From NCBI GenBank assembly GCA_903885375.1, contig CAISIK010000196.1:1-64000 (forward strand): a stretch of 64,000 nt of DNA, given 5' to 3'. Origin of the DNA: an uncultured Pseudomonadota bacterium. Lineage in GTDB: Bacteria > Myxococcota_A > UBA796 > SXON01. Shown one piece after another: positions 1-64,000 of the stretch. Positions within the stretch are counted from its first letter, which is position 1, and every line of letters begins with the position of its first letter. Under the pieces are notes generated by a model. That model was given only the letters and a program-made list of their open reading frames with translations, searched no databases and was not told the origin of the DNA. Made by a program: the position numbers and the translations under genes.

Positions 1-46
1 CGGCGCGGGGGTCGGCGCGGGGGTCGGCGCGGGGGTCGGCGCGGGC
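1..46. repeat. 12-bp tandem repeat coding for P-T-P-A
   Basis: The unit cggcgcgggggt occurs three times in a row (1-36) followed by a partial copy. It lies in the pseudokinase frame on the minus strand and encodes an APTP-type low-complexity stretch just after the transmembrane helix. The array may continue beyond the window. Confidence 0.85.
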
Positions 47-1692
47 GGAGGCGTGGGGACGGGCGGCGCCACATCCGTCGGCTTCGCGACGGGCACGGCC
101 GGCGCCGGCTCGACGGCCGGCTCGCCCACCACATCGGCCAGGCTGGGCACGGGCTCCGTTTCCGGTCCCTCCTCCGTGACGAACCAGGCGAAGGCGGCCA
201 CGAGCACGATGCTGCCCGCCACGAACAGGGCGGTGAGCCCACCGAGGATCACCGGGAGCATGCTCCGCCGGGCGGCAGGCTCTTCCTCCTCCTCCTCGGG
301 CTCACGTGGCCGGACGCGCGCCACGGGGGCAGGGCCCGCCGGAGGCGGCGACACGGAAACGGGCGCGGCAAGCGGATCGAGGCGGGCAGGCGCCGGCTCC
401 TCCCGCTTCAGCGGGCGGGCCACCACCGTCTGCTCCGACTCGTCGTCGGCCGCCGAGAGGCTGAGGAGCGCGGGCGGAGCCGCGCCGGGTGGCGCACTCC
501 CCACCGAGGGACCAAGCGGCCTCGCGCTCGACCGCGCGGTGACCGCGGGCCCTTCGGCGCGCCCGGGCTGCGCCGCCGTGGGGACCGCACGGGTCTCGCC
601 GGCCGACATCACCCGGGGGCTCTTGACCGCGGGGCTTGGCGGCGGGCTCGCGGCCACCCGCGGCGCGGGCGAAGGGATGTCCACCATGGTGGCCTCCGGT
701 TCCTCCGCGAGCGGCGCGGAATGGGACACCAGCGCGGGTGCCCTCGGAGCGAGCGGCGGCTCGGGGAGGGAGCCGGTGGGGCTGGTCGGCTCGGGGGCCG
801 AGGTGGGCTTGCCGGCGGCCTGCCGCTGGACCGCCGGCACCGTGCCGGGCGCCCACGCTCGAAGGCCCGGCGTGTGCAGTTGCACGGCCAGATCGCGCAG
901 CATCCGACCGAACGCGCCGGGCGTGCCGCGGGCCTCCACGTCGTGCGCGAGGGCCTGCCGGACGGCCTGCACCAGCACCTCGCCCGGCGTGTCGCCCGGA
1001 CGAGCCAGAAGGCGCATCACGAGGCGCCGGAGCATCTGTTCGTGCCGCTCGGCATCGGTCGAGCCCTCCGCGGGCGGCTCTCCCGTGAGGAGCTCGACGA
1101 GGAGCGCCCCCACCATCCAGGTGGAGGCCTGCCACCCACCCGCGCCTTCCGGCGCGGCATAGCCCGGCCGCGCTGGGGGCCAGGTATCGCCGTGCATGAC
1201 GGAGAAGCCGGCAAGCTTCACGCGGCCCGCCGTGTCGACCAGGACTTCGGCCGGAGTGGGCGATCCGTGCACGAGCCGGCGCTCACCATCGTTGATCTTG
1301 AGCGCTTCTTCGAGCGCAATGCCCACTGCTGCGGCGATCTCGACGGCCACCCGGGAAGGGAGCACCTGCCCGCGGGCCCGGAGCGCCGCGATGACCCGCT
1401 CCATCGAGACGCAGTCGAAGTTCTCGTGCACGAGCGCGAGGAAGCCGCCCACGCCGCTCGTCTGCTCGATGCGGAGCACGCATTCGTGCTGGAGGCGGGC
1501 GAGAAGCCGACCATCCAGCTTCAGGCGGGCGAGCGATTCCGCATCGGCCGCCTGGCCCTCGAGCACCCGCACCAGCACGGGCGACTCGCCGCCGCTGGCG
1601 CGCGACAGGCGAGCCTGCCGGACGAACGGCGCCCATGGGGCATAGGTACCGCCAAGTTTGAGTGTAGCCCGAGGCACGATCGTGAAACCCAC
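1..1692 (-). CDS. Membrane-anchored pseudokinase (Ser/Thr kinase fold), 3' truncated by window edge
   Basis: The frame is open from a stop at 1699-1701 to the window edge, giving at least 564 residues; the C-terminus lies outside. Residues about 10-240 follow the eukaryotic-type kinase fold, but every catalytic landmark is altered. The ATP-binding Lys is Arg42 (VLVRVLEG), the HRD motif is HGS at 142-144 (VHGSPTPAEVLV), and DFG is GFS at 162-164. A Pro/Ala/Glu-rich linker leads to one transmembrane helix at about residues 479-505 (DNA about 180-260), followed by a P-T-P-A repeat region. Seen: fold pattern and motif loss. Inferred: non-catalytic scaffold or sensor at the inner membrane. Start is GTG 1692 (AAGGGG just upstream, tight spacing) or GTG 1677. 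It is divergent from the IMPase-like gene. Confidence 0.8.
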   Translation of the reverse strand, partial: MGFTIVPRATLKLGGTYAPWAPFVRQARLSRASGGESPVLVRVLEGQAADAESLARLKLDGRLLARLQHECVLRIEQTSGVGGFLALVHENFDCVSMERVIAALRARGQVLPSRVAVEIAAAVGIALEEALKINDGERRLVHGSPTPAEVLVDTAGRVKLAGFSVMHGDTWPPARPGYAAPEGAGGWQASTWMVGALLVELLTGEPPAEGSTDAERHEQMLRRLVMRLLARPGDTPGEVLVQAVRQALAHDVEARGTPGAFGRMLRDLAVQLHTPGLRAWAPGTVPAVQRQAAGKPTSAPEPTSPTGSLPEPPLAPRAPALVSHSAPLAEEPEATMVDIPSPAPRVAASPPPSPAVKSPRVMSAGETRAVPTAAQPGRAEGPAVTARSSARPLGPSVGSAPPGAAPPALLSLSAADDESEQTVVARPLKREEPAPARLDPLAAPVSVSPPPAGPAPVARVRPREPEEEEEEPAARRSMLPVILGGLTALFVAGSIVLVAAFAWFVTEEGPETEPVPSLADVVGEPAVEPAPAVPVAKPTDVAPPVPTPPPAPTPAPTPAPTPAP

Positions 1693-1771
1693 GTCCCCTT
1701 AGCATGCATCCGGATAGGCGGCGCGGGTGTTGCACCGCCTCCCTCCCCGCGCCCGTCACCTTCTTCGGGCC

Positions 1772-2527
1772 ATGAAGAAAGCGGGAAGGGCGGCGTGGGC
1801 AACCTGGAGCCCCGACGTCGCAAGCTCGGTAAAGCACGACGGAACGCTGCTCACCAGCGCCGACCTGGCCGCCGAAGCCATCCTGCTCGAGGCCCTGCGC
1901 CTCCACTTCCCCGAGGATGGCGCCGTTACGGAAGAGAGTGGCGGCGAGCGTGGCCAGAACGCCTTCTGGGTGGTCGATCCCATCGACGGGACCAGCTCGT
2001 TCGTGGAGGGCCTGGGCCATTGGGGCCCGACGCTTGCGCGTTTCGAACCCTGCGCGGGAGAGTTCGAGGTGGATTGTGGCAGCCTGTGGCTGCCCCGACT
2101 CGCCGAGCACTACCACGTAGAAACCAGCGCTCCGAATCGCGGCGCGTGGTTCAACGGCGCCCCGATGCCGCCGTTCGCGGCGCTCCGCCCGCGGCACACG
2201 GCGCTGGTTCCGTCGCGCTTCCATTCCTACTACCGGCTCCGCTACCCGGGGAAGACCCGCTGCCTCGGCGGCACCGCTGCCCACCTCGCCCTCGTGGCGC
2301 GGGGCGCGGCGGAGTTCGCGATCGTGGCCCAGGGATGGTCGGCATGGGATACCGCCACGGGGCTGGCCTTGATAGCGGTATTGGGTGGTACAGCGCGGAC
2401 CCTGAGCACGGGGGAAGCGGTGCACCCTTTCCGCCATGAAGGCGAGGCCTTCGTGGCGGGATCGCCCGAGTGGGTGGCGAAGATCCTCCTTCCGGGCGCG
2501 CTCGCGCCCCTTCCCGAGCCGACATGA
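1772..2527 (+). CDS. Inositol monophosphatase family protein
   Basis: 251 residues, close to the usual 260-270 of the family. The metal/phosphate site is visible: Glu-Glu at 54-55 (TEES), DPIDGT at 69-74, and WDTATG at about 192-197 corresponding to the WDxAAG motif. Family members (IMPase, HisN-type, CysQ, FBPase) are Mg-dependent phosphomonoesterases; the substrate cannot be read from sequence. ATG 1772 is preferred over an in-frame GTG at 1727 because the family N-terminus aligns from there. Its stop overlaps the start of the RpoH-type sigma gene (ATGA), so the two are translationally coupled. A stray longer frame on the opposite strand across 1283-2437 is a shadow. Confidence 0.85.
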   Translation: MKKAGRAAWATWSPDVASSVKHDGTLLTSADLAAEAILLEALRLHFPEDGAVTEESGGERGQNAFWVVDPIDGTSSFVEGLGHWGPTLARFEPCAGEFEVDCGSLWLPRLAEHYHVETSAPNRGAWFNGAPMPPFAALRPRHTALVPSRFHSYYRLRYPGKTRCLGGTAAHLALVARGAAEFAIVAQGWSAWDTATGLALIAVLGGTARTLSTGEAVHPFRHEGEAFVAGSPEWVAKILLPGALAPLPEPT

Positions 2528-3552
2528 GCATCGACCCAGACGACGAGAACGAGGACGACGAGAGCCTCGAAGACGACGGAGAGCTGCTCGATGCTTCCGG
2601 CGAGATCGTCGACCCGCTCGGCAACGAGGCGCGCCGCCCCTTGCCCAAGCTCCCCGCGCTGGCCGGTGGGCACACCCTCGCCGGCGGCGGCGACCTGCTC
2701 ACGCACTACCTCCAGGAAATCCGGCGGTACTCGCTGCTCGATCCCGAAGAAGAAAAGCGGGTGGCGCTGAAGTACTACGACAGCGGCGATGCGGCCTCGG
2801 CCGAGCGCCTCGTCACCGCGAACCTGCGCCTCGTGGTGAAGATCGCCTTCCAGTACCACCGGCAGTGGGCCAACGTGCTCGACCTCATCCAGGAAGGAAA
2901 CGTCGGGCTCGTCGAGGCACTGTCGCGATTCGATCCCTACCGTGGCATCCGCTTCAGCAGCTATGCCCAGTACTGGATCCGCGCGATGATCCTCCGGTTC
3001 CTGATGGACAACTTCCGTCTCGTGCGCCTCGGCAGCACCCGGAACGGCCGGAAGCTCTTCTTCCAGCTCCAGAAGGAGCGGCAGCGCCTGCTGTCCGAAG
3101 GTCGCGTGGCCACCACGCGGGCGCTCGCCGAGCGCCTCGAAGTGCCGGAGGCCGAGGTCATCGCGGTGGACCAGCACATGCGCGCGCCCGCCATGTCGCT
3201 CACCACCCCCACGGCCGGCGAGGAAGGTCGCCCGCTGCAGGACGTGGTGCCCGATCAGGACAACCTCGACCCCGAACAGCGCGTGGCCGGCAGCCAGCTC
3301 GGCGAGCTCGTGCGCGACAAGCTCCGGGCCTTCGAGGCCACCCTCGATGACGACCGCGAGCGCGCCATCTGGCGCGAGCGGCTGATGGCCCACGATCCCG
3401 CCAGCCTCAGCGAGATCGGCGATCGGTACAAGGTCAGCAAGGAGCGCATCCGCCAGATCCAGGCCCGCATCGAGGCCCGCCTCAAGAGCTACCTCCAGGA
3501 GCAGCTTGGCGACGAGATGGCGTTCGACTTCGACGTCCCCGACGACCGTTGA
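2524..3552 (+). CDS. rpoH: RNA polymerase sigma factor, RpoH (sigma-32) type
   Basis: 342 residues. Sigma-70 regions 1.2-2.4 are at about residues 55-165 (TANLRLVVKIA, DLIQEGNVGLVEA, FSSYAQYWIRAMI). Region 4.2 is at about 300-325 (SKERIRQIQARIE). The segment GRKLFFQLQKERQ at about 175-187 matches the RpoH box (QRKLFFNLRK in E. coli) that separates sigma-32 from other group 3 sigmas. An acidic N-terminal extension of about 45 residues (DDENEDDE) is unusual. ATG 2524 overlaps the upstream stop. Known of the family: directs transcription of heat-shock or alternative-stress promoters; myxobacteria carry several paralogues, so this may be a developmental sigma rather than the main heat-shock one. 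Confidence 0.88.
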   Translation: MSIDPDDENEDDESLEDDGELLDASGEIVDPLGNEARRPLPKLPALAGGHTLAGGGDLLTHYLQEIRRYSLLDPEEEKRVALKYYDSGDAASAERLVTANLRLVVKIAFQYHRQWANVLDLIQEGNVGLVEALSRFDPYRGIRFSSYAQYWIRAMILRFLMDNFRLVRLGSTRNGRKLFFQLQKERQRLLSEGRVATTRALAERLEVPEAEVIAVDQHMRAPAMSLTTPTAGEEGRPLQDVVPDQDNLDPEQRVAGSQLGELVRDKLRAFEATLDDDRERAIWRERLMAHDPASLSEIGDRYKVSKERIRQIQARIEARLKSYLQEQLGDEMAFDFDVPDDR

Positions 3553-3571
3553 GGGCCCGGGAGGTGGCGCG

Positions 3572-5143
3572 ATGCCCGCAACGATGAGCTGGTTGGGCCG
3601 CCTGCGCGACCGCGCGGAGGCCGAGCTGCACGCCCGCCTCGTCGGCCCGCCGCCGGCCGCCACGCGCGCTGCGGATCCGGTGCCCGGCCGCCTCGGCCCG
3701 CGCGCCTTCCGGGCCGACGCGCTCGGCCCGGCCCCCGAGCCGGTCGACTCCGTGCGCGAGCATCACCGGCTGGCTTGGTTTGCGCGGGAGGCGCGCAGCG
3801 CCGCGCAGGGCGATGCCTCCGCTGCCGCCGAGGCCGTACGCAGCCTCGAAGCCTGGCTCCGCCAGGACGTTCCCGGGCGCGGTCCCGGGTGGGAGCACCC
3901 CAGCGACCTCACGGTCCGCATCGTGCACCTCGCGGCGGGCTTCTCCTGGCTCGGCGAGGCCGCGCCGACCGCGGTGCAGGCCTTCGCCACCGGAAGCGTC
4001 GGCTGGCACCTCGCCCAGCTCCGCGCCCGCATGCCGGTCGGCGGGGCCGACGGGCATCGTCGCCTCGCCCACCTCGTGGGGCTCTTCGTAGGCGGGCTCC
4101 AGTTCCCCGCGGCGCCCGACGCCCGCCAGGCCTGGAGCGAGGCCGCCAGCGCGCTGGGCCCCGCGATGGAGCGCATCGTCAACCCCGATGGCAGCGACCC
4201 CTCGGGCGCGCCCGCCTTCCTCGAGCAGTCGCTCTGGCTCATGGCGATCGCCATGGGCGTGGCGCGGGCCAACGGGGCCGCCCTGCCCGACGGCGCCACG
4301 GCCGCCTGGGCCCGGGGCGTCGCCTACCTCGATCGCCTCGCCGGCGATGGCGGCGAAGTGCCCCGCCTCGGCGAGGCGCCGTTCGGCGCCGTCCTGCCCA
4401 CGCCCGGCAGCCCCCTTCCCGCCTCGCTGCGAAACCTCGCGGTGGGTTGGGGCCTCGATGCCGCGCCGCCGGCGCCCGGCCCCGACGCCCGCGCCGCCTG
4501 GTTCGGGGTCGCCGCCGGCCCTCCCGCCGCCCCAGCCGCCAAGGCCTGGGCCACCTGGTGTTTCGCCGGCTCCGGCACGGCCGTGGCCGCCCTTCAGGTT
4601 CGCGGCGAAGCGCTCCGGGCGATCTTCGCCACGAGGGCGCACGACAGCGGCCCTCTGGCCCACCCCGCGCCGCTCCAGCTGCTCCTCGACCTCGGCGGGA
4701 AGCCGCTCCTCGCCGACCCGGGCCCCGGTCGGCCGGACCGCGCGGAGCACAACGGCCTCGTGCTCGCGGGAGCTCCCGCGGGCCGGGCGCGGCTCGACGT
4801 GGCGCGGGTGGACGGCAAAAAGGTCCGCTTCGAGGGCCATGTCCAGCACGGCCGCTCCGGGCGTTGGCACCGCGATGTGCTGCTCAACCAGCAGCGCGCG
4901 CGGGTGACCGACCGCCTCGAGGGGATCGCCGGCACCGTCCACCTTCGGTGGCAGCTCGGCGCCGACTGGGCGATCGCCGGCGCCGACCGCAGCTGGACCC
5001 TCCGCCGGGGCGTTCACAGCGTGGCCGTCGAGCTCCCCAAGGGGCTCGAGTGGCGCCTCGAAGCCGAACCCGCGCCCGCATTCGTCGGCACGGGCCAGCT
5101 CGCCGCCGGCGAGGAGATCACCTCGAGCTTCGAGGTTCGCTGA
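3572..5143 (+). CDS. Heparinase II/III-like protein
   Basis: 523 residues. The N-terminal two thirds are helical (alginate-lyase-like toroid pattern). The C-terminal third resembles the heparinase II/III beta-sandwich: PLQLLLDLGGKPLLADPG, a downstream RHD-containing strand (GRWHRDVLLNQ), then VTDRLEG and HLRWQL. Family members act on uronate-containing polysaccharides, often in capsule or exopolysaccharide loci. Here there is no recognisable signal peptide and no glycosyltransferase neighbour, so a lyase role is inference. Start ATG 3572 follows GGGAGGTG with good spacing, 19 bp after the sigma gene, so it is probably co-transcribed. It converges on the kinase gene with an 9-bp gap. Confidence 0.7.
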   Translation: MPATMSWLGRLRDRAEAELHARLVGPPPAATRAADPVPGRLGPRAFRADALGPAPEPVDSVREHHRLAWFAREARSAAQGDASAAAEAVRSLEAWLRQDVPGRGPGWEHPSDLTVRIVHLAAGFSWLGEAAPTAVQAFATGSVGWHLAQLRARMPVGGADGHRRLAHLVGLFVGGLQFPAAPDARQAWSEAASALGPAMERIVNPDGSDPSGAPAFLEQSLWLMAIAMGVARANGAALPDGATAAWARGVAYLDRLAGDGGEVPRLGEAPFGAVLPTPGSPLPASLRNLAVGWGLDAAPPAPGPDARAAWFGVAAGPPAAPAAKAWATWCFAGSGTAVAALQVRGEALRAIFATRAHDSGPLAHPAPLQLLLDLGGKPLLADPGPGRPDRAEHNGLVLAGAPAGRARLDVARVDGKKVRFEGHVQHGRSGRWHRDVLLNQQRARVTDRLEGIAGTVHLRWQLGADWAIAGADRSWTLRRGVHSVAVELPKGLEWRLEAEPAPAFVGTGQLAAGEEITSSFEVR

Positions 5144-5152
5144 GGAACGCGC

Positions 5153-7342
5153 CTACTTGCAGACGGTGGTCGTTCCCGTCACGCTGCAGGAGTAGGTGCC
5201 GCCGCCGCGAACCGTGGCGGGCGTGGCCACCACGCCGCCCTTGAGGTGCATCTTGCAGGTGCCGGAGGTCGGCACGCCGCCCACGGAGCCCGCGCCGCCG
5301 GAGAGGCTCACGCGCTGCTGGAAGCCGCTGTCGCACGCGATCTCGACCTTGGTCGGAATCTGGGCGCCGGAGAAGCTGACGCTCACCGTGCCGGTGGCCG
5401 ACGCGCGCGGCGTAGGGGGCGGCGCGGTGCCGCCTCCGCCGCCGGAGGGCTTCGACTTCACCTTCGGGGTCGTGGCCTTGGGGGCATCCTGCGGGAGCCC
5501 CGTGTCGGCGGCCGCGGGCGCCTTCGGCGGCGCCACCGGCGCGGTGGCCACCGCGGTGGGCGGCGGCGTGGGCTCGCCCTGGCTCAACTTCCACCAGACG
5601 ATCCCGACCGCGAGCACCGTGGCCACGCACACCATGGCGAGCGCGGCGAAGACGAGCGCAAACACCCGCGTGGACTGCATCCGCGACTCGTCGGCGTTGC
5701 CCTGGCTGGGCGGCGGCGCGGAGGTCTGGAAGGGCGTGGCCCGGCCGGCGGTGCCGAGGCCGATCTGCCCGGCGCCACCGAGCCCGATTCCGGCCTGGGC
5801 CTGCGCGGGCGCGGCTGGGGCGGGCATCGGCGCGCTGCCCGGAGCCGGCGGCGTGAACGGCGCGGGCGCCGAGGGGCGCGCCCCGGACGAGGGGGGTTGG
5901 AAGGAGGGGGGCGCTGCCGGCGGGGGAGCGGCCGGCTTGGCGCGATCGGCGCGGGGGGCCGGGATGGCGAAGAACGCGGTGGCGCTCGGATCGGCGCTGG
6001 CCTCCTGCTCATCCTCGTTGCGCAGGGGCACCATCTCCAACATGCCATTCTCGCTGGGGCTCCGGGCGCCCACGGGCGCCTTGGGCGGCGGACGGGCGGG
6101 CGTGGCCGCGGGGCGCGCGCCCCGAACGCCGAGCGGCAGCTCATCGTCAGGAGGGAGCTGCGGCTCGGAGCGCGCCGCGGCGGAGGAGCGCGGCGTGATC
6201 TTCGGGGGCGCGCTCGCCCGCACGGGCGGCGGCGCGGCCGCCGGCGCGGCGGGAGAGGTTGCCGGCTTCACCGAGCGGCGAACGGGAACGGGTGCGCGCG
6301 GGGCCGGATCGTTGGGATCGGCCATGGAGTCGGCGAGGCGCTCCTCCATCGACTTGCGCTTTTCGGTGCTCATGCGGCCTCCTCGCGGGGCATCGGGGTC
6401 GGGCGGGGGGCCTATCGGATGCAGGCTCCCGAAGTAGAACGAGACGAACTCTTTGATGTACGAACCACGGTCGCGGTAGAGCTGGCGGCGGAGATCGACG
6501 AGCAGGTCCTGACCGTTGGGGTAGCGGTTGCGGGGGTTGGCCTGCAACAACCGCGCAACCACCGGGCCCATTCCCGGCAGCTTGGACTCGAGCTCGCGGC
6601 ACTGTTCGTCGAGCGCGCCGGCCTCGATGGCGCGGAAGGCGGCCGCCACGGGGTCGGGGGAGTCGGCCGGCGCCCGATGGGCGGGCCGCCCCATCAGGAG
6701 CTCGTAGAGGATGAGGCCGAGGGCGAAGAGGTCGGTGCGGTGGTCGATCGCCTCGCCGCGCGCCTGCTCGGGCGCCATGTAGAGCGGCGTTCCCCGCACA
6801 CGCGAGACATCCTCCCGCGCGAAGTCGCTGTTCTCCACGCGCGCGAGCCCGAAGTCGAGGAGCTTCACCTCGCCTTCGGAGGTGAGCATGATGTTTTCGG
6901 GCTTGAGGTCCCGGTGCACGAGCGAGAGGCGCTCGCCGTTGTCGCCCGGCGTGGTGAAGGCCTGGTAGAGCGCGTCGGCCACCTCGCAGCCGATCTCGAT
7001 GGCCGCCTCGGTGAAGACCTGCTCCCGGGCCCGCGCACAGTCGTCGAGGATGGTGCGGAGCGTGACCCCGTGCACGTACTCCATCACGACCGCCCGCTCC
7101 GCGGAGAGGTACTCGAAAACCCGCACCACGGCGCGGTGCTTCACCTGGTCGAGCAGGGCGAACTCCTGCCGCAGGAGGCGCTCCGACTCCGCGTTGCGCG
7201 ACTCCCGCAGCCGCTTGATCGCCACGAGGCGGCGGCGGGCGGGCGCCCCGTTGCGCCCCGGCACCTCGCCCACGGCCAGCGACACGTCGCCGAACTGGCC
7301 CTTCCCCAGCTCGGCGAGCACCTCGTAGTGGTGGAGTTTCAC
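5153..7342 (-). CDS. Ser/Thr protein kinase, PknB type, with single TM helix
   Basis: 729 residues, GTG start. The kinase domain (about 5-290) is intact: glycine loop GKGQFG, VAIK Lys43, HRDLKPEN with Asp145 and Asn150, DFG at 163-165, GTPLYMAPEQA. A long Pro/Ala-rich linker (about 330-545) precedes a transmembrane helix at about 558-584. An extracytoplasmic beta domain of about 80 residues follows, with four Cys, resembling a PEGA-type domain (GTVSVSF...). Expected role: inner-membrane kinase phosphorylating FHA-type targets. It is the last gene of an operon with the VWA lipoprotein (39-bp gap) and the membrane FHA-like protein, which makes those candidate partners. Confidence 0.92.
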   Translation of the reverse strand: MKLHHYEVLAELGKGQFGDVSLAVGEVPGRNGAPARRRLVAIKRLRESRNAESERLLRQEFALLDQVKHRAVVRVFEYLSAERAVVMEYVHGVTLRTILDDCARAREQVFTEAAIEIGCEVADALYQAFTTPGDNGERLSLVHRDLKPENIMLTSEGEVKLLDFGLARVENSDFAREDVSRVRGTPLYMAPEQARGEAIDHRTDLFALGLILYELLMGRPAHRAPADSPDPVAAAFRAIEAGALDEQCRELESKLPGMGPVVARLLQANPRNRYPNGQDLLVDLRRQLYRDRGSYIKEFVSFYFGSLHPIGPPPDPDAPRGGRMSTEKRKSMEERLADSMADPNDPAPRAPVPVRRSVKPATSPAAPAAAPPPVRASAPPKITPRSSAAARSEPQLPPDDELPLGVRGARPAATPARPPPKAPVGARSPSENGMLEMVPLRNEDEQEASADPSATAFFAIPAPRADRAKPAAPPPAAPPSFQPPSSGARPSAPAPFTPPAPGSAPMPAPAAPAQAQAGIGLGGAGQIGLGTAGRATPFQTSAPPPSQGNADESRMQSTRVFALVFAALAMVCVATVLAVGIVWWKLSQGEPTPPPTAVATAPVAPPKAPAAADTGLPQDAPKATTPKVKSKPSGGGGGTAPPPTPRASATGTVSVSFSGAQIPTKVEIACDSGFQQRVSLSGGAGSVGGVPTSGTCKMHLKGGVVATPATVRGGGTYSCSVTGTTTVCK

Positions 7343-7381
7343 GCGGGGATCGTAGTGCGCGAGGCCAGAACGCGCATGCCG

Positions 7382-8821
7382 CTACCGCCTACGACCGGAA
7401 GCGAGCCCGAACAGGGCGCGCCGCACGTTGAACACCGCCGCCGGCAGGTAGTTCCAGGTGACGAGCACCGACAGGATCGACATCAGCACGACCAGCGAGG
7501 AGCGGAAGGGCGCCGCCGCCGGCCAGCCATCCTCGGCCACCACGCCCGGGGGGCCATCGAGCCAGGCGTTCGGGTACACCGGCACCGTCGTTTCCACCTG
7601 GTAGGGCGAGCTCAGCCGCAGCGTGGTCTTGAACCCGCGGCGGAGGTAGAAAGGATCGACCTTGTAGCGCACCTGGAACCACATGTGGCGCTTGCGGGCG
7701 GCCGCGCGGAAGGCCTCGGCCAGCCCCTCCGGCGTGCTCTTCACGAAGCTGTCCCCGCCGCCCACGCGGGCAATCCAGTCGAGCGCGGCGTTGTCCACGC
7801 CGAGGTTCTCCACGTTGCCGTCGATGCGCTCCCCGGCCCACCGCTTGCAGATCTGACCGGGGCTCACGCTGTTCTGCTCGGGGACCTTGAACTTCTTCCA
7901 GGCGCGCCGGCCGAGGCCCACGGTGAAGACATCCGGCTGGTAGCCGCCCACGCCGCGGCCGAGGCGAACCTGGGTGAGGTCGTCGAGCAGGGCCTGCAGC
8001 CGGGGGGCGTTGTCGCCGCAGGTGTCGGCCGGGCTCTCGTTGTTGAAGCCGTCGGTCAGCGCGATGATGGTGGGGCTGAGCCCGCGCGTTTGCACGGCCC
8101 GGCGCACCTCCGGTTGCTCCGCGAGGCCGTTCGCGGCGTACTTCACGGACTGGTAGAGGTAGGTGTAGCCGGCGCCGACCTGCAGCTCGTCGCGGATGAG
8201 GCGCTGGAACTCCTTCGGCTCCTCGACCACCCACTTTCCGCCGAGCGGCGTGGGCAGCCCGCCCCGGAAGACCAGCGGAGACACGGCGCTTCCCGTGCTG
8301 CCGCCGCTGTAGAAGGCCTCGACGACATCCGGCCGCAACAGCGCCCGGCGGAGCTTGTCCATCCGGGAGAGGCCGTTGGCCGGGTTGTCCACGATGCCCA
8401 TGGAGCCGCTACCGTCGATGAGCAGCACGTAGAGCGCGCCGATCGCCGTTTCCTGGTGCGGGATGACCTTCACCCGGTCGTCGCCGTTGGTGGTGGGGTT
8501 GCTCTTGTCGTGGAGCACCGTGAAGTGCTCGGGACGGAGCGTCATCGGCGTGGGGTTCTGGTCGACCAGGAGCTGGAAGCTGAGCTGGACGGTACCGGTG
8601 GCGCGGTCCACGAAGGGGAGGCAGTCCTTGCGCTCCTCATCACGAATGCTCTCGGCCTTGGCGCAGTCCTCTTCCGACGTGAAGACGCGGAGGGCGTAGT
8701 TGGTCTGCCCCTTGATCTCGGGCCGCCCCACCCGCAGCGTGGTGCCCCGGATCGCGGTGGTTTCGTCGCCCCCGCAGGCGCCGAGGCCGAGCAGGAGCAG
8801 CAGCGCGGCGAGGGGGCGCAT
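7382..8821 (-). CDS. VWA-domain lipoprotein with C-terminal TM segment
   Basis: 479 residues from ATG 8821; a GTG one codon upstream is equally possible. The N-terminus is a lipoprotein signal with lipobox LGAC (Cys16). A von Willebrand A domain carries the MIDAS motif DGSGSMG at about 136-142 and a later TDGFNNES strand (about 258). Near the C-terminus is a hydrophobic segment (VVLMSILSVLVTW) followed by basic residues. That gives an unusual topology: lipid anchor at one end, transmembrane helix at the other, VWA domain in the periplasm. The start overlaps the stop of the upstream membrane gene (TGATG), so they are coupled. Inferred: metal-dependent protein binding within the kinase/FHA membrane complex. 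Confidence 0.85.
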   Translation of the reverse strand: MRPLAALLLLLGLGACGGDETTAIRGTTLRVGRPEIKGQTNYALRVFTSEEDCAKAESIRDEERKDCLPFVDRATGTVQLSFQLLVDQNPTPMTLRPEHFTVLHDKSNPTTNGDDRVKVIPHQETAIGALYVLLIDGSGSMGIVDNPANGLSRMDKLRRALLRPDVVEAFYSGGSTGSAVSPLVFRGGLPTPLGGKWVVEEPKEFQRLIRDELQVGAGYTYLYQSVKYAANGLAEQPEVRRAVQTRGLSPTIIALTDGFNNESPADTCGDNAPRLQALLDDLTQVRLGRGVGGYQPDVFTVGLGRRAWKKFKVPEQNSVSPGQICKRWAGERIDGNVENLGVDNAALDWIARVGGGDSFVKSTPEGLAEAFRAAARKRHMWFQVRYKVDPFYLRRGFKTTLRLSSPYQVETTVPVYPNAWLDGPPGVVAEDGWPAAAPFRSSLVVLMSILSVLVTWNYLPAAVFNVRRALFGLASGRRR

Positions 8822-9813
8822 CACCGCTCCTCGCGAGGCAGCATCAGGAACTCCACCACCGTGGTGTGGCCGGGCGGCCCCATCACGATGCGATCACCGC
8901 TGGAGAGGCGGGTGTCGAGCGGGGCTGGGCGACGCTTGTCGTAGCTGAGATCGACCCGCTCCATGAAGCGCTGCACGCTCGTGGGCTGGAGCGTGAGCCC
9001 GCGCGCGCGGAACTCCCCGCGACGGTTGAGCAGGACGCTCACGTGCAGCTCCATCACGCCATCCTCCACGGGGAGGAAGAGGTCGAGACCCCGGGGGAAG
9101 TGGCCCACGAAGCGCTCGCGGGGCGAATCGTCGGGACCGTTGACGGGGATGCGCCGCGCGTGCCGGGAGATCGTGAGCACACGGAGCCACCCGGCGTAGA
9201 GCTCGTCGGGCACGCCCCAGGTGAACAGGCCGTAGGTGAACCCGAAGACGGTGGACCCGAGCGCCGAGGCGAGGAACAGGTCGGTGCCGAGGTTGTAGGG
9301 CTTGTACCCGAAGACGTACCAGACGAGGCCGCCCGCGAACCCGGCCACCAGCCCGCCCACGAGGTGGGAGAGCCCACCCCTGAAGCGGCGGACCATCATC
9401 GGCCCGACGCCCGCGCCGAACCCGGCGGCGAGCCAGCCGAGGAGGCGGAAGCGCAAACTCACGAGCGTGGGGTCGGCGAGCTCGGGACCGAGCACGACGG
9501 GGCCGAGCGCCGCGGACCAGAGCGCGTAGAAAACCAGCGCGAAGGTGGCCGCGGAGAAGATGCCCATCAGGGTGAACACGGCCCGGCGCCAGATCGGCCA
9601 GCGCCGGAGCGCCCCTTCGGCCAGCACACTCCCGCCGCCAGCCGCGGCGGCGAGGCTCCCGAGGAGCACCGGCCCATCCCACGTGGCCGCCCAGGGCGGC
9701 CCGCTCCAGGCCAGCGCCAGCACCACCCACCAGGCGATCGCGCACATCGCCGCGCACACCACGGCCACCGCCGTGTGCCGAACCGGGGTGTACGGGATGA
9801 GGAAGATGTTCAC
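8821..9813 (-). CDS. Polytopic membrane protein with C-terminal FHA-like domain
   Basis: 330 residues from GTG 9813; no strong ribosome-binding site was seen, and the open frame runs further upstream into the divergent gene. Residues about 1-205 hold about seven hydrophobic helices with Gly-rich segments (GGLVAGFAGGLVWYVFGY). After a short linker, the last 90 residues are soluble and look like a degenerate FHA domain (MELHVSVLLNRRGEF... LSSGDRIVMGP). Family function is not recognised. First gene of the operon with the VWA lipoprotein and the kinase. Confidence 0.65.
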   Translation of the reverse strand: MNIFLIPYTPVRHTAVAVVCAAMCAIAWWVVLALAWSGPPWAATWDGPVLLGSLAAAAGGGSVLAEGALRRWPIWRRAVFTLMGIFSAATFALVFYALWSAALGPVVLGPELADPTLVSLRFRLLGWLAAGFGAGVGPMMVRRFRGGLSHLVGGLVAGFAGGLVWYVFGYKPYNLGTDLFLASALGSTVFGFTYGLFTWGVPDELYAGWLRVLTISRHARRIPVNGPDDSPRERFVGHFPRGLDLFLPVEDGVMELHVSVLLNRRGEFRARGLTLQPTSVQRFMERVDLSYDKRRPAPLDTRLSSGDRIVMGPPGHTTVVEFLMLPREER

Positions 9814-9946
9814 CGCGTCTGGACTATCAAGGTTGTGGAGGAGCGGCCCCGACCGGAGCTCCCCCCGAACGGGGCGGTGCGAGCGCGGTGGGCAAGGCCC
9901 CCGGAGGCTCGGTGGCCGCGACCGGTAGACGTTACGTGGGGCCGAG

Positions 9947-11578
9947 ATGGCGCTCATCGACGAAACCGGCCTGTACCTCACGCTCTCCCCGGAGTTCGGC
10001 GGCACCCGCTTCGGTCCCTTCGAGGGACTCGAAGTGCGCCTCGGAACGGAGGGGGAGCGCTGCCACATCGTCTTGCCCGAGGCCTTCGGCGTGGCGCGGG
10101 AACACTGCAAGCTCATCCGGCAGGGGGATGGCGGGCTCATCCTCGCGGCGAGCGAGCGCACGGCCGCGGTTTTTGTGTGGAAGGGCGATGCCCGGCGCGC
10201 CACCCAGATCCAGTCCCCCACCTCGGTGCGCTCGGGCGACAGCTTCGCGCTTGTCTCCCCTGAAGGCGCCAAGTTCCAGATCGAGGTGGCCCGGCTGCCC
10301 GAGGAGGTGCTGCTCAAGCGGAACCCCAAGCGGCGCCGCAACAACCTGACCGCCGAGAAGTTCGCCCAGGAAGGCTGGCGCCTCTTCCTCGCCCGCATCT
10401 GGACCCTCGGCCCCTTCGCCCTCGTGATGCGCGGCTGGTACATGATCACCAGCGGGGCCATCCTCCAGCCCCGGATCATCATCCCGCTGATCATCGCCTC
10501 CGTCGGCTACATCGGGGCGGCGGGGAGCTCCTGCGCGGCCATCAAATTCAAGAGCGACGTCTTGAAGGCCGAGGAGACGCTCGGCGAGTGCGAGCAGCGC
10601 GCCGGCCTGAGCGTGGGCGGCGGGGGCGGGCTCGCCACCAAGGGGCCTCGCGATCTCGTCGCCATGATCCTGGGCAGCAGCTACCTCGCGGCCGCCCTCC
10701 AGAACCAGGACGAGCTCCAGCAGCAGGTGGAGAGAGAGCTCACCGACGTCTTTGCGAGCCGGCAGCAGTACGGCTGGTTGTTCGACGAGGGCGGCGCGGC
10801 CGGCAGTGAGTGGGTGGCCTGGCGCGAGCGGGTGCAGAAGTCGGAGGAGTTCGACCCCGTCACCAAGGCCCTCCTCCCCTTCGCGAGCGCGATGCCGAAG
10901 CGCACCCGCGAGGAGTGGAACGTGCAACTCGACGTCCGCAACCGTCGCACCTGCATGCGCGGCCCCGCCCGGCTCACCTACCGGCAGGGGCGCAGCCTCG
11001 GCCTCGCGGCCCTGCAGCTCGATGGCTACCGGGGCGACGACACGCTCGGCTTTGTCGATGATGAAGCCGGCCGGTTCGAGCTCCTCAAGCTCACGGCGCT
11101 CGGCGCCAACGAGGGCCTTCCCGACCCGGCCCCCCAGGTCGAGCAGGCCCAGCTCGCGTCCGGGCGCGAGTTCTGTCTCTACGGCACCGGCGAGGACGAT
11201 CGCACCAGCGCCGCGAAGGTGTTGAAGGCGCTGGAGCGCCACCTCGGCATCACCGCCGCCGCCGTGCCCGAAACGAGCCAGAACGAAGCCGGCATCGCCC
11301 GGATCGTGAAGCTCTACGCCGCCGACGTGCCCGGCAACATCTACGAGGACAACCCCACGCCCCGCCTCGATTTCCGCAACGGCATGGCCGCGCCGCTGAA
11401 GGAGGAGGAGTCGAAGGACTCCATCGTTTCCCGCACGGCCGAAGTCATCGCCCGTTCGGTGGCGCTGCCCTGCATCGCCGCGCTCGAGGCGCCGGACACG
11501 GTGGAGGCCACGTTCGGGCGGAAGGTCGACCCCGTCACCTGCCTCGTGCTCGAGTACAAGCTCCGCAACAAGAAGTAG
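9947..11578 (+). CDS. FHA-domain membrane protein of unknown function
   Basis: 543 residues. The N-terminal 120 residues read as an FHA domain (GPFEGLEVRLG, the conserved Arg/Ser/His region as VAREHCKL, then SGDSFALV). This is expected to bind phospho-Thr peptides in the cytoplasm. A transmembrane helix lies at about 175-198 (IIIPLIIASVGYIGAAG) and the remaining about 345 residues are predicted extracytoplasmic, with four or more Cys and no recognised domain. Divergent from the operon holding the kinase; the natural ligand would be that kinase, but this is inference. Start ATG 9947 has GGGG at a plausible distance. Confidence 0.8.
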   Translation: MALIDETGLYLTLSPEFGGTRFGPFEGLEVRLGTEGERCHIVLPEAFGVAREHCKLIRQGDGGLILAASERTAAVFVWKGDARRATQIQSPTSVRSGDSFALVSPEGAKFQIEVARLPEEVLLKRNPKRRRNNLTAEKFAQEGWRLFLARIWTLGPFALVMRGWYMITSGAILQPRIIIPLIIASVGYIGAAGSSCAAIKFKSDVLKAEETLGECEQRAGLSVGGGGGLATKGPRDLVAMILGSSYLAAALQNQDELQQQVERELTDVFASRQQYGWLFDEGGAAGSEWVAWRERVQKSEEFDPVTKALLPFASAMPKRTREEWNVQLDVRNRRTCMRGPARLTYRQGRSLGLAALQLDGYRGDDTLGFVDDEAGRFELLKLTALGANEGLPDPAPQVEQAQLASGREFCLYGTGEDDRTSAAKVLKALERHLGITAAAVPETSQNEAGIARIVKLYAADVPGNIYEDNPTPRLDFRNGMAAPLKEEESKDSIVSRTAEVIARSVALPCIAALEAPDTVEATFGRKVDPVTCLVLEYKLRNKK

Positions 11579-11596
11579 CCGCCGCGCGGGGGCCGC

Positions 11597-11881
11597 TCAG
11601 CAGCCGCATTCCTCCTCGGTGTGCCACTGCAGCGCGGCTTCGCGGTTCTGCTCCGTCACCGGGAAGCTGATCCAGTCGCCGGGGTGCAGCCGGTCCAGGT
11701 CGAGCGTCGTGAGCTCGCGCAGGACCGGCACCGGCACGCCCACGGCCTGACTGAGCTCCCAGGCGGTTTCGCCGTACTCCACCCGATGGGTCGCCATCCA
11801 CTCCACGGGATGCCGCTCGGACCAGCGCTCGAAGGGGGTGGGATCGGCGGAGGCGAAGGAGACGAGGAGGAGGAGATTCAC
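11597..11881 (-). CDS. Small exported LysM-domain protein
   Basis: 94 residues from GTG 11881, chosen because AGGTG precedes it by five bases and because it creates a signal-like start (MNLLLLVSFASADP). The rest is one LysM domain, HRVEYGETAWELSQAVGV to LHPGDWISFPV at about residues 32-75, then a short tail ending EECGC. LysM binds peptidoglycan or GlcNAc polymers, so a cell-wall-associated role is likely. The signal peptide is very short and has no Lys or Arg in its n-region. It converges on the FHA gene across an 18-bp gap. Confidence 0.7.
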   Translation of the reverse strand: MNLLLLVSFASADPTPFERWSERHPVEWMATHRVEYGETAWELSQAVGVPVPVLRELTTLDLDRLHPGDWISFPVTEQNREAALQWHTEEECGC

Positions 11882-12011
11882 GGGGGCACCTGGACTGAAG
11901 TCTTCCATTGCAACCACCATGCCAACGGCGTGAAACGCCGACCTTTCCAAGGTTCACCCCCGGACCGCCCGGCCCGGAACCCTGACTTCTACCTGTTCTG
12001 ACCAGCATATA

Positions 12012-12026
12012 CGAATCGTGTATTCG
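12012..12026. promoter_or_regulatory. AT-rich palindrome upstream of the hydroxylase gene
   Basis: CGAAT-cgtgt-ATTCG sits in a short AT-rich island (about 12006-12026) within very GC-rich DNA, about 70 bp upstream of the hydroxylase start and about 130 bp upstream of the divergent LysM gene. It could be an operator or promoter element; no sigma consensus is clear. Confidence 0.25.
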
Positions 12027-12094
12027 ATGGCGACGCCCCGATCGGGCCCGCCGACTGGATACGTCCGCTTCCCTGCCCCAGCCCTGGCCTCCCC

Positions 12095-13012
12095 ATGCCG
12101 ACGTACCAGACGCTCCCTTCGCCGGTGGTGCCACGCGAGCAGGTCACCGGCCTCGCCCTGGGCATCTTCGGCCACCTCGGATCGCCCGCGAGCTACGTGG
12201 CCGTCCTCGCCGTGGTGGGGGTCACCCTGCAAACGGCGTTCGGAGCCTGGCTGGGCGTCTCGCTGGTGTTCCTGGTGTTCACCCTGCTGGCGGAGAAGCG
12301 GATGGCCTCCCTGGAGCTCCCGAAGCCCACCGCGCTTGAGTTCTGGGATGGCCTCGGCATGGTCTTCATCAAGGGCGTGGCCATCGGCGGCGGTTTTGTG
12401 ACCCTTGGCTGGTGGGCCCTCTCGCATTTCCCGCTGTGGGGCACGCTCTCCAACAGCTGGTGGGTGATCGCGGCAGGGACGGTGGGCACGGATTTCGGCT
12501 ACTACTGGATTCACCGGCTGATGAGCCACAGCCGCGGGGACAACACGATCCTCCGTTTCTACCGTCGCAAGCACCACGCGCACCATTCCGTGACGGCCCT
12601 CGATTTCCTCCGCGGCAACCAGTCCTCGCTCGCCGACACCGCCCTCAGCCAGTTCCAGCCCACCCTCATCGTGCTCTCGTGGCTGTTCGGCATGGATCTC
12701 GCCGCCACCTGGGTGGCTTACGCCCTCGTCCTCATGCTGCAGGCGACCGACCACACCAGCGTCACCTACAACATCGGTCCGCTGAAGTACATCTTCATGG
12801 ACAACCACGCCCACAAGCTCCACCACTGTCTCCGCGGGCATCTGGTGAACCACGCGGCCGCCTTTTCTTTCTTCGACCGTTGGTGGGGCACCTACTACGA
12901 GAACTGGGAGCTTTCTTCCAACCATCTGCACCTGCACCGAATTCCGCTGCCCATCAAGGCCGTGGGTCGGCACGGCCCGCTCGCCCAGCAGGGCGACGCG
13001 CACGGCGCGTGA
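12095..13012 (+). CDS. Sterol desaturase / fatty acid hydroxylase family membrane enzyme
   Basis: 305 residues with four or more hydrophobic helices and the di-iron histidine boxes of the family: HRLMSH at about 147-152, HHAHH at about 167-171, and a third cluster NHAHKLHH at about 232-239. Members use O2 and electrons to hydroxylate or desaturate lipids in the membrane; the exact lipid is not readable. The stop overlaps the start of the SDR gene (GTGA), so hydroxylation followed by NAD(P)-dependent oxidoreduction of the same lipid is an attractive inference. Confidence 0.88.
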   Translation: MPTYQTLPSPVVPREQVTGLALGIFGHLGSPASYVAVLAVVGVTLQTAFGAWLGVSLVFLVFTLLAEKRMASLELPKPTALEFWDGLGMVFIKGVAIGGGFVTLGWWALSHFPLWGTLSNSWWVIAAGTVGTDFGYYWIHRLMSHSRGDNTILRFYRRKHHAHHSVTALDFLRGNQSSLADTALSQFQPTLIVLSWLFGMDLAATWVAYALVLMLQATDHTSVTYNIGPLKYIFMDNHAHKLHHCLRGHLVNHAAAFSFFDRWWGTYYENWELSSNHLHLHRIPLPIKAVGRHGPLAQQGDAHGA

Positions 13013-13821
13013 GCCCTCCCTCCGGCTACGCGCTGGTCACCGGCGCGAGCAGCGGCATCGGGCTGGAGGTGGCCCGCGAGCTTGCGCGCCGGCGCTACCC
13101 GCTGGTGCTGGTGGCGCGACGGGTGGACCGCCTCGAAGCCCTGCGCGTCGAGCTGGCGAACATGGTGGACGTGGTGGTGATCGCAGCCGACCTCGCCACC
13201 GCCGCCGGCGCCCAGGCGCTCTACGATGACGTGCGTGCGCGTGGGCTGAGGGTGGACATCCTCGTGAACAACGCGGGCGCGGGCATGCAGGGCCGATTCC
13301 TCCAGATGGACCTCGCCGCCGTCACGGCGATGTTCCAGCTCAACGTGCTGTCCTTGATGACGCTCACGCAGCGATTCGGCGCCGACATGGTGGCCCGGGG
13401 CGGCGGCCACGTCCTCCAGGTGGCCTCCGCCGCTGCTTTCCTCCCTTCGCCCCACGTTTCGGCCTACGCGGCCAGCAAGGCGGCGGTGATGTCCTTCTCC
13501 GAGGCGCTCCGCTTCGAGCTTCGGGGCACCGGCGTGTCCGTGACGACGCTCTACCCGGGCATCACGACCACCGAATTCAACGAGGTCGCGCACGCGCGCA
13601 CCCCCCGCCTCATGGACTTTTCGATCCTCTCGAGCGCGGCCGTGGCCCGCGTGGGCGTGTCCGCGATGTTCCGTGGGCGCCGGGCCGTGGTCCCCGGCTG
13701 GATCAACCGGGCCAACGCGTTCCTCTCGCAGGTCCTCCACCGGGGGCTCATCACCTTCGCCGCGGGCTGGCTGCTCGAGCGCGCGAACCGCCCCCCGCCG
13801 ACGGACGTCCGTCGCTCCTGA
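13009..13821 (+). CDS. Short-chain dehydrogenase/reductase
   Basis: 270 residues from GTG 13009, overlapping the hydroxylase stop by four bases. Classical SDR motifs are intact: TGASSGIG nucleotide loop at about 10-17, NNAG at about 87-90, catalytic Ser (VASAAAF) and YAASK at about 152-156. The C-terminal 60 residues include a hydrophobic, basic tail, as in membrane-associated SDRs acting on lipids. Cofactor preference and substrate cannot be assigned. Coupled to the upstream hydroxylase. Confidence 0.88.
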   Translation: MSPPSGYALVTGASSGIGLEVARELARRRYPLVLVARRVDRLEALRVELANMVDVVVIAADLATAAGAQALYDDVRARGLRVDILVNNAGAGMQGRFLQMDLAAVTAMFQLNVLSLMTLTQRFGADMVARGGGHVLQVASAAAFLPSPHVSAYAASKAAVMSFSEALRFELRGTGVSVTTLYPGITTTEFNEVAHARTPRLMDFSILSSAAVARVGVSAMFRGRRAVVPGWINRANAFLSQVLHRGLITFAAGWLLERANRPPPTDVRRS

Positions 13822-13940
13822 CGGTTCGCCGACAGGCACGACGCGCGCGGAGGACGGAAAAGCACGGGTAGTTCGCCGGTAGGGTTCGCCCCGCCGGCTG
13901 GCACGCGCCTTGAAGAGGCCCCGGGTCCATCGGGACCCGC

Positions 13941-15407
13941 GTGCTTCTCTCCCCGCTCGTCGCCTGTACCACCACCGAACTCCCCACCCCCTATCGCTCG
14001 GAGGTCGGGCTGACCGGCTCCGGTCCCGCCGCGGTTGCGCCGGAGGCCACGTTGCGCCCCGGCCAGCCCGGGATCACCTACGAGCTCTACGTGCGCTCCT
14101 TCCAGGACAGCGATGCGGACGGGATCGGCGACCTCGAGGGCGTCCGACAGCGGCTCGATCACCTCGACTCGCTCGGCGTACGCACCCTCTGGCTCATGCC
14201 CATCTTTCCCGCGTTCGGGCCCGCCGGCTACGACGCCACGGACTTCGGTACGATCACGCCCGAGTACGGAACGGAAGACGACCTCGTGGCCCTCCTCGAA
14301 GAGGCCCACGCCATGGGCATCCGCGTGCTGCTCGACGTGCCCCTCAATCACGTGCACCGCTCCCATCGGTGGTTCACCGCCGCCGAATCGGGCGACGTCG
14401 CCGCGCAGGCGCACTTCCGCTACGCGCCGGCCGCCGAGGGTGAGGGCTGGTACCCCTCGCAGGCCGGTGGCGCCTACTTCGCGTGGTTCGGCGCCGACAT
14501 GCCCGACCTCGACTGGCACCATGCGGACACGCGCGACACGATGCTCGCGAGCCTCCACCACTGGCTCGACCTCGGCGTGGATGGCTTCCGTTTCGATGCC
14601 GTGCTCATGCTCGACGAGGGCGACGAAATGGAGCTCGGCTCGGCCGAGTCGCACGAGCTCCTCGGCGAGTTGCTGGTGGAGCTTCGGGCGGGGCACCCCG
14701 ATCGGTTCTTCCTGGCCGAGGCGAGCGAGTGGGAGACCGAACGGGCGCTGGGTTGGCTCGATCGCCCAGACGCGCCCGGCTGCGACGCCGTCCTCGACTT
14801 CCCGCGCCTCGATGCGCTCGTGGAGGCCGGCAACGGCCACGGAGTGGAGGACCTCGTGGAGCTCGTGAGGGAGCAGGTGGAGGCCGGGGGCGCGGTCGGC
14901 ATGGGTGCGTTCACCGGCTCCCACGACCTGACCCGGCTTCCCGCGCGCGTGCCCGACCCCGGAGCCCGCCGCGCGCTCCGGGTGTTGCAGTACCTCCTGC
15001 CGGGCAGCCCCGTGCTCTACTACGGGGACGAGCTCGACCTCCCCGACGCCAGCACGGCCGCCGGACAGGACTACGCGATGCGGGCGCCGATGCCGTGGAG
15101 CGATGCAAGCCAGGCCGGCTTCACCGACGGCACGCCGTGGTTCACGCCCGATCCCGCCTTCGCCGAGGGCGTGAACGTGGAGGCCCAGGCGGCCGACCCC
15201 GACAGCATGCTCAGCCTCACCCGCGCGCTCGCCGCGCTCCGCGCGGAGCGTGGCCTCGACAGCGCCAGCACCCTGCCGATGACGAGCGGCGATGCCGCCC
15301 TGTTCCAGTTCGAACGGACGGGCCCGGCCGGAACGGTGCGCGTGGAGGTAAACTTGGGTGCGTCGCCCTCGGGAGGTCTGCCGGCGTGGGGGTTCCGCGT
15401 GCAGTAG
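13941..15407 (+). CDS. GH13 alpha-amylase family lipoprotein
   Basis: 488 residues from GTG 13941, the only start after an in-frame stop at 13911. GH13 regions are present: DVPLNHVH, DGFRFDAV with nucleophile Asp219, FLAEAS with acid Glu260, and GSHD with Asp329 (usually NHD). The catalytic triad is therefore complete. Asp-rich DSDADGIGDLEG is the calcium-type motif common in GH13. The N-terminus MLLSPLVAC is an extremely short lipoprotein-like signal without basic residues. Expected role: hydrolysis or transglycosylation of alpha-glucans at the cell envelope. Convergent with icmF. Confidence 0.88.
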   Translation: MLLSPLVACTTTELPTPYRSEVGLTGSGPAAVAPEATLRPGQPGITYELYVRSFQDSDADGIGDLEGVRQRLDHLDSLGVRTLWLMPIFPAFGPAGYDATDFGTITPEYGTEDDLVALLEEAHAMGIRVLLDVPLNHVHRSHRWFTAAESGDVAAQAHFRYAPAAEGEGWYPSQAGGAYFAWFGADMPDLDWHHADTRDTMLASLHHWLDLGVDGFRFDAVLMLDEGDEMELGSAESHELLGELLVELRAGHPDRFFLAEASEWETERALGWLDRPDAPGCDAVLDFPRLDALVEAGNGHGVEDLVELVREQVEAGGAVGMGAFTGSHDLTRLPARVPDPGARRALRVLQYLLPGSPVLYYGDELDLPDASTAAGQDYAMRAPMPWSDASQAGFTDGTPWFTPDPAFAEGVNVEAQAADPDSMLSLTRALAALRAERGLDSASTLPMTSGDAALFQFERTGPAGTVRVEVNLGASPSGGLPAWGFRVQ

Positions 15408-15423
15408 ACGCTCCGGCGGCGCC

Positions 15424-15473
15424 GCGATCGGCACCGGCGCCCGCAACCCCCGAGGTGGGTCGCGGCCGATCGC
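15424..15473. terminator. Candidate bidirectional terminator between GH13 gene and icmF
   Basis: A perfect 9-bp inverted repeat GCGATCGGC (15424-15432) / GCCGATCGC (15465-15473) lies between two convergent stops. There is no T-run and the 32-base loop is long, so termination is inferred from position and symmetry only. Confidence 0.4.
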
Positions 15474-15476
15474 CCC

Positions 15477-18400
15477 TCACACGTTCCGGCGGTACTCCCC
15501 GCCCACGCGGTAGAGCGCGTTGCTGACCTGGCCGAGTGAGGCCACCCGCACGGTTCGCATCAGCTCGGCGAAGAGGTTGCCGCCGTTGAGCGCCACCTCC
15601 TGCAACCGCGCGAGGGCGGCCGGCGCCTCCGCCGCGTGCTTCGCCTGGAAGGCGCGCACGGCGTCGATCTGGGCCTGCTTCTCCTCGTTGGAGCTCCGAC
15701 GCAGCTCCACGGCGGGAGGCTCCCAGGAGTCGCCGAGGGTGTTCGGGTCCTGGAAGGTGTTGATGCCGACGATCGGCAGGCGGCCGTCGTGCTTCTGCTC
15801 CTCGTAGTGCAGCGACTCGTCCTGAATCTTGCCGCGTTGGTACTGCGTTTCCATCGCGCCCAGCACCCCGCCGCGGCTGTCGATGCGCTCGAACTCGCGC
15901 AGCACCGCCTCCTCCACGAGGTCGGTGAGCTCATCGACGATGAAGCTGCCCTGGAGCGGGTTCTCGTTCTTCGCCCAGCCCAGCTCCTTGTTGATGATGA
16001 GCTGGATGGCCATGGCCCGACGCACGGACTCCTCGGTGGGAGTGGTGACCGCCTCGTCGTAGGCGTTGGTGTGCAACGAGTTGCAGTTGTCGAACAGCGC
16101 GAGCAGGGCCTGCAGGCTCGTGCGGATGTCGTTGAACTGGATTTCGCGGGCGTGGAGCGAACGGCCGCTCGTCTGGATGTGGTACTTCAGCTTCTGGCTG
16201 CGTTCGCTGGCGCCGTAGCGCTCGCGCATGGCCACCGCCCAGATGCGGCGGGCCACGCGGCCGATCACGGTGTACTCCGGGTCGAGCCCGTTGCTGAAGA
16301 AGAAGCTCAGGTTGGGGGCGAAGTCATCGATCTTCATCCCCCGCGCCAGGTAGTACTCCACGAACGTGAAGCCGTTGCTGAGCGTGAACGCGAGCTGGCT
16401 GATGGGGTTCGCGCCCGCCTCGGCGATGTGGTACCCCGAGATGCTCACGCTGTAGTAGTTCTGCACGTCGTTCTCGACGAAGAACTGCTGGATGTCGCCC
16501 ATCATCCGGAGCGCGAACTCGGTGGAGAAGATGCAGGTGTTCTGCGCCTGGTCCTCCTTGAGGATGTCGGCCTGCACGGTGCCGCGCACGGTCTTGAGCA
16601 CGTAGGCCCGGACCTCGACGAGCTCGGCTTCGGTAAGGGGGCGCCCGAGGCCGGCCTCGCGCTGCTCGCGCTGCTGGTCGATGGCCGTGTTCATGTACAT
16701 GGCGAGCAGGATCGGGGCGGGCCCGTTGATGGTCATGCTCACGCTGGTGCTGGCCGCGCAGAGGTCGAAGCCGCCGTAGAGCACCTTCATGTCGTCGAGC
16801 GTGGGCACGCTCACGCCGGACTCGCCGATCTTGCCGTAGATGTCGGGGCGGGGAGCGGGGTCCTCGCCGTAGAGCGTGACGCTGTCGAAGGCCGTGGAGA
16901 GCCGCTTCGCGGGCTCGCCCTGGCAGAGGTAGTGGAAACGCGCGTTGGTCTTGCCGGGTCCGCCCTCGCCCGCGAACATGCGCTTCGGGTCCTCGCTCTG
17001 GCGCTTGAGCGGGAAGACGCCGGCGGTGTAGGGGAAGAAGCCCGGGAAGTTCTCGGTCATCGCCCACACGAGGATGTCGCCGGCGTCGGTGAAGCGGGGC
17101 GTGGCGATGCGCGGGATCTTGAGCCGCGAGAGCGACTCGGTGACGAGCGGCTGGGTGATGTCCTTGCCGCGCACCGAGTAGGTGTAGGTTTCCTGGCGGT
17201 AGCGCTCCACGAGAGCGGGGTACTCCGCGAGGGCGGCGGCGCAGTCGGGGTCGAGCGGGAGGGCCTCGCGGCGGGCGAGCAGGTCGTGCCCCACCTCACC
17301 GCCCACCTCGGCGGCCACCACCTCGTAGGCGCTGCGACGGCGGGCGAGCACGGCGTTTCGCTGCACGCGGCTGCGGTAGCCGCGGCAGGTGTCGGCGATG
17401 TCGCCGAGGTAGCGCTGGCGTTCGGGCGGCACGATGCGGCGGCGGGGGGGACTGGCGCGCGTGCCCGGGTCGATCACCTGCGAGGGCCAGGCGTGCCCGG
17501 TGTGACGAGCGAGCTCGCCGAGGAGGCCGAGGTAGGCGGCGTTCACGCCGGGGTCGTTGAACTGGGAGGCGATGGTGCCGTACACCGGGAGCGCCTCGTC
17601 CGGAGTAGTGAACAGCTCCCGGTTGCGCTTGACCTGCTTCCGCACATCGCGGAGCGCATCCTCGCCCCCGCGACGCTCGAACTTGTTGAGCACGACAAGG
17701 TGGGCGTGGTCGAGCATGTCGATCTTCTCGAGCTGGCTCGGGGCGCCGAACTCGGGGGTCATCACGTACACGGCCACGTCGGCCAGCTGCATGATGGCGC
17801 CGTCGCTCTGGCCGATGCCGCTCGTCTCGACGAGGATGAGGTCGTAGCCGGCGGCCTTGCAGAGGTCGGCCGCCGTGCGGGTGGCCGCCGACAGCTCGCC
17901 CTTCTCGCCGCGCGTGGCCAGGGACCGCATGAAGACCCGGTCGTTGTCGATGGCGTTCATGCGGATGCGGTCGCCGAGCAGGGCGCCGCCGCTCTTCTTG
18001 CGGGTGGGGTCGACGCTGAGCACGGCCACGCGCAGGTTGGGGAAGTCGTTGACGAAGCGGCGGACCAGCTCGTCGCAGAAGCTCGACTTGCCGGCCCCGC
18101 CCGTGCCGGTGAGGCCGACGATGGGGACGGCCGCGGCCGCCGGCGGCACGAGGCTCGGCGGCAGGGCGCCGTTCTCGGCGAGCGTGATGGCGCGGGCGAG
18201 CGCGTTGACGCTCCCCGCCTTCAACCCCGACAGCGCGGCCGTGGCGCCGGTGGCCCCCCCGGCGGCGGCCTGGGCGGCTTCGAGATCGAAGTCCGCCCGG
18301 CGCATGAGGTCCTCGATCATGCCCACGAGGCCCATCCGACGCCCATCCTCGGGGGAGTAGATGCGCTCCACGCCCGCCTCGTGCAACGCGCGGATCTCCT

Positions 18401-18719
18401 CCGGAACGATCACGCCGCCGCCGCCGCCGAACACCTTGATGTGGCCGGCGCCCCGCTCGCGCAGGAGCTCCACCATGTAGCGGAAGTACTCGTTGTGGCC
18501 GCCCTGGTAGCTGCTCACGGCGATGGCCTGCGCGTCTTCCATGATGGCGGCGTTCACGATCGACCCCACCGAGCGGTTGTGCCCGAGGTGGATGACCTCG
18601 GCGCCCAGCTGCTGGAGGATGCGCCGCATCACGTTGATGCTCGCGTCGTGGCCATCGAACAGCGAGGCCGCGGTGACGATGCGCACGGTGTTCTGGGGGC
18701 GGTAGCGGTCGGGATTCAC
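15477..18719 (-). CDS. icmF: Fused isobutyryl-CoA mutase IcmF
   Basis: 1,080 residues, GTG start, full length for IcmF. Order: B12-binding domain (about 10-145) with the DGHD motif and His24 as lower cobalt ligand; MeaI/ArgK-type G-protein chaperone (about 195-430) with P-loop GTGGAGKSS; then the mutase TIM barrel (about 520-1080), e.g. [20 protein letters not shown] and [14 protein letters not shown]. Known of the family: adenosylcobalamin-dependent interconversion of isobutyryl-CoA and n-butyryl-CoA (some accept pivalyl/isovaleryl-CoA), with the GTPase domain gating cofactor loading. It lies 24 bp downstream of acs, so the pair probably serves acyl-CoA catabolism together. Confidence 0.95.
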
Positions 18720-18743
18720 GGGCCCTCGTCGAAGGCCCGCGAT

Positions 18744-20645
18744 CTAACCGGCCCGCCCGGCCGCGAGCGCGATGAGCTGCGCCACCACGCCGGGATCGGC
18801 GAGGGTGGAGGTGTCGCCGAGCTCATCGTGCGCGTTGGCGGCGATCTTCCGGAGGATGCGACGCATGATCTTCCCGGAGCGGGTCTTGGGCAGGCCCGGC
18901 ACGATCGTGATGCGGTCGGGGGTGGCCACGGGGCCGATCACCCGGCGCACCTGCTCGCGGAGCTGCGCCTCGTCGCTCGACTCGCCCGCGATGAGGATGA
19001 CCCAGGCGTGGATGCCCTCCCCCTTGATGGGGTGTGGAAAACCCACGACGGCCGCCTCCGACACCGCGGCGTGCGCCACGAGCGCGCTCTCCACCTCGGC
19101 GGTGCCGATGCGGTGGCCGGCCACGTTGAGCACGTCGTCCACCCGGCCGGTGATCCAGAGGTAGCCGGCCTCGTCGCGGCGGGCGCCATCGCCGGTGAAG
19201 TAGAAGCCGGGGCGCGGGGCGAAGTAGGTGTCCACGAAGCGCGCGTGGTCGCCCTGCACGGTGCGGGCCTGCCCCGGCCAGTCGCCTTCGAGCACCAGGA
19301 GCCCGCTGCCGGGGCCCTCCACGCGCGCGCCCGTGGCGGGGTCGAGCAGCACCGGCCGCACTCCGGGCAGCGGCAGGCCCGCCGCACCCGGCTGGCTCGG
19401 ATGGACGCCGGGCAACGTCACGAGGAGGATGCCGCCCGTCTCCGTCTGCCACCACGTGTCCACCACGGCGGCCTCCCCGCGCCCGACCTCGTCGTGGTAC
19501 CACCGCCACACCTCCGGGTTGATGGGCTCGCCCACCGACCCGAGCACCCGCACGGTGGGCATCGGGCGCAGCCACGCGTTGCCCTCGGCGAGCAGGGCGC
19601 GCAGGGCCGTGGGCGCCGTGTAGAGCGTGACCGCGCCCACGTCGTTGGCCACCTCCCAGTAGCGGGCGGGCGTCGGGAAGGTGGGCAGGGACTCGAAGAG
19701 CACGGTGGTGACGCCGCACGCCAGCGGCCCGTACACGATGTAGCTGTGGCCGGTGATCCAGCCGCAGTCCGCCGCGCAGAAGTGCACCTCGCCGGGCGCC
19801 ACGCCGAAGACGTGGTGGAAGGTGCTGGCGGCGTAGGTGAGGTAGCCGCCGGTGGTGTGGAGCACGCCCTTGGGTTTTCCCGTGGAGCCGGAGGTGTAGA
19901 GGATGAACAGCGGGTCCTCCGCATCCATCCACTCGGGGGGACAGACCGGCCGCTCCGCGGCCTCGGCCTCGGCGAGCCACCGGTCACGGCCCGTCTGCAT
20001 CGGCACGTCGGCGCCAGTGCGCTTCACCACGAGCTGGGTGTGCACGCCCGGCACCCTGGCCAACGCCTCGTCGGCGATGGCCTTCAGCGGGATCGACTTC
20101 GCGCCCCGCAGGCCCTCGTCGGCGGTCACGAGCACCCGCGCGTCGGCATCGACCAGGCGGTCGGCCAGCGCCTGCGCCGAGAAGCCCGCGAAGACCACGC
20201 TGTGAACGGCCCCGATGCGGGCGCAGGCCAGCATGGTGATGGGCAGCTCGGGCACGGCCGGCAGGTACAGACACACCCTGTCCCCCTTCTTCACGCCCGC
20301 CGCGCGCAGCACGTTGGCCACCCGGCAGACCCGCTCCCGCAGCTCGCCGTAGGTGATGCGTTGGTATTCGCCCGGCTCGTTGCGCGCCCAGATGAGGGCC
20401 ACCCGATCGGCGGGGTGCCGGTCGAGGCAGTTCCACGCCACGTTGAGCTGCCCGCTCGCGAACCAGGACACGCCCGGCCCCGACCCCGTTCGCACGGCGC
20501 GCCAGGGCGCGAACCAGTCGAGCCGCGCGGCTTCGCCCGCCCAGAAGACCTCGGACTCCTGCACCGAAGTGGCGTACCGCGCCGCGTATTCCGCCTCCGA
20601 GCGAAGGCTCATGTGATCGGCAACGTGGCGCTTCACGGGGATCAT
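18744..20645 (-). CDS. acs: Acetyl-coenzyme A synthetase
   Basis: 633 residues from ATG 20645 (GGAG six bases upstream), typical for Acs. Motifs: adenylation P-loop YTSGSTGKPKG at about 251-261, TWWQTETGG, FTGDGARRDEAGYLWITGR, and the C-terminal acetylation/catalytic Lys in RSGKIMRRILR at about 590. It makes acetyl-CoA from acetate, ATP and CoA. The open frame extends far upstream (to 24095) only because the GC-rich antisense of the baseplate gene lacks stops; that extension is rejected. First gene of the acs-icmF operon; divergent from the baseplate operon. Confidence 0.95.
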   Translation of the reverse strand: MIPVKRHVADHMSLRSEAEYAARYATSVQESEVFWAGEAARLDWFAPWRAVRTGSGPGVSWFASGQLNVAWNCLDRHPADRVALIWARNEPGEYQRITYGELRERVCRVANVLRAAGVKKGDRVCLYLPAVPELPITMLACARIGAVHSVVFAGFSAQALADRLVDADARVLVTADEGLRGAKSIPLKAIADEALARVPGVHTQLVVKRTGADVPMQTGRDRWLAEAEAAERPVCPPEWMDAEDPLFILYTSGSTGKPKGVLHTTGGYLTYAASTFHHVFGVAPGEVHFCAADCGWITGHSYIVYGPLACGVTTVLFESLPTFPTPARYWEVANDVGAVTLYTAPTALRALLAEGNAWLRPMPTVRVLGSVGEPINPEVWRWYHDEVGRGEAAVVDTWWQTETGGILLVTLPGVHPSQPGAAGLPLPGVRPVLLDPATGARVEGPGSGLLVLEGDWPGQARTVQGDHARFVDTYFAPRPGFYFTGDGARRDEAGYLWITGRVDDVLNVAGHRIGTAEVESALVAHAAVSEAAVVGFPHPIKGEGIHAWVILIAGESSDEAQLREQVRRVIGPVATPDRITIVPGLPKTRSGKIMRRILRKIAANAHDELGDTSTLADPGVVAQLIALAAGRAG

Positions 20646-20735
20646 GGCGGCTCCGCAGGGGGGCAAGCTAACGTCGGGTGGGGCTCCTCCCTCCCGCGCC
20701 CGATGCGATAGACTCGCCGTCCGACTCAGAGCTCG

Positions 20736-23700
20736 ATGCCGATCCGCCCGCCCAACCTGGACGACCGCCGCTACGAAGACCTGCTTCGCGAAGCGCGCGC
20801 CTTGATCCCGCAGTACACGCCGGAGTGGACCAACCTCTCCGACGCCGACCCCGGCATGACCCTCGTCCAGCTGTTCGCGTGGATGACGGAGATGGTCATC
20901 TTCCGGCTGAACCAGGTCCCCGACAAGACCTACATCCACTTCCTCAACTTCATCGGCGAGGAGCGCAAGCCCGCCCGGCCCGCCTCCGCGCCGGTCACGC
21001 TCACGCTGAAGGGGGAAGGCGGCGTCGAAATCCCGCCCTACGCGCGCTGCGCCACGCGCCAGCGGGAGGACAGCACCGCGGTCGACTTCGTCACGGTCGA
21101 TGGCCTCTCGGTGCACAGCGCCACGATCAACCGGGTGATGGCGGTGCGTGGGGGCCAGCGGCCCGCCGTGCGCGAGATTCCTTTCACCTACCTGCGCGAC
21201 AACCCCTCGGCGCTCCTGTTCGCCGGCGGCCGCGGCGTCGATGTCTTCGAGCTCGACCCGGTGGACTACGGTCCCGACGCCTACACGCCCGACCAGTTCC
21301 TCTACGTGAGCCACGAGGACCTGCGGCTCATGGACATGGAGCCCGACGGGGAGCGGCCCCTCGGCCGCCTGCGTCTGCGCCGCGGTGGCGCCAACGCCGA
21401 CAACCTCAGCGTGGCGGCCTTCTTCCAGTGGGAGTACCCCTCGGCGGAGGGCTGGCTCGCGGTGCAGACCGACCTCGACCCCGAGGAGAGCCTCGGCCTC
21501 CCCGAGAGCACGATCATCACCGCGCTCCCGGGCATCGTTCCCATCGATCACTTCGGCAGCACCGCGGCCTTCGGGCTCCCCGAGCCGGTGGCCGCGAGCA
21601 AGTGGTGGCTCCGCGGTCGCCTCGACTTCGAGCGCTGGCTGGCGGGGCGCATGCTGCAGGACCTCGAGATCACCTGGCGCGACGATCGCGGCGGCGAGGA
21701 GCGGTCGATCAACAACTGGGAGGTCCGGGCCACCGGCCGCGCGCTGGAGTTCTTCCTCCAGGACGTGCCCCCCATCCGCGGGGGCTGGGTGGTTCGTTTC
21801 GCGCTGGTCGATCGCGGCGTGCCCGCCGGCCGCACCAGCTACCTGCCCCGCTACCGCTGGTACTACCGCCGCGGCGAAGGCTGGGAGGAGGTCCCCGCCG
21901 AGCGCGTGCGCACCGACGGCACCGTGATCCTCATCACGGGCCCGCTCACCGACATGGCCACCGACGGCTACAACCTGCGCGCCGAGCGCATCGAGACCGT
22001 CTTCCTGCAGGGCTTCATCCCCGAGCTGGAGGTCGAGCTCACTTGGGTCCGCCCCATCGAGCTGAGCATGCTCTGCGGCGATGACCCGCGCCGCCTCGAG
22101 CCGCTCCTCGTCGACGAGGGGCCGTGGAGCCCCTTCCAGCTCGCCACGATGATGCCGCCCACCATCGGGCGCAAGTGGTACATCGGGAGCGACCTGTTCG
22201 AGAACCGCAAGCAGGAGCCCGTGGTGGTGGAGCTCGATGTCGTCTTCGACATGAACGGCACGCCGATCCCCGAGCCGAGCGAGCTGTACCTCCTGCAGCT
22301 CACCTACCGCGCCGAGGACAACTGGCGGGTGGTGTGGTCGGAGAACAAGGTGTTCACGAGCTTCACCTTCGCCGACCTCGATGGCACCAAGGAGCTCGAC
22401 AAGAAGCAGCGCCCGGTGGGCGCCCGCACGATCACCCTCCAGATCGACCCGAAGACCCAGCTCAAGGGGCTCGCCCGCCACGAGATCGACGGTCGCGACA
22501 CCACATGGCTCCGCTTCGAGCTCGTGAAGGCCTCGCTCACCGGCCAGGACGAGAAGAAGGAGCAGCACCCGATCGTGCCGCGCATCCTCGCGGTGCGCCT
22601 CGGCGTGCAGAGCGATGTGGGCGCCAAGCACTACGAGCAGCCCATGCCCGGTCCGCGCATGGCCCAGGTCGACGATCGGGCCGAGAACCCGCGGCTCACC
22701 CGCGCCATCACCCGCGCCGTGGGCCGGCTCGGCGAGTTCTACCCCTTCTTCCCCTTCGTGGAGCTGAAGGACGAGAACCAGGCGCTCTACCTGCAGTTCA
22801 ACAAGCCGCTGCCCCGCGGGCGTCGGCACGTGCTGCACGTGCGCACGCGCGGCGAGTCCTACCTGCCTGAGGGGGTGGAGGTGCAGTGGGAGATGCTGGA
22901 GGCGCAGACCTTCGGCCGCCACGTGTGGCGGCGCCTGCACGGCCCGGGCGAGGGGGCCGCGCGCCCCTACCAGCTCACCAGCACCGGCACGCTCGACTTC
23001 CCGCTCCCCGACCCGCCCACCCCCGGGCCCGACGGCTTCTGGCTCCGCGCGCGGTTCGCGCTCCCGCCGGGCACCACGATCGACTCGCTGCCGCAGATGG
23101 CGCCGATCACCCACGTGCTGCTCAACACCGTGGAGGTGGTGAACCTCATCACGGTGCGCACCGAGCGCTTCTCGGGCCTCGGCGTGCCGAACCAGACCAT
23201 CCACCTCCGCAACGCCCCTCTCTTCCTCCACGACCTGGAGCACGAGCGGAGCCTCTTCGCGCGCCCCGAAACCTTCCCGGACATCGTGGTGTACGTGGAG
23301 GAGGCCGACGGTGCGGTGGAGGCGTGGAACCGCGTGCCCGACGGCGCGCTCCTCACCGCTGGAAAGGACGACCGCATCTTCGTGGTGGATGCCACCGAGG
23401 GCACGCTCACCTTCGGCAACGGCATCCGCGGGCGCATGCTGCCCGTGGGCTCCGCGAACGTGGTGGTGGATGTGTACCGCGCGGTTCCGGGCGCTCGCGG
23501 CAACGTGGCGGCTGGCGACATCAACGTGATCGAGGGCTTCGCCGACTCGGTGAAGGCCGAGAACCTGCTCCCCGCCAGCGGCGGGCGCGATGCGGAGACG
23601 ATCGACGAGATCATCCGCCGCGCGCCGAGCCTGCTCACCAGCCGCGACCGTGCGGTCACGCAGACCGACTTCGCGATCATCGCGCAGGAGGCCAGCGGCG

Positions 23701-24251
23701 AGGTGGCGCGGGCCGCGTGCGATGGGCGCATGGGCGCCGACGGCAAGGTGGAAGTGGTGGTGCTGCCGCGCCGCCGCGATGGGGAATCGCTCCCCGATCC
23801 GCTCCTCGGCACCGGCCTGCGCGACCACGTGCAGGGCTACCTGAAGCGGCGCTGCCTCATCAACGTGACCCCCGTGGTGCGGCTCGCCAGCTTCCTGCCC
23901 ATCGACATCAGCGTGACGCTCCGCCTGCGCCCCAACGCCAACCTGCTCGCCGTGCGCGAGGCCGCCCAGCGCTGGGTGGAGGCCTTCCTCGACCCCTACA
24001 TCGGCGGGTTCGACGGGACCGGCTGGCCCTTCAAGGGCACCGTGTACAGTCAGGACTTCGCGCGCATGGTGGCCGACATCCCCGACGTGCGCCACGTGAT
24101 CGACGTGCAGCTCTTCGATGTGTCGGGTGAAAAGCGGCAGCGCGGCGTTCCCGGCTGGGAAGAGGGCGAGGGCGTGCGCGAGGTGGTGCTCACCACGGCC
24201 GACCTGCTCAACGTGCGCCGCATCCGGGTGCGCACCGAGGAAGCCGAATGA
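20736..24251 (+). CDS. Baseplate J-like protein of a contractile tail / injection system
   Basis: 1,171 residues. The N-terminus has the signature of the large 'putative baseplate assembly protein' family (WTNLSDADPGMTLVQLFAWM then RLNQVPDKTYIHFLNFIGE). The C-terminal third shows the baseplate J/gp47 pattern: LTFGNGIRGRMLPVGSANV, YRAVPGARGNV, ENLLPASGGRDAET, RDRAVTQTDFAIIAQEA. Known of the family: wedge component of the baseplate in phages, extracellular contractile injection systems and related particles. Start ATG 20736 (GAGCTCG upstream, weak). Its stop overlaps the next start (ATGA). Sheath, tube and spike genes are not adjacent. Confidence 0.88.
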   Translation: MPIRPPNLDDRRYEDLLREARALIPQYTPEWTNLSDADPGMTLVQLFAWMTEMVIFRLNQVPDKTYIHFLNFIGEERKPARPASAPVTLTLKGEGGVEIPPYARCATRQREDSTAVDFVTVDGLSVHSATINRVMAVRGGQRPAVREIPFTYLRDNPSALLFAGGRGVDVFELDPVDYGPDAYTPDQFLYVSHEDLRLMDMEPDGERPLGRLRLRRGGANADNLSVAAFFQWEYPSAEGWLAVQTDLDPEESLGLPESTIITALPGIVPIDHFGSTAAFGLPEPVAASKWWLRGRLDFERWLAGRMLQDLEITWRDDRGGEERSINNWEVRATGRALEFFLQDVPPIRGGWVVRFALVDRGVPAGRTSYLPRYRWYYRRGEGWEEVPAERVRTDGTVILITGPLTDMATDGYNLRAERIETVFLQGFIPELEVELTWVRPIELSMLCGDDPRRLEPLLVDEGPWSPFQLATMMPPTIGRKWYIGSDLFENRKQEPVVVELDVVFDMNGTPIPEPSELYLLQLTYRAEDNWRVVWSENKVFTSFTFADLDGTKELDKKQRPVGARTITLQIDPKTQLKGLARHEIDGRDTTWLRFELVKASLTGQDEKKEQHPIVPRILAVRLGVQSDVGAKHYEQPMPGPRMAQVDDRAENPRLTRAITRAVGRLGEFYPFFPFVELKDENQALYLQFNKPLPRGRRHVLHVRTRGESYLPEGVEVQWEMLEAQTFGRHVWRRLHGPGEGAARPYQLTSTGTLDFPLPDPPTPGPDGFWLRARFALPPGTTIDSLPQMAPITHVLLNTVEVVNLITVRTERFSGLGVPNQTIHLRNAPLFLHDLEHERSLFARPETFPDIVVYVEEADGAVEAWNRVPDGALLTAGKDDRIFVVDATEGTLTFGNGIRGRMLPVGSANVVVDVYRAVPGARGNVAAGDINVIEGFADSVKAENLLPASGGRDAETIDEIIRRAPSLLTSRDRAVTQTDFAIIAQEASGEVARAACDGRMGADGKVEVVVLPRRRDGESLPDPLLGTGLRDHVQGYLKRRCLINVTPVVRLASFLPIDISVTLRLRPNANLLAVREAAQRWVEAFLDPYIGGFDGTGWPFKGTVYSQDFARMVADIPDVRHVIDVQLFDVSGEKRQRGVPGWEEGEGVREVVLTTADLLNVRRIRVRTEEAE

Positions 24252-25336
24252 CGCGTGCGCTCGCGCGCTACGCCCCCGCCCGGGGGAGCTCCGACTTCCG
24301 CTACCTCGAAGACGTGGTGCGGATCGGCTACCCCGTGCGCGAGGCGCAGACCTACCTCAACCGCCACCTCGGCAACCCCGTCGGCTACCGCCTCGTGGAG
24401 GCCCTCCGGGGCGAGCGCGTGGGCTGCGTGCGCTCCATCGAGGTGCAGACCGCGGCGGGCGGCGAGCCGCTCTTCATCCGCTCCACGCGGCTCCTGCCGG
24501 ACGGTTCGCCGGCGAGCCACTACACCCCCGAGGAGCTCGTCACCGTGAGCGCCGAGGTGGTCACGCCCGATGGGCGCGCCCCCGGCGCGCTGGGCGCGCG
24601 CGACCGCATCGTGCTGCACGTGCCCGTGCGCGGCTACCTCCGGTTCCTGCCCGGGCTCTACCAGGGCGCCGTTCCCGCGCAGCGGCGCGACATCGTGCGC
24701 GCCGACGAAGCCTCCGCCCGCAACTGGGGCGCCCCGCAGGCGGTGCAGGCCACCGAGGTACAGGCCTTCAACGCCGACGCCATGCGGCGCTTCCTCGCCA
24801 TCTTCCAGCACGTGATGACCACCATCACCGACCGGATCGACGGCCTCCCCCAGCTCATCGATCCCATCGCCACCGACCCGCGCTTCCTCCCCTGGATCGC
24901 GAGCTGGGTGAGCTTCCCCCTGGACAGTTCCCTCCCAATCCACCAGCAGCGCGAGCTGGTCCGCCGCGCGATCCGCCTGTACCGCACGCGCGGTACGGTG
25001 GCCGGGGTGGAGGAGATGATCCGGGTGCTCACGGCGGCGCCGGTGCGCGTGGCCGAGACCCGCGCGCCCAACGCCTTCACCCTCGGCCGCAGCACGCTCG
25101 CCGGGGGCGCTACCGTCGATGCGCGCTACCTGCGCGGCGAGCCGGCGGGGCACTTCGTGGCCGAGCCCAGCCGCCTGCCCACGTCGTTCTTCGCGCTCGT
25201 GCTCGAGCCGGCCGACAAGTTCAAGAAACGTTTCGGCGAACGCGCCCCCGGCGTGCTCCGCCGCATCTCCCAGATCGTGTCGAGCGAAAAGCCCGGCCAC
25301 GTGTCCTTCACCATCCTGTTCGACGAGGGTCGGTAG
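24248..25336 (+). CDS. Phage tail protein I-like baseplate component
   Basis: 362 residues. The N-terminal half (about 1-130) is not recognised. From about residue 133 the sequence follows tail protein I-type domains found beside baseplate J proteins: LRFLPGLYQ, then FQHVMTTITDRIDGLPQLID, DPRFLPWIASWVSFPLD, RELVRRAIRLYRTRGTVAGVEEMI. Role by family: wedge tip partner of baseplate J. The start overlaps the preceding stop by four bases and the next gene follows after 2 bp, so the three are one operon. Confidence 0.8.
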   Translation: MTRALARYAPARGSSDFRYLEDVVRIGYPVREAQTYLNRHLGNPVGYRLVEALRGERVGCVRSIEVQTAAGGEPLFIRSTRLLPDGSPASHYTPEELVTVSAEVVTPDGRAPGALGARDRIVLHVPVRGYLRFLPGLYQGAVPAQRRDIVRADEASARNWGAPQAVQATEVQAFNADAMRRFLAIFQHVMTTITDRIDGLPQLIDPIATDPRFLPWIASWVSFPLDSSLPIHQQRELVRRAIRLYRTRGTVAGVEEMIRVLTAAPVRVAETRAPNAFTLGRSTLAGGATVDARYLRGEPAGHFVAEPSRLPTSFFALVLEPADKFKKRFGERAPGVLRRISQIVSSEKPGHVSFTILFDEGR

Positions 25337-25338
25337 CC

Positions 25339-26280
25339 GTGCAGCCCAAGAACTACTTCCAGCTCAGCCGCCTGCGCGCCTTCGAGGGCCTCTGCCTCAC
25401 CGCCCGCGACCTTCAGGACGAACAGTCCTACCACCGCCGCAACCTCCAGCGGCACGTGCTCTACATGCACGGGCACGGCATCGTGCAGGGCCTCCAGGTG
25501 GAGATCGAGCAGCGCAAGGACAAGTACGTAGCGGTCATCCAGGGCGGCTACGGCGTGACCCGCATCGGCCAGGGCGTGCTCCTCGCCGATGCCGTGGCCG
25601 TGCCCCTCGAAGTGCCGCGGCAGGATGGCGAGTACATGCTCTGGCTCTTCCACGTGGAAGGCGCCGACGAGGCCGAGCTGCGCCCCATCTTCGACACCGG
25701 GGAACAATCCTCCTCGCGCGTGAAGGAGACCTGCGCCCCCCGCCTGCACGCGATTGACGAAGACCAGCCCGACGCCATCGCGCTCACCCGCATCAACGTG
25801 CGCCTCGGCCGCATGGTGCAGGTGCTCCTCCCGGTGCCCCGCGCCGGTCGGCAGGCCCGCGCCGCCGAGAGCTACCTCAAGCCGCGCGTGCTCGAGTTCA
25901 TCCGCCTCAACAAGAGCGTGGTCCAGAACCTCTTCCGCACCTCCCAGCTCTCCGAGCTCGACCTCGGCGTGCTCGGCTTCTTCGGCTCGCTGGTGGCGAG
26001 CGAGTTCCAGCTCATCGAGGAGGGCACGAGCGACCGCGTGCTCTACCGCACCGCCGGCTCGCTCATCGCCTACGCCCACGACTTCTACAACCCGCTCTCC
26101 CGCTCGCTCGAACGGGTCGACAAGTTCAAGGAGTTCGTGCGCCGCGTGAACGCCGAGGTGCCCGGCGCCGATCAGGGTGACGAGATCTGGCTCCGATGGT
26201 TCGACAAGTTCGAGCGCCTCCTCCAGCCGCTCGGCAAGATCGCCGAGGAGCTCGAGAAGACGGTGGAAGCGCAGCGGTAG
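25339..26280 (+). CDS. Unknown protein of the baseplate operon
   Basis: 313 residues from GTG 25339, two bases after the tail protein I-like stop. Not confidently recognised. The N-terminus NYFQLSRLRAFEGLCLTARD followed by an EQ-Y-H-R segment and GHGIVQGLQVE recalls small proteins often encoded beside contractile-injection baseplate genes (pattern: ...LTARDL..EQ.YH...HG.GVV.GL.V). It also weakly recalls the TssK N-terminus of type VI systems; that link is only a pattern impression. The C-terminal half is helical and charged (KFKEFVRRVNAE... KIAEELEKTV). Inferred: baseplate or attachment component. Confidence 0.65.
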   Translation: MQPKNYFQLSRLRAFEGLCLTARDLQDEQSYHRRNLQRHVLYMHGHGIVQGLQVEIEQRKDKYVAVIQGGYGVTRIGQGVLLADAVAVPLEVPRQDGEYMLWLFHVEGADEAELRPIFDTGEQSSSRVKETCAPRLHAIDEDQPDAIALTRINVRLGRMVQVLLPVPRAGRQARAAESYLKPRVLEFIRLNKSVVQNLFRTSQLSELDLGVLGFFGSLVASEFQLIEEGTSDRVLYRTAGSLIAYAHDFYNPLSRSLERVDKFKEFVRRVNAEVPGADQGDEIWLRWFDKFERLLQPLGKIAEELEKTVEAQR

Positions 26281-26295
26281 GGCCGCTGATTTGGG

Positions 26296-26345
26296 GCGAA
26301 TCGGGTCTGCCCCACCTCGGGGCGGGCCGGCACGCCCCGATTCGC
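26296..26345. terminator. Nested hairpin between convergent baseplate operon and galU
   Basis: An outer 10-bp perfect stem GCGAATCGGG (26296-26305) / CCCGATTCGC (26336-26345) encloses an inner GCCCC-acctc-GGGGC (26309-26323). Located between the two convergent stops, it likely ends transcription in both directions, though no T-run is present. Confidence 0.5.
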
Positions 26346-26355
26346 GGCGCCTGGC

Positions 26356-27207
26356 CTACGCGAACCGCGCGCAGAGCGCCCGGGCGGCCTCGCCGTACTC
26401 CGGGTGGCGCGTGGCGTAGTGGAGCTGCGCTTCGAGGAGGCCCACGGGATTGCCTGTGTCGAAGTGGGCGCCCGAGAAGACGTGCCCGTGCGCGAGCGGG
26501 AGCCGGGCGAGGGCGTCGGTGAGCTGGATCTCGCCGCCGGCACCGGGAGGGGTGCTGCGAAGGAGGTCGAAGATGGCGGTGGGCAGCACGTAGCGACCCA
26601 CGATCGACAGTGCGCTGGGCGCCTCGGCGGGCGCCGGCTTCTCCACCATCCGCTCGATGCGCATGCGGTCGGGGCGCACCATCGGGCCGGCGCAGATGCC
26701 GTAGCGGTTGGTGCGCTCGCGCGGCACGTTCTTCAGCGCCACGACCGCGCCGCCCTCTTCGGCGTGCACCCGCAGGAGCTGGCCCACGACCGGCTCGGCG
26801 GCATCCACGATGTCGTCGGGGAGGATCACCACGAAGTCCTGGCCACGCAGGGCAGGCTCCGCGCAGAGCACCGCGTGGCCGAGGCCGCGCATGGCATCCT
26901 GACGCACGCTCACCACGCGGGCGAGGCTGGCCACCCGGCGCACCTCGGCGAGGAGCGACAGCTTGCCGGCGGCTTCGAGCGTGGCCTCCAGCGCCGGGGA
27001 GCGGTCGAAGTACTCCTCGAGCGCGCCCTTGCCCCGCGACGTGACGAACACGAAATCAGTGATGCCCGCCGCGACCGCCTCCGCCACGACGTACTCCAAG
27101 CACGGCCGATCCACGATCGGCAGCAGCTCCTTGGGCACCGCCTTGGTGAGCGGAAGGAAGCGCGTGCCGAGGCCTGCAACCGGCAGGACCGCCTGGGTAA
27201 CCGCCAC
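26356..27207 (-). CDS. galU: UTP--glucose-1-phosphate uridylyltransferase
   Basis: 283 residues, GTG start. The nucleotidyltransferase signature is intact: AVLPVAGLGTRFLPLTKAVPKE at the N-terminus (kept short here: GLGTRFLP, TKAVPKEL), LPDDIVDA metal-binding region, MVEKPAP with the substrate-binding Lys, and GEIQLTDAL near the C-terminus. It forms UDP-glucose for LPS, exopolysaccharide and glycogen routes. It starts three bases after the dksA stop, so it is co-transcribed with that stringent-response regulator. The C-terminal tail is slightly shorter than E. coli GalU. Confidence 0.94.
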   Translation of the reverse strand: MAVTQAVLPVAGLGTRFLPLTKAVPKELLPIVDRPCLEYVVAEAVAAGITDFVFVTSRGKGALEEYFDRSPALEATLEAAGKLSLLAEVRRVASLARVVSVRQDAMRGLGHAVLCAEPALRGQDFVVILPDDIVDAAEPVVGQLLRVHAEEGGAVVALKNVPRERTNRYGICAGPMVRPDRMRIERMVEKPAPAEAPSALSIVGRYVLPTAIFDLLRSTPPGAGGEIQLTDALARLPLAHGHVFSGAHFDTGNPVGLLEAQLHYATRHPEYGEAARALCARFA

Positions 27208-27210
27208 CGA

Positions 27211-27576
27211 CTACATGTCCCGGCTGGAACGCTCGAGCTGCTCCAGCTCCGTCTTGCAGTCGATGCAGTGGGTGGCCACGGGGCGCGCCATGAGGCGCTT
27301 CTCGGCGATCTCGTTGCCGCAGCTCACGCAGGTGCCGTAGTCGCCCACATCGAGCCGGGCGATGGCCTCCTTGATCTTGTGGATCAGGACCCGCTCACGG
27401 TCGCGGATGCGGAGCTGGAAGTCGCGATTCGACTCCATCGAGGCGAGGTCGATGGCATCGGCGAGGTTTTCTTTTTCGTCGGTGAGGTCACCCAGGGTGG
27501 CGCCAGCTTCGCTCAGGAGCGCGCGGAGGCGCTCATTGAGCAGGTTGCGAAAGAACTCAAGACGTTCCGGCTCCAT
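27211..27576 (-). CDS. dksA: DksA/TraR family transcription regulator
   Basis: 121 residues with a coiled-coil N-terminal part, the tip region DAIDLA matching the DxxDxA motif that enters the RNA polymerase secondary channel, a basic RIRDRER helix, and a four-Cys zinc finger (CVSC, 17 residues, CIDC) at about 84-108. It is 30 residues shorter at the N-terminus than E. coli DksA, as in many deltaproteobacterial versions. Known role: potentiates ppGpp control of transcription initiation. First gene of the dksA-galU pair; divergent from the beta-barrel gene. Confidence 0.9.
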   Translation of the reverse strand: MEPERLEFFRNLLNERLRALLSEAGATLGDLTDEKENLADAIDLASMESNRDFQLRIRDRERVLIHKIKEAIARLDVGDYGTCVSCGNEIAEKRLMARPVATHCIDCKTELEQLERSSRDM

Positions 27577-27657
27577 GACGACCCCCGTGACACCGTGATC
27601 AAGCGTTACACGCCGGCAGGTTGCCTGCGCATGACCAGTTCTTTACTACTGCCCGCC

Positions 27658-28551
27658 ATGCCACTCCGCAAGCTCGCGCCGCTCCTCGGGAGTGCTTTGT
27701 TGCTCGGCCGCGCGCTTTCGGCCCATGCCGAGGAGCTGCCCGGTGCGCGATCGGCGGGCCGCGGCGGCGTCGGGCTCGCGAACCCCACCGACGTGGGCGA
27801 GGTGGCCACCAACGTGGCGGCCGTGGCGCTCGGCGAACGCTACGACCTCGTGGCCGGCGGCGCCTACGGGCCCGACGACACCTGGCTCGGTCGCGTGGCT
27901 GCTGCCGACTCCCGCACCAGCCTCGTGACCCTCGGCGCCACCTACACCTACCGGCTGGATGATGTGGAGCCGCCGCTGAGCGCGCTGCCCGGCTGGGTGC
28001 TCGATGGCGACGAGCTCACCAACACCACCTCCCACCAGGGTTTCGCGGTCGGCATCGCCTACCCCTTCCTCGATCGCCGCATGTCGATCGCCGCCACCGG
28101 CCGCTACGACTGGCGCGACTCCGAGCAGGAGGGAAGCTCCGATGCCTTCAACTTCGGCGTGAGCGCCGCCGGCAAGCCGTCGGAGGCCTTCACGGTGGCG
28201 CTCGGCATCAACAACGCGCTGGACCTCGGCTACCCCGACAGCGAGCGCACCGTGGATGTAGGCGCGCGCTGGGAGCCGGGGCCCTTCCTCGGCCTCGAAG
28301 GGGCCCTGCGCACCGAATGGATGGGCGACCCCTTCGAGGAGTCCATCGCCGAGCACGTGGGCGCCGACGTGGGCCTGACCGAGTGGCTGCGCCTCAGCGC
28401 CGGTTGGCAGCACGATGACGGCGTGCACACCCTCGGCGGCGGCATCAGCCTCGTGAGCGACAAGGCCGACCTCGACTACTCCCTGCAGGGCGAGCTCGAT
28501 GCCGACCCCGCGCGCCTGTGGCACTCGCTCGACCTGCGCATTCACTTCTGA
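27658..28551 (+). CDS. Predicted outer-membrane beta-barrel protein
   Basis: 297 residues from ATG 27658 (an in-frame ATG at 27631 is an alternative). A signal peptide (MPLRKLAPLLGSALLLGRA, cleavage near AHA-EE) is followed by alternating amphipathic strands rich in Gly and aromatic residues (LVTLGATYTYRL, FAVGIAYPF, LSAGWQHDD) and ends LDLRIHF with a terminal Phe, the usual outer-membrane insertion signal. No specific family was recognised; the GVGLANPTD / VATNVAAVAL start resembles FadL/OmpP1-like or PorV-like barrels. It is transcribed divergently from dksA. Confidence 0.7.
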   Translation: MPLRKLAPLLGSALLLGRALSAHAEELPGARSAGRGGVGLANPTDVGEVATNVAAVALGERYDLVAGGAYGPDDTWLGRVAAADSRTSLVTLGATYTYRLDDVEPPLSALPGWVLDGDELTNTTSHQGFAVGIAYPFLDRRMSIAATGRYDWRDSEQEGSSDAFNFGVSAAGKPSEAFTVALGINNALDLGYPDSERTVDVGARWEPGPFLGLEGALRTEWMGDPFEESIAEHVGADVGLTEWLRLSAGWQHDDGVHTLGGGISLVSDKADLDYSLQGELDADPARLWHSLDLRIHF

Positions 28552-28602
28552 GCGGGCGGCACAAAAGCTGGACGACGTACCGCCCCGCGCGTAGCTGAGC
28601 GG

Positions 28603-29145
28603 ATGCCCACGCGCCCTCCCCGCCCGCTCACCCCCGAGAGCGTGAAGCGCAGCGTGCTGGCCTACGTGCAGCGCTACTCCGCCCCGCGCGCGCACACCCG
28701 CCGCCGCTGGATGCAGCGCATCCAACGGCAGGGCACCACCACCGGCGAGGACACCGCGCCGCTCGTGGCGGCGCTCGATGCGGTGCTCGACCTCGGCGAG
28801 CGGTACCGCTTCGTCGACGATGCCGCGTTCGCGGCCTCCCGCAGCCGGCGCGCGCTCGCGCGCGGCGTGGCCCCCGGCCGGGTGCAGGCGCAGCTCACCG
28901 CCAAGGGCGTCTCCCGCGCGCTCGCGGCCGAGGCCGTGGCGGCGGAGGGCGGTCCCGACGCGGGAGTGGCCGCCGCCTTCGCCTACGCGCGGCGGCGCCG
29001 GCTCGGCGTGTGGCGGGCGCCCGGCGAGCGGAAGGAGCACCACCAGCGTGATCTCGCCGCCCTCGCCCGGGCCGGCTTCGGCTACGCCCTCGCGCTGCGC
29101 GCGCTGGCGGGGGAGCCCGAGGAGGAGGTCGAGGAGGAAGAGTGA
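28603..29145 (+). CDS. recX: RecX family regulatory protein
   Basis: 180 residues of Arg/Ala-rich helices with the RecX pattern: YVQRYSAPRAHTRRRW, then YRFVDDAAFAASRSRRALAR (the FiDDxxyA motif), GVAPGRVQAQLTAKGVSRAL, and a third repeat RRRRLGVW... RDLAALARAGFGYALALRAL. RecX proteins bind RecA filaments and modulate recombination and SOS. It has an acidic tail (EEEVEEEE). recA is not adjacent and no LexA-like box was found in the 51-bp upstream gap. The stop is four bases from the convergent protease gene. Confidence 0.85.
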   Translation: MPTRPPRPLTPESVKRSVLAYVQRYSAPRAHTRRRWMQRIQRQGTTTGEDTAPLVAALDAVLDLGERYRFVDDAAFAASRSRRALARGVAPGRVQAQLTAKGVSRALAAEAVAAEGGPDAGVAAAFAYARRRRLGVWRAPGERKEHHQRDLAALARAGFGYALALRALAGEPEEEVEEEE

Positions 29146-29149
29146 GCGC

Positions 29150-30196
29150 TCAGGCCCGCAGGAGCAGCACGAGCGGCGGGGCAAGGGCCGTGAGCACGCA
29201 CCCCATCAGGTAGAGCGTGTGCACCGGGCGCACCTTCCCGGTTCGCAGGGCCCGCCAGGCCGCCGTGCGCACATGCGGCGTGCCGATGAGGTCGCCGAGG
29301 GCGTGGGCGCCGTCGTTGTCGAGGAGGAAGGGCCAGCCGGTGAGCAGCGTGATGCCGAGGCCCACCGCGGCGAAGGCGCGCGGGAGCGCCACCGCCTCCA
29401 CCGGAAGCGCGCATGCCACGGTGGCGGCCAGGGCCGCCAGAAGGAGGCTCGTGCCCGGCCCGGCGAGGGCCACCACGGCGTGCTGGGCGCGGGTGCCGAG
29501 GTACATGTCGGTGGTGTCCACGTAGGCGCCGCGCAGCCCGATGGCCATGCCGCGCACCCGTCGCCCGAAGCCGACCACCGCCACCGCGTGGGCCAGCTCG
29601 TGGAGGACGACGTGCCCCACGACGGCGAGCGCGAGGAGCGGCGCCCGATCGGCGAGGGAGGTGGGGTCCACCCGCTGGTCGATCCACGCCGCGTAGGCCC
29701 CCATGCCGATGAGACCCACCGCGACGGGAAGGTTCCAGACCGTCAGGAGCGGGCCCAGCACGCGCCACACGGCCGCCGCGAGGTCGTGGGCTCCGCTCCA
29801 CGTGAACTCCCGACGCAGCCACGCCACGTGGGCGAACCGCTTGCGAAGGAAGCCCGCCGGCTCCACCTCCACCAGCCCGGCGCTCCGGAGCGTCTGGATG
29901 AAGCCCGCCACCCGCGAGACCGGCAGCGCGCCGAACGTCACGAAGTAGCTGGTGGCGATCTCGGCCACGGTGGCCCGGCCATCGATGAGCCCCCACAGGT
30001 GGCGCTCCTCGGGGCCGAGCCGCAGGTACACGCGCCGATCGGGCGTGGTGAGCACCCACGACCCGTCCACCTCGGTCAGGTGGGCCTCGCAGGGGCGGGG
30101 CCGCATCTGGAGCCAGGTCATGCCCGGGTCGAGGCTGCGCAGCGCGAAGCTGCCGCCTTCCCCACGCATCACGAGTTCGAGGGGGGCAGGGCGCAT
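29150..30196 (-). CDS. PqqD-like domain fused to M50 membrane zinc metalloprotease
   Basis: 348 residues. The N-terminal about 110 residues contain a PqqD-like winged-helix (RVYLRLGPEERHLWGLIDG, TVAEIATSYF, LRSAGLVE), the domain that binds RiPP leader peptides. The remainder is polytopic, with the site-2 protease zinc motif HELAH at about 199-203 and the third-ligand region WPFLLDNDGAHAL at about 288-300. Known: PqqD-M50 proteins occur in peptide-maturation loci. Inferred: binds the leader of the 77-residue peptide encoded four bases upstream and cleaves or exports it. Last gene of the three-gene operon. Confidence 0.82.
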   Translation of the reverse strand: MRPAPLELVMRGEGGSFALRSLDPGMTWLQMRPRPCEAHLTEVDGSWVLTTPDRRVYLRLGPEERHLWGLIDGRATVAEIATSYFVTFGALPVSRVAGFIQTLRSAGLVEVEPAGFLRKRFAHVAWLRREFTWSGAHDLAAAVWRVLGPLLTVWNLPVAVGLIGMGAYAAWIDQRVDPTSLADRAPLLALAVVGHVVLHELAHAVAVVGFGRRVRGMAIGLRGAYVDTTDMYLGTRAQHAVVALAGPGTSLLLAALAATVACALPVEAVALPRAFAAVGLGITLLTGWPFLLDNDGAHALGDLIGTPHVRTAAWRALRTGKVRPVHTLYLMGCVLTALAPPLVLLLRA

Positions 30197-30200
30197 CAGC

Positions 30201-30434
30201 TCAGCACACGTACTCGCCGCGCGCGAGGAACTCGGACGTGAAGGCGGCCGAGAAGGAGCGCACCCGCTCCGGGTCGCAGGTGGCCGACTCGATGGCGGCG
30301 ATGGTCACCTCGTCGAGCTGGTAGCCCTCGCGCATCAGCGTGCCGCGCACGTCCGCCACGAGGGCCTTTCGGAACTCCGCGTCAATGAGCGCGCGGCCGA
30401 CGATGGTCTGCAGAACAGAGGGCATGGCGGACAT
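30201..30434 (-). CDS. NHLP/nitrile-hydratase-leader-like small peptide, candidate RiPP precursor
   Basis: 77 residues from ATG 30434 (GGAG five bases upstream); a second ATG at 30425 is less well placed. Residues 7-50 follow the leader-like pattern of the nitrile hydratase leader peptide clan (LQTIVGRALIDAEFRKALVA, then LMREGYQLDEVTIAAIE), close to what is called the Os1348-type NHLP family. The remaining about 25 residues start at Cys53 and end ARGEYVC (Cys77), so a putative core is bracketed by the only two Cys. No GG or AG cleavage motif is seen. Its position between an isoprenoid-synthase-fold enzyme and a PqqD-M50 protease supports a precursor role. An alternative is a small accessory protein. 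Confidence 0.7.
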   Translation of the reverse strand: MSAMPSVLQTIVGRALIDAEFRKALVADVRGTLMREGYQLDEVTIAAIESATCDPERVRSFSAAFTSEFLARGEYVC

Positions 30435-30508
30435 GGAGACTCCGGGTTCACTCCTTGGATCGGACAGGAGCGCGACCGACGTGAGGGGGGTTGCGACGGT
30501 CGTCGGCC

Positions 30509-31414
30509 TCAGCCCGCGAGCAGGTGCGCGAGCCGAAGCAGGCTGACCCGCGACCGGAGCTCCTGCAGCCGCGCGCGGCGCGCCACCGCGAAGGCCTCGA
30601 ACCGCCGCAGACCGAGCTCGCGGGCGGGCTCGAGGCATCCGTGCAGGTGCACGTCGGCCGCGGTGAGCATGTCCTCGAGGATCGGGGAGGCCACGAGCGC
30701 GTTGCCCACCTCGGAGAGCGCGGCGCCCGGCCCCGCCAGCTCGCGCGCCTGCGAGAGGAGGTAGGTGTTCGCGCCGCTGGCGAGGTCACGCTCCCAGCCG
30801 AGCACGTCGTTCACGCACCCGTAGGACTGCGCGAGCCGGTGCACCAGCTCGGCGACCGCCCCCACCCCCATCCAGTCGCCGGACGCCGACATGACCGCGT
30901 AGAGCGGCACCTCGGCCATCGCGCACTTCCGGGCGTGGTGCCCGAACGCCTCGGCGTCGTACCCATCGGCCCGGAGCAGCTGCCGGCGCTCCACCTCGGT
31001 GAACTCCGAAAACGTGACCCAAGCCCGGCGGGCAAGGGGCTCGAAGCGGGCATCGGTATGCCGGCGCCAAAGATCGAGCGCATCCCACAGGAGCACGTTT
31101 CCGAGGAGCAGCATCGGCGGGTTGCCGCGGGTGCCTGGCTCGTCGATGACGTTGTCCTGGATGCGGACGTAGGCGTACGCGAGCGCGGTCGCTTCGAGCA
31201 GATCGAGCTGCACATCCGTGGAGACCTGGTGCGGCATCCAGAGCGGCAGGTGCATGAGCGGCGCCGCGTCGGGCTGGCTGAAGTACCCGGGGCCGGCCCA
31301 GAGCAGGAAGGCCTCGCCCTGCCCGCGAAGCTCGCCGGGCAGGCCCGCCACCCGCTCCTGCATGCGGCGAAACACCCGACTCAGCCTTTCCTGGTTCTCC
31401 TCGTAAACGTGCAC
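30509..31414 (-). CDS. Class I isoprenoid-synthase-fold enzyme
   Basis: 301 residues from GTG 31414; the open frame continues upstream without a better start. All-helical. The first metal motif is read as RIQDNVIDE (DxxxDE in place of DDxxD). The second is NDVLGWERD followed by LASG, matching the terpene-synthase NSE pattern (N/D)Dxx(S/T/G)xxx(E/D). Both are placed as in class I prenyltransferases and terpene cyclases. Known of the fold: ionises prenyl diphosphates with Mg2+. Inferred: makes or transfers an isoprenoid, possibly onto the peptide encoded 74 bp downstream. The nearest lipid-modifying neighbour genes are more than 15 kb away. Confidence 0.72.
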   Translation of the reverse strand: MHVYEENQERLSRVFRRMQERVAGLPGELRGQGEAFLLWAGPGYFSQPDAAPLMHLPLWMPHQVSTDVQLDLLEATALAYAYVRIQDNVIDEPGTRGNPPMLLLGNVLLWDALDLWRRHTDARFEPLARRAWVTFSEFTEVERRQLLRADGYDAEAFGHHARKCAMAEVPLYAVMSASGDWMGVGAVAELVHRLAQSYGCVNDVLGWERDLASGANTYLLSQARELAGPGAALSEVGNALVASPILEDMLTAADVHLHGCLEPARELGLRRFEAFAVARRARLQELRSRVSLLRLAHLLAG

Positions 31415-31469
31415 GATGCTTCCCCCGTCGCCCTCATCGGCCCCGGGAGGGCGGGCTGTAGGGCGTGCG

Positions 31470-31551
31470 CCGCTGGCGGCCCGGCCCACCCCGCGCCGAA
31501 ACCCGCCCTGCCCACGCCCACCCCGGGGCCGGGCAGACGCGGGTTTCCCCG
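31470..31551. repeat. 82-bp direct repeat, copy 1
   Basis: Identical over all 82 bases to 34919-35000, same orientation, 3,449 bp apart. It contains a strong imperfect hairpin: GAAACCCGC (31497-31505 region) pairs with GCGGGTTTC near the end, with an inner GCCC/GGGC stem. It lies 59 bp beyond the stop of the lipoprotein gene at 31611 and upstream of the isoprenoid-synthase-fold gene. It could be one end of an inserted block or a dispersed terminator-like repeat. Confidence 0.97.
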
Positions 31552-31610
31552 AAGGGCGCCCACCGCCGAATTACCCCGAGGCGCCATGGGCCAGCCCTGA
31601 TTTCGGCGCC

Positions 31611-32825
31611 CTACTCCGCGGGGAACTCTCCCGTCCACATGTAGTAGGTCGACACCCCCAGCGGCCACCCGTCAATCCAGAAGACCGAGGCCACCGTGCC
31701 ATCCCAGGAAGCGGCGTAGGGGTACGCGTAGCCGCCCTCGAAGGACAGGGAACATCCGATGGGGTTCGAATCGGAGTCCACCCGGCTGAGCACCACCTCG
31801 GCATGCAGATCGTCGTATGGCGCGAAATCGCGTTGCCAAACTACGAGGGCATCGTCCGCCGCCCCCACGATTGCAGGGCCGACCGCGAGAGCGCGGCCGC
31901 AGAGCTCCCACTCGTCGCCCTTGCAGCTCCATATTGGGCTACCGACCGAGATCGGCTGCAGCGACCGGTCGAAAGATTCAAGCCACAACGCCCCACGGTC
32001 ACCATAGTCACCCTCTTGATAATAGGCGCGGTACCATGACGTTGCGTCACGAATCCCGATGGGGGTCGAGGACACCGCAGGGTCCTCAACCGTGAGAACG
32101 TGGCCGGTAGGATCGAGGATGGCAATCGGGGCGTTCACGCCGCTCAGGGCCGTGCCTGACGCGTTGGTGGCCGGCCAGAGGGTGGAGGGGTACCACGCTT
32201 CGGACAGGAGGAGCGGTGTGGTCGCCGAGTCCACGTCGATGCCCAGCGGCGTATACCACAAGTCAGCCGCGTACCTGTCCTCCTCCGACTGCCGCTGCCC
32301 CGCGACCATGACCACCAGCCCCTCCGCCGACTCGATGAGCGCCGGGATACCAACCATGGCGTACCGCCCCGGAATGGTCACCCGCGCCCGGGGAACGGGC
32401 CTCGCGATGCCCGACGCCAGCACGTCTACTTCCACGGCAAGCGTACCGTCGTCCAAATGTCGGCTCTGCATAAAGTACCACTCGCCGCCCACCAGCGCGA
32501 TCGCGGCCGGCTTGCTGCTCGTGACCCCCGTCTCGGAGAGGTCGAAGCGCGCGAGCTCAGTGCCGTCCGAAGCGAGGTCCAGCACGGCCTGATCCTGGAA
32601 CATCGGTACGTACCAGCCGCCGCCAGGCTTGGGCTGGGGTGTCCCGTCGATGAAACGAACCGCGACACTGAAGTCAGGCTCGGGCTGTTCGCCACAGATC
32701 GGGGCCCCCCCGAAGATTGCATCCGATCCCGAATCGACGGTCTCTGAGGAACAACCGAGTGCCAGCACCGCCACCCACACCGGCGCGGTGGAACAACCTA
32801 CCCGGCTACCCGACGCTGTCGGCAT
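31611..32825 (-). CDS. Predicted lipoprotein of unknown function
   Basis: 404 residues. A signal ends in the lipobox LALGC (Cys25 from ATG 32825); an internal GTG giving MWVAVLALGC would create the very short signal seen in other lipoproteins of this window. The mature part is beta-rich with regularly spaced hydrophobic strands and Asp/Gly turns (e.g. GIDVDSATTPLLL, SEAWYPSTLWPATNA, VVWQRDFAPYDDL), suggestive of a beta-propeller, but no family was recognised. It overlaps the end of the upstream gene by 20 bp. GC content is visibly lower than in the surroundings. Last gene of the block bounded by the 82-bp repeats. Confidence 0.7.
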   Translation of the reverse strand: MPTASGSRVGCSTAPVWVAVLALGCSSETVDSGSDAIFGGAPICGEQPEPDFSVAVRFIDGTPQPKPGGGWYVPMFQDQAVLDLASDGTELARFDLSETGVTSSKPAAIALVGGEWYFMQSRHLDDGTLAVEVDVLASGIARPVPRARVTIPGRYAMVGIPALIESAEGLVVMVAGQRQSEEDRYAADLWYTPLGIDVDSATTPLLLSEAWYPSTLWPATNASGTALSGVNAPIAILDPTGHVLTVEDPAVSSTPIGIRDATSWYRAYYQEGDYGDRGALWLESFDRSLQPISVGSPIWSCKGDEWELCGRALAVGPAIVGAADDALVVWQRDFAPYDDLHAEVVLSRVDSDSNPIGCSLSFEGGYAYPYAASWDGTVASVFWIDGWPLGVSTYYMWTGEFPAE

Positions 32826-34260
32826 CGCCGAACGCGTAGACGTAATCCGCCTCCGCCCCCCGGGCCTTCAGTCCCGCCATGGCCGTTCGGAAGTCACGCA
32901 GCTTCACCAGATCGCCGCTCGTCAGCCTTCGCCTGGCCTTCACGTGGAGAGGGCTGGACCGACCGGGCTCGCTCGACGGGATGTACCCAAGTCGGAGTGA
33001 ACACAGCACGGCCTCCCCGAAGAGACACTCGAAACCACGCGCGACCAGCTGCGCCTCGGTCGCCTCGGTCCACTCGCTTTGAAGGCCCATCTTGGCCACG
33101 CCCGTCATCATGTTGCCCAGATAGCTGACCGCACGGCCCGGGTTGCCCGCCTCCGCGCCCGCCGTGGTTTGCATGGCGGCCGGTCCGACCTCATATTCTC
33201 CGTTCGCGCCGAACTGGGCCTGGTAGTAGGGTGTTCCCGCTGGCTTCCCGGCTGCCGTCCACATGAGATACGGAAATGCCGTCCTTGTCCACTCTGAAAG
33301 CGACGCCGCCTTGCCGAACGCACTGTCCATCCCCGCGGGATACTCCCTTGTGTTGCCGGGATATCCGTAGTTCTTCGATGCCACTCGGCCCGTGATGAGC
33401 CGGGCGCGAACATCCGTCACGCACGACATGAACTGTTGGAGTCGTTCGCCAGCCTCGGCCCGATCGCCGCCGGAGTCCCACAGCTGTTCCAGGACGGAAT
33501 CCAGCGCATCATCGTCATTCCAATCGTCCCCCGGGTTAAACCGGTCCAGCGGGTCGGGGTACACGGATGGGTGGAGCGTGACGCCCACCCAGTACCGGAC
33601 CCGAATGCTGGAGTCACCACGCTTCTCCACCTTGTACAAGGCGAAGAACTGCACCACCGCCAGAAGCCAGACACTGTGGTCGTAGTTGGTGGTGCCAGTA
33701 GCGTTCTTCCAACCTGAGGTTGGAAAGAGACGCCCGGACGCCACGTCGGCCGATCCCTCCTCGACCTTGCCGGCGTCCTCTTGCGTACGAAGGTAGGGTG
33801 ACGGACAGGCGACATGCAGGTACAACCAGTCCATGCCCAGACCATCGCTCTCGGCTGTCAGCGCCGCGCCCATGGACGTGTAGCGCTCGAAGAAGAAGGA
33901 CGGCGTGGCGTTGTACACGCAATCCGTGTTCACGTTCACGACATTGGACAAGCCAGATTCCTTCCCGTACACTTCGTGGTCCGGCGCGTCATCGAGCGCC
34001 GAGTAATCGAAAAACGAATCAAACGAGCGCCCCGGCACCTCCTTCACGCGGCGAACCAGCACCGGATCCATGGTCGGATCTTCGGTATTGTACGGACTGG
34101 CCCAAACCTTGCAGCCAATATCGTCGTACTGGTTCTCGGGAGCCTGCGCCCTCGCGGCGCTACTCGCATTCGCGGCCCGGGCCCTCCCCACCGCACAGCT
34201 CACACAACCGCACCCATCCGCCGTTTGCAGGGCCGCGGACCCGCACCCGCAGCCGCTCAA
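32806..34260 (-). CDS. Unknown protein with Cys-rich N-terminus
   Basis: 484 residues if it starts at TTG 34260, which overlaps the preceding stop (TTGA) in the same way other genes here overlap. The longer open frame upstream is antisense-like noise. The N-terminus is packed with Cys (SGCGCG, GCGCVSC) and followed by an Ala-rich stretch; the body has aromatic and Asp-rich segments (FNPGDDWNDDDALDSVLEQ, SFDSFFDYSALDD). No domain was recognised. Lower GC than the window average and many non-preferred codons suggest recent acquisition. Middle gene of the three-gene block; an internal start such as Met at about residue 62 cannot be excluded. Confidence 0.6.
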   Translation of the reverse strand: MSGCGCGSAALQTADGCGCVSCAVGRARAANASSAARAQAPENQYDDIGCKVWASPYNTEDPTMDPVLVRRVKEVPGRSFDSFFDYSALDDAPDHEVYGKESGLSNVVNVNTDCVYNATPSFFFERYTSMGAALTAESDGLGMDWLYLHVACPSPYLRTQEDAGKVEEGSADVASGRLFPTSGWKNATGTTNYDHSVWLLAVVQFFALYKVEKRGDSSIRVRYWVGVTLHPSVYPDPLDRFNPGDDWNDDDALDSVLEQLWDSGGDRAEAGERLQQFMSCVTDVRARLITGRVASKNYGYPGNTREYPAGMDSAFGKAASLSEWTRTAFPYLMWTAAGKPAGTPYYQAQFGANGEYEVGPAAMQTTAGAEAGNPGRAVSYLGNMMTGVAKMGLQSEWTEATEAQLVARGFECLFGEAVLCSLRLGYIPSSEPGRSSPLHVKARRRLTSGDLVKLRDFRTAMAGLKARGAEADYVYAFGDADSVG

Positions 34261-34682
34261 CCCCAGGCCTTCGCGAGCAGCCAGAAGGAGACCACCCCGG
34301 TGCGCACACCGCTCACGCCGTTCTTGTTCTTGAGCCGGATGCGCAGTCGGCTGTGCGGCAGGAAGTTCGTCGTCGTGGTGTACGGCGTGGCGCGGAGCGG
34401 GAGGTTGTTCTCGTTCATGTTCGCCACGAGCTCCGCTGCGTTCAGTTCCTGCTCGCGGGTGGTGCCCGGCACGAGCAGCAGACCCACCTCGAGCTCGTTG
34501 TTGAGCGGGCCTTCGGACAGCACCCCCACCGGCGCGATCCACTCGGCCCCGAAGATCGCCGCCATCAGGTCGGCGCTCACCGGAACCTCCACGTAGGTGT
34601 AAACGCCATCGGCGCCCGTGGCCCCGCTGGTGGAGACTCGCAAGGAGCGTACAACGGGGAAGGTTCGGAGAAGAGAGGCCAT
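34257..34682 (-). CDS. Unknown 141-residue protein
   Basis: ATG 34682 was chosen because the sequence becomes protein-like there (MASLLRTFPVVRSLRVSTSG). It reads as a compact beta-rich domain: YTYVEVPVSADLMAAIFGAE, then LEVGLLLVPG, LRIRLKNKNG, VVSFWLLAKAWG. No signal peptide, no recognised family. GC is similar to the chromosome, unlike the two genes after it. First gene of the block; the stop overlaps the following TTG start. A different frame starting at GTG 34819 crosses its 5' end and is a possible but weak alternative. Confidence 0.6.
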   Translation of the reverse strand: MASLLRTFPVVRSLRVSTSGATGADGVYTYVEVPVSADLMAAIFGAEWIAPVGVLSEGPLNNELEVGLLLVPGTTREQELNAAELVANMNENNLPLRATPYTTTTNFLPHSRLRIRLKNKNGVSGVRTGVVSFWLLAKAWG

Positions 34683-34797
34683 GCGTGTCCATCGCCGGCC
34701 TCCTGCCGCGAACCCGGGATGGGTGCGCCCTGCGGTGCCAACCACGGTAGCGTAGAGGTCGTCGAAGCCGCCAGCAAGGCGTGGGCCTCGGCCTCAG

Positions 34798-34819
34798 TCA
34801 CGCTCACGCTCACGCTCAC
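34798..34819. repeat. Hexanucleotide tandem repeat (GCTCAC)
   Basis: Three to four copies of cgctca in a row, read on the minus strand as GTGAGC repeats, each offering GTG start codons in the leader of the unknown operon. Copy-number change by slippage would alter spacing between the AT-rich island and the first gene. Confidence 0.7.
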
Positions 34820-34848
34820 TTATATGGTGCAACCTGAATTGTTTAGGC

Positions 34849-34865
34849 TGTCAAGTTCATGTCAA
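34849..34865 (-). promoter_or_regulatory. Tandem TTGACA boxes, promoter or activator site candidate
   Basis: Two TTGACA hexamers on the minus strand (34865-34860 and 34854-34849) are 11 bp apart, one helical turn, and lie in the AT-rich island about 170 bp upstream of the unknown operon. They could be alternative -35 elements or a paired regulator site. A TATAAG follows further down (about 34824-34819) but spacing is not ideal for either box. Confidence 0.35.
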
Positions 34866-34918
34866 GAGACGAGGCAGGGGACAGCGCCGAGCGCCGCCCG
34901 ACCCCTCACCCGTCGACT

Positions 34919-35000
34919 CCGCTGGCGGCCCGGCCCACCCCGCGCCGAAACCCGCCCTGCCCACGCCCACCCCGGGGCCGGGCAGACGCGGGTTTCCCCG
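34919..35000. repeat. 82-bp direct repeat, copy 2
   Basis: Perfect copy of 31470-31551. It abuts the stop codon of the adenylate cyclase gene (35001-35003), so on the minus strand the hairpin begins directly after that stop and may terminate its transcript. Confidence 0.97.
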
Positions 35001-36314
35001 CTATCCCTCCCCTTCCCCATCCCGAACGACCGCCCAGATCGTCGGCGTTCCGGACTTTCCTTTCACCTTCACCGGCGGCATCTTCACGCAGCGGAACTCC
35101 CGCGCCACGGCCCCCTGGACTTCGTCGCTGATCACCAGCGAGCGGCCCAGGTCGCGGCAAAGGCCCTGCAGGCGGGCGGCGAAGTTCACGGTGTCGCCGA
35201 TCACGGTGAACTCGAGGCGGTCGGGGGTGCCGATGTTGCCGGCGATCACGTCGCCATGCGCGATGCCCACGCCGATGTGCACGCCGAACTCGCCGCCGAC
35301 GCCCGCCGCATCGAGCTCCCGAACCCGTTCGAGCATGGCCATGGCCGCGCGGACCGCACGCAGGCTGTCGTCGGGCATCTCGCGCGGCACCCCGAACACC
35401 GCGAGGAGGCCGTCGCCGAGGAACTTGTCGAGCGTGCCGCCGTTCGCGAAGACGATCGGGACCAGCGCGCCGAAGATCGTGTTCAGAAACTCGACCACCA
35501 CCTCCGGACGTGCGGCCTCGGAGCGGCGCGTGAAGTCGCGGATGTCGACGAACATCACCGCCGCCCGCCGGCGGCTACCGCTCAGCCCCATCGCGGCGGG
35601 GTTCTCGGCCACGAACTCGGCGACCGACGGGGACAGGTACTTCCGGAACTGCGCCTGCTGCCGTTCGGCCTCCTGGCGCTGCAGCGTGTCGGTGGCGGAG
35701 CGCACCCACTGCTGCCGCAGGAGCACGCCCAGCGCCCCGTACACCAGCCCGAGCACGAAGAGGAACCCCACGATCGTGTACTGGTCGGGGAGGGAGACCG
35801 CCTCCTTGCCGTAAACGGCCGCCTCCGACGGGATGACGTGACCCCGGTCGACCGCGAGTCGAAGGAGCGCGAGTCGCTGAAGCGCCGCCAGGAGGCCCGC
35901 GAAGCAGGTGACGCGGAAGTTCCCGCCCAGCGCGGAGAGGAACATGACCATCGGGTAGAGCGCCACGAGGATCGGCGCGAGGAGCATCTCGTAGGCGCCG
36001 CTGTAGTTGAGGTAGCTCCCGGCCGCGAAGCCGCTCACGAAGCTCACGTCCACCGCCGCGTTCACCCACTTCGTCCAGCCGGGCGCCGCACCACCCCGGG
36101 TGCGCCGGTAGATGAAGCCGGCCCACGCGATGAAGACGAGCGTGACGCCCGAGACCGCGAGGATGTTCTCCGGGCTGTTGCTCGCCGAGTTGCCGAGGAG
36201 CGCGAGGAGGCCGAGCCCGCAGAAGACCAGGCGGACCTGGGCGGCGATGTGCTCGAAACGGGCGGCCTCCGCGGCCACCAGCCCAGCCACCCGCGTTTGA
36301 TCCGGTACGCCCAT
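35001..36314 (-). CDS. Membrane class III adenylate cyclase
   Basis: 437 residues from ATG 36314. Residues about 25-225 hold about six hydrophobic helices; the cytoplasmic C-terminal half is a cyclase homology domain. Metal-binding Asp in MFVDIRDF and FLGDGLLAV, base-selecting Lys in LDKFLGD, and transition-state residues in VIGDTVNFAARL are all present. The Lys/Asp pair favours ATP over GTP. It makes cAMP, which the tandem cyclic-nucleotide-binding proteins encoded near 43 kb could read (inference). Its ATG overlaps the stop of the giant kinase gene (TGATG), so it is translated after it. Confidence 0.9.
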   Translation of the reverse strand: MGVPDQTRVAGLVAAEAARFEHIAAQVRLVFCGLGLLALLGNSASNSPENILAVSGVTLVFIAWAGFIYRRTRGGAAPGWTKWVNAAVDVSFVSGFAAGSYLNYSGAYEMLLAPILVALYPMVMFLSALGGNFRVTCFAGLLAALQRLALLRLAVDRGHVIPSEAAVYGKEAVSLPDQYTIVGFLFVLGLVYGALGVLLRQQWVRSATDTLQRQEAERQQAQFRKYLSPSVAEFVAENPAAMGLSGSRRRAAVMFVDIRDFTRRSEAARPEVVVEFLNTIFGALVPIVFANGGTLDKFLGDGLLAVFGVPREMPDDSLRAVRAAMAMLERVRELDAAGVGGEFGVHIGVGIAHGDVIAGNIGTPDRLEFTVIGDTVNFAARLQGLCRDLGRSLVISDEVQGAVAREFRCVKMPPVKVKGKSGTPTIWAVVRDGEGEG

Positions 36315-39300
36315 CAGGGCGATGCTACCGCAGCCCGGATCTGGTTGGCCAGCGAGGCGAATCCCGCGCCTTCCACCTCGGCCGCGAGGTCGAGGGCGCC
36401 CGGGTCGTCGCGGTTGAGGCGGGCGAGGTGCCAACGGGCCACGTAGGCGGACTCGCGCTCGCCGAGGCGGTTGGCGGCGCTGGCGGCACGTTCGAGGTCG
36501 GCCACCACGTCATCGCCGCGCAGGCCGCGCAGGTAGTGGAGGTAGACCTCGTTCATCACCACGCCGCGCTCCCAGCCGCACTCACGCGCGAGGTCGCGCG
36601 ACTGCTCGAACGCGGCCCAGGACCGGCCGAGGTCGCCCATCCGCAGGAGCACGTCGCCGATGTTGTGGAGGTTGATCACCTCGCCGGGGCGGTAGCCGAG
36701 CCCGCGACGCAGCTCCAGCGCGCGCCGGAACTCGGAGAGGGCTTCGGCGGGGCGGCCCTCGTCGAGCGCGGCGATGCCGAGGTTGTTGATGATGCGACCG
36801 AGCAGCACGCGGTCGCCGGCGCGCTCGGCGTGGGGGAGGGCGCGCTCGAGCAGCTGGCGGCCGGCCGCCGGGTCGCCCCGACGGACGGCGTGGTTCGAGA
36901 GGCCGAGGAGCATGCGGGCGGCGAGGTCGCCGCGCTCGCCCGCCACCGCGAGGCCGCGCTCGAAGGTGGCCTGCGCGTCGTCCACCTCGCCCTCGTCGAG
37001 GTCGAGCGCGCCCAGCGCTTCGAGGCACTGCACCTGGAGCTCCACATCGCCGGCCCGACGCGCGATGCCCACGGCATCCTCGACGTTGGCGCGCGCCAGC
37101 GTGAATCGCCCCTTGTTGGCGTAGAGGTGGCCGAGGCCGAGGAGCGCCTGCGCCTCCGCGAGGCGAGGACCCGACTCGGCGGCGATGTCGAGCGCGACGG
37201 AGAGCATCCGTTCGGCGGTGGGGAGGCCGAGCAGGCGCGCGGTATCGCCGGCCGCCACGTGCAGCCGCGCTTCCATCTGCGGGTCGCGCTCGGCGCGCGG
37301 CGCGGCGTCGATCCAGGCCACGCCGCGCAGGAAACACTCGAGGGCCCGCTCGAAGTACTGCCCGGCCCGATGGTCGGCGCCCGCCCGGTAGATGCTCACG
37401 ACGGCGTCGCGCGGGCGGCCGCCGGCCTGGCAGTGGTGCGCGAACGCCTCCACCACGGTTTCGAGCCGCGCGCCGTAAACCCGCTCCATCGCCGCCGACA
37501 CCATCCGGTGGTACTCGCGGCGTTGCAGACCGAGAATGCCGCGATCCACGCACTCCCACACCAGCACCGACACAAAGCTGTAGGCGGTGTCGGCGGAGCG
37601 CCCGTCGGGCACGACGAGGCCCGCGCGGACGAGCTCGCCGACGAGCGCGAGCGGCTCGTCGGCGCCGACAGCCTCGCCCAGCAGGATGGGGGAGAAGCCG
37701 AGGCCGATGACGGCCGCCACCTGGAGGGCGCCCTTGGCGAGCGGGTCGAGCGCATCGACGCGGGCGGCGATCAGGCCGGCGAGGGTGTCGGGGAGCTGCG
37801 GGAGGATTTCGGGGTCCTTCAGCCGCGCCTGGTTGTCGTCGAACCAGATGCGCCCGCTCTGCCGGAGCGCCTTCAGCACCTCCTCGAGGTACAGCGGGTT
37901 GCCCTCGGCGGTGCGCCGGACGAGGCGAGTGAGGTCGGGCCCGATCGAGGCGGCGCCGAGCAGGTCGGCCGCAAGCGCCCCCACCTGATCGGTGGTGAGC
38001 GGGCCGAGCTCCACCATCTGCATCCGCCCGGAGAGCCGCGCGTCGAGCTCGCCGCGCCAACTGGTGAGGATCAGCACGGGCTCGCCCTCCGAGGCGTCGA
38101 GGAGCTGCGAGAGCAACTGGCGCTCGAACGAGTCGAGGTACTGCACGTCTTCCAGCATCACGATGGTGGGACCATCGCGGGCGAGGCCGCGGACGAGCTT
38201 GACCATCACGGCATCGATGGCATCGCGGGCGGGCACGACGCGGTCGCCCATCTCCACCGCGAAGAGGGTGCCGATCACGGCCACATCGGAGTCTTCGAGA
38301 CGGAGCGCGGTGAGGCGCTTCAGCCGCTCGCGGACCTCCTTGGCGTCGGTGTCGGCCTCGATGCCGAGGATGTCGCTGATGAGGTCGCGGAAGGGCGCCA
38401 GGGGGCGCTCGGAGCCGAACGGAAGCGCGCGGCCGTGGAACACCGCCATGCTCCGGCGGGTGGCGAGGGCCCGCAGCTCACGGAAGAAGCGGCTCTTGCC
38501 GGTGCCGGCGCCGCCCATCACCCCGATGCGGGCGCCACGCTCCTCGCGCAGGTTCGCGAGCGCATCGCGCACGATCTCCAGCTCGTTGCCGCGCCGGAGC
38601 CAGCGGCCGTGCACCTCGCGACCGCCGCGACGACGCCCCTGGCCGAGGAGGAAGGTGGCGCGGGTGGCCCGGGTGCCCTTGCGCTTGAGCTCGGGCCCAC
38701 GGTCGAAGGGGAATCGGTCCCCGGCGAGCGCCGCCACACGGTCGCTCACCAGCGTGGTACCGGGGTCGGCGGCGTAGGCGAGGCGCACGCAGGTCTTCAG
38801 CGTGTCGCCGCGCGCGGTGAACCGGTAGTGGCGCCCCTGCCGCCGCCCCACGTTCAGCTCGCCGGAATGCACGCCGACGCTGAAGTCGGTGGGGAGACCG
38901 CGGCGACGCAGCCGCGCCGCGAGGCGGTGGAACTCCCGCGCGCAGGCCAGCGCCCGATCGAGGTCGTCGCCGTGCGCGCGAGGGAGGCCGAAGAAGATGA
39001 AGAGCGTGTCGTCGTCGAACCGTTCGGCCACGCCGCCCATGTTGTCGACGAGCTTTCGCACCATCCGCAGCATCTTGAAGTGCACACGGCCGACCTCCTC
39101 GGTCTCGGCGCGCGCCGAGAACTCGGTGAGGCCGTTGACCTCCACGACCATGACCACCACGCTCTTGCGCTCGCCGTGGTGGGCGAGGGCGTGTCGAGGC
39201 GCACGCTCCTCCGGGCCGGTGAGCGACTCGCTCGTGGAGTGGCTCGACCCTTCGGGCTCCGCCTCCACGCCCGTGTGCATGGCGTTGAGGTCTTCCGCGA

Positions 39301-40282
39301 GGAGATCGATCGCGCTGGTGAAGGAGTGGGCGGGCGCCGCATCGCCCCAGGCGCGGCGCATGAGCTCGGCGAGGCCGCGCTCCTCCGCCCGCCAGCCCTT
39401 CGCGAAGGCGAGCGCGCGGAGGTCCTCGTCGAAGGACTCGGCGTCCTGGTAGCGGTCGGCCGGGTCGCGAGAGAGCGCCTTCTGGAGGATGACCCAGAGC
39501 TCCTCGGGCACGCCGGGGTGGAGCGGGCGCACGTCGGGCACCAGGCACTCGATGACCTGCCGCAGCTTCTCGTCGGGGTCGTCGTTGGCGAAAAGACGCT
39601 TGCCGGCGAGCATCTCGTACAGGACGACCGCGAGCGAAAAGAGGTCGCTCCGGCGGTCGACCGGCTTGCCCTGCGCCTGCTCGGGCGACATGTACGCGAA
39701 CTTCCCGCCGCCGGGCCGCCCGGCCTGCGCGGGGTCCGTCTCGCTCAGGCTCTCGCCCACGAGGCGGGCGATGCCGAAGTCGACGAGCTTCACATCGCCC
39801 TCGAAGCTCACCACCACGTTGTGGGGGCTCACGTCGCGGTGCACGATGTTGAGCGGGCGCCCATCCGGGGAGGTGCGGGCGTGCGCATAGCCGAGGCCGC
39901 GGAGCACCTTGCCGGCCACGAACACGGCGAGGCCCACTTCGAGCTGCTCGCCGTTGCGGCGGATCACCCGAAGGGTCTGGGTGAGGTCGCGCCCGTGGAT
40001 GTACTCCATGGCCATGTAGGGGTCGGAGCCCACCCGGCCGAGGTCGAACACCTGCACGATGTTGGGGTGGTTCAGCGCCACGCTCAGCTTGGCTTCGTGC
40101 ACGAACATCTGCACGAACCGCGGATTCTTGGCCAGGGCGGGGGCGATCTTCTTGATGACCAGCCGCTTCTCGAAGCCGTCGGCCCCCAGCCGCCTCGCCA
40201 GGAACACCTCGGCCATACCGCCGACGGCGATGAGCTCGGTGAGCTGGTAGTCACCGAAGGTCGCGGGGAGCGGCGTGCTCAC
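36314..40282 (-). CDS. Ser/Thr kinase - degenerate cyclase - AAA ATPase - TPR fusion
   Basis: 1,322 residues, GTG start. Order: active-looking PknB kinase (about 8-290; Lys in VIKKI, HRDVSPHN, DFGIA); a class III cyclase-like domain (about 370-545); a STAND-type ATPase (about 560-900) with Walker A GGAGTGKS and Walker B-like VMLEDVQYL; then TPR repeats (about 1000-1300). The cyclase-like domain has lost key residues: the first metal Asp reads Glu (VEVNGLTEF), and VNxAxR reads DTLKTCVRL, so it is probably catalytically dead. Myxobacteria are known for such multi-domain kinases. Coupled to an intact adenylate cyclase. Divergent from lon across 80 bp. Confidence 0.93.
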   Translation of the reverse strand: MSTPLPATFGDYQLTELIAVGGMAEVFLARRLGADGFEKRLVIKKIAPALAKNPRFVQMFVHEAKLSVALNHPNIVQVFDLGRVGSDPYMAMEYIHGRDLTQTLRVIRRNGEQLEVGLAVFVAGKVLRGLGYAHARTSPDGRPLNIVHRDVSPHNVVVSFEGDVKLVDFGIARLVGESLSETDPAQAGRPGGGKFAYMSPEQAQGKPVDRRSDLFSLAVVLYEMLAGKRLFANDDPDEKLRQVIECLVPDVRPLHPGVPEELWVILQKALSRDPADRYQDAESFDEDLRALAFAKGWRAEERGLAELMRRAWGDAAPAHSFTSAIDLLAEDLNAMHTGVEAEPEGSSHSTSESLTGPEERAPRHALAHHGERKSVVVMVVEVNGLTEFSARAETEEVGRVHFKMLRMVRKLVDNMGGVAERFDDDTLFIFFGLPRAHGDDLDRALACAREFHRLAARLRRRGLPTDFSVGVHSGELNVGRRQGRHYRFTARGDTLKTCVRLAYAADPGTTLVSDRVAALAGDRFPFDRGPELKRKGTRATRATFLLGQGRRRGGREVHGRWLRRGNELEIVRDALANLREERGARIGVMGGAGTGKSRFFRELRALATRRSMAVFHGRALPFGSERPLAPFRDLISDILGIEADTDAKEVRERLKRLTALRLEDSDVAVIGTLFAVEMGDRVVPARDAIDAVMVKLVRGLARDGPTIVMLEDVQYLDSFERQLLSQLLDASEGEPVLILTSWRGELDARLSGRMQMVELGPLTTDQVGALAADLLGAASIGPDLTRLVRRTAEGNPLYLEEVLKALRQSGRIWFDDNQARLKDPEILPQLPDTLAGLIAARVDALDPLAKGALQVAAVIGLGFSPILLGEAVGADEPLALVGELVRAGLVVPDGRSADTAYSFVSVLVWECVDRGILGLQRREYHRMVSAAMERVYGARLETVVEAFAHHCQAGGRPRDAVVSIYRAGADHRAGQYFERALECFLRGVAWIDAAPRAERDPQMEARLHVAAGDTARLLGLPTAERMLSVALDIAAESGPRLAEAQALLGLGHLYANKGRFTLARANVEDAVGIARRAGDVELQVQCLEALGALDLDEGEVDDAQATFERGLAVAGERGDLAARMLLGLSNHAVRRGDPAAGRQLLERALPHAERAGDRVLLGRIINNLGIAALDEGRPAEALSEFRRALELRRGLGYRPGEVINLHNIGDVLLRMGDLGRSWAAFEQSRDLARECGWERGVVMNEVYLHYLRGLRGDDVVADLERAASAANRLGERESAYVARWHLARLNRDDPGALDLAAEVEGAGFASLANQIRAAVASP

Positions 40283-40362
40283 GGCCGCCGAGTGTATCCG
40301 AAACGCACCGGGCGATGTCGCTCCGCGCGAGCGGCCCGCCGGGTTAGCTCAGCCGGCTACAC

Positions 40363-42696
<2,334 letters not shown>

Positions 42697-42699
42697 GGT

Positions 42700-43182
42700 T
42701 CAGCCGGTGAGCTCGCCGGTGGCTTCGAGCCCCCACGCGATCGTCTGCCGGACACGCAGGTTCGTCTGCCGCACCTTCTCGGCGAGGTCCACGTAGAGGG
42801 CCCTGGCCACATGCGCGAAGAGCGGCCGATCGGTCACCAGCATCCGCCGCAGGCGCTCCACATCGAGCACGAGCACCACGCCATCGGTCGACATCAGGAC
42901 GCTGGCAGTGGCCGACTGCGCGTCGACGAGGTCGATCTCGCCGAGGTGATCGCCCGTGCCCACCCGGGCCACGAGCGCTTCGGTGGAGCCCGCCACCCGC
43001 TTGCAGATGAGGGCCTCGCCCTCCACCAGCATGAACAGGCTGGCCGAGGGCTCCCCTTCGCGGATGAGCACCTCGCCCACGCCCACCCGGCGCTCGTCGA
43101 GCCAGGGCAGGAGCCGCTCCATCGTGGCCAGCGGCAGCGTGGCGAACAGGCGGACGACGGAGAGGCGGGCGGCGGTGACCAT
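42700..43182 (-). CDS. Cyclic-nucleotide-binding (CAP_ED) domain protein
   Basis: 160 residues: one cNMP-binding beta-roll (VLIREGEPSASLFMLVEGEA, GDHLGEIDLV) followed by a C-terminal helix. The phosphate-binding cassette reads GEIDLVDAQSATASV, where a canonical cAMP site would have GE-x-x-L-x-x-x-x-R-(S/T)-A, so the Arg is replaced and nucleotide binding is doubtful. No DNA-binding domain. Its ATG overlaps the stop of the related upstream gene (TGATG), so the two are coupled and probably form a heteromer or act together. Confidence 0.82.
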   Translation of the reverse strand: MVTAARLSVVRLFATLPLATMERLLPWLDERRVGVGEVLIREGEPSASLFMLVEGEALICKRVAGSTEALVARVGTGDHLGEIDLVDAQSATASVLMSTDGVVLVLDVERLRRMLVTDRPLFAHVARALYVDLAEKVRQTNLRVRQTIAWGLEATGELTG

Positions 43183-43610
43183 CAGCTTTCTCCGGGGTCG
43201 ACGGCAGCGGACTCGAGCGACCAGCGCACCGCCTCGACGAGGCGTGCGTTGGCCATGCGGACCTTCCCCGCGAGCGACTTGAGCATCGCCCAGGCCACGT
43301 CGGGCTCGCCCACGAGGCCATCCATGCCGCTCCGCTCGACGCGCCACAGCACGCTTCGCTCCTCGGCCGTGACGGTGGCGGCAGCCGGGCCGGGCGAGAA
43401 CACGGCCAGCTCGCCGAAAGACGCGCCGGGGCCGAGCTCGGCGAGCACGGACTCGAGCTCGCCACGCACCGACTGCGACACGCTCAGCTTGCCGTGCAGC
43501 ACGATGAACAGCGCATCCTGGGGCAGGCCCTCCCAGACGACCACCTGTCCCGCCGCGAGGTGCACCTCGGTGGCGAAGGGGGCGAGGGAGTCGAGCCAGG
43601 ATTCGTTCAC
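43182..43610 (-). CDS. Cyclic-nucleotide-binding (CAP_ED) domain protein
   Basis: 142 residues from GTG 43610; a longer frame to 43700 exists but its N-terminus is Arg-rich and not domain-like. One CAP_ED beta-roll (QVVVWEGLPQDALFIVLHGK, GASFGELAVFSPGPAAATV) and a C-terminal helix that resembles the end of the downstream paralogue (NARLVEAVRW versus NLRVRQTIAW). The cassette FGELAVFSPGPAAATV lacks the canonical Arg. No effector domain. First gene of the tandem pair, which looks like a duplication. Confidence 0.78.
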   Translation of the reverse strand: MNESWLDSLAPFATEVHLAAGQVVVWEGLPQDALFIVLHGKLSVSQSVRGELESVLAELGPGASFGELAVFSPGPAAATVTAEERSVLWRVERSGMDGLVGEPDVAWAMLKSLAGKVRMANARLVEAVRWSLESAAVDPGES

Positions 43611-43650
43611 ACTTCGGCGATCGGATCGGTTGCCCGCCGGCGTGAGGCGA

Positions 43651-43667
43651 CTTGCACGATCCCTGCA
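43651..43667 (+). promoter_or_regulatory. Near-consensus sigma-54 promoter
   Basis: The sequence CTTGCACGATCCCTGCA differs from the recalled consensus YTGGCACGRNNNTTGCW at two fixed positions, one of which is in the -24 GG. The -12 GC and the spacing are kept. The predicted start of transcription is near 43678, 40 bases before the lipoprotein gene at 43718. A CTGTC-caa-GACAG palindrome (43693-43705) follows. Confidence 0.3.
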
Positions 43668-43717
43668 AACCCGGAACCGGCGCCACCGGATACTGTCCAA
43701 GACAGCAGAGGTTCCCC

Positions 43718-44131
43718 ATGTTCATCCTCCTCGTGCTCTCCTGCCAGCCTACCGGCTTCGAGCTCGTGGCCGACGATCTCCACGGCGTTCACTGGGAGGG
43801 CGACTTCGCCTGGTCCACCGCCGCCGAGGAGGACGAGCCCGGCCTCGTGGAGTTCGACCTCAACGAGGAGGAGGATGGCTCCTACACCGGCGAGTTCCGC
43901 TACACGAGCCTCACCACCACCATCCTCTACGCGGTGGAGGGCTCCGTGCAGGGCGATGTGCTCACGCTCACGCAGCAGGAGGTCCTCGGCGCGGAGGACC
44001 TCGGCGAGCGCGTGGCCTGCCTCGGAGACTACGTGCTCGCCTTCGACGGCGACACGCTCTCCGGCGAGTACTTCCCCCGCACGGAGGCCTGTGTCCAGGA
44101 CACGGGGCTGGCCACGTTCGCCGTGGAATAA
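43718..44131 (+). CDS. Small predicted lipoprotein
   Basis: 137 residues from ATG 43718 (GAGG seven bases upstream). The N-terminus MFILLVLSC gives a lipobox (LVLSC) but the whole signal is only eight residues with no basic n-region. The mature part is acidic and beta-rich (FDLNEEEDGSYTGEFRY, GDVLTLTQQEV, YVLAFDGDTLSGEY) with two Cys likely in a disulfide. No family recognised. It is a monocistronic gene, divergent from the tandem CAP_ED genes and convergent with uvrB. Confidence 0.72.
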   Translation: MFILLVLSCQPTGFELVADDLHGVHWEGDFAWSTAAEEDEPGLVEFDLNEEEDGSYTGEFRYTSLTTTILYAVEGSVQGDVLTLTQQEVLGAEDLGERVACLGDYVLAFDGDTLSGEYFPRTEACVQDTGLATFAVE

Positions 44132-44188
44132 GCCCCTCCGAGGGGGTGGGCGCGCCGCGCGCCGATCAGAGGCGCCCGACCGCGGCGC

Positions 44189-46186
44189 TCACCCCGCGTT
44201 GATCTGCAGCTCCTCCAGCCCGCGCACCCGGTCGCGCAGCTCGGCGGCCCGTTCGAAGTCCAGCCGGGCCGCCGCCGCCTTCATCTCGGCGCGTAGGCGC
44301 TGGATGGCCAGGGGGAGCGCCTCGAGCGTGAGCTCGGGGAGCTCGGCGGCCTCCGCCTTGTCGAGCGGCACCTTCACGTAGTCGGCATCGAGGATCGCGG
44401 AGAGCGGCGAGTCGAAGCTCTTCACGATCGTGGTGGGGGTGATGCCGTGGAGCGCGTTGTAGGCCACCTGCTTGGCGCGCCGACGGTCGGTCTCGCCCAT
44501 GGCGAGCTCCATCGACGGGGTGATGCGGTCGGCGTAGAGCACGACCCGGCCCTCGGCGTTCCGCGCCGCGCGGCCCATGGTCTGGATGAGCGAGGTGCCG
44601 CTGCGCAGGAAGCCCTCCTTGTCGGCATCCATCACGCAGACGAGCGCCACCTCGGGCAGGTCAAGGCCCTCGCGGAGGAGGTTGATGCCCACCAGCACGT
44701 CGAAATCGCCCTGGCGGAGCTCCCGCAGGATCTGCATGCGCTCGAGCGTGTCGATGTCGCTGTGCAGGTACTTCACCCGCACGCCGAGCTCCCGGAAGTA
44801 GTCGGTGAGCTCCTGCGCCATGCGCTTGGTGAGCGTGGTCACGAGCACGCGCCAGCCCGAGGCCACCACGCGTCGGATCTCGCCGAGGCAGTCATCCACC
44901 TGCTCCGCCGCGGGGCGCACCTCCACCACCGGATCGAGCAGCCCAGTGGGCCGGATGACCTGCTCGGCCACGACGCCCCCCGCGAGCTCCAGCTCGTACT
45001 TCGCGGGCGTGGCGCTCACGTAGATCGCCTGGTGGATGCGGGCGGAGAACTCATCGAACTTCAGGGGCCGGTTGTCGAGCGCGGAGGGCAGGCGGAAGCC
45101 GAACTTCACCAGCGTTTCTTTCCGGGCCCGATCCCCCGTGTACATGCCGCCGACCTGAGGCACGGACACGTGGCTCTCATCCACAACGAGGAGCCACTCG
45201 CGCGGGAAGTACTCGAGCAGGGTGGGCGGCGGCTCGCCGGGGGCCCGACCGGTGAGGTGCCGGCTGTAGTTCTCGATGCCGTTGCAGAAGCCCATCTGCT
45301 CGATCATCTCGAGGTCGTAGCTGATGCGCTGCTCGAGGCGCTGCGCTTCGAGCAGGAGCCCCGCCTCCTTGAACTCCTGCAGCCGCGCGAGCGACTCCAC
45401 CCGGATGCTCTCCACCGCCCGGGCGATCTTCTCCTTGGGGGTGACGTAGTGACTGGCCGGGTAGATGCAGACCTTCTCGAGCGTTTCCAGCCGGGTTCCC
45501 CGCAGCGGGTCGAACACCCGGATGGCCTCCACCTCATCGCCGAACAGCTCGATGCGAATGGCCCGGTCGCTCTCGTGGGCGGGCACGATCTCCACGACAT
45601 CGCCGCGTGCCCGGAAGGTGCCCCGGTGGAGGTCGGCGTCGTTGCGCTGGTACTGGAGCTCCACGAGCCTGGCGAGCAGGTCCTTCCGGCGGATGGCCTG
45701 CCCCGGTGCAAGCTGCAGCAACATCCCGTCGTACGCTTCGGGTGAGCCGAGGCCGTAGATACACGACACGCTCGCCACGATGATCACGTCGTTCCGCTCG
45801 AGCAGCGCGCGGGTGGCCGCGTGCCGGAGCTTGTCGATGTGATCGTTGATGAGGCTGTCCTTCTCGATGTAGGTGTCGCTGCTCGGGATGTAGGCTTCGG
45901 GCTGGTAGTAGTCGAAATAGCTGACGAAGTACTCGACCGCGTTCTGGGGGAAGAGCTTCTTCATCTCGCCGTAGAGCTGGGCGGCGAGGGTCTTGTTGTG
46001 GGCGAGGAGCAGCGTGGGACGCTGGTTCTGCGCGATCACGTTGGCGATCGTGAAGGTCTTGCCGGTGCCGGTGGCGCCGAGCAGGACCTGGTGCTGGAGC
46101 CCGTGCTGCAGCCCGGCGACGAGCTGGGCGATGGCCGTGGGCTGGTCTCCCGCGGGCTGGTACTCGGTGACGAGCTGGAAGGGCAT
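44189..46186 (-). CDS. uvrB: Excinuclease ABC subunit B
   Basis: 665 residues, full length. Walker [12 protein letters not shown] at about 39-49, the damage-probing beta-hairpin with [19 protein letters not shown] at about 92-110, helicase motif [10 protein letters not shown], motif VI GRAARN, and a C-terminal UVR domain ([14 protein letters not shown]) that contacts UvrC. It verifies damage in nucleotide-excision repair. A 12-bp palindrome resembling a LexA box lies 19-46 bases upstream of the ATG, so SOS control is likely. It is downstream of a MopE-type lipoprotein gene on the same strand but that palindrome suggests its own promoter. Confidence 0.97.
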
Positions 46187-46204
46187 GGGCCCCGTTATCC
46201 AGCC

Positions 46205-46232
46205 GCATAGCTGAACACAAGTTCAGCTATGC
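46205..46232 (-). promoter_or_regulatory. LexA-like SOS box upstream of uvrB
   Basis: A perfect palindrome GCATAGCTGAAC-(4)-GTTCAGCTATGC. On the minus strand its core CTGAACTTGTGTTCAGC agrees with 16 of 17 positions of the Myxococcus xanthus LexA motif as recalled (CTRHAMRYBYGTTCAGS), and it also contains GAAC-N4-GTTC. It begins 2 bases after the stop of the upstream lipoprotein gene, and a GATAAC -10-like hexamer sits between it and uvrB. It could alternatively be a terminator hairpin, but no T-run follows. Confidence 0.65.
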
Positions 46233-46234
46233 GC

Positions 46235-47377
46235 TCAGGGCGCCGAATACCTGGCCCCGTCGCGCACGGCGATGCCGTAGAAGTTCCCGAAGTCGGAGCC
46301 ATCGCTGATGTAGAGCTGGTCGGGGTGGTTGGTGCCGTGCGCCACGCGCCAGACCGTCTGGAAGGCGCCGGCCGTGGCGGTGATGTAGAAGTCCGGCCGT
46401 GCGGGGTCGGAGGCGTCGACCCCCATCATGAAGGGCTGCCAGTCCTCGTCGTCCCACTCGTCCTGGAGGAGCCAGGCCTCACCGTCGACGTCGTACTGGA
46501 ACACGCCCACGCCAGCCGCGGAGGCCGCCGGGACGTACCAGAATCCATCGTCGCCATGAGCGCCCGAGAGCGTACTGAGCTCCGGCGCCATGAAGTCCGG
46601 CTTGTGCAGGAACGCGAAGCCGGTGTCGGGGTGGTACACCGCGAGGCCGCCGTACAGGTCGAAGATGCCGACGGTGCCGGTAGACGGGTCGTTCGAGAGG
46701 CCCAGCCCGTAGAACTCCTCCTCCGCGTTCCAGCTCGCGAGCTGGGTGACGGTGCCGTCCTCCCCGACGGTGACGAGCTGGTCGGCGAGGACCACGTACA
46801 TGGTGCCATCGGGGGTGACGGTCACGCCGTAGGGGGGGAACTCGTACACCTCGGTGTCCGAGAAGTCGGCGAGCTGCGTGCACGTGCCATCGGCCGTGAC
46901 GCGCGCGAGGGCGGCGATGCTGTCGTTGATGATCCACTCGTCGGCCACCTGCTTGCGGTCGCGCACCACGTGGTCCACGAAGAAGGGCACGCAGGCGCCG
47001 GTGGACACGTCGCCCTCCGGCCGGCCGATGCTGTCGAGCCGGAGGATGTGGCCCGCGCCGCTGCTCTCCACCCAGGCCACCGAGAGGCCGGCGAAGGCCT
47101 CGTCGATCTTGCCGTCGCAGTCGTTGTCCTTGGTGTCGCTGTCCTCCTCCGGCCGCGCCGGAGAGACACGCGGGTCGGTGTCGTCGCAGTCGCCATCGGC
47201 GGCGGTGAACCCGTCACGATCGGCATCGTCGCCCGGGTCGTCGCCCGTGTCGATGCTGGTGTCGATGCCACCGTTGCCGGAGTCGGGCGGACCCTCCTTG
47301 GTGTTCACGCCGAACCCGGAGTTCACGTCGTCGCAGCCGACGGCCAGCAGGAGGAGCACAGGGATGCGCAGGAGCAT
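46235..47377 (-). CDS. MopE-type lipoprotein with beta-propeller-like body
   Basis: 380 residues from ATG 47377. The signal MLLRIPVLLLLAVGC is lipoprotein type. Residues about 45-92 carry the putative metal-binding Asp/Cys pattern (DGFTAADGDCDDTDPRVSP, then DNDCDGKIDE) found in MopE-like proteins of myxobacteria. The rest has repeated short strands with PDGTMYVVLADQLV and GTVGIFDLYGGLAVYHPD, suggestive of a propeller (NHL/SBBP-like). Function unknown; expected to face the periplasm or cell surface. Divergent from the NUDIX gene across 25 bp. Confidence 0.8.
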   Translation of the reverse strand: MLLRIPVLLLLAVGCDDVNSGFGVNTKEGPPDSGNGGIDTSIDTGDDPGDDADRDGFTAADGDCDDTDPRVSPARPEEDSDTKDNDCDGKIDEAFAGLSVAWVESSGAGHILRLDSIGRPEGDVSTGACVPFFVDHVVRDRKQVADEWIINDSIAALARVTADGTCTQLADFSDTEVYEFPPYGVTVTPDGTMYVVLADQLVTVGEDGTVTQLASWNAEEEFYGLGLSNDPSTGTVGIFDLYGGLAVYHPDTGFAFLHKPDFMAPELSTLSGAHGDDGFWYVPAASAAGVGVFQYDVDGEAWLLQDEWDDEDWQPFMMGVDASDPARPDFYITATAGAFQTVWRVAHGTNHPDQLYISDGSDFGNFYGIAVRDGARYSAP

Positions 47378-47402
47378 GGGGGAAGTGTATCCTTGCCGCG
47401 CC

Positions 47403-47951
47403 ATGCCCCGCCTCGCCGACCTCGCGCACGCGCTCGCCCGCTTCACCCCCTCCGACCCTACCGAGGCCGGGCACCTCGCCCGCATGCTCGAGCTCGCGCG
47501 CGGCGCGGGCGACCCCTGCGCCCGCGACCACTTCGTGCCCGGCCACTTCACCGCCAGCGCCTTCGTGCTCGACCCTGATGGCGGCTCGCTCCTCCTCATC
47601 TTCCACGAGAAGTTCCGCCGCTGGCTCCAGCCCGGCGGTCACGTGGAGCCCGACGACGTGGACCTCGTGGCCGCCGCGTTGCGCGAGGTGCACGAGGAGA
47701 CCGGCCTCACCGAGGTGGACGTGGTCGGCGAGGGCTGGTTCGACCTCGACATCCACGACATCCCGGCCCGCAAGGGCGATCCCGACCACCAGCACTTCGA
47801 CGTGCGCATCCTCCTCCGTGCCCGCACCACCGCCTTCGCCGCCGGGAGTGATGCCCTCGCGGCCCGCTGGGTGCCGCTCTCGGAGGTGTCCAAGGTCGAA
47901 ACCGACGAGTCGGTCATGCGGGCGGTGCGAAAGCTCCAGGCCCGCCGCTGA
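47403..47951 (+). CDS. NUDIX hydrolase
   Basis: 182 residues from ATG 47403. The Nudix box reads GHVEPDDVDLVAAALREVHE followed by ETGL, i.e. the catalytic REVHEE core is intact while the leading part has one extra residue compared with the textbook spacing, a known variant. Such enzymes hydrolyse nucleoside diphosphates linked to another moiety; the substrate is unknown. Its stop overlaps the lpxD start (TGATG). Confidence 0.88.
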   Translation: MPRLADLAHALARFTPSDPTEAGHLARMLELARGAGDPCARDHFVPGHFTASAFVLDPDGGSLLLIFHEKFRRWLQPGGHVEPDDVDLVAAALREVHEETGLTEVDVVGEGWFDLDIHDIPARKGDPDHQHFDVRILLRARTTAFAAGSDALAARWVPLSEVSKVETDESVMRAVRKLQARR

Positions 47952-48865
47952 TGCGCGCCTTTTCCCAGCCCATCTCCGCGGAGGCGCTCGCCCGGCTGCT
48001 GGGCGCGGCGCGGGTCGGACCCGACGCCGAGCTCTCCGGCGTCGCCCCGCTCGGGGAGGCCGGCCCCACGGAGGTCGCATTCCTCATGCCCGGAGGCCGC
48101 AGCACCCGCGTTTCGGCGGGCGCGGTGCTGGCCGTCGCCGCCGTGGAGGGCACCACCACCCTCGTGGTCCCCGACCCGCTGGCGGCGCTCTGCGCGCTCC
48201 TGGCGCAGCTCCTGCCCGAGCCCCCACCGGCCACCGGCGCGGTCCACCCTACCGCGCGCATCCACCCTGGCGCCCGCCTGCACCCCGGCGTGGTGGTCGG
48301 GGCGGAGTGCGAGGTGGGGCCCGGCTGCGAGCTCTTCCCCAACGTGGTGCTCTACCCGCGGGTGCGGCTCGGCGCGCGCGTGCGCGTCCACGCCGGTACG
48401 GTGCTCGGCGCCGACGGGTTCCGCTACCACCCCACCGCTCGGGGGCCGTTGAAGGTGCCGCACGTCGGCGGCGTCGTGGTGGGCGACGACGTGGAGATCG
48501 GCGCCAACAGCTGCATCGACCGCGGCATGCTCGGCGACACCACCATCGGCCGCGGCGCCAAGCTCGACAACCTCGTGCAGGTGGGCCACAACGGCCGCAT
48601 CGGGCAGTTCGCGGTGCTGGTGTCGCAGGTGGGCCTCTCCGGCAGCGTCACGGTGGGCGACGGCGCGGTCCTCGCCGGGCAGGTGGGGGTCAAGGATCAC
48701 GTCACCATCGGCGCGGGCGCGCGGCTCGGGGCGCGGAGCGCGGTGCACACCGACATCCCCGCGGGCGAGACCTGGCTCGGCGAGCCGGCCCGCCCGGTGC
48801 GCGAGGCGATGAAGGTGTACGCGGCGTTGAAGTACCTGCCGGAGCTGGTCCGCAAGCTGCGGTGA
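47951..48865 (+). CDS. lpxD: LpxD-type UDP-3-O-acylglucosamine N-acyltransferase
   Basis: 304 residues, somewhat shorter than E. coli LpxD (341). N-terminal uridine-binding-like domain (about 1-95) followed by a left-handed beta-helix of hexapeptide repeats from VHPTARIHPGARLHPGVVVG onward. The catalytic His is in LDNLVQVGHNGRI and the Gly-rich LGADGFRYH segment binds substrate. It adds the amide-linked acyl chain in lipid A synthesis in the cytoplasm. It is not beside lpxA/fabZ here, so a second lpxD-like paralogue for a surface sugar is possible. Coupled to the NUDIX gene. Confidence 0.85.
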   Translation: MRAFSQPISAEALARLLGAARVGPDAELSGVAPLGEAGPTEVAFLMPGGRSTRVSAGAVLAVAAVEGTTTLVVPDPLAALCALLAQLLPEPPPATGAVHPTARIHPGARLHPGVVVGAECEVGPGCELFPNVVLYPRVRLGARVRVHAGTVLGADGFRYHPTARGPLKVPHVGGVVVGDDVEIGANSCIDRGMLGDTTIGRGAKLDNLVQVGHNGRIGQFAVLVSQVGLSGSVTVGDGAVLAGQVGVKDHVTIGAGARLGARSAVHTDIPAGETWLGEPARPVREAMKVYAALKYLPELVRKLR

Positions 48866-48979
48866 GCGCCCCGGAGGCGCCCCGATGCCCCGTGGAAGGT
48901 CTCGAACCACAGTTGCCGGGCATACGGGCATCGGCCGACGGGCTCTTGCTGCGCTAAACTGCGCTTCCCTGGGGTTCCC

Positions 48980-50818
48980 ATGCTTCTGCTCGCACTACTC
49001 GTGGCCTGTCCCGCCGATGACACCGGGGGCGGCAAGACCTCCGACGACACCGCGGTCGACCTGGGCCCCGACTCCGATGGGGACGGCGTTCCCGACAGCG
49101 CCGACTGCGCGCCCGACGACCCCTTCGTGTACCCCGGCTACTACGAGATTCCCTACAACGACGTGGACGACGATTGTGACGGCGTGATCGTCAACGACGT
49201 GGACGGGGATGGCCACGATGGCGTCGGCGGCGGCGGCGATGACTGCGATGACAGCAACCCCAACATCAATCCCTCGCACATCGAGGTCTGCTACGACCAG
49301 CTCGACAACAACTGCGATGGCTGGGAGGGCGACACCGACTGCGACGGGGATGGCTACCCGCTCGGGCGCGACTGCTGGGACGACGAGGAGGACCTGAGCT
49401 TCGCCAACCCCGGCGGCCTGCGCCCCGCCGAGGTGTACCCGGGCGCGCCGGACACCTGGTACGACGGCACCGACGCCGACTGCGCCATCAACGACGACTA
49501 CGACCAGGACGCGGACGGTGAAGCGAGCAGCGACTACACCGGCGCAGACTGCAACGACCTCGACGCGCGGGTGAACACCACCAAGGACGAGCTCTGGAAC
49601 GGCTTTGACGACGACTGCGACGGCGCGGTCGATGCGATGGAGCCCGCCGAGGCCTACATGCGCGTGTCCGGCAGCTCCGGCGACGGCGAGGCCGACTTCG
49701 GGACCGCCATCACGTTCATCCCCGACCTCGACGGCGATGGCACCGACGAGCTCGTGGTCGGCATGGGCGCGAGCGACGAGTACGCCGGCGGCGCCTGGAT
49801 CCTCCCCACCGAGACCGGCATCGTCACCCCCACCACCGAAGCGCTCGGCTCGCTCGCGGGCACCGGCGGCACGGGCACCGCCATGGCCCGCACGCTCGTC
49901 ACGGGGGCGGACACGCTCGCGGTCGGCTCACCCTGGGGAGAATCCACCGGCGCGGTCGACTTCTACGAGCTCGGCGCCATCGCGGATGGCGCCGCCGTGG
50001 CGCGGATCGAACAGGCCGCCGGCGGAGGCTCGGTCGTGGCGCTCGGCGATGGCCGCCTCATGGTCGGCTGCACCATGGGCGCAGAATCCTTCGCCATGAG
50101 CACGTGGACCGCTGTGGCCGGCACCCTCGACCTCGCCGACGCCGACTTCGCCGTGACCGCCCAGAACCTCGCCTGCACAACCACCCAGTCCCTCGGCGAC
50201 CTCGACGCCGACGGCCTCGATGAGCTCATCCTCGCCGCGTACGACGAGGACGGCGTCAACTACGCCTACCTCGCCGACGGCGCCATCCAGACCATCGGCG
50301 GCCGCGTGCCCACGAGCTCGCTGGAGAGCATGGGCAACCCCAGCACCGGCCTCCGCTACGGCACCCTCGGCGACCTCGACGGCAACGGCTACGAAGACGC
50401 CATCATCACCGACTCCACCTACGACGCCGCCTCCACCGGCGACGGTCGAAGCTGGATCGTGGACGGCGCGAGCTTCAGCGCCAGCTGGACCACCGCCGCC
50501 CGCGCCACCATCTCCGGCGGCATCTCCGGCGCCGCCATGCGCCCCGGTAACCTCGGCGACGTCGACGGCGACGGCGTCGTCGACCTGCTCGTGGGCTCCA
50601 CCGGCCAGGCCTCCGTCGCCTTCATCTCCACCACCGACCTCGTCACCGGCGGCGACCACGTCCCCGCCTCGGCCACCCCCTCCTTCAACGACCCCACCAC
50701 CTCCAGCCTCTTCGGCGATGCGAGCTGGGCCAACGACTTCGACCACGACGGCGACACCGACCTGCTCGCCCGCACCGGTCGCACGCCGGGCGGCCTCTAC
50801 CTCTTCCGGCGGGAGTAG
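48980..50818 (+). CDS. MopE-type lipoprotein with FG-GAP-like repeats
   Basis: 612 residues. A very short lipoprotein signal (MLLLALLVAC) without basic residues. Residues about 25-220 are four or more Asp/Cys-rich putative metal-binding units (DSDGDGVPDSADCAPDD, DVDDDCDG, DNNCDGWEGDTDCDGDGY, DDDCDGAVD). From about 230 the sequence turns into integrin-alpha-like repeats (FIPDLDGDGTDELVVG, LGDLDADGLDELILA, LGDLDGNGYEDAI, LGDVDGDGVVDLLVG, FDHDGDTDLLA), each with a Ca-binding DxDxDGxxD loop. Expected to be a surface calcium-binding propeller. Convergent with rplQ. Confidence 0.88.
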   Translation: MLLLALLVACPADDTGGGKTSDDTAVDLGPDSDGDGVPDSADCAPDDPFVYPGYYEIPYNDVDDDCDGVIVNDVDGDGHDGVGGGGDDCDDSNPNINPSHIEVCYDQLDNNCDGWEGDTDCDGDGYPLGRDCWDDEEDLSFANPGGLRPAEVYPGAPDTWYDGTDADCAINDDYDQDADGEASSDYTGADCNDLDARVNTTKDELWNGFDDDCDGAVDAMEPAEAYMRVSGSSGDGEADFGTAITFIPDLDGDGTDELVVGMGASDEYAGGAWILPTETGIVTPTTEALGSLAGTGGTGTAMARTLVTGADTLAVGSPWGESTGAVDFYELGAIADGAAVARIEQAAGGGSVVALGDGRLMVGCTMGAESFAMSTWTAVAGTLDLADADFAVTAQNLACTTTQSLGDLDADGLDELILAAYDEDGVNYAYLADGAIQTIGGRVPTSSLESMGNPSTGLRYGTLGDLDGNGYEDAIITDSTYDAASTGDGRSWIVDGASFSASWTTAARATISGGISGAAMRPGNLGDVDGDGVVDLLVGSTGQASVAFISTTDLVTGGDHVPASATPSFNDPTTSSLFGDASWANDFDHDGDTDLLARTGRTPGGLYLFRRE

Positions 50819-50901
50819 GGAAAAGCGGGCACCTCGCGGCCCCCCGACTCGCCGCGGCCTCCCGGCCGCCCGTTCGGCTCGCGTTCAGGCCCCGCCCGAA
50901 G

Positions 50902-50947
50902 GCCGCCCAAAAACGGCGACGGGCGGCACCTCTTTCGAGGGCCGCCC
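50902..50947. terminator. Alternative-hairpin terminator region between the MopE gene and rplQ
   Basis: Three alternating 7-mers GCCGCCC (50902-50908), GGGCGGC (50921-50927) and GCCGCCC (50941-50947) allow two mutually exclusive hairpins. The second, with CTC/GAG extension and loop tttc, is the stronger. It sits between convergent genes, ending the ribosomal superoperon on the minus strand and the lipoprotein gene on the plus strand. Confidence 0.5.
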
Positions 50948-50990
50948 GCACACCGCCACCCAACCCAACTCCGGAGAGCCGCGCCGGGAG

Positions 50991-51428
50991 CTACTCCGCG
51001 ACCGCCGCGGGGTAGGGCTCGGTGACCAGCTCGATCAGCGCCATCGCCGCGTTGTCGCCAGAGCGGCGACCCAGCTTGATGATGCGGGTGTAGCCGCCCG
51101 GGCGGGCGGCGTACCGATCGCTGTACTCGGTAAAGATCTTCTGCAGCAGGTCGCGGTTGCAGACGTAGCGACGAGCGAGCCGGATGGCGTGCACGCGCTT
51201 GGCCTTGGCCTCGGCCAGCTCCGCACCTTCGAGGCGCGAAAGGTCGGCGTTGGGCACCTTCTTGGAGAAGGTGATCACGCGCTCCGCGATCTTGCGGAGC
51301 TCCTTCGCCTTCTGCTCGGTCGTCTGGATGCGACCGTGCTCCATGAGCGAAGTGACCATGTTGTTGAACATCGCCTTGCGGTGGGCGGACCCGATCCCGA
51401 ACTGACGACCTGCACTCTTGTGACGCAT
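50991..51428 (-). CDS. rplQ: 50S ribosomal protein L17
   Basis: 145 residues. Starts MRHKSAGRQFGIGSAHRKAM and contains MVTSLMEHGRIQTTEQKAKE, the L17 signature. The C-terminal part after about 118 is slightly extended (PYPAAVAE). Last gene of the superoperon, following rpoA by 22 bp as in most bacteria. Confidence 0.98.
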   Translation of the reverse strand: MRHKSAGRQFGIGSAHRKAMFNNMVTSLMEHGRIQTTEQKAKELRKIAERVITFSKKVPNADLSRLEGAELAEAKAKRVHAIRLARRYVCNRDLLQKIFTEYSDRYAARPGGYTRIIKLGRRSGDNAAMALIELVTEPYPAAVAE

Positions 51429-51450
51429 GGGAGACTCCTACGACCCGCGA

Positions 51451-52458
51451 CTACGCGCGGTTCTTCGGGAAGTTGTTGAGCTTCATGCCCAGCGAGAGCC
51501 CGAGCTCCGAGAGGAGCTCCTTGATCTCGTTGAGCGACTTGCGGCCGAAGTTCTTCGTCTTGAGCATCTCGGCTTCCGAGCGCTCGACGAGCTGCCAGAT
51601 GTACTCGACACCGGCGTTCTGGAGGCAGTTCGCCGAACGGACCGAAAGGTCCAGCTCGTCGACGCGCTTGAAGAGCGCCTCGTTGAAGGACTCCTGGGTC
51701 TTGGGCTCGTCGTGGCTGGAGGGCTCATCTTCTTCGGTGAAGTTGATGAAGACCTGCAGCTGCTCCTTGAGCACCTTGGCGGCGTAGGCCACCGCGTCTT
51801 CCGGCGTGAGGCTGCCGTTGGTGACGACCTCCAGCGTGAGCTTGTCGAAGTCGGTCCGCTGGCCAACGCGCGCGTTGGTGACGGTGAACTTGACCCGACG
51901 GACCGGCATGTGGAGCGCATCGACCGGGATGGTGCCCAGCGGCTGCTCGGCGTTCGCCGCGCGGTCGGCCGGCACGTAGCCCTTGCCCATGGACACGATC
52001 ATCTCGGCGTGGAAACGACCACCGCCGGTGATGGTGCAGAGCGGGTGCTCGGGGTTGAGCACTTCCGCCGCCGCATCGAAGGTGACGTCCTTGGCGCGGA
52101 CCACGCGAATCTGGCCGGGGGTGCCCTCGACGTCGATCACGGCGCGGATGGGCTCGACCCGATCGGTCTTGACCAGGAGGCCCTTGATGTTGAGGATGAT
52201 GTCGGTCACGTCCTCGATCACGCCCGGGATGGACGAGAACTCGTGGAGCACGCCTTCGATCTTCACGTTGGTGACGGCTGCGCCCTGAAGGCTCGACAGG
52301 AGAACGCGGCGGAGCGCGTTGCCCAGCGTGATGCCGAAGCCGCGCTCGAGCGGACGCACCACGAACTTGCCGAACGTGGGGCTGGAGCGCTCATCGCGCT
52401 CGATGCGGCGCGGCTTGATGAGGGCGCGCCAGTTGCTGACGATGTACTCGTTGCTCAT
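51451..52458 (-). CDS. rpoA: RNA polymerase alpha subunit
   Basis: 335 residues from ATG 52458, chosen over an in-frame start at 52482 because GGAG lies seven bases before it and the family N-terminus begins near NWRALIKPRRIE. The N-terminal assembly domain (RGFGITLGNALRRVLLSSLQG) and C-terminal alpha-CTD (LSVRSANCLQNAGVEYIWQL, KNFGRKSLNEIKELL) are complete. The CTD contacts activators and UP elements. The gene upstream is rpsK, not rpsD; the 137-bp gap carries two hairpins. Confidence 0.97.
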   Translation of the reverse strand: MSNEYIVSNWRALIKPRRIERDERSSPTFGKFVVRPLERGFGITLGNALRRVLLSSLQGAAVTNVKIEGVLHEFSSIPGVIEDVTDIILNIKGLLVKTDRVEPIRAVIDVEGTPGQIRVVRAKDVTFDAAAEVLNPEHPLCTITGGGRFHAEMIVSMGKGYVPADRAANAEQPLGTIPVDALHMPVRRVKFTVTNARVGQRTDFDKLTLEVVTNGSLTPEDAVAYAAKVLKEQLQVFINFTEEDEPSSHDEPKTQESFNEALFKRVDELDLSVRSANCLQNAGVEYIWQLVERSEAEMLKTKNFGRKSLNEIKELLSELGLSLGMKLNNFPKNRA

Positions 52459-52523
52459 TGAATGCTCCGTGACGGGCTTCATGCGGGTTGGCCGAACCCG
52501 CTCATCGCCCGCCTTGGAAAGTG

Positions 52524-52548
52524 GCAGGAGCCCGAAACGGACTCCTGC
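52524..52548 (-). promoter_or_regulatory. Second hairpin in the rpsK-rpoA gap
   Basis: GCAGGAG (52524-52530) / CTCCTGC (52542-52548), extended inward by CCG/CGG after one mismatch, loop AAA. It lies about 65 bases upstream of rpoA and 19 bases from the first hairpin. It may control rpoA readthrough or translation. Confidence 0.45.
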
Positions 52549-52566
52549 TGCTGGCCAGGCGAAGGA

Positions 52567-52588
52567 ACGCCCCGCCGAAGCGGGGCGT
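52567..52588 (-). terminator. C(UUCG)G hairpin after rpsK
   Basis: Perfect 9-bp stem ACGCCCCGC (52567-52575) / GCGGGGCGT (52580-52588). On the transcribed minus strand the loop is UUCG closed by C-G, an extra-stable tetraloop, seven bases after the rpsK stop and followed by a short pyrimidine-rich run (TTCCTTC). Possible partial terminator or RNA-end protector. Confidence 0.6.
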
Positions 52589-52594
52589 CAGGAA

Positions 52595-52987
52595 TCACAC
52601 GCGGCGGCGCTTCGGGGGGCGGCAGCCGTTGTGGGGGATCGCCGTCTGGTCCACGATCGAGGTGACCCGGAGGCCGGCGGCGGCGATCGCGCGGAGCGCG
52701 GACTCACGGCCGGAACCCGGGCCACGAATCACGACGCCGGCGGTCTTCATGCCGTGGTCGAGGGCCTTGCGGGTGGCATCCTCGGCGACGAGCTGGGCGG
52801 CGAAGGGGGTGCTCTTGCGGGAGCCCTTGAATCCCTTCACGCCGGCGCTCGACCAGGCCACGGTGTTGCCCACGAGATCGGTGATGGTGACGATCGTGTT
52901 GTTGAAGCTGCTCTGGATGTGGACGACGCCCACCGGAACATTCTTCTTGACGCGCTTGGTCTTCTTGGCGGTTTCTTGCTTGCTCAT
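52595..52987 (-). CDS. rpsK: 30S ribosomal protein S11
   Basis: 130 residues with S11 signatures: [35 protein letters not shown], and the conserved C-terminus [11 protein letters not shown]. Located at the platform of the 30S subunit near the mRNA exit. Starts 12 bp after rpsM. The expected next gene, rpsD, is missing. Confidence 0.98.
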
Positions 52988-52999
52988 GATGGCATCCTC

Positions 53000-53377
53000 C
53001 TACTTGGTCGCGATCTTCTTGCCAGCGATTGCCCGACGCGGACCCTTACGGGTACGCGCGTTGGTGTGCGTGCGCTGACCGCGCGCAGGGAGACCCTTCT
53101 TGTGCCGGGAGCCACGGTAGGCCCCCAGATCAATGAGGCGCTTGATGTTCATGGCGACTTCCTTGCGGAGCTCGCCCTCGACCCGGTACTCGCGCTGCAC
53201 GACTTCGCGGATACGCGCGATCTCGTGCTCGGAGAGGTCCTGGGTGCGGGTGGCGCCATCGACCTGCGCCTTCGCGAGGATTTCCTTCGCGTTGGAGCGG
53301 CCGATGCCGTAGAGGTAACCAAGCGCGATGTCGACGCGCTTGTTGCGGGGGAGGTCTACACCTTCGATGCGTGCCAT
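53000..53377 (-). CDS. rpsM: 30S ribosomal protein S13
   Basis: 125 residues. Begins [20 protein letters not shown] and shows [12 protein letters not shown] and the C-terminal [20 protein letters not shown] basic tail that contacts tRNAs. Follows rpmJ with nine bases between, in the usual order. Confidence 0.98.
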
Positions 53378-53386
53378 GTGTAGCTC

Positions 53387-53500
53387 CTAGCCCTGCCGCT
53401 GCTTGTGCTTGGTGGTCTGGCAGATGACGCGGACGACACCGCGCCGCTTGATCACGCGGCACTTGTCGCAAATGACCTTTACAGAGGCCTTGACTTTCAT
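53387..53500 (-). CDS. rpmJ: 50S ribosomal protein L36
   Basis: 37 residues, found by reading the frame between map and rpsM ([20 protein letters not shown] ...). It is the zinc-binding (C+) form with ligands Cys11, Cys14, Cys27 and His32. GAGGAG lies just upstream of its ATG at 53500. In related genomes infA stands immediately upstream; here there is only an 82-bp gap holding a large inverted repeat. Confidence 0.95.
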
Positions 53501-53513
53501 GAGATCTCCTCGC

Positions 53514-53557
53514 CGGCGCGAGCCGGTTCAACGGATGGGTGGGAGCGGCTCGCGCCG
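53514..53557 (-). promoter_or_regulatory. 12-bp inverted repeat in the rpmJ leader
   Basis: CGGCGCGAGCCG (53514-53525) / CGGCTCGCGCCG (53546-53557) with a 20-base loop. On the minus strand it ends a few bases before the rpmJ ribosome-binding site. On the plus strand it is followed by gcgTTTTT, so it would also be a good terminator against antisense transcription. It occupies the place where infA is usual. Confidence 0.6.
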
Positions 53558-53582
53558 CGTTTTTCACTTTGAACGGTCGTTA

Positions 53583-54344
53583 TCAGTCGAGTTGGGTCAG
53601 GATTTCCGGCCCAGTCGGGGTGATTGCGACGGTATGCTCGAAGTGGGCCGAGCGACTATTGTCGCTGGTCACTACTGTCCACTGGTCGCCGAGGATTTTT
53701 GTGTCGTCCCCGCCGCGGGTGATCATGGGCTCGATAGCCAGAACCATGCCGACCTTCAGGAGGTCGCCCGTGCCGCGCTTGCCGTAGTTCGGCACGCTCG
53801 GGGGCTCGTGCAGCTTGCGTCCGATGCCGTGGCCGACCATCTGCGTGACCACACCGAAGCCCCGCGGCCGCACGTGGCCCTCGATGGCGTGGCCGATGTC
53901 CCCCACTCGGCCGCCGACCCGCGCCTTCTCGATGCCCAGCTCCAGCGCGTCGCGCGTGGCGGTGACCAGCGCGTGGTCCTCTTCAGCGCCCTCGCCCACC
54001 ACCACCGTAAAGGCGCTGTCGGCGTAGTAGCCCCCGTACACGAGACCGAAGTCGAGCGAGAGCACATCGCCGTTCGCGACGCGGCGCTTCCCTGGGATGC
54101 CGTGCACGACCTGCTCGTTGATCGAGATGCAGATCGTGGCCGGAAACACCGCCCTCCCGACCTTGTACCCCTTGAAAGCCGGCCGCGCGCCCGCCGCGAG
54201 GATCGCCTCCTCGGTGAGCCGGTCGATGTCGCGCGTGGTGATGTCCACCGCCACGTGCTCGCGGACCTGCGCCACGACCGAGGCAAGCTTCCTGCCCGCG
54301 GTGCGCATCACCGTGAGCTCCCACGGCTCCTTCAGCGGGATCAT
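53583..54344 (-). CDS. map: Methionine aminopeptidase, type I
   Basis: 253 residues. Metal ligands are visible in order: LDFGLVYGGYYADSAFTV (two Asp), GHGIGRKLHEPP (His), EPMITRG (Glu) and the final E in HFEHTVAIT. His79-type substrate His is in VVHGIPGKR. It removes the initiator Met in the cytoplasm. Six bases downstream of adk. Confidence 0.97.
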   Translation of the reverse strand: MIPLKEPWELTVMRTAGRKLASVVAQVREHVAVDITTRDIDRLTEEAILAAGARPAFKGYKVGRAVFPATICISINEQVVHGIPGKRRVANGDVLSLDFGLVYGGYYADSAFTVVVGEGAEEDHALVTATRDALELGIEKARVGGRVGDIGHAIEGHVRPRGFGVVTQMVGHGIGRKLHEPPSVPNYGKRGTGDLLKVGMVLAIEPMITRGGDDTKILGDQWTVVTSDNSRSAHFEHTVAITPTGPEILTQLD

Positions 54345-54350
54345 GCTCGG

Positions 54351-55001
54351 CTACGCCTGGAGGCCGAGCGCCGAGAAGATGCGAACCCGAACCTCCTCGA
54401 TGGAACCGACCCCATCCACGTTGTGGACGGGCACGCGGCCCACGAGCTGCTCGAGGCACGGAAAGGTCTGCGCGGCGTAGGCGACAAGACGATCGCGTAC
54501 GACCTCCTCCGTGTCGTCCTTTCGCTGCACCACGGGCTTCCCGCAGCGGGTGCAGTTGCCATCCGCATCGGGAGGCGCACTGTCCACATGGTAGGTGGCG
54601 CCGCAGTTCGTGCAGGTGCGGCGGCCGGTGATCCGGCCGAGGATCAGGCGGTCATCCACCTGGAGGTTCACCACGTGCGCGAGCGACCGCCCCGTGGCGC
54701 CAAGGTGGCCGAGGACCCAGTAGAGCTGCGGCACCGAGCGGGGGAAACCATCGAACAGCACGCCCCCCGCCGCATCGTTCTCGCCGAGCCGGGAGGCCAC
54801 GAGATCGCACGTGACGAGGTCGGGGACGAGCTGGCCGCGGTCCATGTAGCTGCGCGCCAGCTGGCCGAGCGCGGTGCCTTCACGCAGGTGCTTTCGGAAG
54901 ATGTCGCCCGTGGCCACGTGGGGCACGCCCAGACGCTCCGCGAGCGCCGAGGCCTGCGTGCCCTTGCCGGAGCCAGGGGGGCCAAACAGAAGAACGAACA
55001 T
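54351..55001 (-). CDS. adk: Adenylate kinase, zinc-LID form
   Basis: 216 residues from ATG 55001. P-loop GPPGSGKGTQ at 7-16, VATGDIFRKHLREG, FDGFPRS, and a LID domain with four Cys (CTNC, CTRC at about 125-147), so a structural zinc is expected. It equilibrates ATP, ADP and AMP. Sits between secY and map as in many genomes. Confidence 0.97.
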   Translation of the reverse strand: MFVLLFGPPGSGKGTQASALAERLGVPHVATGDIFRKHLREGTALGQLARSYMDRGQLVPDLVTCDLVASRLGENDAAGGVLFDGFPRSVPQLYWVLGHLGATGRSLAHVVNLQVDDRLILGRITGRRTCTNCGATYHVDSAPPDADGNCTRCGKPVVQRKDDTEEVVRDRLVAYAAQTFPCLEQLVGRVPVHNVDGVGSIEEVRVRIFSALGLQA

Positions 55002-55015
55002 CCGAGCTCCTTGGA

Positions 55016-56356
55016 TCAGGCGCCGGCGAGAACGCGACGACGCCCACCGCTCATGCCGGGGGCCGCGGGGCCGTTGATGCCGTCGTAGTGCTGGGTGAGC
55101 AGCTGCGCCTCGACCTGGGCGACCGTGTCGAGCGCGACGTTCACCACGATCAACAGGCCCGTACCGCCGAAGTTGAACGGCACGCCGTACATGCGGGTGA
55201 GGATCGCCGGCAGGATGCACACGCCCGCCATGTAGAGGGCGCCCGCGCCGGTGAGCCGGGTGAGGATGTAGTCGATATACTCGGCCGTCTGGCGGCCTGG
55301 GCGGATGCCCGGCACATACCCGCCGTGCTTCTTCAGGTTCTCCGCCACATCGACGGGGTTGAACACCATCGCCGTGTAAAAGTACGCGAAGAAGACGATG
55401 AGCCCGATCTCGGCGTAGTTGTACAACCACGCGCCCGGCTGCAGCGCCGCAGCCACGGCACTCAGGACGGGATTCGTCGTGAACGTGAGGGCCGTGGCCG
55501 GCGCCATGAGCACGCTCGACGCGAAGATCGGTGGGATGACGCCCGCCGTGTTGATCTTCAGCGGCAGGTGGCTCGACTGCGCTCCGCCATAGACCTTCCG
55601 CCCAACCACGCGCTTGGCGTACTGGATGGCGATGCGCCGCTGCGCCCGCTCGATCCACACGATCAAGCCGATGACGAGCACCATGCCGAACAGGATCACC
55701 GTGAGCTGAACGAGGTTGAGCTCATCGGCCTGTAGCTTGAGGACGCTCCCCTGGATGGCCTGCGGGAGACGCGACACGATGCCGGCCGCGATGATCAGCG
55801 AGCTGCCGTTGCCGATGCCCCGCTCGCTGATTTGCTCGCCGATCCACATCACAAAGCAGCTGCCCGCCGTGAGGGTGATGGCCGTGATGATCCGGAAGGT
55901 CCACCCCGGGTCGAGCACGATGCCGCCTCCGGTCGAGGACTTCATCGACTCGAGCGGGATCGCGACCATCAGGACGCCCTGCACCAGCGCGATGCCGATG
56001 GTGGCATAGCGGGTGTACTGCGTGATCCGGCCCTTGCCTTGCTGCCCTTCCTTGGAGAGGCGCTCGAGGCTGGGGATCGCCACCGTGAGAATCTGGATGA
56101 TGATGCTCGCCGTGATGTACGGCATGATCCCCAGCACGAAGACGCTGAAGTTGCCGAGCGCACCACCGCTGAACATGTTGTAGAGCCCGAACGCGGTGTT
56201 CGCGTTCTCCTCAATGGTCTTCGCGAGCGCCTCGCGGTCGACACCGGGCGCCGGGATGTGCACGCCCAACCGGAACACGGCCAGCATGCCCAGGGTGAAG
56301 AGCACGCGGCTGCGAAGGTCCGGCATACGCCAGATAGTTGAGATCCAGCGGGTCAT
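55016..56356 (-). CDS. secY: Preprotein translocase subunit SecY
   Basis: 446 residues with ten hydrophobic helices and SecY signatures: LGIMPYITASIIIQIL (plug/TM2 region), RLSKEGQQGKGRITQYTRY, GTGLLIVVNVALDTVAQVEA near the C-terminus. It forms the protein-conducting channel in the inner membrane. Separated from rplO by a 70-bp gap with a UUCG hairpin, unlike the tight ribosomal genes before it. Confidence 0.97.
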   Translation of the reverse strand: MTRWISTIWRMPDLRSRVLFTLGMLAVFRLGVHIPAPGVDREALAKTIEENANTAFGLYNMFSGGALGNFSVFVLGIMPYITASIIIQILTVAIPSLERLSKEGQQGKGRITQYTRYATIGIALVQGVLMVAIPLESMKSSTGGGIVLDPGWTFRIITAITLTAGSCFVMWIGEQISERGIGNGSSLIIAAGIVSRLPQAIQGSVLKLQADELNLVQLTVILFGMVLVIGLIVWIERAQRRIAIQYAKRVVGRKVYGGAQSSHLPLKINTAGVIPPIFASSVLMAPATALTFTTNPVLSAVAAALQPGAWLYNYAEIGLIVFFAYFYTAMVFNPVDVAENLKKHGGYVPGIRPGRQTAEYIDYILTRLTGAGALYMAGVCILPAILTRMYGVPFNFGGTGLLIVVNVALDTVAQVEAQLLTQHYDGINGPAAPGMSGGRRRVLAGA

Positions 56357-56408
56357 CCTGTCCTCCGGGCCGAAAGACTAAACGCGGCCTCGGCGAAAGC
56401 AAGTTTGT

Positions 56409-56422
56409 GCGGCCGAAGCCGC
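56409..56422 (-). terminator. C(UUCG)G hairpin after rplO
   Basis: GCGGC (56409-56413), loop CGAA (read UUCG on the RNA), GCCGC (56418-56422), four bases after the rplO stop. It is the same architecture as the one after rpsK and again separates ribosomal-protein genes from a non-ribosomal gene (secY). The stem is short, so partial termination or end protection is more likely than full termination. Confidence 0.45.
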
Positions 56423-56426
56423 GCCT

Positions 56427-56879
56427 TCACTCCCCGCCCTCGACCGCGCCGCCAGCAGCTTCCACCTTCGCGCGCGCGCTCGCCGACACCTTCTCGAGCT
56501 GGACGGTCAGCTTCACGCTGAGCTCGCCGTTGCCGAGGAGCTTCACACCATCGCGACCGATACGAGAGATGATACCTGCAGCCTTGAGCGAGACGCCGGT
56601 GACCGCCGTGCCCGCCGGAAGCGAGTTCAGCTTTGCCACGTTGACGACCTCGAAGTCCGTGGCGTTGATGTTGCGGAAGCCCACCTTCGGGAGGCGGCGC
56701 TGCAGCGGCATCTGGCCACCTTCGAAGCCGAAGCGCTTGCCCTTGCCGGCGCGCGCCTGCTGACCCTTGGTGCCCTTGCCAGCCGTTTTGCCGAGGCCGG
56801 AGCCCTGGCCGCGACCGATGCGGGTGCGGGACGTCTGGGAACCCGGAACGGGCTTCAGACGGCTAAGTTCATCAGCCAT
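56427..56879 (-). CDS. rplO: 50S ribosomal protein L15
   Basis: 150 residues. Glycine-rich N-terminal half (RIGRGQGSGLGKTAGKGTKG QQAR, split) and FEGGQMPLQRRLPKVGF are the L15 signature. The start overlaps the end of rpmD by eight bases. Confidence 0.98.
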   Translation of the reverse strand: MADELSRLKPVPGSQTSRTRIGRGQGSGLGKTAGKGTKGQQARAGKGKRFGFEGGQMPLQRRLPKVGFRNINATDFEVVNVAKLNSLPAGTAVTGVSLKAAGIISRIGRDGVKLLGNGELSVKLTVQLEKVSASARAKVEAAGGAVEGGE

Positions 56880-57060
56880 TGGAGACCTCTTGCACCGTCA
56901 GGAGGTGCATCACAGACTTGACCATGCCGCGAACACTCGGGGTGTTCTCCAGCACGCGATAGGCGCCGATTTTACGGAGCCCAAGGCCCCGGATCGTCGC
57001 CATCTGGCGCTCATCCGCACCAATCGAGGAGCGGGTGAGCGTGACCTTGAGGTGGGTCAT
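56872..57060 (-). CDS. rpmD: 50S ribosomal protein L30
   Basis: 62 residues: [28 protein letters not shown] and [15 protein letters not shown] match L30. The ATG overlaps the rpsE stop by four bases. Confidence 0.97.
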
Positions 57061-57632
57061 GCGTTCTCCTTGCCAGCGCCGACCACGCGGCGGCGCAGAT
57101 CGTAGTTGCCGAGGACGTCTTCCACCGCGAGCCCACGACGCGCGGCCACCATTTCGGGCGACTCCACGAGCTTGAGCGCGGCGACCGTGGCCTTCGCCAC
57201 GTTGTAGGGGTTCGAGCTGCCGAGGCTCTTGGTCAGCACGTTGTGGTAGCCGGCCGCATCGAGCAGGGCGCGCACCACGGGGCCAGCGATGACGCCGGTA
57301 CCGGGAGTAGCCGGCCGGAGCAGCACCTTGCCGGCGCCGAAACGGCCCTGGATCAGGTGAGGCACGGTACCATCGACCACGGGCACGTCGAACATGGAGC
57401 GACGGGCGCGCTCGGTGGCCTTGCGGACCGCCTCGGGCACTTCATTCGCCTTGCCCTGACCGATGCCGATCCGGCCGTCCCCATTGCCCACGACCACGAG
57501 GGCCGCAAACGAGAACCGCCGGCCGCCCTTCACCACCTTGGCGACGCGGTTGACGTACACGTTCTTCTCGATCAGCTGCGCATCAGCGTCAACCTTGCGA
57601 GTCGGATTCTTCTTGCCGGTAGGCATTGACAT
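57057..57632 (-). CDS. rpsE: 30S ribosomal protein S5
   Basis: 191 residues from ATG 57632 (GGAG upstream). S5 signatures: [71 protein letters not shown]. The open frame continues upstream to 57842 inside rplR, but that extension is an out-of-frame shadow of L18. Confidence 0.98.
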
Positions 57633-57669
57633 GGGAACTCCGCGACGCCGAAGCGCCGACGAGATGGAA

Positions 57670-58038
57670 CTAGAAGTCGAGTCCGGCTTCGCGAGCCCCC
57701 TCAGCCAGCGCCTTGACGCGGCCGTGGTACAGGAACCCGTTGCGATCGAACACGACCTGGGAGATGCTGGCGGACTTGGCCTTGGCGGCGATGAGCGAAC
57801 CCACCTCGCGAGCGGCGTCGGCATTGCCGCCGTGCCCTTCACGACCCTTCAGCTCCGGCGAGAGCGTGGACGCCGCTGCGAGCGTGACCCCGGTCTCGTC
57901 GTTGATGATCTGGGCGTAGATGTGGCTGGCGGAGCGGTAAACGCTCAGCCGGGGACGCTCGGGAGTACCGAACACCTTGCCGCGGATGCGGGCCTTGCGA
58001 CGGCCGCGCGCGATTGCCTGGTCTTCACGGATGGACAT
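57670..58038 (-). CDS. rplR: 50S ribosomal protein L18
   Basis: 122 residues: [20 protein letters not shown] and the C-terminal [20 protein letters not shown] are the L18 motifs. Binds 5S rRNA with L5. Eight bases after rplF. Confidence 0.98.
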
Positions 58039-58046
58039 TCTGCACC

Positions 58047-58586
58047 TTACTTCTTCGCCGTCTTGCCGGCCTTGAGCTTGATGTGCTCGCCTTCGTTCCG
58101 GACACCCTTGCCCTTGTAGGCATCGGGCGGGCGGAAGGAGCGGAGCTTGGCACAGGTCTCACCGACGAGTTCCCGATCCGAGCCCTTCACGATCAGCGTG
58201 GTGGCCTTCTCGACTTCGATGGTGATCCCCGGAGGGAACGGAAACACGATGCTGTGCGAGAAGCCGAGGTTCAGGACCAGGTCCTTGCCCTTGACTTCGC
58301 CCTTGAAACCGACGCCGGTGATGGTCAGGCGACGTTCGTAGCCCTTCGTGACACCGGTCACCATGTTGTTCAGCAGGGCGCGCATGAGGCCGTGGTTGGC
58401 ACGGGCCTGGCGATCGTCGTCCTTGCGAACGACCCGCGCCACGCCGCCTTCCTGCAAGATCTCAACGCCGCTGCCAATGGGGCTGCGGAGCTCCCCCTTG
58501 GGACCCTTCACCGTGAGCCCGGAGGCCGCGGTCGACATGGTCACGCCTGCGGGCAGGGTGACGGGAATCTTTCCGATACGAGACAT
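58047..58586 (-). CDS. rplF: 50S ribosomal protein L6
   Basis: 179 residues beginning [16 protein letters not shown], with the repeated L6 fold and [19 protein letters not shown] near the C-terminus. Eight bases after rpsH. Confidence 0.98.
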
Positions 58587-58594
58587 GGTTGCTC

Positions 58595-58993
58595 CTACCA
58601 GACGTAGCAGAGAACCTCACCGCCAACGCCGGCCGAACGGGCCGCCTTGTCGGTGAGCACGCCGCGGGGCGTGGTGATGATTGCGACGCCGAGGCCGTTG
58701 CGGACCTTCGGGAGCTCGTCCTTGCCGACGTAGAAACGGCGACCGGGAGTCGAGACGCGCTTGAGGCCCTGGATGACGCCTTCCTTGCCGTCGGAGTACT
58801 TCAGGAACACCTTCACGCTGGGGCGCTCGGCGTCGGCCTGATCGATGTAGCCTTCGATGAAACCCTCGGACTTGAGGATCTTCACGATCTCGAGCTTCAT
58901 CTTGGACCGGGGGACGATCACAGCCTTGTGACGGGCGGTGAGACCGTTCCGGATACGGGTGAGGAGGTCGGCGATGGGATCGGTAGTGACCAT
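58595..58993 (-). CDS. rpsH: 30S ribosomal protein S8
   Basis: 132 residues from ATG 58993 ([20 protein letters not shown]). The C-terminus ends with the S8 motif [22 protein letters not shown], quoted in part. The longer frame upstream runs through rpsN and is rejected. Confidence 0.98.
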
Positions 58994-59001
58994 GGGTGCT
59001 C

Positions 59002-59187
59002 CTACCAGCTGGCCTTCATCACGCCCGGGATCTCGCCCTTGAGGGCGAGGTCGCGGAAACAGATGCGGCACATGTTGAAGTCACGGAGGAAAGCGCGAGG
59101 ACGACCGCAGAGAGGGCAGCGGTTGTTCTTGCGGACGGAGAACTTCGCCGGCCGGCCGGCCTTGGCGATCATGGACTTTTTGGCCAT
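59002..59187 (-). CDS. rpsN: 30S ribosomal protein S14, zinc-binding short form
   Basis: 61 residues from ATG 59187 ([19 protein letters not shown]). Two CxxC pairs (CPLC, CRIC) make it the short type Z protein rather than the 101-residue zinc-free form of enterobacteria. Confidence 0.97.
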
Positions 59188-59197
59188 TTGGCGCCCC

Positions 59198-59740
59198 CTA
59201 CTGCCGCAGCGGGAGACCAAGGTGCTTCAGAAGCGCCTTGCCCTCCGCGTCGGTGTTCGCGGTGGTTACGAAGGAAATGTTCATTCCGGTTACCTTGGAC
59301 ACGCGGTCGTAGTTGATTTCCGGAAAGATGATCTGCTCGGTGACACCCAGCGAGTAGTTCCCACGACCATCGAAGGCCTTGGGATCGATACCGCGGAAGT
59401 CACGCACGCGGGGGAGAGCGATGTGGATCAGACGATCCAGGAACTCCCACATGCGGCGGCCGCGGAGGGTGACCCGCGCGCCGATCGGAACACCGGCGCG
59501 AAGCTTGAAGTTCGCGATGGCCTTGCGAGCGCGACGAATCTGCGCCTTCTGGCCCGTGACCAACCCCAGCTCTTCGGCCGCCGTCTCCAGAACCTTGACG
59601 TTCTGCGTGGCTTCCTTGATCGAGGTGTTGAGCACGATCTTCTTCAGTTGGGGCACCTGCATCACGTTGCGATACCCGAACTCCTTCTGGAGCTCCGGCA
59701 CCACCGCATTGCGGTACGCCTCTAGCGAACGAGGAACCAT
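59198..59740 (-). CDS. rplE: 50S ribosomal protein L5
   Basis: 180 residues: [58 protein letters not shown] are L5 motifs. Binds 5S rRNA. Three bases after rplX. Confidence 0.98.
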
Positions 59741-59743
59741 GGT

Positions 59744-60076
59744 CTACCCCTTTGCCTGGTCGATAGGCGACCCGCTCTTCTTGTCGACGCGGAGGCGGCT
59801 TCCGTCTTCGTGATTGCGAATCTCGACCTTGACCCGACGCCCTTCGGCGGCGTTCCAGAGGGCGACGTTCGAAATGTGAAGCGGACGCTCCTTCTCGATG
59901 ATGCGGCCGGCCTGATCACCCTGAGCCTTCACGTGCCGCTTCTGAAGGGCCACGCCCTCCACCACGACGCGGGAATCCTCGGGGATCACGCGGACAACCT
60001 TGCCCACGCGACCCTTGAACTTGCCAGCGATGACCATCACGGTATCGTCGCGGTGAATCTTGAGTTTCGTCTTCAT
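59744..60076 (-). CDS. rplX: 50S ribosomal protein L24
   Basis: 110 residues with the KOW motif near the N-terminus (DDTVMVIAGKFKGRVGKVVR) and the RHVKAQGDQAGRI segment. Assembly initiator of the 50S subunit. Confidence 0.97.
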   Translation of the reverse strand: MKTKLKIHRDDTVMVIAGKFKGRVGKVVRVIPEDSRVVVEGVALQKRHVKAQGDQAGRIIEKERPLHISNVALWNAAEGRRVKVEIRNHEDGSRLRVDKKSGSPIDQAKG

Positions 60077-60083
60077 GACTTCC

Positions 60084-60452
60084 TCACAGCACTTCAGGTG
60101 CGAGGGCGACGATCTTCATGTACTGCTTGCCGCGGAGCTCGCGGGCAACAGGACCAAAGATACGGGTGCCTACCGGCTCGCCCTTGCCATCCAGGAGGAC
60201 GGCGGAGTTCGTGTCGAAGCGGATGTAGGAACCGTCGGGACGACGGACCTCCTTCGCCGTGCGGACGATGACGGCCTTGGTGACCTCGCCCTTCTTCACC
60301 TTCCCATTCGGGATGGCTTCCTGGACCGCGACCACGATGACGTCGCCCAGGGAGGCGTACTTGCGCTTGCTTCCGCCGAGCACCTTCACGCACATCACCT
60401 TGCGGGCACCAGAGTTGTCGGCCACGTCCAGCGTGGACTGCATCTGGATCAA
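60084..60452 (-). CDS. rplN: 50S ribosomal protein L14
   Basis: 122 residues: [40 protein letters not shown] and the C-terminal [10 protein letters not shown] are L14 signatures. The ATG overlaps the rpsQ stop by four bases. Confidence 0.98.
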
Positions 60453-60742
60453 GACCCACCCCCGACCGGACGACGCTCGATCACAACCCAGCGCTTGGTG
60501 CGGCTGAGCGGACGAGACTCCTCGATCACCACGAAGTCATTGAGCTTGCACTCGTTGCCTTCGTCGTGCGCCTTGTACTTCTGGCTCGACTTCACGTACT
60601 TGCGGTAGAGCGCGTGCTTGTGGGTGCGCTCGACCTCAACCACGATGGTCTTGTCCATCTTGTCGGACACAACGCGGCCGAGCAGCGTACGGCGCCGCTG
60701 CGCAACGGCGCCGGCGACCTCGCTGGTTTCCTCGGTAGACAT
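60449..60742 (-). CDS. rpsQ: 30S ribosomal protein S17
   Basis: 97 residues. The core [18 protein letters not shown] and [19 protein letters not shown] is S17. It carries a longer N-terminus ([17 protein letters not shown]) than the 84-residue E. coli protein. Preceded by a 100-bp structured gap after rpmC. Confidence 0.96.
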
Positions 60743-60780
60743 GGTTCACCTGTTTGGTGGTTGGCGTTTCTCGAGGGTCT

Positions 60781-60826
60781 CCACGGTCCGTGGACTTCTT
60801 CGAGTTGGAGGGCGTTGCCGCCCTCC
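60781..60826 (-). promoter_or_regulatory. Structured spacer between rpmC and rpsQ
   Basis: CCACGG-t-CCGTGG (60781-60793) and an 8-bp perfect stem GGAGGGCG (60807-60814) / CGCCCTCC (60819-60826) with loop TTGC, flanked by CTCGA/TCGAG. They lie in a 100-bp gap inside an otherwise tightly packed operon. Likely an mRNA structure (attenuator, processing site or autoregulatory element). Confidence 0.45.
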
Positions 60827-60842
60827 GAGGAGAGGCTGCGGA

Positions 60843-61163
60843 TTACTCCGCGGTCTGCTCGCTGTCAAGCATGTTCTTCAGGAAGCTGCCGCCAGCCTCG
60901 GGCGCCGAGCCGAGCGCCGCCGGCTTGTAGGAGCCGAGGTGCTTGGTGCGGAGCGCGCCATTCACGAGCTTCGCAGCGATTTCGCGCCGACGAATCTCAC
61001 CCTGGGCGCGAGCGATCGCGCGCCGGGTCTTCCCGAGGAGGCTGTTGTTCTCCAGCTTCCCGGTGGCGTGACGCAGCTGGTGAGCCGCCAGCTCGCGCTG
61101 GGCGTTCATTTCGCTGTGGACGAGCTGCTCATCCGAGAGCTCGGAAAGATTTACGGTGCTCAT
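60843..61163 (-). CDS. rpmC: 50S ribosomal protein L29, C-terminally extended
   Basis: 106 residues. Residues 1-67 are a normal L29 ([37 protein letters not shown]). The last about 40 residues (from about [20 protein letters not shown] to DSEQTAE) are an extension absent from the usual 60-70-residue protein. The ATG overlaps the rplP stop. Confidence 0.94.
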
Positions 61164-61579
61164 CCGACGTGATCCTCGCGCTTGATGAAGCGAGTGCCGA
61201 GCGGGAGCTTGTGGCTCGCCAGGCGGAACGCCTCGCGGGCGATCTCCTCGGTCACTCCCTCGATTTCGTAGATCATGGTACCCGGCTTGACGACGGCCAC
61301 CCAGAACTCGACGTTGCCCTTTCCGGTACCCTGACGGGTCTCGGCCGGCTTCTTTGTGACCGGCTTGTGCGGGAACACGCGGATCCAGATCTTTCCGCCG
61401 CGTTTCACGTAGCGCGTGAGCGCAATACGAGCGGCTTCGATCTGGCGCGACGTGAGGCGGCCGGGGTCGGTGGATTGGAGTCCGTATTCACCGTAAGAAA
61501 CGTCCCCGCCACGGTAGGCGAGACCATTGCTACGGCCCTTCTGGACCTTGCGGAACTTGATGCGCTTGGGCGAAAGCAT
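61160..61579 (-). CDS. rplP: 50S ribosomal protein L16
   Basis: 139 residues: [60 protein letters not shown] are L16 motifs. Near the A-site tRNA elbow. Twelve bases after rpsC. Confidence 0.98.
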
Positions 61580-61591
61580 ATTCGCTACCTC

Positions 61592-62239
61592 TCAGAGAGA
61601 GCGGTCTTCTTCACCGGGCGTGAATTCGCCCTTGTAGATCCATACCTTGACGCCGATGACGCCATAGTTCGTCTTGGCCATGGCCAAGCCGTAGTCGATG
61701 TCAGCACGGAGAGTGTGCAGGGGCACGCGGCCCTCGCGGTACCACTCGGTCCGGCTCATCTCCGCGCCACCGAGGCGGCCAGCGCACATCACCTTGATGC
61801 CCTTGGCACCGGCCTTGCGCGACTGGGTCATCCCCTTCTTCATGGCGCGACGGAAGCTCACCCGCTTCTCAAGCTGGGCGGCGATGTTCTCGGCCACCAG
61901 GAGCGCGTCGGTGTCGACCTTGCGAACTTCCATCACATTGAGGAAGATTTCAGTCTGCACCAGCTTCTGGAGGTCGGCGCGCAGCTGGTCGAGACCCTTC
62001 GCGCGCTTGTCGATCACCATGCCGGGCTTCGCGGCGTGGATGAACACCTTCGCCTTGTTCGCGGCACGCTCGATGCGGATCTTGGAGATGCCGGCAACGA
62101 ACAGCTTTTCCTTGAGGTAGCGACGGATGCGGATGTCCTCGTGGAGGAAGCGCTGGTAGTCCTTCTCGGCGTACCACTTCGATTCCCAGGGACGCGTGAT
62201 TCCAACGCGGAATCCGATCGGATTGACCTTCTGGCCCAT
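61592..62239 (-). CDS. rpsC: 30S ribosomal protein S3
   Basis: 215 residues: [20 protein letters not shown], the KH-domain region ([20 protein letters not shown]), and the C-terminal [13 protein letters not shown]. Part of the mRNA entry channel. Two bases after rplV. Confidence 0.98.
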
Positions 62240-62241
62240 GG

Positions 62242-62595
62242 TTAGGACTCCTCGCCGACGACGACGGTGATGTGCGCGGTCTTCTTGACGATGGGGGTGG
62301 CGCGCCCCTGGGCGCGGGGGCGGAAGCGCCGAAGACCGGAGGCCTGACCCACTTCGATACGCTTGATGATCAGCGTGTCGATGTCGAGTTCACGGTTGCC
62401 GAGCTTCGCCGACTGCTCCGCGTTCGCCACGGCGGACTCCACGAGCTTCGCGATGAGCGGAGCCGACTTCTTGTCGAGGAAGCGGAGCGCCTCCACGGCC
62501 TCGCCAGCGGGCTTGCCGCGGACGACGTCGGCCACCAGGCGAGCCTTGCGGGCGCTGATGCGAGCGAATCGGAGGGATGCGGTTGCGTCCATCAC
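62242..62595 (-). CDS. rplV: 50S ribosomal protein L22
   Basis: 117 residues: [20 protein letters not shown], then the hairpin tip region [20 protein letters not shown] that lines the exit tunnel. Overlaps the rpsS stop by four bases. Confidence 0.98.
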
Positions 62596-62876
62596 TTCAC
62601 CCTGGTCTTGCGGTCAGACGCATGCCCGTAGTAGGTCCGCGTGTGGGCGAACTCCCCGAGCTTGTGGCCGACCATGTTTTCGGAGACATACACAGGCACG
62701 AACTTCTTGCCGTTGTGCACGGCGAAGGTCAGACCGATGAAGTCGGGGAGGATCGTGGAGCGACGGCTCCAGGTCTTGATCACGCGGGCCGCGTTGCCGC
62801 CTGACGCTCGGGCCGCAGTGGCCTTCACGAACAGGTGTTGGTCAACGAACGGACCCTTCTTGATGGAACGTGCCAT
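62592..62876 (-). CDS. rpsS: 30S ribosomal protein S19
   Basis: 94 residues: [56 protein letters not shown]. Eleven bases after rplB. Confidence 0.98.
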
Positions 62877-62887
62877 GGATTGGGCTC

Positions 62888-63712
62888 CTAGCGGCGACGC
62901 TTGACGATAAAGCGAGAGGTGGGCTTCTTCTTCGAACGGGTCTTGTACCCCTTCGTCGGCTTGCCCCAGGGAGTGACAGGATGACGGCCGCCCTTGGTGC
63001 GACCCTCACCACCGCCGTGCGGATGGTCGATAGGGTTCATGGCGGTACCACGAACGAACGGGCGCCAGCCGAGCCAGCGGGCGCGGCCCGCCTTGCCGAG
63101 GCACTCGTTCTCGTGCTCGAGGTTGCCGACCTGACCGATGGTCACGCGGCACTCGGACAGCACCTGACGGAGCTCGCCGCTGGGCAGACGAAGAAGGACA
63201 TACTTGCCTTCCTTCGCCATGACCTGCGCGTAGCTGCCAGCGCTGCGGCACATCTGGCCGCCACGACCGACCTTCAACTCCACATTGTGGACGAAGGTAC
63301 CGAGCGGAACCGAGGCGAGCCGCATGGCGTTGCCCGGCTTGATGTCCGCGTTGTCGGCGGCCACCACGGTGTCGCCCACGTTGAGGCCGAGGGGAGCCAG
63401 AATGTAGCGCTTCTCCCCGTCCGCGTAGTGGAGCAGGGCGATGCGGGCGGTGCGGTTCGGATCGTACTCGATCGTGGCCACATTCGCCGACACATCCACC
63501 TTGTTCCGGCGGAAGTCGATGATGCGGTAGGAGCGCTTGTGCCCACCGCCCATGCGGCGCTGGGTCATGCGACCGGTGTTGTTGCGGCCACCGGTGCGCT
63601 TGAGCGGCACGGTGAGCGACCGTTCGGGACGGTCAGCAGTGACCTCCGAAAAGTCGGGTGCCACCTGGAAACGCTTGCTCGGCGTCACGGGGCGGAAGCG
63701 ACGGGTTCCCAT
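62888..63712 (-). CDS. rplB: 50S ribosomal protein L2
   Basis: 274 residues: [40 protein letters not shown], and the peptidyl-transferase loop [20 protein letters not shown]. The conserved His in [12 protein letters not shown] is present. One base after rplW. Confidence 0.98.
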
Positions 63713-63713
63713 C

Positions 63714-64000
63714 TCAGGCCTCGAAGAAGTTGATGGAGTGACCCGACGCGAGTTTCACGTAGGCCTTCTTCCAGTTGGAGCGCTTGCCGTAGAAGCGACC
63801 GAAGCGCTTGAACTTGCCGCGAACGCGCACGGTGCGCACGTCCTCGACCTTCACGCTGAAGAACGACTCGACCGCCGCACGAATCTCGTGCTTGTTGGCG
63901 CTCTCGCCGACCTGGAACACGTAGGTGTTCTCGGTCGACTCGGCCAGCGCCGAGCGTTCGGTCACGATCGGGCGGATGATGATTTCGTGGATTTCAGCCA
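63714..64000 (-). CDS. rplW: 50S ribosomal protein L23, start codon cut by window edge
   Basis: 95 residues deduced; only the first base of the ATG falls outside the window (the last bases read TGGCTGAAATC on the minus strand). Reads [40 protein letters not shown], then the loop [18 protein letters not shown]. It docks trigger factor and SRP at the tunnel exit. Confidence 0.96.

Follow-up and report, generated by a model that had tools for sequence, protein, structure and literature searches.

In the ComQ/ComX system of Bacillus, the receptor is the histidine kinase ComP and the regulator is ComA. A quorum-sensing receptor domain that drives a class III cyclase also has precedent. RiPPs with polycyclic isoprenoids (ChrPC/NctPC) were reportedly described by Hubrich et al. 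in 2024. The first-pass annotation of the locus studied here knew of no described pathway uniting genes of its kinds, a view that is not supported. In the PalQ/PalX/PalP cluster of Paenibacillus alvei, an NHLP-type precursor lies beside a peptide prenyltransferase of the isoprenoid-synthase fold and superfamily (PMC10853753), as may be the case in the cassette, and ChrPC/NctPC apply a prenyltransferase and then a terpene cyclase to a RiPP (PMC13290415). ComQ, also an isoprenoid-synthase-superfamily enzyme, modifies a quorum-sensing peptide (PMC10853753, PMC13290415). Trp is reported as the acceptor of every characterised trans-IDS-like prenyltransferase. In a literature search, the present cassette was not found described in the titles and abstract openings of the papers listed.

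Gene content, order and co-occurrence

The window, i.e., the whole 64,000-nt stretch of DNA under study, contains three minus-strand ORFs spaced by 74 and 4 bp. Gene A (30509..31414; 301 aa, GTG start) encodes a trans-IDS-like member of the class I isoprenoid-synthase superfamily and putative peptide prenyltransferase, gene B (30201..30434; 77 aa) an Os1348/NHLP-clan peptide that is a putative precursor or scaffold, and gene C (29150..30196; 348 aa) a PqqD-like domain together with an M50 intramembrane metalloprotease. These ORFs and their motifs (QDNVID and NDVLGWERD in A, HELAH in C, Cys53 and Cys77 in the window's B) were found where they had been annotated. The A-B-C observation is confirmed: the genes are conserved and under purifying selection, with dN lower than dS for each of them in all 4 pairs tested.

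Gene Y (35001..36314, minus strand; 437 aa) combines a 6TM-type membrane domain with a class III nucleotide cyclase (PF00211, 74.6 bits against a gathering cut-off of 21.9) and is a putative receptor or regulator; the window's genome holds 10 PF00211 matches in 6.0 Mb. The start of Y is overlapped (TGATG) by the stop of a gene for a Ser/Thr kinase, cyclase-like, AAA_16 and TPR protein, assigned by Pfam matches (36314..40282, minus strand), which is syntenic only in f1, the window's own cassette family. Two ORFs between Y and A (404 aa and up to 628 aa; 31611..34692, minus strand) had no Pfam match and were not counted as cassette parts but taken as an insertion; in the relative L030, Y is directly followed by A. 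A gene between A and B in L031 and L032 was rejected as a component, since it lies on the opposite strand and the L032 copy had no Pfam match. Judged by eye only, this gene is SGNH-hydrolase-like. The Rfam search of 26000-44000 and the search with defence-system models gave no match, and promoter and terminator scans gave nothing useful.

The survey covered 377 genomes with bit-score limits set by hand after the scores were seen, and its counts rest partly on close relatives, 11 loci being one family; the Fisher values calculated from them take no account of kinship. A was found at 100 bits or more in 27 genomes, B at 50 bits or more in 22 and both in 20; C was found at 140 bits or more in 19 genomes, all of which also held A and B at those limits. 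Matches under these limits were left out in 12 genomes (B), 6 (A), 3 (Y) and 33 (C); those of C mostly fell within long ORFs encoding M50-type proteins of other kinds. Among the 12 genomes with weak B matches, only in G040 does the match adjoin an A. Wide occurrence of B without its partners had been named as evidence against a precursor, and the outcome was mostly in favour of one: B proved to be accompanied by A in 20 of its 22 genomes and by C in 19, but C was not found in family f7 (L090-L092, L160), where A and B are present and some loci end at contig ends. In the two genomes with B and no A, B sits at most 0.7 kb from the contig start.

The A-B-C order was the same in 11 of 11 f1 loci, the window included. 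Linkage was kept in three families despite altered gene order and strand, and it recurs on two branches of the A tree that lie apart. The 19 A-B-C loci include L036 with a Y remnant, L040, where a contig end truncates C, and L094 with broken A and X. A B match adjoins 22 of 36 A-like places. The profile found none at the other 14, where there were two sub-threshold ORFs, three radical SAM fusions and nine places at which no B-like ORF was found (L043, L086, L088, L089, L095, L097, L098, L099 and L103). Immediately downstream of the divergent A genes of L093 and L096, ORFs matched NH_RiPP_Os17 below threshold (19.0 and 17.1 bits; cut-off 40). The survey supports a conserved unit in which an NHLP-clan peptide is joined by a homologue of class I isoprenoid synthases and by an M50 protease. 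A weak B match before Y in G233:C73 (12.9 bits) was discarded, as NCBIfam did not confirm it.

The conserved unit extends beyond the trio first noted. Y occurs in 19 of 19 A-B-C loci, one copy being a remnant, and X, a squalene-hopene-cyclase-like gene, in each of the 9 loci in families f4 and f14; the recurring genes are Y, A, B, X and C, and in f1 also the Ser/Thr kinase. The Y membrane-domain profile matched 25 of the 377 genomes, once in each, and weakly in G147, G172 and G252 without the cassette. In G001, a C remnant without the M50 part comes after the kinase gene, and Y, A and B are missing along with that part. By profile search, X is similar to squalene-hopene cyclases (E 3.9e-10), and its DxD is kept in 8 of 8 sequences. 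In the locus stretches searched, X was found in none of the 11 f1 loci, window included, nor in f7.

Relatives and motifs of A, B and C

The homology of A to trans-isoprenyl diphosphate synthases is established by profile comparison. In hhalign, the A profile matched polyprenyl synthetases at 97.2% (E 4e-11) and control profiles at less than 0.4%, the synthetase profile consisting of 26 rows chosen from 30 loci by DDxxD pattern and length and not individually checked. With the broader profile A3, 24 of 27 PDB matches were isoprenyl diphosphate synthases (best E 3.2e-4). The single A sequence gave one chance-level PDB match only, and the narrow profile A1, which included the L043 paralogue that has no B, gave mostly biased matches (TAL effectors, lactoferrins and the like). 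Against Pfam, 28 A-like members gave weak matches to polyprenyl_synt in three cases (best E 0.003) and to Terpene_syn_C_2 in three (best E 0.019). A alone matched no Pfam or NCBIfam model.

The first Asp-rich motif of A (RIQDNVIDEP, 31136..31165, minus strand) holds D87 and D91, which with R84 are invariant in 28 of 28 aligned sequences; D203 and D210 of the second motif (NDVLGWERD, 30785..30811, minus strand) are equally invariant. By profile, A shows the detectable homology and the conserved first Asp motif of the trans-IDS-like superfamily. The first motif reads DNxxD in f1, and most of the remaining A-like proteins have DDxxD. A Gln just upstream of the second motif has been linked to Trp recognition (PMC13290415). 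At this position, matched by spacing, the window's A has Gly; Gln is found in 16 of 31 A-like sequences and Gly in the 15 of f1 and f14. Three genomes carry A-like domains as fusions with radical SAM/SPASM maturase domains.

For B, the annotation as an NHLP-like peptide was borne out by NF038399 (NH_RiPP_Os17; 49.2 bits, curated cut-off 40), which one B member each of f4, f14 and f7 also passed, but not by the NHLP leader family TIGR03793 (21.7 bits, cut-off 50.9). The score for Frankia_peptide PF14407 was 43.8 bits, under the gathering cut-off of 48, and the B profile search matched 8tb1 and 6lk7. The closest solved relative, Os1348, forms a folded homodimer whose C-terminus is flexible (PMC7726476). 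A stable folded peptide had also been named as evidence against a precursor, and on this point the comparison is ambiguous. The tail bracketed by Cys53 and Cys77, noted earlier, was abandoned as a core: Cys53 occurs in 0 and Cys77 in 2 of 13 aligned homologues, so such a tail is unsupported. No variable core was seen among the aligned homologues, and the C-terminus is conserved, as FLxRG[ED]Y in 8 of 11 f1 peptides and R[KR]AAx in 9 of 9 from f4 and f14. Because the window's B contains no Trp, the usual tryptophan is excluded as its prenyl acceptor; 22 of 23 B peptides likewise lack Trp. C-terminal prenylation of the Trp or CaaX-like kind was rejected, the tails ending in YVC, YLA, YAI, RKAAS and similar.

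The M50 assignment of C was upheld (PF02163, 28.6 bits, gathering cut-off 27.2), with the zinc-binding HELAH at 29588..29602 (minus strand) and H199, E200, H203 and D295 invariant in 18 of 18 members, while the PqqD part of the annotated fusion fell below the Pfam cut-off (PF05402, 15.5 against 23.4 bits); searched with PF05402, the window's own genome gave no match at E≤0.001. The nearest models of C are RiPP-maturing proteases. NF041824 (daptide_HExxH) aligned to residues 39-319 with 59.9 bits, far under its equivalog cut-off of 300; it matched 15 of 18 members, and YydH/LiaK 11 of 18.

Proposed mechanism and its alternatives

From sequence comparison, the putative cassette is best read as a variant of a prenylated-RiPP system, possibly a circuit in which a cyclase serves as the receptor of a pheromone. 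That Y-A-B-(X)-C is one functional unit making, and possibly sensing, an isoprenoid-modified peptide is given a probability slightly below one half. Its observed basis is the genes, their homologies and intact motifs, co-occurrence, linkage, purifying selection and joint absence in one relative; transfer of a prenyl chain to B, the residue that accepts it, cleavage by C and sensing by Y are what we infer. B, which has an NHLP-type region, would be a ribosomally made precursor or scaffold. The Asp motifs of A would hold an isoprenyl diphosphate, whose chain A would move onto B, and X, squalene-hopene-cyclase-like, would cyclise the chain in the relatives that have it. C may dock B by its PqqD-like domain and clip or export the product by its intramembrane M50 domain, and Y, a 6TM class III cyclase, may respond to the lipophilic product or to membrane state. 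A ComX/PalX-like circuit, in which A prenylates a non-Trp residue, X cyclises in relatives, C trims and exports and the 6TM domain of Y binds the terpenyl-peptide and sets cAMP/cGMP, is possible but doubtful.

The one-unit reading is favoured by the homology of A with its invariant D87, D91, D203 and D210, by the NF038399 score of B and the closeness of C to RiPP proteases, as well as by co-occurrence, linkage, the radical SAM/SPASM fusions, Y in 19 of 19 loci and the joint absence in G001. The precedents of PalQ/PalX, ChrPC/NctPC and the quorum-sensing-driven class III cyclase point the same way. It is weakened by the missing variable core of B, by the lack of Trp in 22 of 23 B peptides, when Trp is the acceptor reported for all characterised enzymes of this kind, by the gaps in the set (X in f1 and f7, C in f7, B at 14 of 36 A places) and by the weak Y membrane-domain matches outside the cassette in G147, G172 and G252.

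Some of these gaps would suit a free terpene pathway, in which A, with X where present, makes a small terpenoid sensed by Y, and the accessory parts are B, as a small folded regulator, and C, as a membrane protease. The second motif of A, NDxxGxxxD, resembles the terpene-synthase triad, so A might release a free terpenoid, and QDDxxD is seen in its relatives; the cyclase match and DxD of X, the resemblance of B to the folded homodimer Os1348 and the nine A-like places with no B-like ORF found agree with this. However, B still adjoins A in loci without X, fusions join A-like domains to maturase domains, and the closest models of C are RiPP proteases; the pathway is unlikely.

The conserved B tails without a variable core would instead fit a pearlin-like reusable carrier, modified on its C-terminus, from which C clips the modified residue or a very short peptide, as the M50 proteases TglG/TmoG cleave modified C-terminal amino acids (PMC10885120). 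This is improbable, as the two tail types differ and, by inspection, no aminoacyl-tRNA-dependent ligase was noticed among the recurring cassette genes. More improbable still would be signalling alone, with an unmodified B acting as a folded adaptor that ties the A-like and C proteins to Y, and A as a degenerate prenyl-diphosphate sensor. The recurrence of Y or cyclase/AAA proteins and the DNxxD of f1, where most of the remaining A-like proteins have DDxxD, would agree with it, but the four Asp residues of A and HExxH and D295 of C are invariant, a pattern expected of enzymes.

Comparison with known systems

We know of no earlier prenyl-peptide circuit of this type whose receptor is a nucleotide cyclase. 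Should A modify B, Trp would cease to be the sole acceptor of trans-IDS-like peptide prenyltransferases, which matters for peptide lipidation tools. If the pheromone-circuit reading is true, a 6TM cyclase membrane domain would have a natural ligand, and if Y senses the product, the genes lying side by side would offer a testable natural pair for its recognition; the ligands of such domains in class III cyclases are described as an open question (PMC4821796).

Single components of the cassette have counterparts in other RiPP systems. Membrane M50 metalloproteases act in RiPP maturation, as proposed for C, in the daptide and YydH/LiaK (epipeptide) systems (NCBIfam) and as TglG/TmoG of pearlins (PMC10885120), but the remaining genes of these systems are unlike those of the cassette. 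Os1348 of Pseudomonas sp. Os17, after which NF038399 is named, is a small NHLP-clan protein like B; its cluster, in the available passages, has an acetyltransferase and other genes and no isoprenoid gene (PMC7726476).

Among the peptide prenyltransferase systems, the window shows neither the Trp acceptor nor the upstream Gln of the ComQ/PalQ/ChrPC-P class. The acceptor of ComX is an internal Trp, and ComQ lacks the second Asp motif that A has (PMC10853753, PMC13290415). PalX ends in its acceptor Trp, the signalling gene of its cluster is a histidine kinase instead of a nucleotide cyclase, and the three-gene cluster as described has no PqqD-M50 gene and no X (PMC10853753). A class II terpene cyclase of the ChrPC/NctPC type was found neither in the window nor in the 10 other f1 loci. 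The P domain of ChrPC is trans-IDS-like, as is A, and its acceptor is again Trp; ChrPC/NctPC is one fused enzyme (PMC13290415), whereas f4 and f14 have separate A and X. With prenyltransferase and cyclase encoded apart, terpenylated peptides would become accessible in a modular way.

Genes of the locus

The three consecutive, same-strand genes described in the first-pass annotation were borne out: gene A (isoprenyl-diphosphate-synthase-like; 31414-30509, minus strand), gene B (77-residue NHLP-clan peptide; 30434-30201, minus strand) after a gap of 74 bp, and gene C (PqqD-like/M50 protease; 30196-29150, minus strand) after a further 4 bp. A convergent recX-like gene (28603-29145, Pfam RecX_HTH2) lies downstream of C. 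Upstream, also on the minus strand, gene Y (36314-35001) encodes a membrane domain of five to six hydrophobic stretches joined to a class III nucleotide cyclase domain, and its start is overlapped by the stop of a gene for a Ser/Thr kinase, cyclase-like, AAA_16 and TPR protein (40282-36314). Two minus-strand ORFs without a Pfam match occupy 31611-34692, between Y and A. Since A starts directly after Y in a related locus (L030) where both ORFs are absent, they are read as an insertion. Elsewhere in the window (20736-26280, plus strand), large ORFs resemble contractile tail/baseplate-type proteins, by reading only.

Searched as a single sequence, A had no match in Pfam or NCBIfam and no credible one to a solved structure. 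When 28 A-like proteins were combined into a profile, isoprenyl diphosphate synthases made up 24 of 27 PDB matches (best E 3.2e-4). A profile of 31 A-like sequences, aligned with a profile of 26 polyprenyl synthetase ORFs taken from relatives, gave 97.2% (E 4e-11, 194 columns), pairing QDNVIDE with HDDxxD and NDVLG with DDVLD. A narrower profile (A1) gave 92.9% (E 3.6e-7), and four control profiles all stayed below 0.4% against A. R84, D87, D91, D203 and D210 were invariant in all 28 aligned A-like proteins. Membership of A in the isoprenoid-synthase fold is supported at the level of sequence profiles.

B scored above the cut-off on the Os1348-family NHLP-clan model (49.2 bits, cut-off 40) and below it on the NHLP leader (21.7 bits, cut-off 50.9) and Pfam Frankia_peptide (43.8 bits, cut-off 48) models. 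In the PDB, its profile matched the NHLP leader chimera 8tb1 and Os1348 (6lk7), a six-helix homodimer whose C-terminal six residues are disordered (PMC7726476). Fourteen aligned peptides share G13, R14, D18, F21, R22, L25, D28, T32, E36 and R72, and no hypervariable tail was found among the aligned peptides. The tails are of two types: FLxRG[ED]Yxx in 8 of 11 peptides of the window's own family (f1), and R[KR]AAx in all nine peptides of families f4 and f14.

C matched M50 slightly over the Pfam cut-off and PqqD below threshold. Of 18 members of the C family, 15 matched the RiPP protease model daptide_HExxH (best E 7.2e-39) and 11 matched a second one, YydH/LiaK. HExxH and D295 are invariant (18/18).

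A further gene, X, was present in 9/9 f4 and f14 loci, including one (L041, from G033) without A or C, and was not found in the stretches searched of the 11 f1 loci or of family f7. The ORFs of its eight unbroken copies span 594-700 codons from stop to stop, with D299 and D301 of GI[PA]xDxDxLGL invariant (8/8). The X profile matched squalene-hopene cyclase (2sqc) at E 3.9e-10 and gave a weak match to MstE (E 0.017); two of eight single members matched Pfam SQHop_cyclase_C, also weakly (best E 0.0051).

Conservation of the cassette

Among 377 genomes of the phylum, profile matches were found in 33 for A (E<=1e-5), 34 for B (E<=1e-3), 52 for C (E<=1e-10) and 25 for the membrane part of Y (E<=1e-6, one per genome). 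Score limits set by hand left 27, 22, 19 and 22 genomes, respectively, of which A and B shared 20, B and C 19, and B and Y 19. In both B genomes without A, B lies <=0.7 kb from the contig start. Twelve further genomes gave weak B matches, and only that of G040 adjoins an A. Outside the cassette, Y matches came from G178, whose contig begins within Y, from G203 and G233, both with A-like genes, and, weakly for the membrane part, from G147, G172 and G252.

A, B, C and Y occur together in 19 stretches (11 of f1, window included, and four each of f4 and f14), a count that takes in a Y remnant (L036), a cut C (L040) and broken A and X (L094). Y lies upstream of A in f1 and f14 and past X in f4; gene order and strands vary across the three families, yet the cassette genes remain together, and in the tree of A the cassette falls on two distinct branches. 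The window's 6.0-Mb genome holds 10 PF00211 matches, two of them at the cassette locus, so that, on our estimate from this genome only, chance would place a cyclase no more than 8 kb away at about 3% of loci. The cassette is a genuine, conserved unit with clear limits. The trio proposed earlier stands, within a larger unit: Y, and X in f4 and f14, travel with it.

Some copies deserve separate mention. In L094 (G290), stops or frame changes interrupt A and X, through either decay or sequencing error, and the reading frames of B, C and Y are intact. Contigs L076 and L077 (CAMAWH010000021.1, CAMAWH010000023.1), whose source MAG bears the title Klebsiella pneumoniae, hold the cassette and a paralogue of A, both otherwise seen in deltaproteobacterial MAGs; the record is probably mislabelled. 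In two relatives (L031:8114-9712, L032:4727-5947), A and B are separated by an opposite-strand gene that, judged by eye (GESS, GHND), resembles SGNH hydrolases; the L032 copy had no Pfam match.

In G001, a genome from the same genus as the window, a remnant of C with its PqqD-like part (L163:6997-7647) stands directly behind the kinase gene. A search of that genome turned up no Y, A or B, and the M50 domain of C was not found either. The pattern fits a simultaneous loss of most of the unit, but it may also reflect an assembly error, and genome completeness is 76%.

A-like genes in other contexts

Of 36 A places, 22 carry a B match in the surrounding stretch examined and nine lack B by both profile and pattern. 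In three (L100:7930-9978, G029; L101:7568-9538, G293; L102:8318-10285, G004), an A-like domain and a radical SAM/SPASM maturase domain form a single ORF. The fusions of L100 and L102 are each directly followed by small ORFs that have in common a pattern like LAxxWxxPLxxDDA; NCBIfam gave no relevant match for them. In G203 and G032, the ORF directly behind A matches NH_RiPP_Os17 below threshold (17.1 and 19.0 bits, respectively), and in G203 Y comes next. In f7 (G253 twice, G040, G263), B adjoins cyclase or cyclase/AAA_16 genes, A is present wherever the contig extends far enough, and neither C nor X was found at these loci.

Acceptor, proposed pathway and known systems

The strongest objection to the mechanism concerns the acceptor. 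Trp is the residue used by the trans-IDS-like enzymes that have been characterised (PMC13290415), whereas 22 of 23 B peptides, including the window's, lack it. The position of the Trp-recognition Gln, matched by spacing, holds Gly in all 15 A sequences from f1 and f14 and Gln in the 16 other A-like proteins, including those of f4, a family in which B likewise lacks Trp. Because the position was spacing-matched and canonical synthases also have Gln there, this is weak evidence either way.

We infer each step: prenyl transfer, cyclisation, clipping and sensing. A would transfer an isoprenyl chain to B, as the analogy with PalQ/PalX suggests (PMC10853753), and X, where present, may cyclise it like the C domains of ChrPC/NctPC (PMC13290415). 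C would hold B with its PqqD-like domain and cut it at the membrane; M50 proteases play that part in the epipeptide and pearlin systems (PMC10885120). Y could be the sensor of the product: a class III cyclase can be put under the control of a 6TM quorum-sensing receptor domain (PMC4821796).

Judging only from open-access literature searches, whose reach excluded the most relevant paper, the cassette appears unpublished. We place the trio within an established class, the prenylated or terpenylated RiPP systems, from which the cassette differs in its acceptor, its protease, its separate cyclase gene and its nucleotide-cyclase partner.
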